From contig NC_092052.1 of assembly GCF_003086295.3 (NCBI RefSeq), positions 75,385,559 through 75,449,558 on the forward strand: DNA of 64,000 nt, given 5' to 3'. Positions 1 to 64,000 of this stretch are shown one piece after another (position 1 is the first letter of the stretch; every line of letters begins with the position of its first letter). The translations under genes were made by a program, and so were the position numbers. A model generated the notes under the pieces. That model was not told the origin of the DNA and searched no databases. It saw nothing but the letters and a program-made list of their open reading frames with translations. Origin of the DNA: Arachis hypogaea (taxonomy: Eukaryota; Streptophyta; Magnoliopsida; Fabales; Fabaceae).

Positions 1-189
1 TATTGGGATGATGGGGGAATATATGGGGAAGGGGAAGGTTTGTGAAAGACAGGATGGTAAAGGGGCTGTGGTTGCAGATCGCAGGGGATCACGAGAAAGA
101 GAGGGAATCAAGGAGTGTTGGTAATTGATCTGATGGATTTTGGTGGGATTTGAGCATGATTTGGCGTGGGATTCTTGTGCTTGTATGCC

Positions 190-690
190 AAAATAGCGTG
201 ATTCACGCTAAACTTGAAAGATAGGCACGTTCAGCGCTGCATCTCCCGAAAGCTTTTCCACTAGCCCAAGTTCAGCGTGGGCCTTGCGCCTTTTTTCTTT
301 TTTTTTTTATATATTCTTTTTTTTTTGTGATATTCCCACGCTGAACTTGGAGAAGGCCAAGTTCAACGTGGGAATGGCAGTGGCAACTCTCACTTGTACG
401 CATGCATCCACGCTGAACTTGGGAAATTCCAAGTTCAGCGTGGAGTCTGGCCCTGATTCACGTTAGTTGCGTCGTTCTCCATGCTGAACTTGGAATTTTC
501 CAAGTTTAGCGTGGACTTGGCAGTAAGAAATCCCTCTCTGCATGCTTCTAACCACGCTGTAACTTGGAAAATCCCAAGTTCAGCGTGGAACTGGCAGAGA
601 CACCTTTCCAAATTTCACGCACGTGCCACGCTGAACTTGGAAAATCCCAAGTTCAGCGTGGAATTGGCAGACTCAACCTTCTCCAGAGTG
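190..690. repeat. Array of CCACGCTGAACTTGG / CCAAGTTCAGCGTGG palindromes
   Basis: At least five inverted pairs occur at about 335-371, 408-444, 479-516, 552-590 and 627-662, with degenerate copies at 199-240 and 252-285. Each is a 15-base arm CCACGCTGAACTTGG, a short spacer (gaa, aaa, attt) and the complementary arm, so each can fold into a near-perfect hairpin. The array lies in the 3' noncoding region of element Z, and the same motif recurs inside Z's 5' LTR near 9900-10080. Short ORFs across it are by-products of the repeat. Bases 1-189 show nothing recognisable. Confidence 0.9.
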
Positions 691-841
691 TTCCAAAATT
701 TTTTCTAAGTGTCCGGTTCCTATTTTAAAAATTCTGCATGATCAAAACACAAGTAAAACAAAGAAAAATGGTAAAAACTCAATAAAAATCAAACAAATAA
801 TATAATCAATTCAATGGAAAAATAACCAAGGATATGAAATC

Positions 842-877
842 ATCGGGTTACCTCCCGACAAGTGCTTCTTTAACGTC
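842..877 (-). other. Conserved post-pol stem-loop motif (element Z)
   Basis: On the minus strand this reads AAGAAGCACTTGTCGGGAGG then TAACCCGAT. It lies just after the integrase stop and is one of six copies in the window. The stem here is TCGGG/CCCGA, where other copies have TTGGG/CCCAA, so the base change is compensated. Function unknown. Confidence 0.7.
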
Positions 878-899
878 ACTAGCTTGATGGTCAGTTCTG

Positions 900-1793
900 C
901 TAATTCAGCAGATGAGCGGACCTTTGGCGATCAATCATGCCTCCAAGATAGTGCTTTAACCTCTGGCCATTCACTGTAAATTTCCTGTCAAAATTCTCTT
1001 CCTGTATTTCCACATGACCATATGGTGAAGCTCTGATAACCACAAATGGTCCTGACCACCGAGATTTTAGCTTCCCAGGAAAGAGTTTGAGCCTTGAATT
1101 ATACAGAAGCACTCTCTGTTCTGGCTCAAAAACTCTGATGGCAATCCTCTTGTCATGAAATAACTTGGTTTTCTCCTTATAGAGCTTGGCATTATCATAG
1201 GCTGAATATCTGAATTCATCAAGCTCATTCAACTGAAGCATTCTCTTAATTCCTGGAGATTCTGAATCAAGATTCAGATACCTGATTGCCTAGTAAGCTT
1301 TATGCTCCAGCTGAACTGGTAAGTGACAGGCTTTGCCATAGACCAACTGATAAGGGGACATGCCAATAGGAGTCTTATAAGCTGTCCGGTATGCCCAGAG
1401 AGCATCATCAAGCTTCCTAGACCAGTCCTTTCTTGAAACATTGGCGGTCTTTTCTAGAATCCGCTTGAGTTCCCTGTTGGAAACTTCAACCTGTCCACTA
1501 GTCTGAGGGTGATAGGGGGTTGCCACTATATGACAAATTCCATATCTCTACAGAAGTGAGTCCAGCTATTTATTACAGAAGTGACTTCCACCATCACTAA
1601 TGAGTGTCCTTGGGACACCAAACCAGCTAAAAATATATCTCTGAAGAAAGCTCATCACCACCTTGGCATCATTGGTGGGTAGAACCACGGCTTCCACCCA
1701 CTTGGACACATAATCAACTGCCACTAGAATATAGTTGTTTGAATGTGAGGGTTGAAAAGGTCCCATGAAATCAATACCCCATACATCAAACAA
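900..1793 (-). pseudogene. Integrase of element Z (core and C-terminal parts), broken
   Basis: The integrase catalyses insertion of retrotransposon cDNA. The core (1793-1290) shows [10 protein letters not shown] with the first catalytic Asp, the DYVSKWVEA segment, LISDGGSHF with the second Asp, and [14 protein letters not shown] with the catalytic Glu intact. The C-terminal part (1241-900) has the FEPEQRVLLYNSRLKLFPGK and SRWSGPF segments typical of Athila-type integrases. Stops interrupt it: a TAG replaces a conserved Trp codon in the HKAYW region (about 1287-1289), and there are stops between 1527 and 1565. It is the 3' end of a larger gag-pol frame and clearly dead. Confidence 0.88.
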
Positions 1794-2440
1794 CTCAACC
1801 TCAAGAATCCCCTACTGTGGCATCTCATGGTTGGCAGGGAGGTTCGTGACTTTTTCACTTCTGTCACAGTGCTTCACAAATTCTCTTGAGTCCTTGAAGA
1901 GAGTCGGCCAGTAAAACTCGCTCTGAAGGACCTTTATAGGTGTCCTTTCACCACCAAAGTGTCCTCCATAATCAGAACCATGACAGTGCCAAAGAATCTG
2001 CTATTTTTCCTCATCCGGGACACATATCTGGATTATACCATCTGAACACCTTTTAAAAAGGTACGGTTCCTCCCAAATGTAGTACTTTGCATCAGTCAAT
2101 AGCTTCTTTACTTGTTGCCTACTGTACTCCTTTGGAATAAAATTCATGGCCTTGTAATTTGCAATGTCTTCAAAACATGGAGCCTGCTGAATGAGGAATA
2201 ATTGCTAATCCGGAAATGTCTCAGTCATAGCTGTGGGTGGTTGCACTCCTTGTTCAGGCTCTATTATGGAAAGATGGTCAGCTACTTGATTTTTTGACCC
2301 TTTCCTGTCCTTTATCTCAATGTCAAACTCCTGGAGGAGCAACACCTATCTGATTAATGTTGGTTTAGAGTCCTGTTTGGTTAGAAGGTAATTCAAAGCA
2401 GCATGATCAGTATAAACAATAACCTTAGAACTAATTACAT
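1794..2440 (-). pseudogene. RNase H C-terminus and integrase zinc-binding region of element Z
   Basis: Translation on the minus strand with several stops gives [23 protein letters not shown] and VADHLS, the end of a Ty3/gypsy RNase H. A HWHCHGS...HFGGERT segment follows, as in the integrase zinc-binding module, then [19 protein letters not shown] leading into the core. Homology to the pol of element A ends abruptly near 2440, where the CACTA subterminal repeats begin. The upstream RNase H, RT and protease are absent. Confidence 0.8.
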
Positions 2441-2622
2441 ATCGCCACGCTTCTAAAGCGTACCAGAAAGTTCACATATCGGTACGCTTTTGAAGCGTGC
2501 CCATAGGGTAGAATATGGGTCACTTTTAAAGCGTGCCAATTTCCAGGTTATGGCCACATTTCTTAAGCGTGCATGTTGAAGCCAATAGTAAGATATAGCC
2601 ACGCTTAAAAAGCGTGGCCATA
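2441..2622. repeat. Left subterminal repeats of the CACTA element
   Basis: Five or more diverged copies of the inverted motif GCCACGCTT...AAGCGTGGC, for example near 2444-2464, 2481-2501, 2520-2535 and 2597-2617. They mirror the right-end array in sequence, which is the argument that 2441-7208 is one element. Confidence 0.8.
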
Positions 2623-5369
2623 AATTCGGTCAGAAATTTTTTTTTCATTTATTTTATGCAAAATTCATATATAATTTTAAAATCAAAGACCAATTTTACA
2701 TTTTCCATATCAACCAATCAAACATATATATAAACTTCCCCATAAAAAAAAGGCCTTATATATAAGCTTGTCACCACAAAAGTAGACTTTGATCACAAAG
2801 TACCAAAAATCAAAGTCATAAAAAGAAAATAAAAATTACAATTCAAAGTGTCACATATCTATTTCCTTATCCTTGGTTACAAAATATCAAATTTCATAAG
2901 TAGTGTGTTCATCCATTATGAGCTCCATTATTTTTAGCACTGCCCTGCAGAATTTTAAATAATCTGAAGTTAGTGCATGTTATAAAGGCTACTTTAATTA
3001 AGGCCAACAAATCCAATTCCAAATCCAAATTGATTAAATATGAAAATGGCAAGGCCACTTTAATTAGGCCCTGCAATAATGCATATTCAGCCATCACATA
3101 CCTATCCTAATTCAACACAAATCAAAAACAAAAGAAATAGTCCCTATACAAGGTCACAACCATATGCTCCCCTTGGTACTTTTTTATCTAGCACTATCAC
3201 ATACCTATCCTAATTCAACATATACTTTATTTTTGTAGAAACTAAGAAAAATAAAAGGTCAGCTCCTGCAATAATTGAATTAAACACATATACTTATTTC
3301 TTTCTATTTATCTATGAAAATTGAAAGAAAAACTCATGACAAAGCAGCAAATTAAGCAATCACCAGTACATATTAAGCCTAAAAGTAGAATGAGGCAGGA
3401 AACTTGCCAAGGCCAATAAATAGATGAGAAGATAAAGCATAGAAAAAATTATAGTTAAGCAATCAGCAGTATATATTCAGTCAACAGTACACTACAAGAA
3501 CAAATTATAGTAAAACAAATTCCACTTGTGATTTTATTTTAGAGGTTCTATTACAGAACAAATAAGTAATAACAACATAACATTCATTAGCTTAGTTGCC
3601 TCTATAGAAGCTGTGGGAGTTTTTAAAATTAAACTAAAATAAAGATAGTCACCTAGCACCCAGAAACTAAATTTGTGCCCTAACAGCAACAGCAATACCG
3701 CAGCAGAAGCAAACCAAGAGAGGTGGCAGCGGCAACAGCAGCAAAAAGACAAATATTAAAAGCCTAGAATAAAAAAATAGACTTAAATAAATACTAATAA
3801 GATTTAGTTCAGGAATAAAACTTATAGCAAGCAAACAAACCCAAGATTCAGTTCAAGCAAACAAATGATATTTATTATGCAAGCACGATAAAGAAAAGAA
3901 AAAAAACTTCTAAGAAAAAGAATAATACTTAAAAAGATACTCTCTTTCTCACCTTCAATTCTAAAAAAGTGCAAGCTATATAATGAATGCCAAATTTTCA
4001 AAATTAAAATTTGCACTTCCTTCAATTTTAAAATTATTGGAATCCATGGAATAATTAAACTTTATTGTTGTGATATAAGGAGATTCCCAAAATAAACAAT
4101 TTAGGTTTCTTATAGAATTTTGTAAATTATTTTCGCCTTTAAATTTCATCAAGAAATTTAGTTAATTAAAAAGTTAATTTAAAATGGAAAATGCTAACAA
4201 TAAAATCTTGTTCCTGTTAAGTGAATTCAACTAAAGTGTGAGACATGAGCTCTTAACGAATGCTAACCGATGATGGATTCTAGAATCTGGCAAATAAACA
4301 TACAATAAGCACATTTCTTTTGTTATCATTTATGCAAGAAAAGAAGTTGCCTAGTCTAACTTAATCTAATACCGTATACGAGGTAAGACAGCTGATTACC
4401 ATGTCTTGCATTTTACCATAGAATGAATGCTTGTAGCAACCACACCATCCTCAAAGCTGTGACTTGGTCCAACTACAAATGTTAACACCAGTATACGAAC
4501 CAATAATTTTATACCTGTACAAATTGGCAGTGAACATCAATAAACTAATATGGATCCATTCTAGTTTGCTTGCTTCCCTAAACCAAAAATTTACAGAAAT
4601 GAACCAAATGCATGATGTATCACAACATCAATAAACCAAATTAGCCACAGAGCTTTTTACAATCCTCAATCTGATTTGTAAATGTATTTTCCCGAAAACA
4701 ACGATTTGATATATTTGGTCTATTGAAGACTAAATTGAGACATGCTTAATCTTTCAAGGACTGGTTTAAGTTTTTAACTATTAACCTTAAATTAACATAC
4801 CTTTTTCTTAAAAAAAATTGCTGTCAGCTCTTGCCTAACACCAAAGCAGGGAAAGTACCATAGGAAAATACTTTTAAGTTTTAACTAGTCAACGGCACTT
4901 ATAGGTTAAAAGGAAATGCAAATCAAAGATTGTGTAAGGTACAACTTATTGTTATTTCATCACACAAATTCACACACATAAATGATGCACTTCATAAACT
5001 ACACATACAGAAACATAAGTAGCATACACACAGAGAGGGTTGGGGTTTTTTTCTTTTGCAAGTTTGTGACAATCATGAAATATAATGAACCTTACTGAAT
5101 ATAAGATAATAAAAAAAGAAAAGAAAAAACATAAGATAGTAAAAATAGTAATCATATGATTGAGGCAGCTTAATAATATGAAATTTCTATCCAGTCCAAA
5201 ATGCCCTTGGTTTTTTTCCCTACAATCCTTTTTTTCCTTTTGCCTTGATTTGCTTACCCAATTTTTTCTATAGAAGCTTTTCAGTTCCATTGACAGTTAG
5301 ATGACAGAAATGTGATCATTTGTACTGCCCTGGTTCCTGCTTTTGCTTTTCAATGAGATCCCTTGTTGT
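2623..5369. other. AT-rich interior of the CACTA element, no gene recognised
   Basis: This 2.7 kb stretch has only short ORFs without recognisable motifs or convincing codon use. It may be intronic or flanking DNA captured with the diaminopimelate decarboxylase fragment, but I see no exon I can name. A stray CACTACAAGAA occurs at about 3489-3499 without the neighbouring subterminal repeats. Confidence 0.5.
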
Positions 5370-5506
<137 letters not shown>

Positions 5507-5985
5507 CTATAAAAATAAAATAAAATATGCAACGATGTTTTTAACAATTATATCTAAGCAGAGATTAAGAACCATACATGCAAGTGTAGAAGTGTAACTA
5601 TATCTAGGAAAGCACAATCACATAACAAAGGGAGACAAAACTGGGTAGAGAAAAATACACCCAAAAGTCACAAAGCAGAAGAGGAAGGAACAAGGTTTCA
5701 AGATGTTACATATCACGAGCTTATATTATTTGCTCTTTTCTATCACCTTTCAGATCCAGAGAACCAGGACCTTCCCCCTTGTACCTTTCAGAACATAACA
5801 TGTATCAAGTACAAATTTGAAAATTTTACTCCAAAAACAAGCTGATAGAATCACGAATTGAAAAAGCACATGAATTTCACCAATTGAAACCACAAACACA
5901 AATTACTAAAAAGAAGCATTCATCAGAGATACACGCATTCAAATAATAATAGCAAGAAGTGAGATTAGGATAAAGAAAAGAATAC
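5507..5985. other. Noncoding spacer between the two captured gene fragments
   Basis: AT-rich sequence with no frame I recognise. The right part (to 5985) directly follows a GT splice donor of the kinase fragment on the minus strand, so it is probably captured intron of that gene. The left part precedes the decarboxylase exon and is probably intron of that gene. Confidence 0.45.
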
Positions 5986-6170
5986 CTAACAATATTCCTG
6001 TGCTGCATTTCCTTGAGGAGAGAAATCTCGCGAAATACAGTGCTAGGAACGCCTTCATCCTCCTGGTCAAGGCAAATCTTCTTGAGAGCGATGGTCTCAT
6101 TGGTAACGTGGTCGCAAGCCTTGTAAACGATGCGGTAGGTTCCTTCCCTAATCTTCTCAACCTTCTCGTA
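5986..6170 (-). pseudogene. Captured exon of a CDKA (cdc2-type) cyclin-dependent kinase
   Basis: The minus-strand exon begins YEKVEKI, includes ETIALKKI with the ATP-anchoring Lys, [24 protein letters not shown], and ends at an AG/GTATTC splice donor. A CAG acceptor after a pyrimidine-rich tract precedes it at 6171-6173. The order and spacing are those of the kinase N-lobe of plant CDKA, which drives G1/S and G2/M. Key residues are decayed: the glycine-rich loop reads REGTYR instead of GEGTYG, and the PSTAIRE cyclin-binding helix reads PSTVFRE. Intact splice borders show capture from genomic DNA. It lies inside the CACTA element, so it is transduplicated and not a host locus. Confidence 0.88.
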
Positions 6171-6392
6171 CTGCAATGAATGAAGCAAGCAAAAAGTGAT
6201 GAATCGGAATATGAGGAAAAAGAGAGAATCGGTGAATGAAGTGAGGATTAAAACTAAAATGCGTAGAATCAGAAATCGTGAATGAAAATGGAAGAAATTA
6301 GGGTTTACATTTCATCTTGCATGCAGTGGGGGAAGCGCAGGCGGAGCAGCGACTCTTCTGGAGGTGAAAGCTGCGGTGGCCGCACCTCACAC

Positions 6393-6595
6393 AGAGAGAG
6401 GTGAGTAGCACCACGACCATGGCTGGGTTCGAGAAGATGAGGCTGAGTAGAACCGCGACAGAGAGAGAGGCGAGGAGCACCACGACCCGGGCTGGGTTCG
6501 AGAAGATGAGGCTGAGCAGAACCGCGACAGAGAGAGGCGAGGAGCACCACGACCAGGGCTGGGCGAGCAGCACCACGACCAGGGCTGGGTTCTAT
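6393..6595. repeat. GC-rich minisatellite, about 70-bp unit, roughly three copies
   Basis: The unit contains GAGGAGCACCACGACC, GGGCTGGGTTCGAGAAGATG and AACCGCGACAGAGAGA. Two full copies and a shortened third follow one another (about 6397-6465, 6466-6535, 6536-6595). It is much richer in GC than the rest of the CACTA interior. Overlapping ORFs on both strands come from the repeat. It may derive from the 5' flank of the captured kinase gene; this is a guess. Confidence 0.75.
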
Positions 6596-6811
6596 CGCGA
6601 AGATGAAGCTAACGGCGCCTTAGCTTTTAGGGATCGAGAGGGCTCGAGCGAGAAGAAGATGAACGCTGAATTTTTAGGGTTTCATTGTTTTAGTTAGTGT
6701 GTAAGTTATAAGTGTGTGTTGTTGGGTAAAATTTGATAACTTAAAAAAAAAGGGTTAAGTGTGGGAAAAATAGGTGGGAAACTAAATTTTAGGGGAGGAA
6801 ACTCTATCGGT

Positions 6812-7180
6812 ACGTTTTTTTATGGTGCCAAAATACACAAGGTATAGCCACGCTTTTTAAGTGTCCCGGTTTCTTTTTACGGCCACGCTTTTCAAGCGTA
6901 ACAAAAAAAGCGTGGCCAAATATCAAATCAGTAGCCACTCTCGTAAAAGCGTGCCGATTTCTCTCTATGGGTACGCTTTTCAAGCGTGGCAGTAAGAAAG
7001 CGTGGCCAAATTTCAAATAAGTGGCCATCCTTGAAAAAGCGTGCCAATTTTTCTCTATGGCCACGCTTTTCAAGCGTGGCAAAAAAAGCGTGGCCAAATC
7101 ACAAATCAATGGCCACCCTCGTAAAAGCGTGCCCATAGACCACTTTTCGGCACGCTTTAAAAGCGTCGCAAGAAAAAAGG
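6812..7180. repeat. Right subterminal repeats of the CACTA element
   Basis: About eight diverged inverted copies of GCCACGCTTTTCAAGCGTGGC (for example near 6846-6905, 6950-7000, 7039-7096 and 7120-7170), ending just inside the terminal inverted repeat at 7191. Such arrays bind transposase in En/Spm; here that role is inferred. Confidence 0.82.
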
Positions 7181-7190
7181 GTGCCGACAG

Positions 7191-7208
7191 GCCTTTTTTC
7201 TTGTAGTG
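7191..7208 (-). repeat. CACTA terminal inverted repeat (right end)
   Basis: Reads CACTACAAGAAAAAAGGC on the minus strand. Retrotransposon gag sequence starts immediately outside it. The partner repeat on the left is missing. Confidence 0.85.
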
Positions 7209-7248
7209 TCATCTCCCAATTAGAATCTTCTTAGGATTTAGAATTTGC

Positions 7249-8517
7249 CTACTGAGGTGGTTGTTGTTGATGAGACTGAAATTGGCGGTTATTGTGATTG
7301 TTTTGTTGTAAACTGCCCTGAGAATTATTGTTGAAATTCTGAGATCTCTGAGGTTGGTCTCTCCACCCAAAATTTGAGTGATTTCTCCATCCTTGATTAT
7401 ACGTCTTAGAGTACGGATCATTGTTGGAATTTCTAGAAACACTTCCCATGTAATTGACCTGTTCAGAAGAGGGTTGAGCATAATCATAATTATCATTTTG
7501 CACAAAATTACCTGTCATGTCATAAGGGACCTCTTGAGGTGCAGTCTGAGTATTGACAGCTAAAACTTGCATTCCACTCATCTGTTGAGTAAGTAGACTT
7601 ATTTGTTGACACATAAGCTTGTTCTGAGCAAGAAGAGCATTAACATCTTCCACTTCCAACACACCTCTCTTCTGAGAGGTCTCAGAGTGCAAAGGATTCC
7701 TGTTGGAGGAATATAAGTATTGGTTGTTAGCAACCAACTCAATAAGCTCAATAGTCTCCTCTGGTGTCTTCTTCATGTACAAAGAACCACCTGTAGAATT
7801 ATCCAAGCGCATCTTGGACATTTCACATAAGCCCTCATAAAAGATATCCAGCTGAGTCCATCTAGAGAACATGTCTGGAGGGCATTGCTTAGTCAGGAGC
7901 TTGAATCTTTCCCAAGCTTCATAAAGGGTCTCACTCTCTTTCTGTCTGAAAGTCTGAACCTCCACCCTTAGCTTAGTAAGCTTTTGAGGTGGAAAAAATT
8001 TTGTCAGAAATCCAGTAACAACCTTGTCCCAAGTATCCAGACTCTCCTTGGGTTGAGAATATAACCACAGTTTTGCTCCATCCCTCACAGCAAATGGGAA
8101 GAGCATGAGTTTGTACACCTCAAGATTCACTCTATTGGTCTTCACAGTATCATAAATCTGCAGAAAATCAGAGATAAATTAATTTGGGCCTTCATGAGGA
8201 AGTCCATGATACTGACAATTTTATTGTACAAGAGTGACAAGCTGAGGCTTCAGTTCAAAATTGTTTGCAGCTATAGGAGGCACCACAATACTTTTTCCAT
8301 AAAGATCTGCATTGGGAGCAGTGTAAGAGCCAAGCACTCTTCTAGGTTCCTCATTCCCAATTGGATTTGCCACATTGGCATTAGCAGCATGATTATTATG
8401 ATCCATGTTGGACTCTGCAACCTTATAAAGACTTGCTTGTTGTAAACGTCGCCTAAAAGTCCTTTCAGGTTCAGGATCAAAGTCTAGCAAAGGTTCCTTG
8501 TCCCTGTTCCTGCTCAT
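7249..8517 (-). pseudogene. gag of element Z, broken
   Basis: Gag forms the virus-like particle that packages element RNA. The start MSRNRDKEPLLDFDPEPERT at 8517 is shared with element F. Next come FELKPQLVTLVQ, then the retrotransposon gag domain with LMLFPFAVRDGAKLWL, TWDKVVTGFLTKFFPPQKL and YEAWERFKLLTKQCPPDM, and a Gln/Asn-rich tail. Two CAA-to-TAA stops break the N-terminal half (8221-8223 and about 8180). The frame ends at 7249, about 40 bp from the CACTA terminus, so the protease part is lost. I chose 8517 because it matches F's start and follows the leader. Confidence 0.88.
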
Positions 8518-8879
8518 AAACAGACAGAAGACAAGAAAAGATGGGATTCTCTACGTCAGAGTGCAGAGAACTTCCAGTGAGGTAACCTGTGTAAAATAAT
8601 AAAATAGAAATACTAAATAAATAAAACAGAAAAAATTCGAAAATGATAACTGAAATTAGACAAAAAAATTTCGAAAATTAACAGGGAAAATAAACAAGAA
8701 AATTAAAATGAAATTAACTAGGTGACATCAAACTTAATTTCAAAAATTAAGGAAAAATATTAGTGCTAAATATTTATTTAAATTTTTTTTGTAAATACTA
8801 AAGCAAAGTTTAAATAAAATTAAAACTAAAGTGCCTAATCTAAGTAATCAAACAACTAGTAGTTGTCAATCACAATCAA
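8518..8879 (-). other. Untranslated leader of element Z
   Basis: AT-rich noncoding sequence between the primer site and gag; no ORF or clear secondary structure beyond low complexity. Confidence 0.7.
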
Positions 8880-8897
8880 TCCCCGGCAACGGCGCCA
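8880..8897 (-). other. Primer binding site, tRNA-Asp type (element Z)
   Basis: TGGCGCCGTTGCCGGGGA on the minus strand, complementary to the 3' end of plant tRNA-Asp. It starts six bases after the LTR end, the usual offset in this window. Confidence 0.92.
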
Positions 8898-8903
8898 AAA
8901 ACT

Positions 8904-10342
8904 TGGTGTGGATTTTATAGTCCATAAACTAACCGGCAAGTGCACCGGGTCATACCAAGTAATACCTCAGGTGAGTGAGGGTCGATCCCACGAGGATTGA
9001 TGGACTAAGCAATAACGGTTGATTAATTTACTTAGTTAGACAAACAGAAAAGAGTGTTTTAGTATTCAAAAGCATTAAACAATAATTCAAAAATTAAAAC
9101 AGTAAGCAGTAAATTAATGAGAATAATATATGGAGAAACAGTTAAGGCTTCAGAGATATCTATTTTTTGGATTGACTTTTCTTACTAACTATTTTAATCA
9201 TGCAAGATTCAATTCATGGCAAACTATATATGACTGAGCCCTAATTCCTTAGACCTTCTTAGTCTACTCTAACTTTCATCAACCGCCAATTCCTTGGTCA
9301 CTTAGTTCCAATTAGAGGATGAAGTTCAATTCTAGTTTATGTGCCACAGAAACTCTAATTACCCAAATATAAAAGGATTATATGTCACGTATCCCGTTAA
9401 GTGCAGATAATTAGAAGTTTAGGAAAAATTATTTTCAAGCTGTTGTTCAAGTAAAGAGCTTTTCCAAATAATACAAGAACTCAATTAGAACAAGGGTCAT
9501 ACTTCCGTTCCACCCAAATTCATGAGATAAAGAACGAAAACAATTCTTGAAATAGAAATCAATACATGAATTAAAATAGAAAAATAATAGTATCAATCCA
9601 TACAATAGATAGAGCTCCTAACCTTAATAATGGAGGTTTAGTTGCTCATGGTTCAGAGAGTAAAACTAGGATTCAGGTAAACTATGAATTGCGGAATGAG
9701 GTAAGAGAAGAGAAGAAGCTCGAAGGGCTGATTCTTTTCTTTTTTATATCTAATCCTAATTAATGTAAAATATATTTCCTAAAAACTAAATAATATCTTT
9801 TTCTAATTAAAAAAATAATAAAAGTTTAATCAAAAATAAATTAAATTCTGTGTGTAGCCTTTGTTGGAATGAATGGGGACCACTGGAGATGTTGAGGTCC
9901 ACGCTGAACTTGGCTTTTCCCAAGTTCAGCGTGGATGATACAGTGGAGTCTTGTGCGCATAGGTTTGAGTCCATGCTGAACTTGGGTTTTTCCAAGTTCA
10001 GTGTGGGATGTAACGCATGGTTTCCCCCGGAAGCTTTCAAGTTCACACTGAACTTGGCCCCGGCCAAGTTCAACGCGGAGTGGGCAGGGTTTTCTGGAGA
10101 AGAAGTTTGTACAATTATACATCGTTGAGTGCAAGGAGGTCAGGATTGACAGCATCATTCGCTTTCTCCCTTTTTTGCTATAAAACTCCGTCAAATCCAT
10201 TCGAATGCTACCTGAAATAAACGGAAATGCAAAAAACTCAAAGTAGCATCCATAGTGGCTAAAAAATGTTTAAATCTTGATTAAACTCAACAATTTGAAT
10301 GCAAATTTACTAGAAGAAGATAGAGAAGATGCTCACGCATCA
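8904..10342 (-). repeat. 5' LTR of element Z
   Basis: On the minus strand it starts TGATGCGTGAGC and ends CCACACCA, giving the TG...CA ends of an LTR, next to a tRNA-Asp primer site. Length is about 1.44 kb. It contains the CCACGCTGAACTTGG palindrome set at 9898-10080. The right flank is TCTAA; the matching duplication would lie outside the window. Confidence 0.85.
9898..10080. repeat. CCACGCTGAACTTGG palindromes inside the Z LTR
   Basis: Three inverted pairs at about 9899-9934, 9972-10007 and 10044-10078. They match the array at 190-690, so one element carries the same motif in both LTR and 3' internal region. Confidence 0.85.
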
Positions 10343-10789
10343 TCTAACAGTCTTCGCTATCCCACAGCCTTCACCAACCTATCCTCCATGCGATCCCATC
10401 GCCACTGCCTTCCGAACCTCCTCAATCCTAGCAGAAAGCACAAGTAATTTCAATGCAAGTAAAACACAGGTAGAAGCATATAAGGCAAGTAGTTCAAGTA
10501 AGCAAATAGGCATGTTATTCAAGTAGGCATACAATTACAAGTCGGCAAAGCAAACAAACAGATAGAAAATACACATGATGAACGCCTGTCCTACTGGCTG
10601 TGATATCACATTGTCGGTTCAATTGCCAACCCGACACATCTCCATGGAGATGTCACCCATCGGAATCATCATTAGGAACCCTGAGATATGGTGTTCGGAT
10701 CACCATCCAAAGGGATGCGAGCGGGACACTCTTGCCAAAGACCTCACATCTCAATGTAAGCGGGATTACCCACTGTCTTTATGCCGCCA

Positions 10790-10920
10790 CTGCTACCTCG
10801 GCAGTCAGGATTAACCATCGTCCCTGCCAGGCGCATAGCGTACCATAATCTCAGTAGCCGCTACCTCGACAGGCAGGATTAACCACCGTCCCTGCCAGGT
10901 GTATAGTGTCTCATAATCTC
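10790..10920. repeat. Tandem duplication of about 66 bp
   Basis: Two diverged copies share CTACCTCG, CAGGATTAACCA, CGTCCCTGCCAGG and CATAATCTCAGTA, one from about 10790 and one from about 10857. Confidence 0.75.
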
Positions 10921-11344
10921 AGTATAAAACAGTACTTCAGTGGTTTTCAAAAAACATTTTCAATACATCAATGATTCATCAATGCACACTCGAGTCCTCA
11001 ACTCATCTCAACCAGTGGCAAATCAACATTTCCATTCCGAGTCCTCTACTCATCTCAACTACTGTCAATTCACATTTCTATTCCAAACTCAGTAGTTCAT
11101 CAGTTCTCATTTCATATTCCAATCTACTTTCACATACCATCAAACCCGTCCTCAGTACACCAGAAACCTAAGCCTCCGTTTTCTAATTTTTTAAAATAAT
11201 ATCAACTAAATCTCGTAAGTTCTTTCCCATGTCTTAATGCCCAAAATTAAGCCCAAGAGTCTTAAAATCGTGTCATGGAAGCTTACAATCTTGTTGGGAA
11301 GGTGAAATAGTTGATAACAAAGTTTAAATTTGAGAAACAGGACA

Positions 11345-11670
11345 TGTGCGTACGCACAAGTGTGTGCGTGCGCACGCCCAGGAGAAGTTTTAAATGGTGT
11401 GCGTACACATAGAGGTGTGCGTATGCACAGGTACAAACTTTAATAATGTTGTCGCTTGCACAAGCTATGCTAGCGCCCTCAACAGACTGCCCTTCCCAAC
11501 GTATGCGTGTGCACAAGTTGTAAATCCTCATTGGCTATGTGCGCGCACAAGCTGTGCTAGTGCTCAAAACAGGAAGCCTTCCCCTGCGTGTGTGTACGCA
11601 CAGGTCTGTACGTGCGCACAGGTCTAAAATTTTGCAGGGGTGTGCATGCACACAAGGCTGTACGTGCGCA
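11345..11670. repeat. Array of GTGCGTACGCAC-type palindromes
   Basis: About eight short self-complementary motifs such as TGTGCGTACGCACA, GTGCGTGCGCAC, TGTGCGTATGCACA and GTACGTGCGCAC, 20-60 bases apart. A related motif occurs in solo LTR C (41060-41150). Confidence 0.8.
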
Positions 11671-12117
11671 CATACCAGAAATAAAAAAATTCTGCAACTT
11701 TGCAGAATTTCAGATTTTAACACCAAACTTTGAATGATCATAACTCCCTCTACAAAAATCTAAATTTTACAAACTTTATATCAATTTGAAAAGTTTTCAA
11801 TGAATTTTACTTCTAAATAAATTTCAACAAATTTTGAAAACTGAGGCGTAAGTTATAATCAGACAAAGTTCACCAAACTTTCCTTTTTACCAAAAGTTCA
11901 CAAATTACAATTTCCCAATTTTCATAACTCAAACCAACCAAAACCAAATAAAACCATTCCAAACTCCATCTTTCATTGAAATCTATCTTTTATAATATAT
12001 TGCACCACTCTTACTAATTTTTCCTTCACATTTCATCATTCTCAACCTGAACATCAAATGTGTCACATTATAAACAATCCTCATTCACATTTTCTAACCA
12101 TATTACCATTTCATCAA

Positions 12118-12524
12118 AGGTGGACATTACTCCTGGTCACGCACACGCTTCAGTTACGTATACGCGTCGCTTGTAAAATGGCATGATCACATGTATGCTT
12201 CATCCATGCACATGCGTCGGTTCCAACTTCTCAAATCATTAAATTCTTGTGTTCCTTTCACTTTTGCATGCTTCCTCTTCATCCTCCATGCCATTCCTGC
12301 CTTATAAACCCTAGAATCACTTAACAAACACATCACGGCATCGAATGGTTATAAAAGAGAATTAAAAATAAGTAATTTTAAGGCCTAGGAAGCATGTTTT
12401 TCAATCATAGCACAAAATTAGGAAGGAATCTCAAAAACATGAAATTTACATGGATAAGTGTGAGTAAAGTTGATAAAATCCACTCGATTCGATCCAAAAT
12501 AAGTCATAAAGTAGTGGCTCAACA
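12118..12524 (-). repeat. Truncated 3' LTR of element B
   Basis: The minus strand starts TGTTGAGCC and matches the first ~400 bp of the LTR at 56464-57974, including the ACGCGTACGCGT-type palindromes. The rest of the LTR is missing; homology stops at 12118. A purine-rich tract follows inward, so this is a 3' LTR. Confidence 0.82.
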
Positions 12525-12564
12525 AATCTCCCCACACTTAAACGTTAGCATGTCCTCATGCTAA
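12525..12564 (-). other. Polypurine tract and hairpin of element B
   Basis: On the minus strand an 8-bp hairpin TTAGCATG-AGGA-CATGCTAA (12545-12564) is followed by TTTAAGTGTGGGGAG, which abuts the LTR. This is a good plus-strand primer tract. The hairpin with an AGGA loop is shared with the unrelated TGATGAGCGG family. Confidence 0.8.
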
Positions 12565-14331
12565 GCTCAAGGGAACCAAAAGAGTGAAGGGAAAATGGTA
12601 AGACTTATGTAATGCAACATATCTATATGAATGTAACTACATGCTAAATTCTTCTACCTACTTGGTTAAAAGTAAATCAATCTTCCAAGAGTAAATATGA
12701 ACTGGATTCCACTAATTCAAATCTCAAAATGAAGTACAAATAGACTTGCAAGAAGAAAGCTCATGAAAGCCGGGAACAAGGAATTGAGCATCAAACCCTC
12801 ACCGGAAGTGTATCCGCGCTAATCGCTCAAGTGTTTAAGGGTTGATTCTCTCCTAATCTTGCTCTCTAAGGCTTGCTCTTCTTTTACCAATCAACAAAAA
12901 TTTAATGCATGAATACACATATCAAGAGGTCTTTTCAAGGGTTGTAATGGGGTTAGGGTTAACGTAGGAATGTATTTGGTTAAGTAGACTAAAATCTGAA
13001 TCCTTGGTTAACCTAAACTTACCATCTAACCTAAGACAATCCATGTAATCAAAACGCAAACCTAACTACCCATTTACAATCTTTTGCCACATATCCATGC
13101 ATCCCCATTTTGAGCACAATTCATATACATCGCTATCACCACTTACTTTGGAGCATTTTTCCCCTTTTTTATTGTTTTCTTTTTTTTCTTTTGTTTTTCT
13201 TCTTTTTTTATTCTTTTTATATACGTAGTGGATCAACGCATGTGATTAAGGTATTGAATGCATGAACATGTGCCCAACTAAATTTTTCACATTTTCACCA
13301 AAAATATACAATACCCAATTTTCAACCCAATTTTCTCACACTTAAATCATACACACTCTCACTAGTCTAAGCTAACCAAGGATTCAAATTAAAGACATTC
13401 ATTATTTTTTGCTTAGAGTTAGTGATGTGCTAAAATAAAGAACAAATGGGGTAAAATAGGCTCAAAATTTGTTTGTAAAGGATGATGAAAGGGTAAGGCC
13501 ATATGGGTATGTAAGCCTAGTGAAACAAAGGCCTCAATCATATAAGTGTATTCATACATCAAACAATGAAAATATAGAATCAAGCAAGACAAAGATCACA
13601 ATCTTAGAGAGAACAACACACACTGAATCAAAATATTGGTTGATAAAATGCAACCAATCAATAAGCTCAAAATCTCACTAGGCTTGTGTGTTCTAGCTCT
13701 AAAACCATGTTCCAAAATAAATTTCTTCAAGCAAGTTCAAAAGTTTTAATTCAAATTTGTGAAATGCCCTAAAACAGTTTCTTGGAAAAGAAATTATCAC
13801 TTCAACCAAGTAGTGGTAAAATATGCACAAATTCTAACTAACATCGAATCTATCATGCAATGCAATAACTAAATAACAAAGAAAATTAAGATTTGGTGTT
13901 GCGAAAAGGAAGTAGTTATGCACGGAAGTCAGTCTCGACCTCTCCACACTTAAAGATTGCACTATCCACGGTACATGCAAAGATGAGCAAGGTGGATTAA
14001 GGTGGGTTGTTATAACTGATGAGCTCTTTCAAAATTTTGTGCAGAGGGACTTGTTGTTCGCCCCATTGAAAAGCTTTTTCTTTTCCTTCTTGGTGGCCGA
14101 CCTGAAAGGGCAGAAAAAGATGGGCCCAAAAATAAAGCAAATAGAATATAGGTGGGGCTATTGCCAAATAAGAATGCGGTTCTCAACTACATGGTAACCA
14201 CAACATGTAAGTGACAAAACAATAGACGCAAAGGGCATGTCAAATAACACTTGATGCAAGAGTAAAGTCAAAGTATAAATAAATGGCATAAAGAGAACAC
14301 TCGGAAGCATCAAGTTCAAACATGAATTGAC
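12565..14331 (-). other. 3' noncoding region of element B
   Basis: About 1.8 kb without a recognisable ORF. At 13939-13954 the minus strand reads TTTAAGTGTGGAGAGG, nearly the same as the 3' polypurine tract, 1.4 kb upstream of it. The region stops at 14331 where the LTR of element A starts part-way, so a deletion joined them. Poly-T and A-rich tracts occur near 13140-13220. Confidence 0.6.
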
Positions 14332-15802
14332 ACAAGTAATACCTTACGTGAGTAAGGGTCGATCCCACGGAGATCGTCGGCTTGAAGCAAGCTATGGTTA
14401 TCTTGTAACTCTTAGTCAGGATATCAATAATTCTCAGATTTAATTGTAAAAAGTAAAAGAACATGAAATAAATACTTGTTTTGCAGTAATGGAGAACAGG
14501 TTGAGGTTTTGGAGATGCTCTATCTTCTGAATCTCTACTTTCCTACTGTCTTCTTCTTCATGCACGCAAGGCTCCTTCCATGGCAAGCTGTATATTGGTG
14601 GATCACCGTTGTCAATGGCTACCATCTGTCCTCTCAGTGAAAATGGTCCAAATGCGCTGTCACCGCACGGCTAATCATCTGTCGGTTCTCACTCATGCTG
14701 GAATAGGATCCATTGATCCTTTTGCGTCTGTCACTACGCCCAGCACTTGCGAGTTTGAAGCTCGTCATAGTCATCCCTTCCCAGATCCTACTTGGAATAC
14801 CACAGACAGGGTTTAGACTTTCCAGATCTCAAGAATGGCTGCCAATAATTCTAGCTTATACCACGAAGACTCTGATCTGAATCAGGAGGCTAAGAGATAT
14901 GCACTCAGTCTAAGGTAGAATGGAAGTGGTTGTCAGGCATGCATTCATAGGTGAGAATGATGATGAGTGTCACAGATCATCACATTCATCAAGTTGAAGA
15001 ACAAGTGTATATCTTAGAGAAGAGACAAGCGTGATTGAATGGAAAACAGTAGTAATTGCATTAATTCATCAAAACACAGCAAAGCTCTTCACCCCCAACC
15101 ATGGGGTTTAGAGACTCATGCTGTCAGAAATATAATATGAAATATGTAAAGTGTCATGAGGTACAAGATGAATCACTAAAAGTAGTTTTTATAATAAACT
15201 AGTGACCTAGGGTTACAGAAAATGAGTAAGCTAGAATAATTAGTGTAAAAATCCACTTCCGGGGCCCACTTGGTGTGTGCTTGGGCTGAGCATTGAAGCT
15301 TTCACGTGTAGAGACCTTTCTTGGAGTTAAATGCCAGCTTTAGTGCCAGTTTGGGCGTTTAACTCTAGTTTTCATGCCAGTTCTGGCGTTTTGACGCCAG
15401 AATTTCTATGCTGACTTGAAACGCCGGTTTGGGCCATCAAATCTCAAGAAAAGTATGAACTATTATATATTGCTGAAAAGCCCAGGATGTCTACTTTCCA
15501 ACGCCATTGAGAGCGCGCCAATTGGGCTTCTGTAGCTCCAGAAAATCCACTTCGAGTACAGGAAGGTCAGAATCCAACAACATCTACAGTCCTTTTTCAG
15601 CCTCTGAATCAGATTTTTGCTCAGGTCCCTCAATTTCAGCCAGAAAATACCTGAAATCACAGAAAAACACACAAACTTATAGTAAAGTCCAGAAATATGA
15701 TTTTTGAATAAAAACTAATAAAAACATAATAAAAACTAACTAAAACATATTGAAAACTACCTAAAAATAATGCCAAAAAGCGTATAAATTATCCGCTCAT
15801 CA
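14332..15802 (-). repeat. 3' LTR of element A, truncated
   Basis: Near-identical to 23820-25356 along its length. It starts TGATGAGCGGATAATTTATA at 15802 and is cut at 14332, before the conserved terminal GTGCACCA. It contains TGGCGTT...AACGCCA motifs near 15340-15430. Short ORFs on both strands here recur in the other LTR and are not genes. Confidence 0.9.
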
Positions 15803-15838
15803 CAACACCAAACTTAAATTGTTGCTTGTCCCCAAGAA
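15803..15838 (-). other. Hairpin and polypurine-tract position of element A
   Basis: Minus strand: CTTGGGGACAAGCAAC hairpin arm, then AATTTAAGTTTGGTGTTG directly against the LTR start. The left stem arm is slightly mutated here (GTTTCTTG instead of GTTGCTTG). Confidence 0.8.
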
Positions 15839-16900
15839 ACTAAAAACAAGATAGGATAAAAAGAAGAGAATATACAATGAATTCCAAAAACATCTATGAA
15901 GATCAGTCTTAATTAGATGAGCGGGGCTATTAGCTTTTTGCTTCTGAACAGTTTTGGCATCTCACTTTATCCTTTGAAGTTCAGAATGATTGGCATCTAT
16001 GGGAACTCAGAATTCAGATAGTGTTATTGATTCTCCTAGTTCAGTATGTTGATTCTTGAACACAACTACTTTATGAGTCTTGGCCGTGACCCTAAGCATT
16101 TTGTTTTCCAGTATTACCACCGGATACATAAATGCCACAGACACATAACTGGGTGAACCTTTTCAGATTATGACTCAGCTTTGCTAGAGTCCACAATTAG
16201 AGGTGTCCAGAGCTCTTAAGCACACTCTTTTTGATTTGGACCACGACTTTAACCGCTCAGTCTCAAGCTTCTCACTTGACACCTTCACGCCACAAGCACA
16301 TGGTTAGGGACAGCTTGGTTTAGCCGCTTAGGCCAGGATTTTATTCCTGTAGGCCCTCCTATCCACTAATGCTCAAAGCCTTGGATCCTTTTTATTTTAC
16401 CCTTGCCTTTTGGTTTAAAGGGCGATTGGCTTTTTCTTCTTGCTTTTTCTTTTTCTCTCTTTTTCCTTCTTTTTTTTTTGCAAGCTTTGTATTCACTGCT
16501 TTCTCTTGCTTCAAGAATCATTTTTATGATTTTTCAGATTATCAATAACATTTCTCCTTTTCTATTATTCTTTCAAGAGCCAACAATTTTAACATTCATA
16601 AACAACAAATTCAAAAATATGCACTGTTCAAGCATTCATTCAGAAAGACAAAAAGTATTGCCACCACATCAAAATAATTAAACTGTTTTAAAATTCAAAA
16701 TTCACGTACTTCTTTTTCTTTTTCAGAAAACATTTTTCATTTTAAGAAATGTGATGGATTCATAGGACATTCATAGCTTTAAGTCATAGACACTAAGACA
16801 CTAATGATCATGTGATAAAGACACAAACATAGATAGAACAAAAGCATAATTTTCAAAAAACAGAAAAATAGGAGCAAGGAGATTAAAGAACGCGTCCACC
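15839..16900 (-). other. Long conserved 3' noncoding region of element A
   Basis: About 1.06 kb with no ORF. It is clearly alignable to the equivalent regions of E, G, F and L, including blocks around GGATCCAAGGCTTTGAGCAT, GTGTGCTTAAGAAC, ATGTATCCGGTGGTAATACT and GAGATGCCAAAACTGTTCAG. A purine-rich low-complexity stretch lies near ORF3. Confidence 0.7.
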
Positions 16901-17192
16901 TTAGTGATGGCGGCTTGTTCTTCCTCTTGAAGATCTTATGAAGTGCTTTAGCTCCTCTATGTCTCTTCCTTGCCTTTGTTACTTCTCTCTCATGGCCTTT
17001 TGTTCCTCTCTAATTTCATGGAGGATAGTGGAACGCTCTTGTTGAGGTCCATGAGTGGGCTCTCTTGTTTGCTCCATCCTTTTCTTAGTGATGGGCTTTT
17101 GAGATGAATCTCTCAATCTCCCATGACTTGGAGGTGGAAGCTTTTGCCTTCCCTTTCCTCTTTCTAGAGGTTTCTCCAGCCTTAGGTGCCAT
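16901..17192 (-). pseudogene. ORF3 of element A with a large internal deletion
   Basis: It starts MAPKAGETSRKRKGKAKAST and runs to FISKAH, then jumps to the distal part (ITKKRMEQTREPTHG, LHEIREEQKAMREK, QRQGRDIEELK, ending near SRHH). The same protein in F has about 700 bp between these points. The join lies at AAGCYCATCA, present at both deletion ends in F (about 50636 and 51360), so the deletion used about 9 bp of microhomology. ORF3 is a putative plant transposon-protein type sequence of unknown function. Confidence 0.85.
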
Positions 17193-17228
17193 AAATGGTT
17201 ATGGAAACACAAAAAAGCAATGTTTTTT

Positions 17229-17267
17229 CCACACCAAACTTAGAAGGTTTGCTCGTCCTCGAGCAAA
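17229..17267 (-). other. Internal hairpin plus polypurine-like motif before ORF3 (A)
   Basis: Minus strand: TTTGCTCG-AGGA-CGAGCAAA hairpin (17248-17267), then CTAAGTTTGGTGTGG, about 37 bp upstream of the ORF3 ATG. It closely resembles the hairpin and tract at the 3' LTR border. Confidence 0.8.
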
Positions 17268-17398
17268 AGAAGAAAGAAGGAAGGAGAAGAAGAAGAAAAT
17301 GGAGGAGATGGAGAGGTGTGAGTGGTTAAGAGGTGATGGGGAAGAGTATTTGGGGAAGGGTGTTATTGGAATGTGTGAAGAAGAAAGAGGTTGAGTTG

Positions 17399-17466
17399 AG
17401 GTAGGTGGGGATCCTGTGGGGTCCACAGATCCTGAGGTGTCAAGGATTTCTCATCCCTGCACCATT
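17399..17466 (-). promoter_or_regulatory. Conserved GC-rich block upstream of ORF3 (A)
   Basis: Contains CCTCAGGATCTGTGGACCCC and CACAGGATCCCCACC on the minus strand. The same block occurs in E (27513-27580) and F (50019-50104). The TATA-containing segment that separates block and hairpin in E and F is missing here (about 130 bp instead of 330-370). A cis-regulatory role is inferred. Confidence 0.5.
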
Positions 17467-17580
17467 CTGGCGTGTAAACGCCCCTTTGAGTGCCAATCCT
17501 GGCATTAAACGCCAGGTTGCTGCCCATTTCTAGCGTTAAACGCCAGTCTGGTGCCCTTTTCTGGCGTTTGAACGCCAGTA
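17467..17580. repeat. TGGCGTTTAACGCCA palindrome array (A, 3' region)
   Basis: Four inverted motifs (17467, 17499, 17531 and 17562 areas), about 30 bp apart. Confidence 0.85.
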
Positions 17581-17723
17581 AGCTCCTCCTCCAGGGTATG
17601 CTATTTTTAATGCTATTTTTCATTCTGTTTTTGCTTTTTCAGTTGTTTTTGTGACTCCACATGATCATCAACCTAAAGAAAATATAAAATAACAATGGAA
17701 AATAAATATATATAATTAAAGAA

Positions 17724-17760
17724 CATTGGGTTGCCTCCCAATAAGCGCTTCTTTATTGTC
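17724..17760 (-). other. Conserved post-pol stem-loop motif (element A)
   Basis: Minus strand AAGAAGCGCTTATTGGGAGG then CAACCCAATG; stem TTGGG/CCCAA. Directly after the pol stop. Confidence 0.75.
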
Positions 17761-17783
17761 TTTAGCTGGACCTTGACTGAGCT

Positions 17784-20526
17784 TTATTCTAGTCTCAGTT
17801 TTGAGCATTCTTGCTCAAAATTGCTTTCAAGATAATGTTTGATTCTCTGTCCATTAACAATGAAATTTTTGTCAAAGTCAATATCCTGAAGTTCAACATA
17901 TCCATATGGTGACACACTTGTAATCACATATGGTCCCCTCCACCGGGATTTTAATTTCACGGGGAATAATCTGAGCCTAGAGTTAAACAGCAGAACCTTC
18001 TGTCCTGGTTCAAAGACTCTAGATGACAGTTTCTTGTCATGCCACCTTTTTGCTTTCTCCTTATAAATTTTTGCATTTTCAAAAGTATTGAGTCTGAATT
18101 CCTCTAACTCATTCAGCTGGAGCAATCTTTTCTCTCCAGCTAACTTAGCATCTAGGTTTAGGTATCTGGTTGCCCAGTAGGCTTTATGTTCTAGTTCCAC
18201 GGGCAGATGACAGGCCTTTCCATATACAAGCTGGTATGGAGAGGTTCCTATAGGAGTCTTGAATGCTGTTCTGTATGCCTACAGAGCATCATCCAAGCTT
18301 TTTGCCCAATCCTTTCTACGGGCAATTACAGTCCGTTCCAGGATTCTTTTTAGTTCTCTATTAGAGACTTTAGCCTGCTCATTTGTTTGTGGGTGATATG
18401 GAGTTGCTACTTTGTGGCTAATTCCATATCGGACCATAGCAGAGTATAGCTGTTTATTGTAGAAATGAGTGCCCCTGTCACTGATTAGTACTCTGGGGAC
18501 GCCAAATCTGCTGAAGATATTTTTCTGGAGGAATTTTAGTACGGTCTTAGTATCATTAGTGGGTGTGGCAATTGCTTCTACCCATTTAGATACATAGTCT
18601 ACTACCACCAGAATGTAAGTGTTTGAGTATGATGGTGGGAAGGGACCCATGAAGTCAATACCCCATACATCAAACAACTTAATCTCTAAGATCCCTTGTT
18701 GAGGCATGGCATAACCATGAAGCAAGTTGCCAGTTCTTTGGCAACTGTCACAGTTACGCACAAACTCTCGGGCATCCCTATATAGAGTAGGCCAGTAGAA
18801 GCCACATTGGAGGACCTTAGTGGCTGTTCGCTTACCTCCGAAATGTCGTCTATACTGTGATCCGTGGCAGTGCCATAGGATCTTTTGTGCCTCTTCTCTA
18901 GGTACGCATCTGCAGATCATTCCATCTGCACATCTCTTAAAGAGATATGGTTCATCCCATAAGTAGTACTTTGCATCGGAAATTAGTTTTTTCGTCTGCA
19001 CCCTACTGTACTCTTTGGGTATGAACCTCACAGCTTTATAATTTGCAATGTCTGTAAACCATGGTGCTTCCTGAATGGCGAAGAGTTGCTCATCCGGAAA
19101 GGTTTCAGAGATCTCAGTAGGAGGGAGGGATGCCCCTGCTACTGGTTCTATCCGGGACAGGTGATCAGCTACCTGGTTCTCTGTCCCTTTTCTGTCTCTT
19201 ATTTCTATATCAAACTCTTGCAGAAGCAACACCCATCTTATGAGCCTGGGTTTTGAATCCTGCTTTGTGAGTAGGTATTTAAGAGCAGCATGGTCAGTAT
19301 ACACAATCACTTTTGAACCTACTAAATAGGATCTAAACTTGTCAATGGCATAAACCACTGCAAGTAACTCTTTTTCTGTGGCTGTGTAATTCTTATGTGC
19401 ATCATTTAAAACATGGCTAGCATAATAAATGACGTGCAAAAGCTTGTTATGCCTCTGTCCCAACACTGCACCAATGGTATGGTCACTGGCATCACACATT
19501 AGTTCGAATGGTAATGTCCAGTCTGGTGCAGAGATGACTGGTGCTGTGACAAGCTTAGCTTTCAGGGTTTCAAACGCTTGCCGACATTCTGTATCAAACA
19601 CAAATGGCGTGTCAGCAGCTAGTAGATTGCTCAGAGGTTTTGCAATTTTTGAAAAATCCTTTTATAAACCTCCTGTAGAATCCAGCATGTCCCAGAAAGC
19701 TTTTGATTGCCTTTACATTGGCAAGTGGTGGTAATTTTTCAATTACCTCTACCTTAGCTTGATCCACCTCTATTCCTTTGTTCGAAATTTTATGCCCAAG
19801 AACAATTCCTTCAGTCACCATAAAGTGACATTTTTCCCAGTTTAAAACCAGGTTAGTCTCTTGGCACCTTTTCAGAACAAATACTAGATGATCAAGACAT
19901 GAGCTGAATAAGTCTCCAAATACTGAGAAGTCATCCATGAAGACTTCCAGAAAATTTTCCACCATATCAGAGAAAATAGAGAGCATGCATCTCTGAAAGG
20001 TTGTAGGTGCATTACACAGACCAAAAGGCATCCTTCTGTATGGGAATACTCCAGATGGACATGTGAATGCTGTTTTTTCTTGATCCTGAGGATCTACTAC
20101 AATTTGGTTGTAGCCTGAATAGCCATCCAAAAAGCAGTAATAGTCATGACCTGCTAGTCTCTCTAGCATTTGGTCTATGAATGGTAAAGGAAAATGATCC
20201 TTTCTGGTGGCTGTAATGAGCCTTCTGTAGTCAATACACATACGCCACCCTGTAACTGTTCTTGTAGGAACCAGTTCATTCTTTTCATTGTGAACCACTG
20301 TCATGCCTCCCTTTTTGGGTACAACTTGGACATGACTTACCCAGGGGCTATCAGAAATAGGATAAATAATCACAGCCTCTACTAACTTAGTGACCTCTTT
20401 CTGCACCACCTCCTTCATGGCTGGATTTAGCCGCCTCTGTGGTTGAACCACTGGCTTAGCATCATCCTCCAATAGGATCTTGTACATGCATCTTGCTGAG
20501 CTAATGCCCTTAATATCACTTATGGA
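17784..20526 (-). pseudogene. RT - RNase H - integrase of element A
   Basis: In order: RT (20487-19680) with YCFLDGYSGYNQI, RRMPFGLCNAPTTFQRCM and the catalytic FMDDFSVFG; RNase H (about 19600-19150) with [18 protein letters not shown] and [10 protein letters not shown]; integrase with an HCHGS...NCDSCQ zinc module, [19 protein letters not shown] and [12 protein letters not shown]; and a C-terminal [13 protein letters not shown] segment. Breaks: a frameshift near 19605, a TAG at a conserved Trp (18279-18281), and the catalytic integrase Glu replaced by Lys in QAKVSN. These are Athila-group signatures. It makes cDNA and inserts it; this copy cannot. Confidence 0.92.
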
Positions 20527-22853
20527 CTACCCAAGAGCTGTCTTGTGTGTCCTTAGCACTTGAATTAGTGCTTTCTCTTCCTGTGAATTTAAAGCAGAGC
20601 TTATGATCACTGGAAAAGTATCACCTTCTCCTAGAAATGCATATTTCAGGGATGGTGGTAGTGGTTTGAGCTCGGGTTTAGGAGGTTTCTCCTCTTCCTG
20701 AGGGATTTTCAGAGGTTCTTTTATTTCCTCTGATTCCTCCAGATCAGGCTGAACATCTTTAAAGATGTCATCTAGCTCTGATTCGAGACTTTCAGTCATA
20801 TTGATCTCTTCCACCAAAGAGTCAATGATATCAGCGCTCATGCAGTCATTTGATGTGTCTGGATGCTGCATAGCTTTGACAGCATTTAACTTGAACTCAT
20901 CCCCATTGACTCTCAGGGTCACTTCTCCTTTTTGTACATCAATAAGAGTTCGCCCAGTTGCTAGGAAAGGTCTTCCAAGAATGAGAGTTGCACTCTTGTG
21001 CTCCTCCATCTCTAGCACTACAAAGTCAGTGGGAAAGAAAAATGGCCCAACCTTGACAATCATGTCCTTAATTATGCCTGATGGATATTTAATGGATCCA
21101 TCAGCAAGTTGAAGACATATCCGGGTTGGTTTGACTTCTTCAGTCAAGCCAAGCTTTCTGATAGTGGATGCAGGGATTAGATTGATACTTGCCCCAAGGT
21201 CACATAGAGCTGTCTTGGTACAAGCACCTTCTAATGTGCATGGTATCATAAAGCTTTCTGGATCCTCAAGCTTCTCTCGTAAGCTTTTCAGAATGACTGT
21301 ACTGCATTCTTCAGTGAGAAACACCTTTTCAGTTTCTCTCCACTCCTTCTTATGACTTAAGATCTCTTTCATGAACTTAGCATAAGAGGGTATTTGCTCA
21401 AGTGCCTCTACAAACGGGATCTTTATCTCAAGAGTCCTGAGATAGTCTGCAAAGCGGGCAAATTGTTTATCCTGTTTCGCTTGGCGGAGTTTCTGAGGAT
21501 AAGGCATCTTGGCTTTATATTCTTCAACCTTAGTTGCTGCAGGTTTATTCCCTACAGAGGTGGTTGGAGAAGCCTTCTTAAAGGGGTTACTATCAGCACT
21601 TGCAGGTGTCTGATCCCTCATTGGCGTTTGAACGCCAGGATTGGGTGCTGGATGGGCATTGAACGCCAGCTTCCCACCCTTTTCTGGCATTTGAACGCCA
21701 GAACTGGGCAAGGAATGGGCGTTCAACGCCAACTTTTCTCCCTTTTCTGGCATTTGATCGCCAAAAGTGAGCATCCATTGGGCGTTTGACACCAATCTTT
21801 CACCCTTTTCTGGCGTTTGAATGCCAGAATTATTCCTCTCTGGGCTCTTGCTGTCCTCAGAGGAATTTCGGGCAGCGGTTTGGTCATCCTCTGTCAGTTG
21901 TTCCTTTCTTGGCTTTCTGCTACTTTGAGATGATTTATTCAATGTCTTCCCGCTCCTTAGTTGGACAGCTTGGCATTCTTCTGTTATCTGTTTAGATAGC
22001 TGCTGTCTTGTCTGATTCAATTGTGCTTCCATATTCTTGTTAGCATTTTTAGTGTCTTGGAGCATCTCTTTAAATTCTGCTAATTGTTTTGTCATAAGGA
22101 GTAATTGCTGATTAAGTTCGACAATCTGTTCTTGAGGATTAGGATCAGTAGTTACTGTCCTAGCCTCTTCTTTTAATGAGGACTCACTGCTTGAGTACAG
22201 ATGTTGATTTCTAGCAACCGTATCTATAAGTTCTTGAGCCGCTTCAATTGTCTTTCTCATGTGTATAGATCCACCAGCTGAGTAGTTAGAGACATTTGAG
22301 CTCTTTCTGTAAGCCCATAGTAGAAGATGTCTAACTATACCCACTCTGAAAACATTTCAGAGGGGCATTTCCTTAGCATCCCTCTATACCTTTCCCAAGC
22401 ATTATAAAGGGATTCATGATCCTCTTGTTTAAAGCCTTGGATGTCCAGCCTTAGCTATGTCATCCTTTTTGGAGGGTAAAATTGATTTAGGAATTTGTCT
22501 GATAACTGTCTCCATGTTTTTATGCTTGCTGTGGGTTGGTTATTTAACCACCTCTTAGCTTGATCTTTTACAGCAAATGGAAATAGTAATAATATGTAGA
22601 CATCCTGATTCACTTCTTTATCACGTACTGTGTCAGCAATTTGTAAGAACTGTGCCAGAAACTCAATAGGTTCTTCCTTTGGAAGACCGGAATACTGGCA
22701 ATTTTGCTGCACCATGATAATGAGCTGAGGATTTAGCTCAAAACTACTTGCTTTGATGGGAGGTATACATATGCTACTCCCATATGCAGCTGTAATGGGG
22801 TTAGCATATGACCCCAGAGTTCTTCTGGACTGTTCATTTCCACTTATGTCCAT
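20527..22853 (-). pseudogene. gag - protease of element A
   Basis: It starts MDISGNEQSRRTLGSY at 22853, then FELNPQLIIMVQQNCQYSGL, LLLFPFAVKDQAKRWL and FLNQFYPPKRM (gag core). A stop and frameshift lie near 22340-22460. A coiled, Gln-rich middle carries the in-frame palindrome repeats. The protease has ALCDLGASINLIPAS, where DLGAS is the aspartic active site, then PTDFVVLEMEEHKSATLILG and RPFLATGRTLIDV. The frame ends at a TAG replacing Trp (20527-20529) just before RT, so gag-pro-pol was one polyprotein. The first Met is chosen from position after the leader and match to P. Confidence 0.9.
21621..21827 (-). repeat. Palindrome array encoded in frame within gag-protease (A)
   Basis: Seven TGGCGTTNAACGCCA-type inverted motifs lie inside the open frame between gag and protease, encoding repeats like GVQMPEKGEKLALNAHSLPS. 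The same DNA motif is also found in the LTRs and before ORF3. Element P has a shorter version at 39536-39640. Confidence 0.85.
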
Positions 22854-23795
22854 GATGGAGGAAAGGGAATTAATATGAATTGCAAATAAATTATATTTTT
22901 AAAATTTTTTTATTTTATTTAATTAAAAGTAACCGAATAAAATAAAACAAAATAAATGGAAGATAAAATAAAAGTTTCAAAAATTAGAAGAAAATGAAAT
23001 AAAAGCAAATTGAAAACTAAATTAATTAATTAATTAAAAATATTTTGGAATTAGCAATCAAAAAGATATGATTGAAAATTATTTTGAAAAGATATGATTG
23101 AGAAGATATGATTGCAATTTATAAAAAAAAAGGATATGGTTGAAAAGATATGATTGAAGAAATTAAAAAGATTTGATTTTTGAAAAATATTTGAAAAGAT
23201 CAATTTTTGAAATTAGAATTTTGACTTGACTAAAAAAAAGATATGATTTTGAAAAATCTTTGACTAATTTAATGCAAAATTTCGAAATTTATGAGTAAAA
23301 TAAGGAAAATATATTTTTTTGATTTTTGAATTTTAATGAAGAAAGAGAAAAACAACAAAATAACACTAAACTTAGAAATTTTAGATCAAAACAAAGAGAA
23401 CAAACAAGAAAACTTTGAATGTCAAGATGAACACAAAGAACACTTTGAAGATCAAGATGAACACCAAGAACAAATTTTTGAAAAAAAATTAAGTAAATAA
23501 AAGCACAAGGGACACCAAACTTAAAATTTTTAGAAAATCAAACACAAATTTTCGAAAATTTAAAGGAAAACACAAAGAAGACACCAAACTTAGAATTTTT
23601 AAAGATCAAGAAAGAACTAGGAACATGAAAATTCGAAAAATTGAAAGAAAATAAAAGCATACAATTGACACCAAACTTAAAATATGAAACTAAACTCAAA
23701 TAAAAGACTCAAATTTAGTGACTCTAAACTAACAAAAATAAATTATTCCTAATCTAAGCAACAAGATAAACCGTCAATTGTCCAAACTCGAACAA
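22854..23795 (-). other. Untranslated leader of element A
   Basis: AT-rich, with GATATGATTGAAAA-like repeats (23050-23240). It has four copies of the polypurine-like motif AAGTTTGGTGT or AAGTTTAGTGTT on the minus strand (about 23352, 23511, 23580 and 23667). No ORF. Confidence 0.7.
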
Positions 23796-23813
23796 TCCCC
23801 GGCAACGGCGCCA
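23796..23813 (-). other. Primer binding site, tRNA-Asp type (element A)
   Basis: TGGCGCCGTTGCCGGGGA on the minus strand, exact and six bases from the LTR end. Confidence 0.93.
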
Positions 23814-23819
23814 AAAACT

Positions 23820-25356
23820 TGGTGCACGAAATTACAATCACACTTTTGCAACTCCGCACAACTAACCAGCAAGTGCACTGGGTCGTCCAAGTAATACCTT
23901 ACGTGAGTAAGGGTCGATCCCACGGAGATTGTTGACTTGAAGCAAGCTATGGTTATCTTGTAACTCTTAGTCAGAATATCAATAATTCTCAGATTTAATT
24001 GTAAAAAGTAAAAGAACATGAAATAAACACTTGTTTTGCAGTAATGGAGAACAGGTTGAGGTTTTGGAGATGCTCTATCTTCTGAATCTCTACTTTCCTA
24101 CTGTCTTCTTCTTCATGCACGCAAGGCTCCTTCCATGGCAAGCTGTATGTTGGTGGATCACCGTTGTCAATGGCTACCATCCGTCCTCTCAGTGAAAATG
24201 GTCCAAATGCACTGTCACCGCACAACTAATCATCTGTCGGTTCTCACTCATGCTGGAATAGGATCCATTGATCCTTTTACGTCTATTACTATGCCCAGCA
24301 CTTGCGAGTTTGAAGCTCATCACAGTCATCCCTTCCCAGATCCTACTCAGAATACCACAGACAAGGTTTAGACTTTTCGGATCTCAAGAATGGCTGCCAA
24401 TAATTCTAGCTTATACCACGAAGACTCTGATCTGAATCAGGAGGCTAAGAGATATGCACTCAGTCTAAGGTAGAACGGAAGTGGTTGTCAGGCATGCGTT
24501 CATAGGTGAGAATGATGATGAGTGTCACGGATCATCACATTCATCAAGTTGAAGAACAAGTGTATATCTTAGAGAAGAGACAAGCGTGATTGAATGGAAA
24601 ACAGTAGTAATTGCATTAATTCATCAAAACACAGCAGAGCTCCTCACCCCCAACCATGAGGTTTAGAGACTCATGCCGTCAAAAATACAATATGAAACGT
24701 GTAAAGTGTCATGAGGTACAAGATGAATCACTAAAAGTAGTTTTTATAATAAACTAGTGACCTGGGTTACAGAAAATGAGTAAGCTAGAATAGTTAGTGT
24801 AAAAATCCACTTTCGGGGCCCACTTGGTGTGTACTTGGGCTGAGCATTGAAGCTTTCACGTGTAGAGACCTTTCTTGGAGTTAAACGTCAGCTTTAGTGC
24901 CAGTTTGGCCGTTTAACTCCAGTTTTCATGCCAGTTCTGGCGTTTTGACGCCAGAATTTCTATGATGATTTGGAACGCCAGTTTGGGCCATCAAATCTCG
25001 GGTAAAGCATAGACTATTATATATTGCTGGAAAGCCCAGGATGTCTACTTTCCAACGCAATTGAGAGTGCGCAAATTGGGCTTCTGTAGCTCTAGAAAAT
25101 CTACTTCGAGTGCGGGGAGGTCAGAATCTAACAGCATCTGCAGTCCTTTTTCAGCCTCTGAATCAGATTTTTGCTCAGGTCCCTCAATTGTAGCCAGAAA
25201 ATACCTGAAATCATAGAAAAATACACAAACTCATAGTAAAGTCTAGAAATGTGATTTTTGAATAAAAACTAATAAAAACATAATAAAAACTAACTAAAAC
25301 ATACTAAAAACTACCTAAAAACAATGCCAAAAAGCGTATAAATTATCCGCTCATCA
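23820..25356 (-). repeat. 5' LTR of element A
   Basis: Minus strand starts TGATGAGCGGATAATTTATA and ends TTTCGTGCACCA; 1.54 kb. It contains a palindrome set near 24890-24985. Confidence 0.92.
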
Positions 25357-26280
25357 ATACCTCAGCAAGGAATCCTAGAAATTGAGTTGTTTGACGTATG
25401 GGGTATAGATTTCATGGGACCTTTCCAACCTTCATACTCAAACACCTACATCCTTGTAGCAGTAGACTATGTGTCTAAACGGGTTGAAGCAATAGCATCA
25501 CCCACTAATGACACCAGAGTAGTAATGAAGTTTCTCCAAAAGTACATCCTCAGGAGATTTGGTGTCCCTAGGACACTAATTAGTGATGGAGGTACCCATT
25601 TCTACAACAGACAGTTGGATTCTGTCTTAAGTCGTTACGGTGTTCGCCATAAAGTAGCAACGCCGTATTATCCCCAAATAAATGAGCAAGCAGATCTCTC
25701 AAATAGAGAACTAAAGCGAATCCTAGAGAGGACAGTAAGTGCCTCTAGAAAGGATTGGGCTAGAAAGCTTGATGATGCTCTGTGGGCATACAGAACAGCT
25801 TTCCAAATCCCCATTGGAACCTCCTCATATCAGCTAGTATATGGGATATCCTGTTATTTGCCAATAGAATTAGAACACAAGGCCTATTGGACTACTAGAT
25901 TCCTCAATCTTGATGCCAAAGCAGCAAGATAAAAATGGCTACTCCAATTAAGTGAGTTGGACGAATTCCATTTACATGCATTTGAAAATGCAAAGATCTA
26001 TAAAGAAATGACAAAAAGGTGGCATGACAGGAAGATATCTTCTAGAGTCTTTGAACTAGGGCAAAAGGTCCTGCTCTTCAACTTAAGACTCAAATTATTC
26101 CCTGGGAAACTCAAATCCCGTTGGAGGGGACCGTATGTGATTACTAATGTATCACCTTACAGGCACATAGAACTTCAAGGTAAAGATCCTGAAAATAGGT
26201 TCACTGTCAATGGACAGAGAGTTAAGAATTACCTTGAAGGAGATATAGATCCAGGAGACTCAACACTGGTACTAAGTTAA
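25357..26280 (+). pseudogene. Integrase of element D (probably the body of G)
   Basis: The frame opens right at the LTR of A with [20 protein letters not shown], then [27 protein letters not shown] and HPQTNEQ-like [15 protein letters not shown] (catalytic Glu replaced by Asp). A TAA at 25930 splits off the C-terminal part (25957-26280: [43 protein letters not shown]). Everything upstream is missing on the left side of A. The AAGCACTTG variant of the following motif matches elements H/L, so D belongs to the same subfamily as L and probably is the 5' side of G. Confidence 0.88.
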
Positions 26281-26304
26281 GCACAGTGAAGTCCAGCTAA
26301 AGAC

Positions 26305-26338
26305 ATTAAAAAAGCACTTGTTGGGAGACAACCCAATG
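26305..26338 (+). other. Conserved post-pol stem-loop motif (element D)
   Basis: AAAAAGCACTTGTTGGGAGA then CAACCCAATG; stem TTGGG/CCCAA. Confidence 0.75.
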
Positions 26339-26504
26339 ATTACTCATATATTATTAATTTTCTAATTATTTTTGTTTTAAAAGGTTGTTCTTTATAATTA
26401 GTTTTTAATTAGGTTGATTTTAATGTTAGTGATCATGAACAGTGCTTAAACAAAGACAGAATGATGCAGAATAGTAAACAGAATACCCTAGAGATGGGAT
26501 CTCC

Positions 26505-26586
26505 CTGGCATTAAACGCCAGAAAAGAGTGGAAACTGGGCATTCAATGCCCAATGGGGAGCACAAGCTTGGCGTTAAACGCCAGCC
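26505..26586. repeat. TGGCGTTTAACGCCA palindromes (D 3' region), cut by the D/E junction
   Basis: Three inverted motifs; the last ends where protease sequence of element E begins. Confidence 0.8.
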
Positions 26587-27082
26587 AGGGAACCTCACTA
26601 AGGTAATGGAGAAGCTAGGGATCATTAAGGTACAAGCTGCAAGAATCTCACTGGAGATGGCAGACAATTCAAAGAAACAGGCTTATGGACTTGTAGAGGA
26701 TGTCTTGGTAAAAGTTGAAGGCCACTACATCCCTGCTGACTTCATAATCCTAGAGGCTGGGAAGTGTATGGATGAATCCATCATCCTTGGCAGAACCTTC
26801 CTAGTCACAGCAAAAGCTGTGATTAATGTTGACAGAGGAGAATTGATCATTCAAGTGAATGAAGACTCTCTTGTGTTTAAAGCTCAAGGATATCTCTCTA
26901 TCACCATGGAGAGGAAGCATGAAGAGCTTCTCTCAATACAGAGTCAAACAGAGCCCCCACAGTCAACTTCTAAGTTTGGTGTTGGGAGGCCACAACCAAA
27001 CTTTAAGTTTGGTGTTGAACCCCCACATTCAAACTCTAAGTTTGGTGTTGAGAGGTTCCAACATTGCTCTGAACATCTGTGA
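26584..27082 (+). pseudogene. C-terminal gag-protease of element E
   Basis: It aligns with F's protease from just after the active site: MEKLGIIKVQAARISLEMAD, QAYGLVEDVLVKVEG, YIPADFIILEAG and ESIILGRTFLVTAKAVINVD. It ends in three SKFGV-type repeats and CSEHL. The active-site DLG is lost at the junction. The SKFGV repeats are encoded by TCTAAGTTTGGTGTT, the same string as the polypurine-like motif. Confidence 0.85.
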
Positions 27083-27112
27083 GGCTCCATGAGAGTCACT
27101 GTCAAGCTATTG

Positions 27113-27148
27113 ACATTAAAGAAGCGCATGTTGGGAGGCAACCCAATT
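27113..27148 (+). other. Conserved post-ORF stem-loop motif (element E)
   Basis: TTAAAGAAGCGCATGTTGGG then AGGCAACCCAA; follows protease here, not integrase. Confidence 0.75.
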
Positions 27149-27309
27149 TTTACTTATCTATGTTAAATTTCTATTTTCTTTTGTTATTTTATGTTTTCTG
27201 TAGGTTGATGATCATGTGAAGTCACAAAAACAATTGAAAAGTAAAAACAGATGGAAAAAGAGAAGGAAAAACAGAAGGAAAAACAGAACACCCTGGAGGA
27301 GAAACTTAC

Positions 27310-27482
27310 TAGCGTTTAAACGCCAGTAAGGGTAGCAGAATGGGCGTTAAACGCCCAGTCTGGCACCATTCTGGGTGTTTAACGCCAGAAATGGGCACCA
27401 GACTGGCGTTTAACGCCAGGAATGGGCAAGAAGCTGGTGTTAAATGCCAAAAATGGGTAGCAGCCTGGCGTTTAACGCCAGG
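27310..27482. repeat. TGGCGTTTAACGCCA palindrome array (E)
   Basis: Six inverted motifs about 30 bp apart. Confidence 0.88.
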
Positions 27483-27512
27483 ATTGGCAGCAAGGGGTGT
27501 TTTTGCATGCCA

Positions 27513-27580
27513 CATGGTGCAGGGATGAGAAATCCTTGACACCTCAGGATCTGTGGACCCCATAGGATCCCCACCTACCC
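27513..27580 (+). promoter_or_regulatory. Conserved GC-rich block upstream of ORF3 (E)
   Basis: CCTCAGGATCTGTGGACCCC then ATAGGATCCCCACC, conserved with A and F and about 270 bp upstream of the TATA box at 27785. Confidence 0.5.
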
Positions 27581-27784
27581 TACATCTCTCTCTCTTCTTC
27601 ACCTATTCACCAATCACCTCAATACCTCTTCCTCAAAAACCCCTCACCTATCAAATCCCACCATTCTCTTTACCACTCACATCCATCCTTCATAAAACCC
27701 CACCTACCTCACCATTCAAATTCAAACCACTTTCCTTCCCAAACCCACCCTATATGGCCGAACCCAAAACCCCCTCTCCACTCC

Positions 27785-27792
27785 TATATAAA
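27785..27792 (+). promoter_or_regulatory. Putative TATA box of an internal ORF3 promoter (E)
   Basis: TATATAAA in a C/T-rich context, 191 bp upstream of the ORF3 ATG at 27983. F has the same octamer at the matching place. It is followed by TTTTCACACAA and a CT-rich leader without ATG-rich clutter. Confidence 0.6.
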
Positions 27793-27907
27793 CCCATCTT
27801 CACTCCTTCATTTTCACACAACATACACACCACCTATCCCCCTTGGCCGAAACACATAGCCCCCTCCATCTCCTCTACTTCTTCTTCTTCTACTCTCTTA
27901 TTTCTTC

Positions 27908-27946
27908 TTTTGCTCGAGGACGAGTAACCTTCTAAGTTTGGTGTGG
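27908..27946 (+). other. Internal hairpin plus polypurine-like motif before ORF3 (E)
   Basis: TTGCTCG-AGGA-CGAGTAA (one G-T pair) followed by TCTAAGTTTGGTGTGG, 37 bp before the ORF3 ATG. Confidence 0.8.
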
Positions 27947-27982
27947 TAAAAGCTAAAGCTTTTTGTTTTTCCATAACCATTT

Positions 27983-29133
27983 ATGGCACTAAAGGCCGGA
28001 GAAACCTCTAGAAAGAGGAAAGGGAAGGCAAAAGTTTCCACCTCCGAGTCATGGGAAATGGAGAGATTCCTCTCAAGGGTGCATCAAGACCACTTCTATG
28101 AAGTTGTGGCCAAGAAGAAGGTGACCTCCGAGGTCCTTTTTAAGCTCAAAAAGGGCGAATATCCGGAGATCCGACATGAGATTTGAAGGAGAGGTTGGGA
28201 AGTTCTCACAACCCCATTTAACAAGTCGGAATCTTAATGGTTCAAGAGTTCTATGCCAATGCATGGATCACCAAGAACCATGATCAAAGTGTGAACCCGG
28301 ATCCTAAGAATTGGCTTACAATGGTCCGAGGGAAGTACTTAGATTTTAGTCCGGAAAATGTAAGGTTGGCGTTCAACTTGCCCATGATGCAAGGAGATGC
28401 ACACCCATACACTAAAAGGGTCAACTTTGATCAAAGGTTGGACCAAGTCCTCATGGACATCTGTGAAGAGGGCGCTCAATAGAAGAGAGATTCAAGAGGA
28501 AAGCCGGTTCAACTAAGAAGGCATGACCTCAAGCCCGTGGCTAGGGGATGGTTGGAGTTCATCCAACGCTCAATCATTCCTACTAGCAACCGATCTGAAG
28601 TTACTATAGACCGGGCTATCATGATTCATAGCATCATGATTAGAGAGGAAGTAGAAGTTCATGAGGTTATATCCCAAGAACTCTACAAGGTGGCGGACAA
28701 GTCTTCCACTGTGGCAAGGTTAGCCTTCCCTCATCTCATTTGTCACCTCTGCAATTCAGCTAGAATTGATATAGAGGAAGACATCCTCATTGATGAGGAC
28801 AAGCCCATCACTAAGAAAAGGATGGAGCAAACAAGAGATCCCACTCATGAACACGAGCATGAGGAATTTCCTCATCATGAAATCCCTGAGATGCCTCAAG
28901 GGATGCATTTTCCTCCACAAAACTATTGGGAGCAAATCAACACCTCCCTAGGAGAATTAAGTTCCAATATGGGACAACTAAGGGTGGAGCACCAAGAGCA
29001 TTCCATCCTCCTCCATGAAATTAGAGAAGACCAAAGAACCATGAGAGAGGAGCAACAAAGGCAAGGAAGAGACATTGAGGAGCTCAAGCACTCCATAAGA
29101 TCTTCAAGAGGAAGAACAAGCCGCCATCACTAA
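27983..29133 (+). pseudogene. ORF3 of element E (putative plant transposon-protein type), broken
   Basis: The N-terminus MALKAGETSRKRKGKAKVST is basic. The central domain has SWEMERFLS, DHFYEVVAKKK, FYANAWITKNHDQ, TMVRGKYLDFSPENVRLAFN, GWLEFIQRSIIPTSNRSEVT and LICHLCNSARIDIEED. The C-terminal third is charged and probably coiled-coil (INTSLGELSSNMGQLRVEHQ, LHEIREDQRTMREEQQRQGR). The protein family is known from many plant retroelements, but its role is not. Breaks: a stop and frameshift at about 28184-28236 and a Trp-to-TAG change at 28480-28482. The start is fixed by position after the hairpin and by match to F, L and A. Confidence 0.85.
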
Positions 29134-30183
29134 GGTGGACCCGTTCTTTAATTTCCTTGTTCTTTATTTTCCTATTTTTCGAATTTTTATGCTTATGTTT
29201 ATCTATGTTTATGTCTTTATTACATGATCAGTAGTGTCTTAGTGTCTATGGCTTGAAGCTATGAAAATGAATCCATCACCTTTCTTAAATGAAAAATGTT
29301 TTTAATTGAAAAAGAAAAAAAAAAGTGCATGAATTTTGAATTTTAAAATAAATTAATTATTTTGATGTGGTGGCAATACTTTTGTTTTTCTGAATGAATG
29401 CTTGAACATTGCATATTTTTTTGAATTTGTTGATTCATGAATGTTAAAATTGTTGGCTCTTGAAAGAATGATGGGAAAAGGAGAAATGTTATCTGATGAT
29501 CTGAAAAATCATAAAATTGATTCTTGAAGCAAGAAAAAGCAGTAAAAAGCTTGCAGAAAAAAAAAGAGAGAAAAAGAAAAGTAAGCAGAAAAAGCCAAAT
29601 ACCCCTTTAAACCAAAAGGCAAGGGTGATAAAAAGGATCCAAGGCTTTGAGCATCAGTGGATAGGAGGGCCCACAGGAATAAAATACTGGCCTAAGCGGC
29701 TCAACCAAGCTGTCCCTAACCATGTGCTTGTGGCGTGAAGGTGTCAAGTGAAAACTTGAGACTGAGCGGTTAAAGTCAAGGTCCAAAGCAAAAAGAAGAG
29801 TGTGCTTAAGAACCCTGGACACCTCTAATTGGGGACTCTAGCAAAGCTGAGTCACAATCTGAAAAGGTTCACCAGTTATGTGTCTGTGGCATTTATGTAT
29901 CCGGTGGTAATACTGGAAAACAAAGTGCTTAGGGCCACGGCCAAGACTCATAAAGTAGCTGTGTTCAAGAATCAACATACTTAACTAGGAGAATCAATAA
30001 CACTATCTGGATTCTGAGTTCCTATAGATGCCAATCATTCTGAACTTCAAGGAATAAAGTGAGATGCCAAAACTGTTCAGAAGCAAAAACCTAAAAGTCC
30101 CGCTCATCTAATTAATACTGATCTTCATAGATATTTTTGGAATTCATTGTATATTCTCTTCTTTTTATCCTATTTGATTTTCA
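29134..30183 (+). other. Long conserved 3' noncoding region of element E
   Basis: 1.05 kb with no real ORF; closely matches the regions after ORF3 in A and F and more distantly in G and L. It contains a lysine-codon-like A/G-rich stretch (29520-29600). Confidence 0.7.
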
Positions 30184-30221
30184 GTTGCTTGGGGACAAGC
30201 AACAATTTAAGTTTAGTGTTG
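30184..30221 (+). other. Hairpin and polypurine-tract position of element E
   Basis: GTTGCTTG-GGGA-CAAGCAAC (8-bp stem) then AATTTAAGTTTAGTGTTG, abutting the LTR start. Confidence 0.85.
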
Positions 30222-31858
30222 TGATGAGCGGATAATTTATACGCTTTTTGGCATTGTTTTTAGTATGTTTTTAGTATATTTTAATTAGTTTTTATTATAT
30301 TTTTATTAGTTTTTATTTAAAAATCACTCTTCTGGACTTTACTATGAGTTTGTATGTTTTTCTGTGGTTTCAGGTATTTTCTGGCTGAAATTGAGGGACC
30401 TGAGCAAAAATCTGATTCAGAGGCTGGAAAAGGACTGCAGAAGCTGTTGGATTCTGACCTCCCTGCACTCAAAGTGAATTTTCTGGAGCTACAGAAGCCC
30501 AATTGGTGCGCTCTCAATTGCGTTGAAAAGTAGACATCCTGGGCTTTCCAGCAATATATAATAGTCCATACTTTGCTCGAGATTTGATGGTCCAAACAGG
30601 CGTTCCAAGTCAGCTCAAGAATTCTAGCGTTTAACTCCAAAACTGGCACAAAAGCTGGAGTTAAACGCCCAAACTGGCACAAAAGCTGGCGTTTAACTCC
30701 AAGAAAAGTCTCTACACATGGAAGCTTCAATTCTCAACCCAAGCACACACCAATTGGGCCCGGAAGAAGATTTCTGCATTAATTACTGATTTCTGTAAAC
30801 CCTAGGCTGCTAGTTCTCTATAAATAGGACCTTATATTATTGTATTTTGATATCTTTGGATGTTTAGTCCCTAGACCTTGGAGGCTAGCCATTCAGCCAT
30901 GCTTACACCATTATCACTTATGTATTTTCAACGGTGGAGTTTCTACACACCATAGATTAAGGTGTGGAGCTCTGTTGTTCTTCATGAATTAATACAAAGT
31001 ACTATTGTTTTTCTATTCAACTCAAGTCTATTTCTTCTCCAAGATATTCATTCGTTCTTTAACTTGATGAATGTGATGATCCGTGACACTCATCATCATT
31101 CTCACCTATGAACATGTGCCTGACAACCACCTCTGTTCTACTAGCAATGGCTTGAATGCGTATCTCTTGGGTTTTTAATCTAAGATTTCAACCTTCGTGG
31201 TATAGGCTAGAATTATGGCAGCCATTCCTGAGATCCAGAACGTCTAAACCTTGTCTGTGGTATTTTGAGTAGGATCTGGGAAGGGATGACTATGACGAGC
31301 TTCAAACTCGCGATTGTGGGACATGTGACAGACGCAAAAGGATCAATGGATCCTATTCCGACATGATCGAGAACCGACAGATGATTAGCCGTGCGGTGAC
31401 AGTACATTTGGAACATTTTCACTGAGAGGACGGGAAGTAGCCATTGACAATGGTGATGCCCAACATAAAGTTTGCCATGGAAAGGAGTATGAATGATTGG
31501 AAGAAGGCAATAGGAAAGCAGAGGTTCAGGAGGAACAAAGCATCTTCATACGCTTATCTGAAATTCCAACCAAAGAATTACATAAGTAATTCTATCTTTA
31601 TTTTATGTTTTATTCATCTTTTAATTATCAATTCTCCATCACCATCTGAATTCGCCTGACTGAGATTTACAAGGTGACCATAGCTTGCTTCAAGCCGACA
31701 GTCTCCGTGGGATCGACCCTTACTCACGTAAGGTTTATTACTTGGACGATCCAGTGCACTTGCTGGTTAGTTGTGTGGAATTGTGACAAAGTGTGATTCA
31801 CGTTTAAGAGCTCCAAGTCCTTTGGCGCTATTGTTGATGATCACAATTTCGCGCACCA
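30222..31858 (+). repeat. 3' LTR of element E
   Basis: TGATGAGCGGATAATTTATA to CGCGCACCA, 1.64 kb. A TATA box CTATAAATAG sits at 30818-30827. A degenerate second primer-site-like sequence (TGGCGCTATTGTTGATGA, 31823-31840) lies inside the LTR end, as in F. The right flank is ATGAC, in ORF3 of G. Confidence 0.88.
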
Positions 31859-32917
31859 ATGACCCAACAGTTGTTTTCAATCCTGTTCGATTTTATACCA
31901 AACAACATAAAGAACATTATCACAAGATAATGAGTAAAAGGCCAGTAATCCCTGAGGTGGGATTCAAATTAGAAGAAGAAGAGTGCCCGGAGATTCAAGA
32001 GCAGATTCGAAAGAGAGGCTGGGAGATTCTAACTAATCCTGAGATCACTGTTGGATATAACATGATCTAGGAATTCTATGCAAATCTGGATGACAGATAA
32101 GCAAAAGAAAGATGAAACAACATTCCATACTTTTCGCACTATGGTCAGGGGGAAGATCATCTATTTTCATCTGGATAGGGTGAGAGAGATCTTTAAATTA
32201 CCCTTACAGAGGGACGACCCTGAATCCTACAATAGAAGGGTGGTAGCCAACTCAAAGCTGGATCAAGTCCTAGAGGACATATGCCTGCCTGGAACTCAAT
32301 GGATTGAGGATGCAAAAGGCAAGCCAAACCAGCTGAAAAGGGCGAACCTCAAGCCAATTGCTAAAAGATGGCTAGACTTCATTGGGCATTCCATACTCCC
32401 CACAAGTAACTGCTCTGAAGTCACTATTCCGCAAGCTGTGATGATTCACTGCGTCATGATGGGGAATGAAGAAGAAGTCCACCAAATAATCCCCCGTGAG
32501 ATGTACAAGTTGGCAAACAGGATGTCTACTTATGCCATGTTGGCTTATCCAAATCTTATCTTTCGCCTATGCCAAGAGGCCAAGGTCCTGATCCACGTGG
32601 ACAACTTTATTCCAGTGGAAAGCCCAATCACTAAACAAGGGATGGAAAACTCTAGGATACCAAAGGATCAGCCCAAAAGGAAGGCACTTGAGCCTCCCTA
32701 AGAGATCCCTCCAATTGAGTATTGGGACCAGCTGAAGGCGTCTGTGATGCACTTGCAAACCACCTTAGATCAACTCAGAGAAGAGCAGAAAGATCAGACT
32801 AGCATGATTTGCAAACTGATCAAAGAACAAGAGAAGCAGGGGCATAAGATAGAGAACTTGAAGTGCCAGAAGCTCTCCCCTAAAGAGCCCAGCGCCCCTC
32901 AAACTAAAGGTTGTTGA
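31859..32917 (+). pseudogene. ORF3 of element G, 5'-truncated by element E
   Basis: It begins inside the frame with PTVVFNPVRFYTKQHKEHYH, followed by KIMSKRPVIPEVGFKL, EIQEQIRKRGWEILTNPE, a stop and frameshift (32068-32090), FRTMVRGKIIYFHLDRVREI, DFIGHSILPTSNCSEVT, PITKQGMENSRIPKDQPKRK, a TAA near 32701, and a coiled-coil tail to 32917. It is most like the ORF3 of L and differs from the E/F/A type. The N-terminal ~25 residues are missing because E's LTR is inserted there. Confidence 0.83.
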
Positions 32918-33939
32918 GTTTCAACACTGTGACTATTCCAATTCTTGTTACTCATATTTCCATCCTAATTTAGAGTTACATGATTACTAGAGGTATTTAA
33001 GTCTTTATTTTTATTTTATGTCTTTTAATTTTTAGAATTACACAAGCATTAGCAGTAATTATTTTTATTTTTCAATTAGCTATAAAATATTCCTCTTGTC
33101 ATCATTAAAATTGAATAAAAGAGTGATTTTTTAGATGAATTAAAGATACATAAATTTCAAGTTTATAATAAGAATAGTTCAATTATTTTGATATGGTGGC
33201 ATTGCTTTTATTTTCTGAATGTATGAATAAACAGCGCATATTTGAAGTTAAAATTAAGAATGTTGGCTCTTGAAAGAATGATGAAAAAGAAAAAGTATTA
33301 TTGGTAATCTGAAAAATCTAAATAAATTGATCCTTGAAGCAAGAAAAAGCAGCAAAAAGAAAAAGAAAAATCATGTTGCAAAAAAAATATATGCATGCGA
33401 AAAAAAAAGAAAAAAAAGAGAGAAAAAATCGCAAAATAAATAAATAAATAAAAAGCTGAAAAATCCAATAGCTCTTTAAACCAAAAGGCAAGAGCAAAAA
33501 GCCAATAACACTTTAAACTAAAAGACAAGGGTAAAAGGATCCAAAGATCCTAAGAGTGTGCTTAAGAACTTTGGACACCTCTATTTGGGGATTCTAGCAA
33601 AGCTGAATCACAATCCGAAAGGGTTCACCCAGTTAAAGTGTCTGTGACATTTATGTATCCGGTGGTAATACTGGAAAAAAAGTGCTTAGGGTCACGGCCA
33701 AGTCTCTAAAAGCTGTGTTCAAAAATAAAAAAGAACTGAACTAGGAGAATCAATAATATCATCTAAATTCTAAGTTCCTAAAGAGATCAACATTTCTGAG
33801 TTTCAATGGATAGTGAGATGCCAAAACTATTCAGAAGCAAAAAGCTACTTAGTCCTGCTCTTCTAATTAAAACTAAGCTTTATTGGAAACTCTAAGATTT
33901 ATTGTATCTTACTCTTCTTTTTATCCTATTGTATTTTTA
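32918..33939 (+). other. 3' noncoding region of element G
   Basis: About 1 kb, no gene. Recognisable blocks of the shared 3' region (GTGTGCTTAAGAAC, ATGTATCCGGTGGTAATACT, GATGCCAAAACTATTCAGAA) plus an A-rich tract at 33350-33460. It lacks the segment with ACCATGTGCTTGTGGCGTGA seen in E and F. Confidence 0.7.
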
Positions 33940-33977
33940 GTTGCTTGGGGACAAGCAACAGTTTAAGTTTGGTGTTG
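33940..33977 (+). other. Hairpin and polypurine-tract position of element G
   Basis: GTTGCTTG-GGGA-CAAGCAAC then AGTTTAAGTTTGGTGTTG, abutting the LTR. Confidence 0.85.
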
Positions 33978-35502
33978 TGATGAGCGGATATTTTATATGC
34001 TTTTTGGCATCATTTTCATATAGTTTTAACATGTTTTGTTTAATTTTTATTAAGTTTTCATAGGTTTTAGTGTAAAATTCACATTTTTGGATTCTACTTT
34101 GTGTTTGTGTGTTTTTATGCAATTTCAGGTATTTTCTGGCTGAAATTAAGGAGCTGGAGCAAAAGTCTGATTCAGAAACAGAGAAAGCACTGCAGATGCT
34201 GTCCCGATTTGACCTCTTTGCACTCAAAAGAGCTTTTTTGGAGCTACAAAAGTCCAAATGGAGCGTTCACAATGTCTATGGAAAGCTGACTTCGAGAGCC
34301 TTCTAGCAATGTATAATAGTTTATACTTTGCTTTAGATTAGAAGGCCCAAAACTGGCGTCCAATGCCAGCTTTCTACCCTATTCCAGGCGTCCAGCGCCC
34401 AAAGGAGGAGACCAGTGTCCAAACGCCTAGAGATGACCCCCTAGCCAGCGTTCACTGCCCTAAAGGCCTCCTAGCACGTGGATCTCATCAAAGCTCAGCC
34501 CAAACACTCACCAAGTGGGCCCGGAAGTGGATTTTAGCACTAAAAAGACTGTTTTACCCTTCTTATGTAATCCTTAGTCATTAGTTTAGTATTTAAGAGA
34601 TATTTTACATGATCATACAGGGACTTTAGGCCATATTTTTGTTTATCATTGTATTTTCTATCAGTATGAGTTTCTAAACCTCCTAGGTTGAGGGGAGAAG
34701 CCCTGCTGAGTTTTATGGATTAATAAAAGTATTACTGTTTCTCTTCAATCCGTGTTTGATTCAATTCTAAGATATATCTTCGTTCTTCAATTTGATGAAT
34801 GGGATGACCCGTGACAACCATCTTCATTCTTCATACTAAGACCGCGTGTCTGATAACCACCCGTGTTCTTCTTGGGTTCTTGTGAATACGTAATTAGAAA
34901 GCATCGAACACCAGCTTGATTATACATCTCTTAGATGGCTAATCCACTACTTCATTAGGGACTTCTCGAGACCCCAGTTCAGCCGAAGAATGGAGAGATT
35001 AGGGTCTCTATGGTAGAGGCTAGAACCAAGGCGTAGCATCCTCTTATCCAGAAGATTCGACTTTGTTTGTGGCGTTTTGAGTAGGATCACCAAAGAGAAT
35101 GAATTGCAGGAGCTTCACCTTCAATCAGACTGGATCCGCACTAACCCTGGGGTTTAGATCTGGAGGAGTATTGACGGCCGCTCAAACCAGCATCAATCAC
35201 ATACAGCCTGCCATAGAAGAAATCATTCACAATTGAAGAAGACAGTAACACCAGAGTTAATTCAGAAGGATAAAGCATCTCCAAGCCTTAACCATCTTTT
35301 TATCATTATAAACATGTCAACCTAGTTTAGATCTCACAAATCCAACAACTCTTCTATCCGCCTGACTAAGATCTGCAAGATAACCATAGCTTGCTTCAAC
35401 CCACAATCCTCATGGGATCGACCCTGACTCGCTCAGGTATTATTTGGACGACCCAGTGCACTTGCTGGTTCAGTTGTACGAAGTGTGGGGATTCATGCAC
35501 CA
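33978..35502 (+). repeat. 3' LTR of element G
   Basis: TGATGAGCGGATATTTTATA to TTCATGCACCA, 1.53 kb. The GGCATCATTTTCATATAG start is shared with the LTRs of P and L, marking one subfamily. The right flank is the minus-strand Tyr/Pro-rich ORF, so G was inserted there. Confidence 0.88.
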
Positions 35503-36482
35503 ACCTCTATTTTATGTCCATTGGGAGAGGATTCCATTGTGGATAAAAATTCTTCAATGATTGAATTCATGTCTTCCAATTCTTCATTCATGACATGCTT
35601 TGGAGGTTGCGCACCCTCCTCAACATCAAATTCAAACTTCTTGGAAGAAGGCTCTATGACTTGAGATTCCCGTGGACGTTCTGCATCTCCTAAGTTTTCA
35701 ACCACTTCTTCTTCTTCGATAATTTCGGCCTTCTCCACTTGCTCTAGTACAAAGTCCAACTCCTCATTCTCCACCAGAGTTTCTAATATCTCTTTCATAC
35801 TCCGTTCTTCAATTGATTCTCCACATAGAGCCATGGGAGTTTCTTGAGTGTCCAAACATTGGGAAGCTAACCGACTTACTACCTCAATCAAGGTAGCCAC
35901 AAATTTTAATGCCGTTCCTTGCATCTCTCTTTGCCCTTAAAGAATTAAAATGAGAGTGTCATTCATTGGTGCTTGAGATGAATAGGAGGGTTCATTGTTT
36001 GGGAGGAAGGGTTCATGGTAGGAAAGTGGTTTATCTTGATAAGGATATGGAAATAGTGGATATTGAGGTGGTGGTTCTCGGGAGTAAATGTGTTGGAATT
36101 GGGGTGGTTCTATGCATGGTTCATATGGCTCATAAGGTGGTTGGTATGGTGGATACTGGTTAGGATCATATGAAGATGTCTGGTGGTATGAGGCTTGTGA
36201 GTATGGTTGGGGGATATGTTGTGGAGGAGGTTCATAGGCATATGGTGCAGGTTGCTGATAATCATAAGGAGGTCCACCATAGCCATTGGATTGGTATGTG
36301 TCTTAGAATAGCTCTTGCTCATAGCACATTGGAGGAGGTTGTTGCCAAGAGGATTGATCATATGCATATGGCTCCTCCCACCTTTGATTGTTCCATCCTT
36401 GTTGCATATCCTCATTGTAGCTTCCATTCCCTACAACATAGTTTGACTAAACTCATAGCCAAAGGGGTGAGAATTCATGGTG
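35503..36482 (-). pseudogene. Broken Tyr/Pro/Gln-rich ORF followed by an acidic region (element B protein?)
   Basis: On the minus strand from an ATG near 36480 the frame reads MNSHPFGY, then after stops QQGWNNQRWEEPYAYDQ, WQQPPPMCYEQELF, GGPPYDYQQPAPYAYEPPPQ, YDPNQYPPYQPPYEPYEP, PPQYPLFPYPYQDKP and SSQAPMNDTLIL. After one more stop comes an acidic, helical part (GTALKFVATLIEVVSRLASQ, EELDFVLEQVEKAEIIEEEE, KKFEFDVEEGAQPPKHV). Three stops break an otherwise continuous frame. It has no conserved enzyme motif; I take it as the gag-like or specific protein of a non-autonomous element. The 90-bp leader and position fit element B, whose 5' LTR and leader are at 56464-58052. G's 3' LTR cuts its distal end. 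Confidence 0.65.
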
Positions 36483-36571
36483 AAAAGACAAAATAAAATC
36501 AAAAGCTAATAAGAAATAATGAAAACAAACTCCTAAAACTAGCAACAACTAACAAACAAGCAAAAGGTAAA
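36483..36571 (-). other. Leader upstream of the Tyr/Pro-rich ORF
   Basis: T-rich on the minus strand (TTGTTAGTTGTTGCTAG and similar), ending against LTR P; the last five bases, GTAAA on the plus strand, are the likely left target duplication of P/L. Confidence 0.55.
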
Positions 36572-38041
36572 TGATGAGCGGATATTTTATACGCTTTTTG
36601 GCATCATTTTCATATAGTTTTCAATATGTTTTGTTTAAATTTTTATTATATTTTCATAGGTTTTAGTGAAAAATTCATATTCTTGGATCTACGTTGAGTT
36701 GATGTATTTTATGACGATTTTAGATCTTTTTTGGCTGAATTTGAGGAGTTTTGGCAAAGTCTGATTCAGAGACAAAGAAAGGACTACAGATGCTGTTAGG
36801 ATCTGACCTCTTTGCACTCGAAGGAGCATTTCTGGAGCTATGAAAGTCCAATTGCCTATAGAAAGCTAATATCCAGGGCTTTCCAGAAATATATAATAGT
36901 CCATACTTTACTTTGGAAATGAAGGCCCAAAACTGGCGTTCAACGCCAGCCACCATCCCCATTCCTAGCATCCAACACCCATAAGGGAGTAGCTGGCGTC
37001 CAACACCAATTCAGGAGTCCAAAGTTGGCATTGGATGCCCAAAAGGGAGCATTAGCTCGTGGCTTCACTCAAGCTCAGCCCAAACACTCACCAAGAGGAC
37101 TCGAAAAGTAGATTTTTGCACTACAAGACTAGCTTATCTTATTTTCTGTAATTCTTAGTTAGCATACTAGTATATATAGAACAAAGATCACCCTTGTTAG
37201 AGATCTTTGCCCATTCAAACCTTACATTTTTTTTTTTTGTACAGTATGAGTCACTAACCTCCTAAGGTTAAGGTTAAGAGCTCTGCTAATTCTTATGAAT
37301 TAATAATATCACTATTCTACTTCAATCTATGCTTGATTCTATTTTAAGATGTATCTTTGTTCTTCATCCTAACGAATTGGGAGTGTAACTTGATCTTCAT
37401 CCCTATTCACTGGGTTCTTGTGAGTCCTTGACGGGATAGTACTGAACCACAAGCTTGATTATACATCTCTTAGATGGCTAATCCACGGCTTCATTGGGGA
37501 CTTCTCGAGACATCAGTTCAGTCGAGGTGCGAGGCGATTAGGGCCTTTGTGGTATAGGCTAGAATCCAAGGAGCAGCATTCTCTAATCTGAAGGATCCGA
37601 CCTTGTCTTAGGTACTTTGAGTAGGATCACCAAGGGAATAGACTGCTAGAGCTTCACCCCCATTCAAATTGGATGACCGCTAACCCGGCGTTTGATCTGA
37701 AGCAGAGGAGATTAATCACCGCTGACCCGGGGTTAATCATATACAGCCTACCATAGAAAGAATCAATCAGAAGGAAGAAGCATCTCTGAAGCCTCAACCA
37801 TTCTCATACCATTGATTTCACACCTATCTCGTAACGTTTTATTTATTTATCTGTTTTATGCGTTTTCTCATGACGACTATATTTTCTATCCGCCTGACTA
37901 AGATATGCAAGATAACCACTGCTTGCTCAAACCATCAATCTCCGTGGGATCGACCCTCACTCACCTGAGGTATTACTTGGACGACCCAGTATACTTGCCG
38001 GTCTATCTATGCAAAACGTGCGGAGCCAGTTTTGTGCGCCA
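36572..38041 (+). repeat. 5' LTR of element P
   Basis: TGATGAGCGGATATTTTATA to TTTGTGCGCCA, 1.47 kb, with TATATATA at 37171-37178. Best match is the LTR at 58053-59566. Confidence 0.88.
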
Positions 38042-38047
38042 AGTTTT

Positions 38048-38065
38048 TGGCGCTGTTGCCGGAGA
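38048..38065 (+). other. Primer binding site, tRNA-Asp type (element P)
   Basis: TGGCGCTGTTGCCGGAGA, two mismatches to the exact site in A, F and Z. Confidence 0.85.
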
Positions 38066-38510
38066 TTGTTCGGATTTGACAAACTACGAGATTATCATGT
38101 TGGTAGTAAAGTCAAATTTCAAATCTTATCTTTTTAAATCTTTTTCAAATATTTTCTTTTAATTTGATTCTTTCTTATCTTATCTTTTTATCTTTCTTTA
38201 AAAATAAAAAATCCTATCTTATCTTTTTTTCAAAAATCAAATTTTTTCAAATCTCCTATCTTTTCTCAATTTCAAATCTTTATTAATTAGTTACTTGTTT
38301 TCTCTTTCTATCTTTTTCAAAACTTCCTAACTAATTTCTCTCAAAATCACTTATTTAACTTTCAAGTTCTTTTTAATCAATTAGTGATCTTCGTCTTTAA
38401 TTTTCTTTTCCTTTTTGAATTTAATTAATAAATAAAATAAAATAAAAATATTTTAATTCTAGTTTCCCTTTTTACTTCTTAATATCCAAATTCTTCTACC
38501 TTTCTTCACC
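38066..38510 (+). other. Untranslated leader of element P
   Basis: T/C-rich with many ATCTTTTTCAAA-like units; no ORF. Confidence 0.7.
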
Positions 38511-40630
38511 ATGAACCCAAATGGGAATGAACAGTTCAGAAGAACTTTGGGGTCCTACATGACCCCTACTCCTGACTTCAATGGGAGAAGTATCAGTATA
38601 CCCCATTGGAGCAAGTAATTTTGAGCTAAATCCTCAACTCATTACTCTAGTGCAGCAAAACTGGCAGTACTCTGGACTTCCACATGAAGAGCCTACTGAG
38701 TTCCTGGCAAACTTTTTACAAATTTCTAACACAGTACGTAATGAGGGAGTAGATCAGGATATCTACAGACTTAGCCTCTTTTCCTTTGCTGTAAGAGATC
38801 AAGCAAAGAGATGGTTAGATAACCAACCCAAATCTAGCTTAAAGACATGGAAGCAGCTAGTAGACAAGTTTCTGAATCAATACTTTCCCCCAAGGAAGTT
38901 AACCGAGTTAAGGCTGGACATCCAAGGCTTCAAGTAAGAGAATAATGAATCTCTTCATGATGCATGGGGGAGGTATAGAAGAATGCTACAGAAATGCCAC
39001 ACTGAAATATTTTCAGAATGGGTGCAATTAGACATCTTCTATTACGGCCTAACAGACATGGCTAGGATGTTTCTAGACCACTATGATGGTGGTTTTATAC
39101 ATATGAGGATAACAATTGAAGAGGCTCATGAACTTATTGAGACAGTTGCCATGAATCAGCATCTGTACTCGGCCGATGAAACTTCCATAAAAGGAGAGGT
39201 TAAGGCAATATCTACTGAGTCTAACCCTCCAGAACAAAATAGCCCATTGACTCAGCAGCTACATGCCCTTGCACAGCAGTTGCTGGAATTGCAAGAGGCT
39301 TTGCGAGAAACTCAGACTTCCAACAGAAATGTAGAAGCACAACTGATTCAAACCACGCAGAAATTATCCAAAAAGATAAAAGAAGAATGTCAGGTGATCC
39401 AACTAAGGAGTGGGAAAATATTGAATACCCAACCTCAGAACAACAGGAAACCAGGGGAAGAACAGCTGACAGAGGATAACCAGACTACAGTCCAAGACAC
39501 CTCTGAGGACATTGCAGGCCCAAAGAGGGATGTCATTGGCGTTCAATGCCAAGAAGGGGTGCCCACTCCTGGCGTTGAATGCCCAAAAGGGGGTAGTTCA
39601 ACGCCAGGAAGGGGGCAGCAAGGGCGTTGAACACCCAAATAGGGATGGTCAGACACATGCAAGTGCTGATAAGACCCTTCCTAAGCAAGCTACTAACCCC
39701 CCTTTCCATTTCAGTAGGCATTCAACCTACATCAACTAAGGTTGATGAGTATAGGGCCAAGATGCCATATCCTCAAAAGCTCTGCCAAGCAGAAAAGGAT
39801 AAATAGTTTGCCCGCTTTGCGAATTATCTCAAGACACTTGAGATCAAGATCCCTTTTGCAGAGGCTCTTGAGCATATACCTTCTTATGCTAAGTTCATGA
39901 AAGACATCTTAAGTCATAAGAAGGATTGGAGAGAGGCACCTCACTAAAGAATGCAGTGCAGTAATCCAAAAGAGCCTACCAGAGAAACTCAAAGATCTTG
40001 GGAGCTTTATGATACCATGCACTTTAGGGGATACCTGTACAAAGACAGCCCTATGTGACTCTGTTTAACTTAATACCTGCATCACTAATAAAGAGACTCT
40101 ATTTAACTCACGAAGTTAAACCTACATGCATATGTCTTCAACTTGCTGATGGCTCTGTTAAGCTTCCATCGGGTGTGCTTGAGGATGTTAGGGTTAGACC
40201 CTTTGCTTTTCCCACAGACTTTGTGGTGCTGGAAATGGACGAGCACAAGAGTGCAACCCTCATTCTAGGAAGACCCTTCCTAGCTACAGGATGGACCCTC
40301 ATTAAGGTTTAGAAAGGAAAAGTAACCCTGAGAGTCAATGAGGATGATTTCGTACTAAATACTGTCAAAGCCATGCAGCATCCAGACACTCCAGAAGAGT
40401 GCATGAATATTGATATCATTGATTTCCTGGTGAAAAAAGTGAATATGGCTAAGAGGCTCAGAGATGAGCTAAACAACATCTTTTATGATGCTCATTCTGA
40501 GTTAGAGGAGGTAGAGGAAATAAAGGAGCCTCTAAAAACTCCTAAGGAGGAGGACATGCCTCCTTAACTCGAGCTCAAGCCATTACCATCCTCCTTGAAA
40601 TATGCATTTCTTGGAGATGGGGATACTTAT
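38511..40630 (+). pseudogene. gag - protease of element P
   Basis: It starts MNPNGNEQFRRTLGSYM; a 2-bp loss near 38600 shifts the frame, which continues with FELNPQLITLVQQNWQYSGL, LSLFSFAVRDQAKRWL and FLNQYFPPRKL. A CAA-to-TAA stop at 38935-38937 is followed by AWGRYRRMLQKCHTEIFSEW, a Gln-rich coil, in-frame palindrome repeats (39536-39640) and more frame breaks. In the protease the DLGAS active-site stretch is damaged (about 40060), but PTDFVVLEMDEHKSATLILG and RPFLATGWTLIKV remain (40201-40312), then an acidic linker up to the solo LTR. Same gag type as A. Confidence 0.87.
40626..40630. other. Target site duplication of solo LTR C, left copy
   Basis: CTTAT, matched by CTTAT at 42560-42564. 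Confidence 0.8.
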
Positions 40631-42559
40631 TAATGAATCCACATTTCATGGTATTTATTTGCTCTAATTAGGTGGATTTCATCAACGTTTCTTGCATTTA
40701 TTCATTGAAATAGCATACTTTTGTGAATTCTTTCCTAATTGTGTTTAATTGTGAAAAACATGCTTTTCATGCTTAAATTGCCAATTTTAATTCACTTTTC
40801 TCCCATTCGATGCCTTGATATATTTGTTTGAGTGATTTAAGGTTTTGAAGGCAAGAATGGCTTGAGAAAGTGGAAGGAAAGCATACAAAGTGGAAGAATT
40901 CAAGAAATGAAGGATTTGTAAAGCTGTACATCCTGACCTCTCAATACTACATCGATCATAACTTGAGCTGCAGAGATCTAAATGAGGCGGTTCCAACGGC
41001 ATTGGAAAGATAACGTCCCGGGCTTCAAAATGATATATAATTTGCTATAGTGGACATAAGTCTATGTGTGCATACGCATACAATTTGTGCGATGCACAAG
41101 TCGAAATTCAGCATATGTGCGTACGCACACACCTGTTCGTACGCACAAGTCCTGGCACGTGACCTCATTAATTTCAACTCACTGGCAGCAATTTCTAGGC
41201 CCCCAAAACCCAATCTAACTCATTTTTAAAGCTATTTCAAGCCAAATTGAAGAAGGATGAAGGGGGAGCACTTAGGTTTAGAATTTTACTTGTTTTAGTT
41301 AGTTTTCTAGAGAGAGAAGCTCCCCCTTCTCTCTAGAATTTGGGTTCTTTAGTTTAATTTCTTGTAATTTCTACTTTTAATTCTTGTTTTTATTTACTTT
41401 TCCTTGTCATTTATTATTATTGCATCTTTGTTCTTCTTCATTTCTCTTGTTATTTCCTTTGTGTTGTCACTTTTATGTTAATGCACACTCTTGTTAATTT
41501 TAACTTTCAATTAATGCAATTTATGTTTTATGTTCATTTATTGCTTTCTCTAGTTGTTCTTGTTATTTTTTTGCCTTGGTAGCTTTAGACTTTATTTTAA
41601 TGCAATTTAATGTTATTTTATTTTCATGCACACCAAGTGTTTGATAAAATACTTGGCTTAGTTTTTACCTAGTTTTTCTTAACTCTTGGCGGCTTGAAAT
41701 TGATGACTTTGGTGATCCTTGAGTCATTGATGTCCATTCTTGTTTGATATATTAGAGTAGTTAGTTGATTTAGTTTCCATTGACTCTATGTGACCCTTAG
41801 TGTTGACATAGGACTTATGGATTAAAATCAACTATGCCTATTTGACTTATCTTCGATGTAAGGTTGACTAAGTAGGATTAACTCTTCATAATCATCATGT
41901 GTTTGTGGTCAATGGCTAGGATAGGTAGCCTTAGCTCTCAATCCATGCCAAGAGGTTTTTTGCATTTGAATTTTCCATGCTTTGACTTTTATTGCTTGTT
42001 TGACTTTTATTTCTTACATGTTTGGTTTTCACACTCTTGGTTGAGAAATTGGTTATTTGGGTAGAATTGAGTTGTGGATGTCCATTCCGCATTGTGTGAG
42101 GATTGTTAATTGGTTTGGTTTCCCTTGACTCTAAGTGACCCACTAGTGTTGACTTAGGACTTAGGGATTGGAATCAATTATGCTTTTTTGACTAATCCTC
42201 AAGTAGGGTTGACTAATTGGGATTAATTCCACACAATTGCCATGTTTGTGGTCCATAACTAGAATAGGAATCCTTAATTCCCCAATTCCCACCAAGAGTC
42301 TTCTTGCATGTTCATTTAAATTCTTGCTATTTACATTTTTCGCTTCTTGCATTCATCCAACCCCCATTTCCTCCCATAGTCAGTAATTAATCACTTAATT
42401 GCAACTCCTAGGGAAGACAACCCGGGATTTAAAACTCCCGGTTATTTTGTATTAAATTTTAACATTTGATTAAGAGAATTCATTGTTGGTTTGGACTATG
42501 CTACCAATGAAGTGATTCTTATTTTAATTGATTCTAGATAAACAATAATTCTCTTATCA
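40631..42559 (+). mobile_element. Solo LTR C inserted in the gag-pol frame of P
   Basis: 1.93 kb with ends TAATGAATCC...CTCTTATCA (one change from TG...CA), flanked by CTTAT duplications, with no primer site or coding part. It splits the GDT/P..VIIS stretch that is continuous in A. Inside are GTGCGTACGCAC-type palindromes (41060-41150), a CT/AG stem at 41310-41340 and an imperfect internal duplication. Left by recombination between the two LTRs of a former full element. The orientation is inferred from similarity to LTR B (the AAGTGTTTGATAAAATGCTTGG block). Confidence 0.85.
41745..42330. repeat. Imperfect ~230-bp duplication within solo LTR C
   Basis: 41755-41975 and 42110-42325 share CATTGACTCTA/CCTTGACTCTA, GTGTTGACATAGGACTTA/GTGTTGACTTAGGACTTA, the GGTTGACTAA block and a CATGTGTTTGTGGTC block, with many substitutions. 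Confidence 0.75.
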
Positions 42560-42564
42560 CTTAT

Positions 42565-43957
42565 CCTGTGATTATAAGCTCTGTCTTAGAACCACATGAA
42601 GAAAAAGCACTAATCCAAGTGCTAAAGATACACAAGACAGCTCTTGGGTGGACAATAAGTGACCTAAAGGGCATTATCCTAACCCGATGCATGCACAAGA
42701 TTCTGCTGGAAGATGACGCTAAACCAGTGGTACAACCACAAAGGCGACTTAATCCAGCCATGAAGGAAGTACTGCAAAAGGAAGTCACCAAATTATGGGA
42801 GGCTGGGATTATTTATCCCATATCTGATAGTCCCTGGGTGAGCCCTGTCCAAGTTGTTCCAAGAAGGGAGGCATGACAGAGGTTCATAATGAAAAGAATG
42901 AACTAATTCCTACAAGGACAGTTACAGGGTGGTGTATGTGCATTGACTATAGAAGGCTCAATAATGCCACCAGAAAGGATCATTTTCCTTTACCATTTAT
43001 AGACCAAATATTGGAGAGACTAGCAGGTCATGCATTCTACTGCTTTTTGAATGGCTATTCAGGCTATAATCAAATTGCAGTGGATCCTCAGGACCAAGAA
43101 AAGACAGCATTTACATGCCCATATGGCGTGTTTGCTTATAGGCAGATGCCATTTGGCCTGTGCAATGCACCTGCCACCTTTCAAAGGTGTATGCTCTCTA
43201 TTTTCTCTGATATGGTGGAGAAGTTTCTTGAAGTTTTCATGGACGACTTCTCCATCTTTGAAGACTCATTTGACTCCGGCCTTGACCATCTGGCCCTAGT
43301 TTTCAAATGATGCCAAGAGGCAAACCTGGTTTTAAACTGGGAAAAATGCCACTTTATGGTGACTGAAGGGATTGTTCTTAGGCATCAAATTTTGAAAAAG
43401 GGAATTGAGGTGGATCAAGTTAAGGTGGAGGTAAATGAGTGATTACCACCACCCATTAATGTCAAAGGAATCAGAAGATTCCTGGGACATGCAGGATTCT
43501 ACAGGAGATTTATAAAGGATTTTTCTAAAATTGCAAAACCCCTATGCAACTTACTAGTTACCGACACTCCATTTGGCTTTGACCAAGAGTGTCTATAGGC
43601 CTTTGACACTCTGAGAGCTAAGCTTTTCACTGCGCCTGTCATCTCTGCACCCAATTGAGACATACCATTCGAACTTATGTGTGACTCCAGTGACCATGCC
43701 ATTGGCGCAGTTCTAGAGCAGAGGCATGACAAGCTTCTTCGTGTCATTTATTATGCCAGTCGTATTCTAAATGATGCACAGAAGAACTAGACTACCACAA
43801 AAAAGCAATTACTTATAGTGGTTTATGCCATTGACAAGTTCAGATCCTATCTAATAGGATCTAAGGTAATTATTTACACTGACCATGCTGCTCTTAAATA
43901 TCTACTCACCAAGTAGGTTCTAAACCCAGGATGATATATGATGGGTATTACTCCTGC
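42565..43957 (+). pseudogene. RT and start of RNase H of element P
   Basis: It continues the frame after the solo LTR: EEKALIQVLKIHKTALGWTI, KILLEDDAKPVVQPQRRLNP, WVSPVQVVP (frameshift about 42865), YRRLNNATRKDHFPLPFIDQ, GYSGYNQIAVDPQDQEKTAF, RQMPFGLCNAPATFQRCM and catalytic FMDDFSIFE. A CGA-to-TGA stop follows at 43308-43310. The RNase H part carries [27 protein letters not shown] and a stop, and breaks off at CTGCAAGAG where F is inserted. Several other stops. Confidence 0.9.
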
Positions 43958-43962
43958 AAGAG
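43958..43962. other. Target site duplication of element F, left copy
   Basis: AAGAG. The partner is CTCTT at 54287-54291 next to LTR K, i.e. AAGAG on the opposite strand. Confidence 0.85.
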
Positions 43963-45681
43963 TGATGAGTGGATAATTTATACGCTTTTTGGCATTGTTT
44001 TTTTGTATGTTTTTAGTAGGATCTAGTTACTTTTAGGGATGTTTTTATTAGTTTTTATGTTAAATTCACATTTCTGGACTTTACTATGAGTTTGTGTATT
44101 TTTTTATGATTTCAGGTATTTTCTGGTTGAAATTGAGGGACTTGAGCAAAAATCAGATTTAGAGGTTGAAGAAGGACTGCTGATGCTGTTGGATTCTGAC
44201 CTCCCTGCACTCAAAGTGGATTTTCTGGAGCTACAGAACTCAAAATGGCGTGCTTCCAACTGCGTTGGAAAGTAGACCTACAGGGATTTCCAGCAATATA
44301 TAATAGTCCATACTTTGGCCGAGTTTAGATGACATAAAAGGGCTTTAAACACCAGTTTTACGCTGCAGTCTGGAGTTAAACGCCAGAAACACGTTACGAA
44401 CCAGAGTTGAATGCCAGAAACATGTTGCAACCTGGCGTTCAACTCCAGAAAGAGCCTCTGCACGTGTAACATTCAAGCTCAGCCCAAGCACACACCAAGT
44501 GGGCCCCGGAAGTGGATTTATGCATCAATTACTTACTTCTGTAAACCCTAGTAACTAGTTTAGTATAAATAGGACTTTTTACTATTGTATTAGAGATCTT
44601 TGGATCATCTTGGAACGTCTGGTTCTTAGATAATGGGGGCTGGCCATTCGGCCATGCCTGAACCTTTCACTTATGTATTTTCAAACGGTAGAGTTTCTGC
44701 ACTCCATAGATTAAGGTGTGGAGCTCTGCTGTTCCTCATGAATTAATGCAAAGTACTACTGTTTTTCTATTCAATTCAACTTATTCCGCTTCTAAGATAT
44801 TCATTCGCACTTTAACATGAATGTGATGAACGTGACAATCATCATCATTCCCTATGAATGCGTGCCTGACAACCACTTCCGTTCTACCTTAGATTGAATG
44901 AGTATCTCTTGGATCTCTTAATCAGAATCTTCGTGGTATAAGCTAGATTGATGGCGGCATTCATGAGAGTCCGGAAAGTCTAAACCTTGTCTGTGGTATT
45001 TCGAGTATGACTCTGGGATTGAATGACTGTGACGAACTTCAAACTCGCGAGTGCTGGGCGTAGTGACAGACGCAAAAGGAGGGTGAATCCTATTCCAGTA
45101 TGATCGAGAACCTCAGATGATTAGCCGTGCTGTGACAGAGCATTTGAACCATTTTCACAAGAGGATAGGATGCAGTCATTGACCACGGAGATGCCTCCAG
45201 ATGATTAGCCATGCAGTGACAGCGCATCGGACCATTTTCCAGAGAGGATGAAAAGTAGCCATTGACAATGGTGATGTCCTTACATAAAGCCAGCCATGGA
45301 AAGGAGTAGGACTGATTGGATGAAGACAGCAGGAAAGCAGAAGTTCAGAGGGACGAACGCATCTCCATACACTTATCTGAAATTCTCACCAATGATATAC
45401 ATAAGTATTTCTATCTTTATTTTCTATCTATTTATTATTTATTTTCGAAAACTCCATAATCAATTATTATCCGCCTGACTGAGATTTACAAGATGACCAT
45501 AGCTTGCTTCATACCAACAATCTCCGTGGGATAGACCCTTACTCACGTAAGGTTTTATTACTTGGACGACCCAGTGCACTTGCTGGTTAGTTGTATCGAA
45601 GTTGTTAATGAAAAATGATTTATTAAGACGTGCGTACAGAGTTTTTGGCGCCGTTGCCTGAGATCACAATTTCGTGCACCA
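43963..45681 (+). repeat. 5' LTR of element F
   Basis: TGATGAGTGGATAATTTATA to TTTCGTGCACCA, 1.72 kb. TATAAATAG at 44564-44572. Palindromes of TGGCGTT/AACGCCA type at 44345-44455. A second primer-site-like sequence lies at 45646-45663. A 60-codon chance ORF (45296-45478) is repeated with one change in LTR K, which marks the pair. Confidence 0.92.
45646..45663 (+). other. Primer-site-like sequence inside the F LTR
   Basis: TGGCGCCGTTGCCTGAGA, 16 of 18 bases equal to the true site 42 bp downstream, also preceded by GTTTT. Confidence 0.8.
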
Positions 45682-45687
45682 AGTTTT

Positions 45688-45705
45688 TGGCGCCGTTGCC
45701 GGGGA
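45688..45705 (+). other. Primer binding site, tRNA-Asp type (element F)
   Basis: TGGCGCCGTTGCCGGGGA, exact, six bases after the LTR end. Confidence 0.94.
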
Positions 45706-47201
45706 TTGTTTGAGTTTGGACAACTGACGGTTCATCTTGTTGCTCAGATTAGGTAATTTTCTTTTTGTTTTATTTTCAAAAATATTTTCAAAAAAAATAT
45801 TTTGTGTTTCTTGTTTGAGTCTTGAGTCGATTTCAAGTTTGGTGTCAATTGCATTTTTTTCTAAAAATTCTTGCATAAAATTTTCGAAAAATTCATGCAT
45901 TCATAGTGTTCTTCATGATCTTCAAGTTGTTATTGGTAAGTCTTCTTGTTTGATGTTGATGTTTTCTTGTTTTGCATCTTTGCTTGTTTTTCATGTGCAT
46001 TTTTGCATTCATAGTGTCTGAACATGAAAGATTTCTAAGTTTGGTGTCTTGCATGTTTTCTTTGCATCAAAAAATTTTTCAAAAATATGTTCTTAATGTT
46101 CATCATGATCTTCAAAGTGTTCATGGTGTTCATCTTGACATTCATAGCATTCTTGCAAGCATTCATTGTTTTGATCTAAAAATTTTCATGCATTGCATCA
46201 TTTTCATGTTTTTCTCTCTCATCATAAAAAATTTCAAAAAAATCAAAAAAATATCTTTCCCTTTTCCTCTCATAAAATTCGAAAATTTGAGTTGACTTTT
46301 TCAAAAATTTTTAAAATCTAGTTGTTTTCTATGAGTCAAATCAAATTTTCAAATTTTATCTTTTTCAAAATCTTTTTCAAAAATCATATCTTTTTCACTT
46401 TTCTTATTTATTTTCGAAAATTTTTAAAATATTTTTCAAAAATCTTTTTCTTATCTTTACCACATAATTTTCGAAAATAACATCATCAATTAATGTTTTG
46501 ATTCAAAAATTTCAAGTTTGTTATATACTTGTTAAGAAAGATTCAAACTTTAAGTTCTAGAATCATATCTTGTGATTTCTTGTGAATCAAGTCATTAATT
46601 GTGATTTTAAAAAAATCAAATCTTTTTCAAAACTAATTTCAATCATATCTTTTCAAAAATATCTTTTCATCTTATCTTTTTCAAAATCATATCTTTTTCA
46701 AAAATTTGATTTTAAAATATCTTTTCTAACTTCTTATCTTCTTATCTTTTCAAAATTGATTTTCAAATTTGTTTCAACTAACTAACTAACTTTTTGTTTG
46801 TTTCTTATCTTTTTCAAAACTACCTAACTAACCATCTCTCTCTAATTTTCGAAAATATCTCCTTTTTTTCAAAAATTCTTTTTAATTAACTAATTATTTT
46901 TATTTTTTGATTTTAATTTTATTCCTAATTTTCGAAAATTACTAACCTTTTTCAAAAACTAATTTCGAAAATCACTAACCATTTTTCAAAAATAATTTTC
47001 GAAAATTCTCTTTCTCTCTCATCTCCTTCTATTTATTTATTCATCTACTAACACTTCTCTTCATCTCACATCTCTGCTCTCCTCACCCTTGTGTTTCTTT
47101 CTTTATATTACATTCTTTTCTTCTTCCACTCACCTAAGAGAACCTCTATACCTGCGCAAAAAGGATCCCTATTATTATTTTTCTGTTCCCTCTTTTTTCA
47201 T
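45706..47201 (+). other. Long untranslated leader of element F
   Basis: 1.5 kb of T-rich sequence with ATCTTTTTCAAA and TTTTCGAAAAT units. Two AAGTTTGGTGTC motifs (about 45836 and 46038). No supported ORF; the small ORFs are low complexity. Confidence 0.75.
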
Positions 47202-49533
47202 ATGAGCAGGAGCAAGGACAAGAATATTCTTGTTGAAGCAGATCCAGAACCTGAAAGGACCCTGAAGAGGAAACTAAGAGAAGCTAAATTACAACAATCC
47301 AATAAGCACCTTTCAGAAATTTTTGAACAGGAAGAGGAGATGGCAGCCGAAAATAATAATAATGCAAGGAGAATGCTTGGTGACTTCACTGCACCTAATT
47401 CCAATTTACATGGAAGAAGCATCTCAATTCCTGCCATTGGAGCAAACAATTTTGAGCTAAAACCTCAATTAGTTTCTCTAATGCAGCAAAACTGCAAGTT
47501 TAATGGACTTCCATATGAAGATCCTTTTTCATTTCTTAACTAAATTCTTGCAGATCTGTGATACTGTTAAGACTAATGGAGTAGATTCTGAAGTCTACAA
47601 GCTCATGCTTTTCCCTTTTGCTGTGAGAGACATAGCTAGAATATGGTTGGACTCTCAACCTAAGGATAGCCTGAACTCTTGGGATAAGCTGGTCAAGGCT
47701 TTCTTAGCCAAGTTCTTTCCTCCTCAACAGCTGAGTAAGCTTAGAGTGGATGTTCAAACCTTCAGACAGAAAGAAGGTGAATCCCTCTATGAAGCTTGGG
47801 AGAGATACAAGGTACTGACCAAAAAGTGTCCTTCTGACATGCTTTCAGAATGGACCATCCTGGATATATTCTATGATGGTCTGTCTGAACTAGCTAAGAT
47901 GTCATTGGATACTTCTGCAGGTGGATCCATTCACCTAAAGAAAATGCCTGCAGAAGCTCAAGAACTCATTGACATGGTTGCTAATAACCAGTTTATGTAC
48001 ACTTCTGAGAGGAATCCTGTGAGTAATGGGACGGCTCAGAAGAAGGGAGTTCTTGAAATTGATACTCTGAATGCCATATTGGCTCAGAATAAAATATTGA
48101 CTCAGCAAGTCAATATGATTTCTCAGAGTCTGAATGGAATGCAAGCTGCATCCAACAGTACTCAAGAGGCAGTTTCTGAAGAAGAAGCTTATGATCCTGA
48201 GAACCCTGCAATAGCAGAGGTGAATTACATGGGTGAACCATATGGAAACACCTATAACCCCTCATGGAGAAATCATCCAAATCTCTCATAGAAGGATCAA
48301 AAGCCTCAACAAGGCTTTAATAATGGTGGAGGAAATAGGTTTAACAATAGTAAACCTTTTCCATCATCCATTCAGCAACAGACGGAGAACTCTGAACAAA
48401 ATACCTCTAATTTAGCAAACTTAGTCTCTGATCTATCTAAGGCCACTGTGAGTTTTATGAATGAAACAAGGTCCTCCATTAGAAATTTGGAAGCACAAGT
48501 GGGCCAGCTGAGTAAAAGGATCACTGAAATCCCTCCTAGTACTCTCCCAAGCAATACAGAAGAAAATCTAAAAGGAGAGTGCAAGGCCATTGAATTGATC
48601 ACCATGGCCGAACCTGTAAGGGAGGGAGAGGACGTGAATCCCAGTGAGGAAGACCTCCTGAGACGTCTAGTGATCAATAAGGAGTTTCCCTCTGAGGAAC
48701 CAAAGGAATCTGAGACTCAACTAGAGACCATAGAGATTCCATTAAACCTCCTTATGCCATTCATGAGCTCTGATGAGTATTCCTCTTCTGAAGAGAATGA
48801 GGATGTTACTAAGGAGCAAGTTACCAAGTACCTTGGTGCAATCATGAAGCTGAATGCCAAATTATTTGGTATTGAAACTTGGGAAGATGAACCTCCCTTA
48901 TTCACCAATGAACTAAGTGATCTGGATCAACTGACATTGCCTCAGAAGAAACAGGATCCTGGTAAGTTCTTAATACCTTGTACCATAGGCACCATGATCT
49001 TTGAAAAGGCTCTGTGTGACCTTGGTTCAGGGATAAACCTCATGCCCCTCTCTGTAATAGAGAAACTGGGAATTTTTGGGGTGCAAGCTGCTAAAATCTC
49101 ATTAGAGATGGCAGACAGTTCAAGAAAACAAGCTTATGGACAAGTAGAGGACGTGTTAGTAAAGGTTGAAGGCCTTTACATCCCTGCTGATTTCATAGTC
49201 CTAGATACTGGAAAGGATGAGGATGAATCCATCATCCTTGGAAGACCCTTCCTAGCCACAGCAAAAGCTGTGATTGATGTTGACAGAGGCGAATTATTCC
49301 TTCAATTGAATGAGGACTCCCTTGTGTTTAAAACTCAATGTCATCCTTCTGTAAACATGGAAAAGAGGCACAGTAAGCTTCTCTCAAAACAGAGTCAACC
49401 AGAGCCCCCACAGTCAAACTCTAAGTATGGTGTTGGGAGGCCACAACCAAACTCTAAGTTTGGTGTTGAACTCCCATATCCAAACTCTAAGTTTGGTGTT
49501 GGGGAGTCTCAACAATGCTCTGAACATCTGTGA
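47202..49533 (+). pseudogene. gag - protease of element F, nearly intact
   Basis: It starts MSRSKDKNILVEADPEPERT at 47202 (same start as Z). The gag core has LMLFPFAVRDIARIWL, KLVKAFLAKFFPPQQL, YEAWERYKVLTKKCPSDM and DMVANNQFMYTSERNP. It has a Gln/Asn-rich tail and an acidic linker (YSSSEENEDVTKEQ). The protease has ALCDLGSGINLMPLS (DLGS in the active-site position), VEDVLVKVEG and ESIILGRPFLATAKAVIDVD. The C-terminus has three SKFGV repeats and ends CSEHL. Only a frameshift near 47540 and a Trp-to-TAG change (48289-48291) break it. The particle and processing functions may be supplied by related elements. Confidence 0.92.
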
Positions 49534-49566
49534 GGCTCCATGAGAGCCCACTGTCAAGCTATTGAC

Positions 49567-49602
49567 ATTAAAGAAGCGCTTGTTAGGAGGCAACCCAATT
49601 TT
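49567..49602 (+). other. Conserved post-ORF stem-loop motif (element F)
   Basis: TTAAAGAAGCGCTTGTTAGG then AGGCAACCCAATT; 35 bp after the gag-protease stop. Confidence 0.75.
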
Positions 49603-49739
49603 TATTTATCTAATTTTATTTTTATTGTTATTTCATGTTTTATTAGGTTCATGATCATGTGGAGTCATAAAATAAATATAAAAATTGAAAACGGAATCAA
49701 AAACAGTAGAAGAAAAATCACACCCTAGAGGAGGATCTC

Positions 49740-49986
49740 ACTGGCGTTTAAACGCCAGTAAGGAGCATCTGTCAGGCGTTCAACGCCAGAACAGAGCATG
49801 TTTCTGGCGTTCAACGCCAGAAACAAGCAGCATCCTGGCGTTCAGATGCCAGAAATGCACAGTGAAGAAGAGCTGGTGCTAAACGCCAGAAACAAGCATC
49901 TGGATGGTGTTCAACGCCAGAAATATGCTGCATCTGAGCGTTAAACGCCCAGAACAAGCATCAATTCGGCGTTTAAACGCCAGAAT
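49740..49986. repeat. TGGCGTTTAACGCCA palindrome array (F)
   Basis: Eight inverted motifs spaced about 30 bp. Confidence 0.9.
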
Positions 49987-50018
49987 TGCATGCAAAGGCA
50001 TTTTACATGCCTAATGGG

Positions 50019-50104
50019 TGCAGGGATGCAAATCCTTGATACCTCAGGATCTGTGGACCCCACAGGATCAACTCAGCATCTGTGGACCCCACAGGATCCC
50101 CACC
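50019..50104 (+). promoter_or_regulatory. Conserved GC-rich block upstream of ORF3 (F), tandemly doubled
   Basis: ATCTGTGGACCCCACAGGAT occurs twice (50050 and 50079 starts), where A and E have it once. The core CTGTGG-ACC-CCACAG is itself a small palindrome. Confidence 0.55.
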
Positions 50105-50342
50105 TACCACCACTCACTCTCTTCCCTCTTCTCAATGTTCATCCTCTCTTCCCAATAAACACTCTTCCCCAAAACTCTTCACCAATCACCTCAATCTCTC
50201 TTCCCTATCACCACTTCACCACTCACATCATCCACTCTTCCCCATAAACCTACCTCATAAACTCCACCTACCTTCAAAATTCAAAATCAATTTCCCACCC
50301 AAACCCACCCATATGGCCGAACCTTAACCCCCCTCCCTTCCC

Positions 50343-50350
50343 TATATAAA
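50343..50350 (+). promoter_or_regulatory. Putative TATA box of an internal ORF3 promoter (F)
   Basis: TATATAAA in CCCTATATAAAGCC, 199 bp before the ORF3 ATG at 50542, followed by a CT-rich leader. Confidence 0.62.
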
Positions 50351-50468
50351 GCCCTCCATTCTTCTTCATTTTCACACAAAACAACCCTCTCTTCCCCTTC
50401 TTGGCCGAAACACATCTCTCTCTCCCTCTCCTCCATTTCTTCTTCTTCATCATCTATTCTTTCTTCTC

Positions 50469-50505
50469 TTGCTCGAGGGCGAGCAATATTCTAAGTTTGG
50501 TGTGG
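50469..50505 (+). other. Internal hairpin plus polypurine-like motif before ORF3 (F)
   Basis: TTGCTCG-AGGG-CGAGCAA then TATTCTAAGTTTGGTGTGG. Confidence 0.82.
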
Positions 50506-50541
50506 TAAAAGCATAAGCTTTTTGTTTTTCCATTACCATTG

Positions 50542-51690
50542 ATGGCACCCAAGACCGGAGAATCCTCTAGAAAAGGGAAAGGGAAGACAAAAGCTTCCAC
50601 CTCCGAGTCATGGGAGATGGAAAGATTCATCTCCAAAGCTCATCAAGACCACTTCTATGATGTTGTGGCCAAGAAGAAGGTGATCCCCGAGGTCCCTTTC
50701 AAGCTCAAGAGAAATGAGTATCCGGAGATCCGACATGAAATCCAAAGAAGAGGTTGGGAAGTTCTAACAAACCCCATCCAACAAGTCGGCATCCTAATGG
50801 TTCAAGAGTTCTATGCCAATGCATGGATCACAAGGAACCATGATCAAAGTAAGAACCCGAACCCAAAGAATTATCTCACCATGGTTCGGGGGAATTACTT
50901 AGATTTTAGTCCGGAAAATGTAAGGTTGGCGTTCAACTTGCCAATGATGGAAGAGAACGCACGCCCCTACACAAGGAGAGTCAACTTTGATCAAAGGTTG
51001 GACTAAGTCCTCATGGACATATGTGTGGAAGGAGCTCAATGGAAGATTGACTCAAAAGGCAAACCGGTTCAACTGAGAAGACTGGACCTTAAGCCTGTAG
51101 CTAGAGGATGGTTGGAGTTCATTCAACGCTCAATCATTCCTACTAGCAACCGGTCTGAAGTTACTATAGACCGGGCCATCATGATCCATAGCATCATCAT
51201 TGGAGAAGAGGTGGAGGTTTATGAGATTATACCTCAAGAACTCTACAAGGTGGCTGACAAGTCCTCCACTATGGCAAGGTTAGCTTTTCCCTACCTCATT
51301 TGCCATCTATGCAACTCAGCTGGGATTGACATAGAAGGAGACATTCCCATTGAGGAAGAGAAGCCCATCACTAAGAAAAAGATGGAGCAAACAAGAGAGC
51401 CCATTCATGGAGCTCAAGAGACGCATGAAGCTCATCACCATGAGATCCCAGAGATGCCTCAAATGCATTTTCCTCCACAAAACTATTGGGAGCAAATCAA
51501 CACCTCCCTAGGAGAATTAAGTTCCAACATGCGACAATTAAGGGTGGAACATCAAGAGCACTCCATCATCCTTCATGAAATTAGAGAAGATCAAAAAGCA
51601 ATGAGGGAGGAGCAACAAAGACAAGGAAGAGACATAGAAGAGCTCAAGGACATCATTGGTTCCTCAAGAAGGAAATGCCACCATCACTAA
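50542..51690 (+). pseudogene. ORF3 of element F (putative plant transposon-protein type), one stop
   Basis: 382 codons. The basic N-terminus MAPKTGESSRKGKGKTKAST is followed by SWEMERFISKAHQDHFYDVV, YPEIRHEIQRRGWEVLTNPI, VQEFYANAWITRNHDQ, TMVRGNYLDFSPENVRLAFN, WLEFIQRSIIPTSNRSEVTI, ELYKVADKSSTMARLAFPYL and CHLCNSAGIDIEGD, then a charged coiled-coil third (INTSLGELSSNMRQLRVEHQ, EEQQRQGRDIEELKD). One CAA-to-TAA change at 51004-51006 is the only break. No signal peptide or membrane segment, so it does not look like an envelope protein despite its env-like position. Function unknown. The start at 50542 (MAPK) is preferred over the Met three bases earlier because A and L start there. Confidence 0.9.
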
Positions 51691-52798
51691 GGTGGACTCA
51701 TTCCTTGTTCTTACATTCTCTGTTTTTCGTTTTCCCTATGTTAAGTGCTTATCCATGTTTTTGTCTTATTACATGATCATTAGTCTTTAGTAACTTTGTC
51801 TTAAAGTTATGAATGTCCTATGAATCCATCACCTCTCTTAAATGAAAACTGTTTTAATTCAAAAGAACAAGAAGTACATGAGTTTCGAATTTATCCTTGA
51901 ACTTAGTTTAATTATATTGATGTGGTGACAATGCTTCTTGTTTTATGAATGAATGCTTGAACAGTGCATATGTCTTTTGAAGTTGTTGTTTAAGAATGTT
52001 AAATATGTTGGCGCTTGAAAGAATGATGACAAGGAGACATGTTATTTGATAATCTAAAAAATCATAAAAATGATTCTTGAAGCAAGAAAAAGCAGCAAAG
52101 AACAAAGCTTGCAGAAAAAAAAATAGCGAAAAAAATAGAAAAAAAAAAAAAGAGAAAAAGCAAGCAGAAAAAGCCAAAGCTCTTAAAACCAAAAGGCAAG
52201 AGCAAAAAGCCAATAGCCCTTAAAACCAAAAGGAAAGGGTAATAAAAAGGATCCCAAGGCTTTGAGCATCAGTGGATAGGAGGGCCTAAAGGAATAAAAT
52301 CCCGGCCTAGGCGGCTAAACCAAGCTGTCCCTAACCATGTGCTTGTGGCGTGAAGGTGTCAAGTAAAAACTTGAGACTGAGCAGTTAAAGTCAAGGTCCA
52401 AAGCAAAAGAAGAGTGTGCTTAAGAACCCTGGACACCTCTAATTGGATACTTTAGCAAAGCTGAGTCACAATCTGAAAAGGTTCACCCAGTTATGTGTCT
52501 GTGGCATTTATGTATCATGTGGTAATACTGGAAAATAAAGTGCTTAGGGCCACGGCCAAGACTCATAAAGTAGCTGTGTTCAAGAATCAACATACTGAAC
52601 TAGGAGAATCAATAACACTATCTGAACTCTGAGTTCCTATAGATGCCAATCATTCTGAACCTCAATGGATAAAGTGAGATGCCAAAACTATTCAAGAGGC
52701 AAAAGACTACAAGTTCCGCTCATCTTATTGGAGCTATGTTTCATTGATAGTTTGGAATTTATAGTATATTCTCTTCTTTTTATCCTATTTGATTTTCA
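51691..52798 (+). other. Long conserved 3' noncoding region of element F
   Basis: 1.1 kb, no gene. Contains an A/G-rich run (52115-52165) and the same blocks as E (TGTCCCTAACCATGTGCTTG, GTCAAGGTCCAAAGC, GTGTGCTTAAGAACCCTGGA). Confidence 0.75.
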
Positions 52799-52836
52799 GT
52801 TGCTTGGGGACAAGCAACAATTTAAGTTTGGTGTTG
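52799..52836 (+). other. Hairpin and polypurine-tract position of element F
   Basis: GTTGCTTG-GGGA-CAAGCAAC then AATTTAAGTTTGGTGTTG. Confidence 0.85.
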
Positions 52837-52852
52837 TGATGAGCGGATAATT
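52837..52852 (+). repeat. First 16 bp of the F 3' LTR, cut off
   Basis: TGATGAGCGGATAATT, then unrelated sequence that is the flipped 3' leader of H. Confidence 0.88.
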
Positions 52853-54291
52853 GAAATATACTTAATGAAAATAGAAATAACTTTAATTATGGTTAGGTTG
52901 ACTCTCAACAAGTGCTTCTTTAACGTCACTAGCTTGACGGTACTGCGCTCAAGTCAGCAACAGGGAAGGTTTTTCTTGCTCAACTTCACCACCTAAGTAA
53001 TGTTTCACTCTGTGGCCATTAACAGTAAATCTTTTGTCAGAGTAATTACTCTGGAGTTCTATATGACCATAGGGTGATACATTAGTGATCAGGAAAGGTC
53101 CTGTCCAATGTGACTTAAGCTTTCTAGGGAAGAACTTCAGTCTAGAATTGAAGAAAAAAACTTTCTGTCCAGGTTCAAAGACTCTGGAAGAAATCTTTCT
53201 GTCATGCCACTTCTTGGCCCTTTCTTTATAAATATTTGCATTTTCAAATGCAGCAAGTTGGAATTCATCCACTGGCAGGTGGTACGCCTTCCTATACACC
53301 AATTGGTAAGGAGACGTTCCGATAGGGGTCTTGAAAGCTGTTCTGTATGCCGATAGAGCAGCATCAAGCTTTTTTGCCCAATCCTTTCTAGAGGTATTCA
53401 CCGTTCTTTCTAGGATTCTCTTTAGTTCTCTGTTTGAGACTTCAGCTTACCCATTTGTCTGTGGGTGATATGGGGTGGCCACTTTGTGGTGAACTCTATA
53501 TCGGTTCAGCACAGAGTCAAGCTATTTGTTGCAGAAATGAGTTCCTCCATCACTGATCAGTATCTGAGGGACACCAAACCTACTGAAGATGTTCTTCTAA
53601 AGGAACTTCATCACTACTCTAGTGTCATTCATGGGTGATGCGACTGCTTCAACCCATTTAGACACATAATCCACTGCCACAAGGATATAGGTGTTTGAGT
53701 ATGAAGGTGCAAAAGGACACATAAAGTCTATACCCCATACATCAAACAACACAATCTCTAGGATTCCTTGCTGAGGCATGTGGTGACCATGAGGGAGATT
53801 GCCATCCCTTTGGCAACTGTCATAGCGACGGACAAACTCTCGAGAATCCTTAAAGAGCGTGGGTCAGTAGAAACCACTTTGGAGGACTTTAGTGGCTGTT
53901 CGCTCTCCTCCAAAGTGTCCTCCATAATCGGAGCCATGGCAGTGCCATAGGATTTAATGTGTCTTTTCTTCAGACACACAACGGCGGATTATTCCATCCA
54001 AACATCTCTTAAAGAGATATGGTTCATCCCACAAGTAGTATCTAGCATCATGAATGAGTTTTCGGGCTTGCTGCCTACTGTATTCCTTGGGGATGAATCT
54101 TATTGCCTTGTAATTCACAATATCTGCAAACCAAGGTGTCGTCTGGATAGCAAAGAGTTACTCATCCGGAAAGGTTTCAAACACTTCAGTAGAGGGAGGA
54201 GATGTCCCTTCTACTGGTTCAATCCGAGACAAGTGCTCGGCCACTTGATTTTCTGACCCTTTTCTGTCTCTGATTTCTATATCAAACTCTT
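52853..54291 (-). pseudogene. Integrase and RNase H end of element H (second half of P)
   Basis: Minus strand in order: [20 protein letters not shown] (RNase H end), integrase zinc module near 53980-53760, [20 protein letters not shown] and DYVSKWVEA, a TAA in place of CAA after QTNG (53447-53449), [18 protein letters not shown], a deletion of the ELEHKAYW region, then FEPGQKVFFFNSRLKFFPRK, SHWTGPFLITNVS and VNGHRVKHYLGGE. It starts with AAGAG at the LTR K border, exactly where P stops. The stem-loop motif is at 52894-52926, with GTTGA/TCAAC pairing. Confidence 0.87.
52894..52926 (-). other. Conserved post-pol stem-loop motif (element H)
   Basis: Minus strand AAGAAGCACTTGTTGAGAGT then CAACCT; the shifted stem GTTGA/TCAAC is kept despite sequence change. 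Confidence 0.65.
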
Positions 54292-55950
54292 TGGTGCACG
54301 AAATTGTGATCTCAGGCAACGGTGCCAAAAACCCTGTACGCACGTCTTAATAAATCATTTTTCATTCACAACTTCGATACAACTAACCAGCAAGTGCACT
54401 GGGTCGTCCAAGTAATAAAACCTTACATGAGTAAGGGTCGATCCCACGGAGATTGTTGGTATGAAGCAAGCTATGGTCATCTTGTAAATCTCAGTCAGGC
54501 GGATAATAATTGATTATGGAGTTTTCGAAAATAAATAATAAATAGACAGAAAATAAAGATAGAAATACTTATGTATATCATTGGTGAGAATTTCAGATAA
54601 GTGTATGGAGATGCGTTCGTCCCTCTGAACTTCTGCTTTCCTGCTGTCTTCATCCAATCAGTCCTACTCCTTTCCATGGCTGGCTTTATGTAAGGACATC
54701 ACCATTGTCAATGGCTACTTTTCATCCTCTCTGGAAAATGGTCCGATGCGCTGTCACTGCATGGCTAATCATTTGGAGGCATCACCGTGGTCAATAGCTG
54801 CATCCTATCCTCTTGTGAAAATGGTCCAAATGCTCTGTCACAGCACGGCTAATCATCTGAGGTTCTTGATCATACTGGAATAGGATTCACCCTCCTTTTG
54901 CGTCTGTCAATATGCCCAGCACTCGCGAGTTTGAAGTTCGTCACAGTCATTCAATCCCAGAGTCCTACTCAGAATACCACAGACAAGGTTTAGACTCTCC
55001 GGACTCTCATGAATGCCGCCATCAATCTAGCTTATACCACGAAGATTCTGATTAAGAGATCCAAGAGATACTCATTCAATCTAAGGTAGAACGGAAGTGG
55101 TTGTTAGGCACGCGTTCATAGGGAATGATGATGATTGTCACGTTCATCACATTCATGTTGAAGTGCGAATGAATATCTTAGAAGCGGAATAAGTTGAATT
55201 GAATAGAAAAACAGTAGTACTTTGCATTAATTCATGAGGAACAGCAGAGCTCCACACCTTAATCTATGGAGTGTAGAAACTCTACCGTTTGAAAATACAT
55301 AAGTGAAAGGTTCAGGCATGGCCGAATGGCCAGCCTCCATGATCTAAGAACCAGACGTCCGAAGATGATCCAAAGATCTCTAATACAATAGTAAAAAGTC
55401 CTATTTATACTAAACTAGCTACTAGGGTTTACAGAAGTAAGTAATTGATGCATAAATCCACTTCTGGGGCCTACTTGGTGTGTGCTTGGGCTGAGCTTGA
55501 ATGTTACACGTGAAGAGGCTCTTTTTGGAGTTGAACGCCAGGTTGCAACGTTTTCTGGCATTCAACTCTGGTTCGTAACGTGTTTCTGGCGTTTAACTCC
55601 AGACTGCAGCGTAGAATTGGCGTTCAACGCCCTTTTACATCGTCTAAACTCGGCCAAAGTATGGACTATTATATATTGCTGGAAAGCCCTGGATGTCTAC
55701 TTTCCAACGCAATTGGAAGCGCGCCATTTTGAGTTCTTTAGCTCCATAAAATCCACTTTGAATGCTGGGAGGTCAGAATCCAACAGCATCAGCAGTCCTT
55801 CTTCAACCTCTGAATCTGATTTTTGCTCAAGTCTCTCATTTTCAGCCAGAAAATACCTGAAATCACAGAAAAACACACAAACTCATAGTAAAGTCCAGAA
55901 ATGTGAATTTAACATAAAAACTAATAAAAACATCCCTAATTGTAACTAGA
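54292..55950 (-). repeat. LTR K: flipped body of the F 3' LTR
   Basis: The minus strand ends TTTCGTGCACCA at 54292, followed by AAGAG. Its other end stops at TCTAGTTACAATTAGG, which corresponds to base ~59 of the F LTR. With the 16 bp at 52837-52852 only about 42 bp are missing. It shares with F's 5' LTR the inner primer-like site (54310-54327), TATA box (55401-55409, reverse) and a 60-codon chance ORF with one change. Confidence 0.88.
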
Positions 55951-56463
55951 TATCATTAAGGTTCCAGTTTTCCACATCCAATAACCAAGTAGAATATGAA
56001 GCCTTGCTTGCTGGCTTGAAACTGACTAAAGAAGTTAGGGCAGAAAGGTTGATAGTGCTTAGCGACTCCCAAGTAGTAACTTCCCAAATCAACGACACTT
56101 ATCAAGCTAAAGATCCCAACATGAAATAGGTACCTAGAAGAAGCACGAGAACAATTAGCACAGTTCTCGAAAAGAGAGGTCCAACACATAGGTCAGGAAT
56201 CCAACGCCCGAGCAGATGCCCTCTCCAAGTTAGCTAGCATCAAGCCAGGGGGAAATAATAGAAGTTTCATTCAGAAAACTCTCCACGTAGCATCAGTGTT
56301 AAAAAGAGATGACAGCTTGGACATAAAGGACTCATCAAATCAAAAGTTAGGATGGATGACTCCCGTAGTCAACTATCTTAAATTTGATATCATCCCGAAA
56401 GATGAAAAAGAGGCACGAAGACTCATAAGGGAAACACAAAATTATACCTTGATTTACAATGTT
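55951..56463 (+). pseudogene. RNase H fragment I of a Tat/Ogre-type Ty3/gypsy element
   Basis: It begins SLRFQFSTSNNQVEYEALLA and continues LTKEVRAERLIVLSDSQVVT, YQAKDPNMK-stop-YLEEAREQLA, QESNARADALSKLASIKPGG, NNRSFIQKTLH and MTPVVNYLKFDIIPKDEKEA. This is the second, plant-type RNase H found in Tat/Ogre elements, with the VLSDSQ and ARADALSK Asp residues. It starts mid-domain: the preceding part (VDGSSNKAG...GTQI) is on the other strand at 62761. It is cut at 56463 by the LTR of B. Confidence 0.85.
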
Positions 56464-57974
56464 TGATGAGCCATTATTTTATGACTTATTTTGGATCAAA
56501 TCGAGTGGATTTTATCAAATTTACTCACACTTATCCATGCAAATTGCATGTTTTTGAGATTCCTTCCTAATTTTGTGCTATGATTAAAAATATTGCTTCC
56601 TAGGCCTTAAAATTGCTTATTTTTAATTCTCTTTTATTACTATTCGATGTCGTGATGTGTTTGTTAAGTGATTCCAGGGTTTATAGGATAGGAATGGCAT
56701 GGAGGATGAAGAGGAAGCATGCAAAAGTGGAAGGAACACAAGAATTTAAAGATTTGAGAAGCTGGAACCGGCGCGTGCGCATGGCTGAAGCGTACACGTG
56801 ATCATGCCATCTTACAAGCGATGCGTACGCGTGACTGAAGCGTGCGCATGACTAGGAGCAGTGTCCACCTGACGCGTACGCGTGGCTGACGTGTACACGT
56901 GGCGAGTGTCACGTGCCTCAGTAAAGGGAATACGCTGTGGCAATTTCTGGGCTACTTTTGACCCTGTTTTAGGCCCGAAAATGAAGACAAGAGGCTGGGG
57001 AATGGAGCTGGAAAAATGATTCAATCATTCATTCACACACTTTAGGTTTTAGATGTAGAATTCTAGAGAGAGAGGCTCTCTCCTCTCTCTAGGTTTTAGG
57101 GTTTCTTCTTTATTTTCAATTTCATCTAGGTGTAGTTTCTATTTCATATTTTTTATTCAAGTTCCTCTTTTAATTTCTTATTATTACCTCTTTGCTTTCT
57201 TAGTTTTATATGTTGTTTTCTTTTCCTTGTTGCTTTATTGTTCTTGACTCCTTATTGATTTCAAATTTCTTTTAATGCATTTTGTGGTATTTTATGGTTA
57301 TTGTCGCTTTCTTTAATTTGTGTTATTGTTTTCTTACAATTGTTAGACTTAAATTTTACTATTTCTCATTAATTTTTTATGTTTTTATTTTCTGCCTTCC
57401 AAGTGTTTGATAAAATGCTTGGTTGGATTTTAAAATAGATTTTTGTGTTCTTGGCTTGGATTGAGTGATTTGGAGACTTTTGAATTGTCAAAGTTTCTTG
57501 TTGATTGGTGATTGAAAGTTGCTAGTTGGCTTGAGCTTCACTAAATCTAGTCTTTGACTAGGACTTATGAACTTAGTTGATTTTGCTCACTTGACTTTCC
57601 TTCGATTTTTAGGGGTTAACTAAGTGAAAGAAAAAGGCAATTACCATCACAATTGACGATGATAATGACAATAAGAATTCTAATTCTCAACCCTTGCTAG
57701 GACTTTTCTTAGTTGTTTGTTTACTTTCTTGTATTTACATTTCTTGTCCTATATTTCAAAACCCCAAAAATATTACCTCATAATCAATAATAAATACACT
57801 CCCCTGTAATTCCTTTGAGAGATGACCCGAGGTTTAAATACTTCGGTTATGTTTATTGGGTTTGCTTAAGTGACAAACAATTTAAACGTTGACTGAGGAT
57901 TATTTGTCAGTTTAAAACTATACTTGCAACGCGATTTTATTGAGAAATTCTTAACCGATATTTATCCTCCGTCA
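56464..57974 (+). repeat. 5' LTR of element B
   Basis: TGATGAGCCATTATTTTATG to CCTCCGTCA, 1.51 kb, followed by a primer-site-like sequence. It contains ACGCGTACGCGT-type palindromes (56768-56905). The first 400 bp match the LTR piece at 12118-12524. Confidence 0.82.
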
Positions 57975-57980
57975 AGTTTT

Positions 57981-57998
57981 TGGTGCCATTTCTGGGGA
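57981..57998 (+). other. Degenerate primer binding site, tRNA-Asp type (element B)
   Basis: TGGTGCCATTTCTGGGGA, four mismatches to the standard site. About 54 bp of B leader follow before LTR L. Confidence 0.7.
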
Positions 57999-58052
57999 AT
58001 TACAAATGTGTGCCTTATTATTGGTTATTGTATATATTATGAATATGTTTGC

Positions 58053-59566
58053 TGGTGCACGAAATTGGCTCTGCACGTTTCGGACAGATAGACCAGCAAG
58101 TAAACCGGGTCGTCCAAGTAATACCTCAGGTGAGTGAGGGTTGATCCCACGGAGATTGTTGGTTTGAGCAAGCAGTGGTTATCTTGCAGATCTTAGTCAG
58201 GCGAATAGAAAATATAGTTGTCACGAGAAAACGCATAAAACGGATAAATAAATAAAACGTTACTAGATAGGTGTAAAATCAATGGTATGAGAACGGTTGA
58301 GGCTTCGGAGATGCTTCTTCCTTCTGGATCAACTTTCTCACCATCTACTCCAACTTCTGTTTGATTCTTTTCATGGCAGGCTGTATATGATTAACACCGG
58401 GTCAGTAATCATTAATCTTCTCTGCTTCAGATCAAACACCGGGTCAGCGGTCATTCAATCTGAATGGGATGAAGCTCTAGCAGTCCATTCCCTTGGTGAT
58501 CCTACTCAAAGTGCCACAGACAAGGTCGGATATTCCAGATCAGAGAACACTGCTTCTTGGATTTTAGCCTATACCACAAAGGCCCTAATCGCCCCGCACC
58601 TCGGCTGAATTGATGTCTCGAGAAGTCCCCAACAAAGCTGTGGATTAGCCGTCTAAGAGATGTATTATCAAGCTTGTGTTCAGTACTATCCCATCAAGGA
58701 ATTGTAAGAACCCATGTGAATAGGGATGATGGTCAAGTTACACTTCGAATTTGTTAGGATGAAGAACAAAGATACATCTTAGAATAGAATCAAGCATAGA
58801 TTAAAGTAGAATAGTGATATTATTAATTCATAAGAATCAGCAGAGCTCCTAAGCTTAACCTTAGGAGGTTAGTGACTCATACTATACAAAGAAATAGTGT
58901 AAGGTTTGAATGGTCAAAGATCTCTAACAAGGGTAATCTTTTTTCGATATATACTAGTCTGCTAACTAAGAATTACAGAAAATAAGATAAGCTAGTCTTG
59001 TAGTGCGAAAATTCACTTTCCGGGCCCACTTGGTGAGTGTTTGGACTGAGCTTGAGTGAAGCCACGAGCTAATGCTCCCTTTTGGGCATCCAACGCCAAC
59101 TTTAGACTCTTGAATGGGCATTGGACACCAGCTACTCCCTTCTGGGTGTTGGACGCCAGGAATGGGGCTGGTGGCTGGCATTGAACGCCAGATTTGGGCC
59201 TTTATTTCCAATGCAAAGTATGGCCTATTATATATTTCTAGAAAGCCCTAGATGTTAGCTTTCTATAGCCGTTGAGAGCGTGCCAATTGGACTTCTGTAG
59301 CTCCATAAATGCTCCTTCGAGTGCACAAAGATTAGATCCTGACAACATCTGCAGTCCTTTCTCTGTCTCTGAAACAGACTTTGCAAAACTCCTCAAATTC
59401 AGCCAAAAAATACCTGAAATCATCATAAAACACAATAACTCAAAGTAGATTCAAAAAATATGAATTTTTCACTAAAACCTATGAAAATATAATAAAACTT
59501 TAAACAAAACATAATGAAAACTATATGAAAATGATGCCAAAAAGTGTATAAAATATCCGCTCATTA
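58053..59566 (-). repeat. 3' LTR of element L
   Basis: Minus strand from TAATGAGCGGATATTTTATA to AATTTCGTGCACCA, 1.51 kb. The flank TTTGC (58048-58052) on the B side pairs with TTTAC next to LTR P (one change). TATA-like tract near 58945-58958. Palindromes at 59085-59195. Confidence 0.88.
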
Positions 59567-59604
59567 GAACACCAAACTTAAACTATTGCTTGTCCCCAAG
59601 CAAC
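59567..59604 (-). other. Hairpin and polypurine-tract position of element L
   Basis: Minus strand GTTGCTTG-GGGA-CAAGCAAT then AGTTTAAGTTTGGTGTTC against the LTR. Confidence 0.83.
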
Positions 59605-60722
59605 AAAAAAAAAATAAAGTAGGATTAAAAAGAAGAGAAGGATGCAATAAGTCTCAGAGTTCTCAATGAAGCTCAGTTTGAATTAGATGAGCGGGACTAG
59701 TAGCTTTTTGCTTCTGAATAGTTTTGGCATCCCACTTTCCTTTTAAGTTTAGAATAATTGGCATCTTTAGGGACTCAGAATCCAGATGATATTGTTGAAT
59801 CTCCTAGTTCAGTTCTTTTTTATTCTTGAACACAGCTTCTTTTGAGTCTTGGCTGTGACTCTAAGCACTTTGTTTCCCACTATTACCACCGGATACATAA
59901 ACGCCCCAGACACTTAACTGGGTGAACCCTTTAGGATTGTGATTCAGCTTTGCTAGAATCCCTAGCCAGTGGTGACCAGAGTTCTTAAGCACACTCTTAT
60001 GCTTTGGATCACGACTTTAACTGCTCAGTCTCAGACTTTTCACTTGACACCTTCACACCACAAGCATATAGTTAGGGAAGTAGCTCAATTGAACTGGTTA
60101 GGCCAAGATTTTTCTTCTTTTAGGCCCTCCTAACCATTGATGCTCAAAGCCTTGGATCCTTGCTCTTGCCTTTTGGTTTAAAGAGCTATTGGCTTTTTCT
60201 GTTTCTTTCTTTTTTTTTACTTGCTCTCTTTTTTTTCTTTTTTTCGCTACTTTTCTTTTTCTTTTCTTTCTTTTTCTTGATTTTTCTTGCTTCAAGAATC
60301 AATTTTTGGATTTTTCAGATCATCAATAATACTTCACTTTATCATCATTCTTTCAAGGGCCAACATTATTAACTCCAACATCAAACATGCACTGTTTATT
60401 CATGCATTCAGAAAATAAAAGCAATGCCACCACATCAAATAATTGAACTATTCTTAATATATAACTCGAAATCTATGCACCTTTACTGCTTCTAAAAAAA
60501 TCAAAATTTTATTCAAGTTCAATGGGATGATAAGAGGAACATTTTATAGCTAATTGGAAAAAGAAATATAAATTTGAATCCTAATAATACTCATGCAATT
60601 CTGAAATTTAAAAGACAGAAACTTAAATAAAAGCTTAAATGCTACTAGTGATCATGAAAATATAAACATAAGAAATAGGAATTAGAATAGGCACAGGAGT
60701 AGGGAGGTGGAACTCAACCACT
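59605..60722 (-). other. 3' noncoding region of element L
   Basis: 1.1 kb without a gene; homologous blocks to G and, more weakly, to A/E/F. T/C-rich tract at 60195-60290 on the plus strand. Confidence 0.7.
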
Positions 60723-61826
60723 TTAATCATGGGAGGCGTTAAGCTCTTCAGGGGATAATTTCTGACGCTTCAGTTCTTCTAGCTCATGCCGCTGCTTCTC
60801 TTGTTCCTTGACCAGTTTGCAAAGCATGCCAGTCTGGTCTTTTTGCTCCTATCTTAATTGATCCAAGGTGGTTTGCAATTGTGCAACAACTGCTTCCAGA
60901 TGGGTCCAATATTCAATTGGAGGGATCTCTTGCATCTGAAGAGACTCAGGTGTCTTCCTTTTGGGATGATCATCTGGTATTTTGGAGCTTTCCATCACTT
61001 GCTTGGTGATTGGGCTTTCTGTTGGGATAAAGGAGTCTCTATTAATCATGACTCCAGCCTCTTTATACAAGCAAAAGATAAGGTTTGGATAGGCCAATCT
61101 AGCTTGAGTTGACATCCTGTTTGCAACCTTGTACAGCTCAAAGGGAATCAGTTGGTGGACTTCCACCTCATTCTCTATCATGATGCAGTGAATCATCACA
61201 ACCCTTCTGATGGTAACTTCAGAGCGGTTGCTAGTGGGGAGTATGGAACGCCCACTAAAATCCAACCAACCCCTAGCAACTAGTTTGAGATCTATTCTTC
61301 TCAGTTGGTTTGGATTTTCTTTTGTGTTATTGATCCACTGAGTTCCAGGCAGACACATGTCTTCCAGAATTTGATCCAACTTTGGATCAGCTACCACCCT
61401 CCTACTAAAGAATTATGGATCATCCCTTTGTGGAGGTAACTTAAAGATCTCTCTCACCTTGTCAAGATTGAATTGGAAAGTCTTCTCTCAAACCATGGTG
61501 CGAAAAGTATGGAATCCTTGTCCATCTTTCTTTTACTTATCTGTCATCTATAGATTAGCATAGAATTCATGGATCATTGTTATTCCAACATTGATTTCAG
61601 GGTCGGCCAGGATCTCCCAGCCTCTCTTTCGAATTTGCTCTTGGATCTCCGAGTACTCATCTTCTTTTAATTCGAATCTGACTTTTGGGATCATTGTCCT
61701 CTTGCACATTATTTTGTAATAATTTTCTTCACGCTGCTTTGTGTAGAATCTGAGAGGTTTAAAGACAACTGTTTGGTTGTCTTCTTTCTTGTTTCTTGAA
61801 GTGGATTTTCTACTTTTTGGAGCCAT
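60723..61826 (-). pseudogene. ORF3 of element L, broken
   Basis: It starts MAPKSRKSTSRNKKEDNQTV, then VFKPLRFYTKQREENYYKIM, PKVRFELKEDEYSEIQEQIR and KRGWEILADPEINVGITMIH. A frameshifted stretch (61400-61550) covers the MVRG-type segment. It resumes with LDQILEDMCLPGTQW, LDFSGRSILPTSNRSEVTIR, MIHCIMIENEVEVHQLIPFE and PITKQVMESSKIPDDHPKRK. A stop near 60847 precedes a coiled-coil tail ending SHD. Same subtype as G. Confidence 0.83.
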
Positions 61827-61860
61827 AGAATTCGAATGGAGTGGGAAGGAAAGGCTCTTT

Positions 61861-61899
61861 CCACACCAAACTTAAAAAGTTTGCTCGTCCTTGAGCAAA
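61861..61899 (-). other. Internal hairpin plus polypurine-like motif before ORF3 (L)
   Basis: Minus strand TTTGCTCA-AGGA-CGAGCAAA, then CTTTTTAAGTTTGGTGTGG, 35 bp before the ORF3 ATG. Confidence 0.8.
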
Positions 61900-61970
61900 A
61901 GGTCAGCAAGAAGACGAAGAGGAGGAAAGAATTCGAATGGAATGTGGATGATGGAGTTGGTGGGGCAAAA

Positions 61971-61980
61971 GTTATATATA
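61971..61980 (-). promoter_or_regulatory. Putative TATA box of an internal ORF3 promoter (L)
   Basis: TATATATA(TA) after a C-rich stretch on the minus strand, about 145 bp upstream of ORF3. The GC-rich GGATCTGTGG block of A/E/F is absent in this subfamily. Confidence 0.5.
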
Positions 61981-62298
61981 TAGGGAGGGGGGAGGGTTTT
62001 TCGAAATTAATTAGATAAAAGATAAAGAAGATATGATTCACACTTTAGTAAAACATAGAAAAAGATTTGAAAAGATTTTTAAAGTTGAATAAAAGATTTG
62101 AAAGTAGTTGCAAAAGATATGAAATTTTGAAAAAGATTTGAAAAATAATTGAAAAGGATATGAAAAGATTTTAAATTTGAAAGAAATTTGAAATTAAAAG
62201 ATGATGGTTGCAAGAATCTTGTTTAGATGATATGATTAAAAAGATAAGATTTGGAAAAGATAAGTTTTGAAAAAGTCAAAAACTTTCCTAACCCTTGT
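61981..62298 (-). other. Leader-like T/C-rich repeat region of element L
   Basis: No gene. On the minus strand it holds ATCTTTTCAAATC-like units resembling those in the gag leaders of P and F, here located between the palindrome array and ORF3. Confidence 0.6.
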
Positions 62299-62634
62299 TG
62301 GGCATTGAACGCCTAGAATGCCTTGATTCGGGCGTTCAACACCATCCCGGTGCTCCCTCTGGGCGTTGAACGCCCAGCTAGTGCCTCTTGGCTGGCGTTC
62401 AACGCCAGCCTGCGACTCTTCTCTGGGCGTTGAACGCCCAGCCAGTGCTCCCTGGCTGGCGTTCAATGCCAGCCTTTCTTCCTCCTTTCAGGGCGTTGGA
62501 CGCCCAGCCAATGCTCCCTAGCCGGCGTTCAACGCCAGGTCTGCTGCACCTTGAGGGCGTTCAATGCCCAACCAGTATCCCTTAGCTGTCATCGAACGCC
62601 AGTCTTGCTGCGTCTTGTTGGCGTTCAACGCCCC
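62299..62634. repeat. TGGCGTT/AACGCC palindrome array (L)
   Basis: About eleven inverted motifs, the longest such array in the window; most read GGGCGTTGAACGCCC or TGGCGTTCAACGCCA. Confidence 0.88.
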
Positions 62635-62760
62635 TCTTTCCCTCTTATCTAGCATTTTAACCCCAGCAAGGGCTTTTCCCAGGATGCTCTGTTTTTAGCT
62701 CTGACTGTCTCTACTTCTGTTGTAACTACTGCACATGATCACAAACCTAAGGAAACAATC

Positions 62761-64000
62761 CTATCTGAGTTCCTTGCCCATTTTCTAAGATGGTACCCAC
62801 TCAACTTCCAGCTTTGTTGGATGATCCATCTACAAACAAGCTCCAAGTAGTCAGACTACCTTGGTTTTCAGTGTATTCAGCCACAAAGTCAGTGAGACAT
62901 TGGACTTGATTCCTGTCTGAGCTTTATATCTCAAAATCAAACTCGGCAGTTCCACAACCCATTGTAGTATCCTTCCTGCTATGTCCATTTTTTGTAGGAT
63001 GCGCTTCATGGGTTAATTAGTTCGGACCTTTATAATGTGAGCCTAAAAGTAAGGTTGGAGTATTTGGGAGGTGAGAATAAGAGCATATGTGAACTTTTCT
63101 ACCTTTTGATAGTTTAGCTCTGCTCCTTGTAGCGCTTTGCTTATGAAGTAGATGGTATCCATTTTCATCTTCCTGAACCAGGGCTAAGGCTATAGCTCGG
63201 CTTGCCACTGCCAAATAGAGGATGAGCTCTTCTCCCGCGATAGGTTAGGAGAGTATAGGGGGTTGGCCTAAGAATGCTTTAAAATTTTGAAAGGCTTGCT
63301 CGCATTCCTGGGTCCATTCAAATTGACTCGCTTTTTTTAATATCTAGTACAATGGTAGAGATTTCAATGCTGATCCTGCTAAGAACCTGGATAATGCTGC
63401 CAACCTTTCATTTAGTTGTTGGACTTTTTTGAGACAAGTCGGGCTCTTCATCTCTAATATGGTTGTGTATTTGTTCGGGTTGGCCTTTATGCCTCTTTGG
63501 GTGATAATGAAACCAAAGAACTTTAGGCCTCTACTGCAAAGGTGCATTTTGAAGGGTTTAATCTGATTCCATGCTTCCTTATTGTGTAGAATACCTCAGA
63601 GAGGTTGGATAAAAGGGTGATGTCGTCCTTGGTTTTGACGAGCATGTCGTCTACATATACTTCCATGAGTTTTCCTAGGTGGAAGGAAAACACTCTATTC
63701 ACCAGTCATTGGTATATGGCTCTAGCATTTTTTAATCCAAAAGGCATCTCTACGTAACATTAATTAGCCTTGGGAGTGATGAAAAAGTCTTTTCTTGGTC
63801 TGGTTTGAACATCGGGATTTGATCTTATCCTGAGTATGCATCCATGAAGGACAAATACCGATATCCTGAGGTCGAATCTACCAAGGCATCAATGCTTGGA
63901 AGAAGATATAGATCCTTAGGAGAAGCCTTGTTAAGGTTGGTGAAATCAACACACATCCTCCATTTTCCATTCTACTTTTTTACCAAAACTATGTTAACTA
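62761..64000 (-). pseudogene. RT and RNase H start of a Tat/Ogre-type element (J)
   Basis: From the window edge on the minus strand: RT with CVDFTNLNKASPKD, MPFGLKNAR and the catalytic VYVDDMLVKTKDD (near 63646-63660); then GFIITQRGIKANPNKYTTIL and LNERLAALSRFLAGSA (63547-63344); connection; then TTWSLFVDGSSNKAGS and GTILENGQGTQI, the start of the plant-type RNase H. Several stops. It ends in mid-domain at 62761; fragment I at 55951 carries the next residues on the opposite strand. Confidence 0.87.

Follow-up and report, generated by a model that had tools for sequence, protein, structure and literature searches.

Two adjacent segments of the 64,000-nucleotide stretch of Arachis hypogaea DNA analysed here (the window), B (3.1 kb) and C (6.8 kb), lie backwards relative to both flanks, and we established the former partners of all six ends and the size of each loss. 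The change is near-balanced, with the pieces retained and losses of about 42 (38–43), 19–23, and 3 bp. It is probably a real chromosome rearrangement, in which three breaks were followed by end joining of both pieces in reverse. That it took place in the plant rather than in the assembly, as a single event repaired by end joining, is what we infer. The window is divided as follows:

Left flank, right end at 52852: segment A
52853..55950, minus strand: segment B, 3098 bp, reversed
55951..62760, minus strand: segment C, 6810 bp, reversed
Right flank, left end formed by J from 62761: segment D

The join between A and B cuts the 3′ LTR of retrotransposon F:

43963..45682, plus strand: 5′ LTR of F, with AAGAG immediately before it
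45683..52836, plus strand: interior of F, with ORFs at 47503-48291, 48448-49533, 50539-51006, and 51013-51690; similar to 27374-30237
52837..52852, plus strand: first 16 bp of the 3′ LTR of F, at the right end of A
54291..55950, minus strand: K, the 3′ LTR of F from base 59-60 to its end, matching 44021-45682

The alignment of K to the 5′ LTR of F itself shows 96.45% identity over 1662 columns and starts at LTR base 59-60, which bears out the first-pass annotation in treating the 16-bp stub and K as complementary parts of one LTR with about 42 bp lost. The bases missing between them number 42–43, or 38 by the one genome copy checked. F's 5′ LTR is the second best match to K among other copies genome-wide, one other copy scoring higher. 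The 5-bp target duplication of F, AAGAG, is found with all five bases both to the left of the 5′ LTR (at 43963) and after the end of K (at 54290, minus strand), and translation showed that the interrupted host ORF resumes after K's end. A solo LTR origin of K was rejected on the basis of this target duplication and the resumed host ORF.

The host of F is a second retrotransposon, G, which it interrupts at 43963 and whose parts now lie in A, B, and C:

36572..38041, plus strand: 5′ LTR of G, in A; its partner is 59566->58053, at 87.5% by blastn across 1517 columns
38387..43962, plus strand: gag to reverse transcriptase/RNase H part of G, from translation and alignment to the element at 14333-25356
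52853..54290, minus strand: H, the integrase part of G and the following leader (Pfam rve, E 4.7e-15; Integrase_H2C2, E 6.6e-9)
59567..62760, minus strand: L, part of G comprising leader, repeat array, ORF (61397->60849), and the sequence ahead of the LTR
58053..59566, minus strand: 3′ LTR of G

H starts (at 54290) with F's target duplication. In all seven relatives fetched from the genome, L comes after H on one strand with a gap of 19 bp (three copies) or 23 bp (four copies), and among the matches listed the L-side match lay 14–19 bp beyond the H side at 15 of 39 H-side places. H and L are therefore halves of one leader, as had been proposed from their spacing, yet they do not meet without a gap, because 19–23 bp are missing; an estimate of near-zero loss based on elements F and M in the window was corrected by these closer relatives. 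The LTR pair of G differs by 9.2% substitutions (gaps excluded), and its 5′ LTR is only the fourth best of the other genome copies for its 3′ LTR, three scoring higher. The target duplication of G matches at four of five bases in the window (GTAAA/GCAAA) and appears in the relatives as an overlap of 5 bp (6/7) or 4 bp (1/7). Another repeat lies inside G at about 40640-42350.

G in turn interrupts a third element, N, at 58052/58053, and N interrupts the RNase H fragment I at about 56465:

55951..56461, plus strand: I, the 3′ portion of an RNase H region (Pfam RVT_3, E 1.3e-15, covering positions 35-122 of the 123 in the profile)
62761..64000, minus strand: J, remnants of reverse transcriptase plus the 5′ portion of the RNase H region, from translation (Pfam RT_RNaseH_2, E 2.7e-8)
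56465..58052, plus strand: 5′ LTR and leader start of N; first 409 bp 90.7% to 12526->12118
35502..36571, minus strand: gag flank of N, in A to the left of G, from translation
12118..12526, minus strand: probable start of the 3′ LTR of N, truncated at 12118

The earlier claim that I and J adjoin within about 3 bp holds in the relatives, all seven of which carry J and then I on one strand with 3 bp between them, and in an A. duranensis protein the two parts are two residues apart. The leader of N, now in C, and its gag flank, now in A, are in opposite orientations; they adjoin in 7/7 relatives with an overlap of 5 bp (4 bp in one), which is the target duplication of G. Over the first 99 bp, 12118..12526 scores best of 39 other copies listed (148 bits, the next 146).

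There are three clustered breakpoints, and with all eight arrangements of the two pieces tried, the ends pair into a single ancestral order: only one arrangement, with both B and C flipped and their order unchanged, restores all three end pairings. The LTRs, target duplication, and interrupted host ORF of F fit only with B flipped, and the halves of G and N only with C flipped. The order initially put forward, F + rev(52853-55950) + rev(55951-62760) + J, is thus the sole fit, and it is backed further by the target duplications of F and G, the continuity of the host ORF, and the split of N. The models of F, G, N, and the I/J element change accordingly, though not every model in the window, as had been claimed. 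The pol-bearing element at 14333-25356 lies wholly in A, and its model is unaffected by the flips.

Paired LTRs of like divergence are present for F, G, and N, with pairing not exclusive genome-wide for F and G, and target duplications of about 5 bp were found for F and G. Each LTR had been expected to match its partner best in the whole genome; the better-scoring copies elsewhere, and the one mismatched base in the target duplication of G, weigh against the main reading. LTR divergence tracks nesting, at 3.5% for F, 9.2% for G, and 9.3% for N (its first 409 bp). An old element carrying RNase H (J and I) would have received N, N would have received G, and G would have received F, each of the three by an ordinary LTR-retrotransposon insertion. 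On the best reading, the rearrangement is younger than the insertion of F (about 1–2 My).

At the base level the junctions are blunt or show short microhomology, with no long homology, and the breaks fall inside repeats and not at repeat borders. One short stretch is shared across the first join:

52847..52852, no strand: ATAATT, at join A|B; occurs within F's LTR and also makes up the six bases after H in 4/7 fetched relatives

The match of about 6 bp is read from the relatives, G's own bases there being gone; 6 bp are shared in four of the seven, 5 bp in one, and 1 bp in two. Sharing of at least six bases occurred in 0.22% of 200,000 random joins drawn. Join B|C shares 1 bp and join C|D none, with one odd base at 62760; since at least one shared base was seen in 45% of random joins, these two resemble any arbitrary join. 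Apart from that odd base, the outer end of C carries no piece of B and the outer end of B no piece of C. Across each present join, a full-length match was found at one of 40 scored places in the assembly, among the matches listed, and that place is the window itself. Rfam and ARAGORN searches returned nothing bearing on the flips, and a 30-base pattern across join A|B had no matches in viral contigs, a search uninformative for a plant.

The DNA would have broken at three places, inside the 3′ LTR of F, the leader of G, and the RNase H region, and the freed pieces of 3.1 and 6.8 kb would have been end-joined in unchanged order, each the wrong way round, losing about 42, 19–23, and 3 bp at rejoining. 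We lean towards one natural event in which roughly 10 kb of retrotransposon DNA shattered, the three breaks were sealed together with both pieces turned around, and the outcome was kept in the modern genome. The shared B/C breakpoint suggests that the breaks were simultaneous. Of the two options originally offered, inversion with small deletions is favoured over mis-assembly, and is better put as a single three-break event.

Two separate inversions of B and C at different times, with the B/C breakpoint in common, are rather unlikely. Two is the fewest simple inversions that yield the change, judging from the end pairings, and each would be ordinary; the second break, however, must reuse the first join to within a base or so, which is improbable by chance in about 10 kb, and one three-break event is preferred for this reason. 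An assembly error, in which a pair of small contigs went into the right place, both in the wrong orientation, and the gaps next to them were closed or dropped, is improbable too, and less likely than a real event. Pieces in the right place but the wrong orientation, twice running and with few bases missing, do look like mis-oriented contigs. Inversions between the peanut assemblies Tifrunner and Line8 cluster at contig breaks, 71.2% lying within 2 kb of one, so that false inversions are common in such assemblies (PMC11540320). The same paper has the Line8 assembly padding its joins with 10,000 N (PMC11540320), whereas no N bases occur across the 164 kb comprising the window and 50 kb on either side, in which a gap closed without N would be invisible. 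The joins are moreover clean to the base, the approximately 6 bp in common at the first join are too short for a read overlap, the losses are small, and repeat borders were not where the sequence broke. It is the N-free 164 kb and the shared stretch at the first join that favour a biological event over an assembly error.

Flips arising from inverted-repeat recombination or replication template switching are very improbable. The region is rich in related LTRs in both orientations, but the break neighbourhoods (600 bp each) contain no inverted homology above random, the best pairs scoring 19–21 where random pairs have a median of 22 and a 95th percentile of 31, and inverted-repeat recombination was rejected on these scores; template switching would implausibly have to copy each piece exactly once without duplication. 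The least credible reading, which we regard as nearly untenable, dispenses with inversion by taking K for an unrelated solo LTR and assigning H, L, I, and J to different elements whose fragments came to lie next to each other. The area does hold many truncated elements, with ends at 12118 and 14333, and slightly better matches for K and for G's LTR exist elsewhere in the genome; against this stand AAGAG on both sides of F, the resumed ORF, and the H-L, J-I, and N leader-gag adjacencies, each found in 7/7 relatives.

If the three-break event is real, intergenic plant DNA undergoes local flips of several pieces at a time, and these escape ordinary comparisons of synteny since each piece is short and consists entirely of repeats. 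Annotation of the elements would go wrong if the flips were overlooked: F would seem truncated, K would pass for a solo LTR, and G and N would fall apart into seemingly unrelated fragments. The case also provides a general check: where paired LTRs and target duplications stand in opposite orientations, they flag, to the base, either a real micro-inversion or a fault in the assembly. Should a single shattering be the true history, nested insertions with their target duplications would serve as a built-in orientation record, by which hidden micro-rearrangements could be detected and put into chronological order using one genome, without an outgroup; should the cause be an assembly error, the window would provide a small, precise test case for assembly.

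Nested Ty3/gypsy-type LTR retrotransposons, with names such as FIDEL, are known from Arachis, and F, G, and N resemble them in their LTRs, 5-bp target duplications, and nested insertion. The elements themselves are ordinary, and the novelty is their later reshuffling. The exact pattern in plant retrotransposons was not recognised in open-licence literature searched with few terms by title and abstract openings. Chromoanagenesis-like shattering is characterised by several clustered breaks, religation of reoriented pieces, little loss, and little homology. The window shares all of these features, but has just three breaks and two pieces, with no copy-number change seen. It adds a well-documented case to a type of rearrangement already known. 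Mis-oriented peanut contigs (PMC11540320) are likewise in the right place and reversed, whereas here there is no N gap within 50 kb and the joins are clean. For irradiated Arabidopsis, PMC8581144 reports microhomology of 2–23 bp at a junction in 20 of 23 inversions, losses of 1–61 bp beside the junction in 11 inversions, and two events that each consisted of two inversions. The peanut rearrangement is like these radiation inversions in being local, with short shared sequence at junctions and small losses; the Arabidopsis inversions, however, were induced and seen within two generations (PMC8581144), whereas the peanut case, if real, is natural and older, and was read from nested transposons in one genome.

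The window (C17:75385559–75449558; 64,000 bases, no N) consists mostly of nested LTR-retrotransposon remains, and genome-wide comparisons were run on the assembly of 2,557,474,382 bases in 440 contigs. The first-pass annotation had proposed that two adjacent segments, B (52853–55950) and C (55951–62760), lie flipped between left flank A (to 52852) and right flank D (62761 onward), the original order being F + rev(52853–55950) + rev(55951–62760) + J. F is an LTR retrotransposon nested in element G, itself nested in N, and J is part of an RNase H region. The two segments can be placed between the flanks in eight ways, and all three pairings of broken parts were restored by one alone, in which both are reversed and their order is kept; the observation was right, and evidence beyond that of the first pass backs its undoing.

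The right end of A is the first 16 bp of F's LTR, and K, on the minus strand of B (55950→54291), had been read as the rest of the 3' LTR. F's 5' LTR (43963–45682) aligns to K with 96.45% identity over 1662 columns (58 substitutions at 1660 sites). Among the best 40 of 12,926 candidates genome-wide, it ranks second of K's other copies (2727 bits vs 2738); LTR identity by itself is insufficient, and the pairing is proven by target duplication and reading frame. AAGAG immediately precedes F's 5' LTR and recurs immediately past K's end, and the host frame broken by F picks up again after K, as compared with an intact ORF elsewhere in the window. On M, a pol-bearing minus-strand element (14333–25356), the pre-F and post-K sequences overlap by 6 bases at 19214–19219, as expected for an insertion with a 5-bp duplication. 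Together, LTR match, AAGAG, overlap and resumed frame make F an ordinary insertion in G and place B in reverse relative to A.

At the B/C break, one leader has been split into H, at the end of B, and L, at the end of C. H precedes L on the same strand in all seven fetched relatives, with a spacing of 19 or 23 bp, the H alignment in three of them being restricted to its last ~89 bp. Among the matches listed (39 other places per side), the L-side match lies 14–19 bp beyond the H-side match at 15 places, the remaining H-side places being simply absent from one of the two lists compared. F and M, the window's own relatives, had suggested zero loss here, but they are more distant than the fetched relatives.

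At the C/D break, a single RNase H region is divided between J and fragment I. In Pfam, fragment I matches RVT_3 (profile positions 35–122) and J's longer tail matches RT_RNaseH_2; J's short end by itself had no Pfam match. J's best-scoring protein hit comes from Arachis duranensis, and on protein P0001 of that species J stops at residue 233 and I starts at 236 (49% and 60% identity). As the first pass had seen, the two meet within ~3 bp: J precedes I on the same strand with 3 bp between in 7/7 fetched relatives (spacing printed by the comparison for two, taken from coordinates for five).

Element N offers an independent test, using these features:
56465–58052, plus strand, within C: 5' LTR and start of leader of N
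directly left of G, minus strand, in A: gag flank of N
12526→12118, minus strand: start of the probable 3' LTR of N

In 7/7 fetched relatives N's leader runs straight on into its gag flank on the same strand, with an overlap of 5 bp (4 bp in L047). This overlap is the target duplication of G, with window copies GTAAA and GCAAA. Since leader and gag flank here lie in C and A on opposite strands, C is also reversed relative to A. Over the first 99 bp, 12526→12118 is the best of 39 other scored copies of N's LTR (148 bits; next 146).

LTR divergence (F 3.5%, G 9.2%, N 9.3%) agrees with the nesting of F in G in N; three other genome copies outscore G's own 5' LTR as a match to its 3' LTR, so that pair is not exclusive. 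The flips are younger than F's insertion, which other substitution rates put at 1.4–2.2 million years. At 1.64e-8, as quoted in PMC13175896, F's K2P distance of 0.0359 corresponds to ~1.1 million years. N's insertion in the I/J element matched at full length at one of 40 scored places, the window, and hence no homoeologous copy sharing this insertion and displaying the unflipped order was found.

Other features were observed in the window. A full-length match to Rfam snoR71, a plant C/D snoRNA (47737–47844, minus; 47.2 bits, gathering 40), lies antisense to F's gag-like ORF; a snoRNA-like stretch may have been captured here, or else the family model matches retrotransposon sequence. In M (25356→14333), ~90 bp are missing from the end of the 3' LTR, and an apparent 3' region of N adjoins it directly at 14333, a junction that is a deletion, not a flip. 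N's probable 3' LTR ends after 409 bp, at 12118; an unrelated repeat occupies 10342–12117 and has an 88% similar counterpart ~11–13 kb beyond the window's left edge (7903–9625 of locus L020). In 25357–27200, an integrase-bearing part is succeeded by a protease-like ORF (26528–27082) and then by the post-integrase leader, here in a second copy, so that two element types seem to be combined in a mosaic. Several elements carry tandem arrays (units ~31–32 and 62–64 bp) around the short palindrome-like GGCGTTNAACGCC, always after the leader or inside gag:
49729–49990: GGCGTTNAACGCC-based array
27308–27502: GGCGTTNAACGCC-based array
62331–62610: GGCGTTNAACGCC-based array
21622–21829: GGCGTTNAACGCC-based array

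Each present join matched at full length at one of 40 scored places, the window itself. The last six bases before A|B, ATAATT, belong to F's LTR and are also the six bases right after H in four of seven fetched relatives (five shared in one, one in two). Of the alignments at 39 other scored places, 38 have query base 10 or 11 as their first position and one has 12, which carries these matches 6–7 bases beyond the join; random joins within the window shared at least 6 bases in 0.22% of draws. At B|C, among the matches listed, LTR-side matches mostly stop at 55950/55951 and RNase H-side matches begin at or after 55950, most commonly at 55951 or 55953, with about 1 bp shared. At C|D, C-side matches listed mostly stop at 62758–62759, leaving 62760 as an odd base, and no D-side match was among them. 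Inverted homology among the break neighbourhoods was no better than random.

The flips might instead be an assembly artefact, as 79 of 111 inversions between the peanut Tifrunner and Line8 assemblies, a majority, lie within 2 kb of Tifrunner contig breaks (PMC11540320). Against this, the window and the 50 kb on each side of it are free of N, and the 6-bp shared stretch at one join with small losses at all three is the kind of trace that plant end joining leaves. A real rearrangement is very probable, and it is fairly likely that its three breaks were a single event and were healed by end joining. The affected DNA is without known function and its elements are ordinary broken retrotransposons; as biology, this is a neat, well-dated case of an already known kind of event. 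In irradiated Arabidopsis (PMC8581144), microhomology of 2–23 bp marked one or more junctions in 20 of 23 inversions, 11 had lost 1–61 bp beside such a junction, and two events were double inversions.
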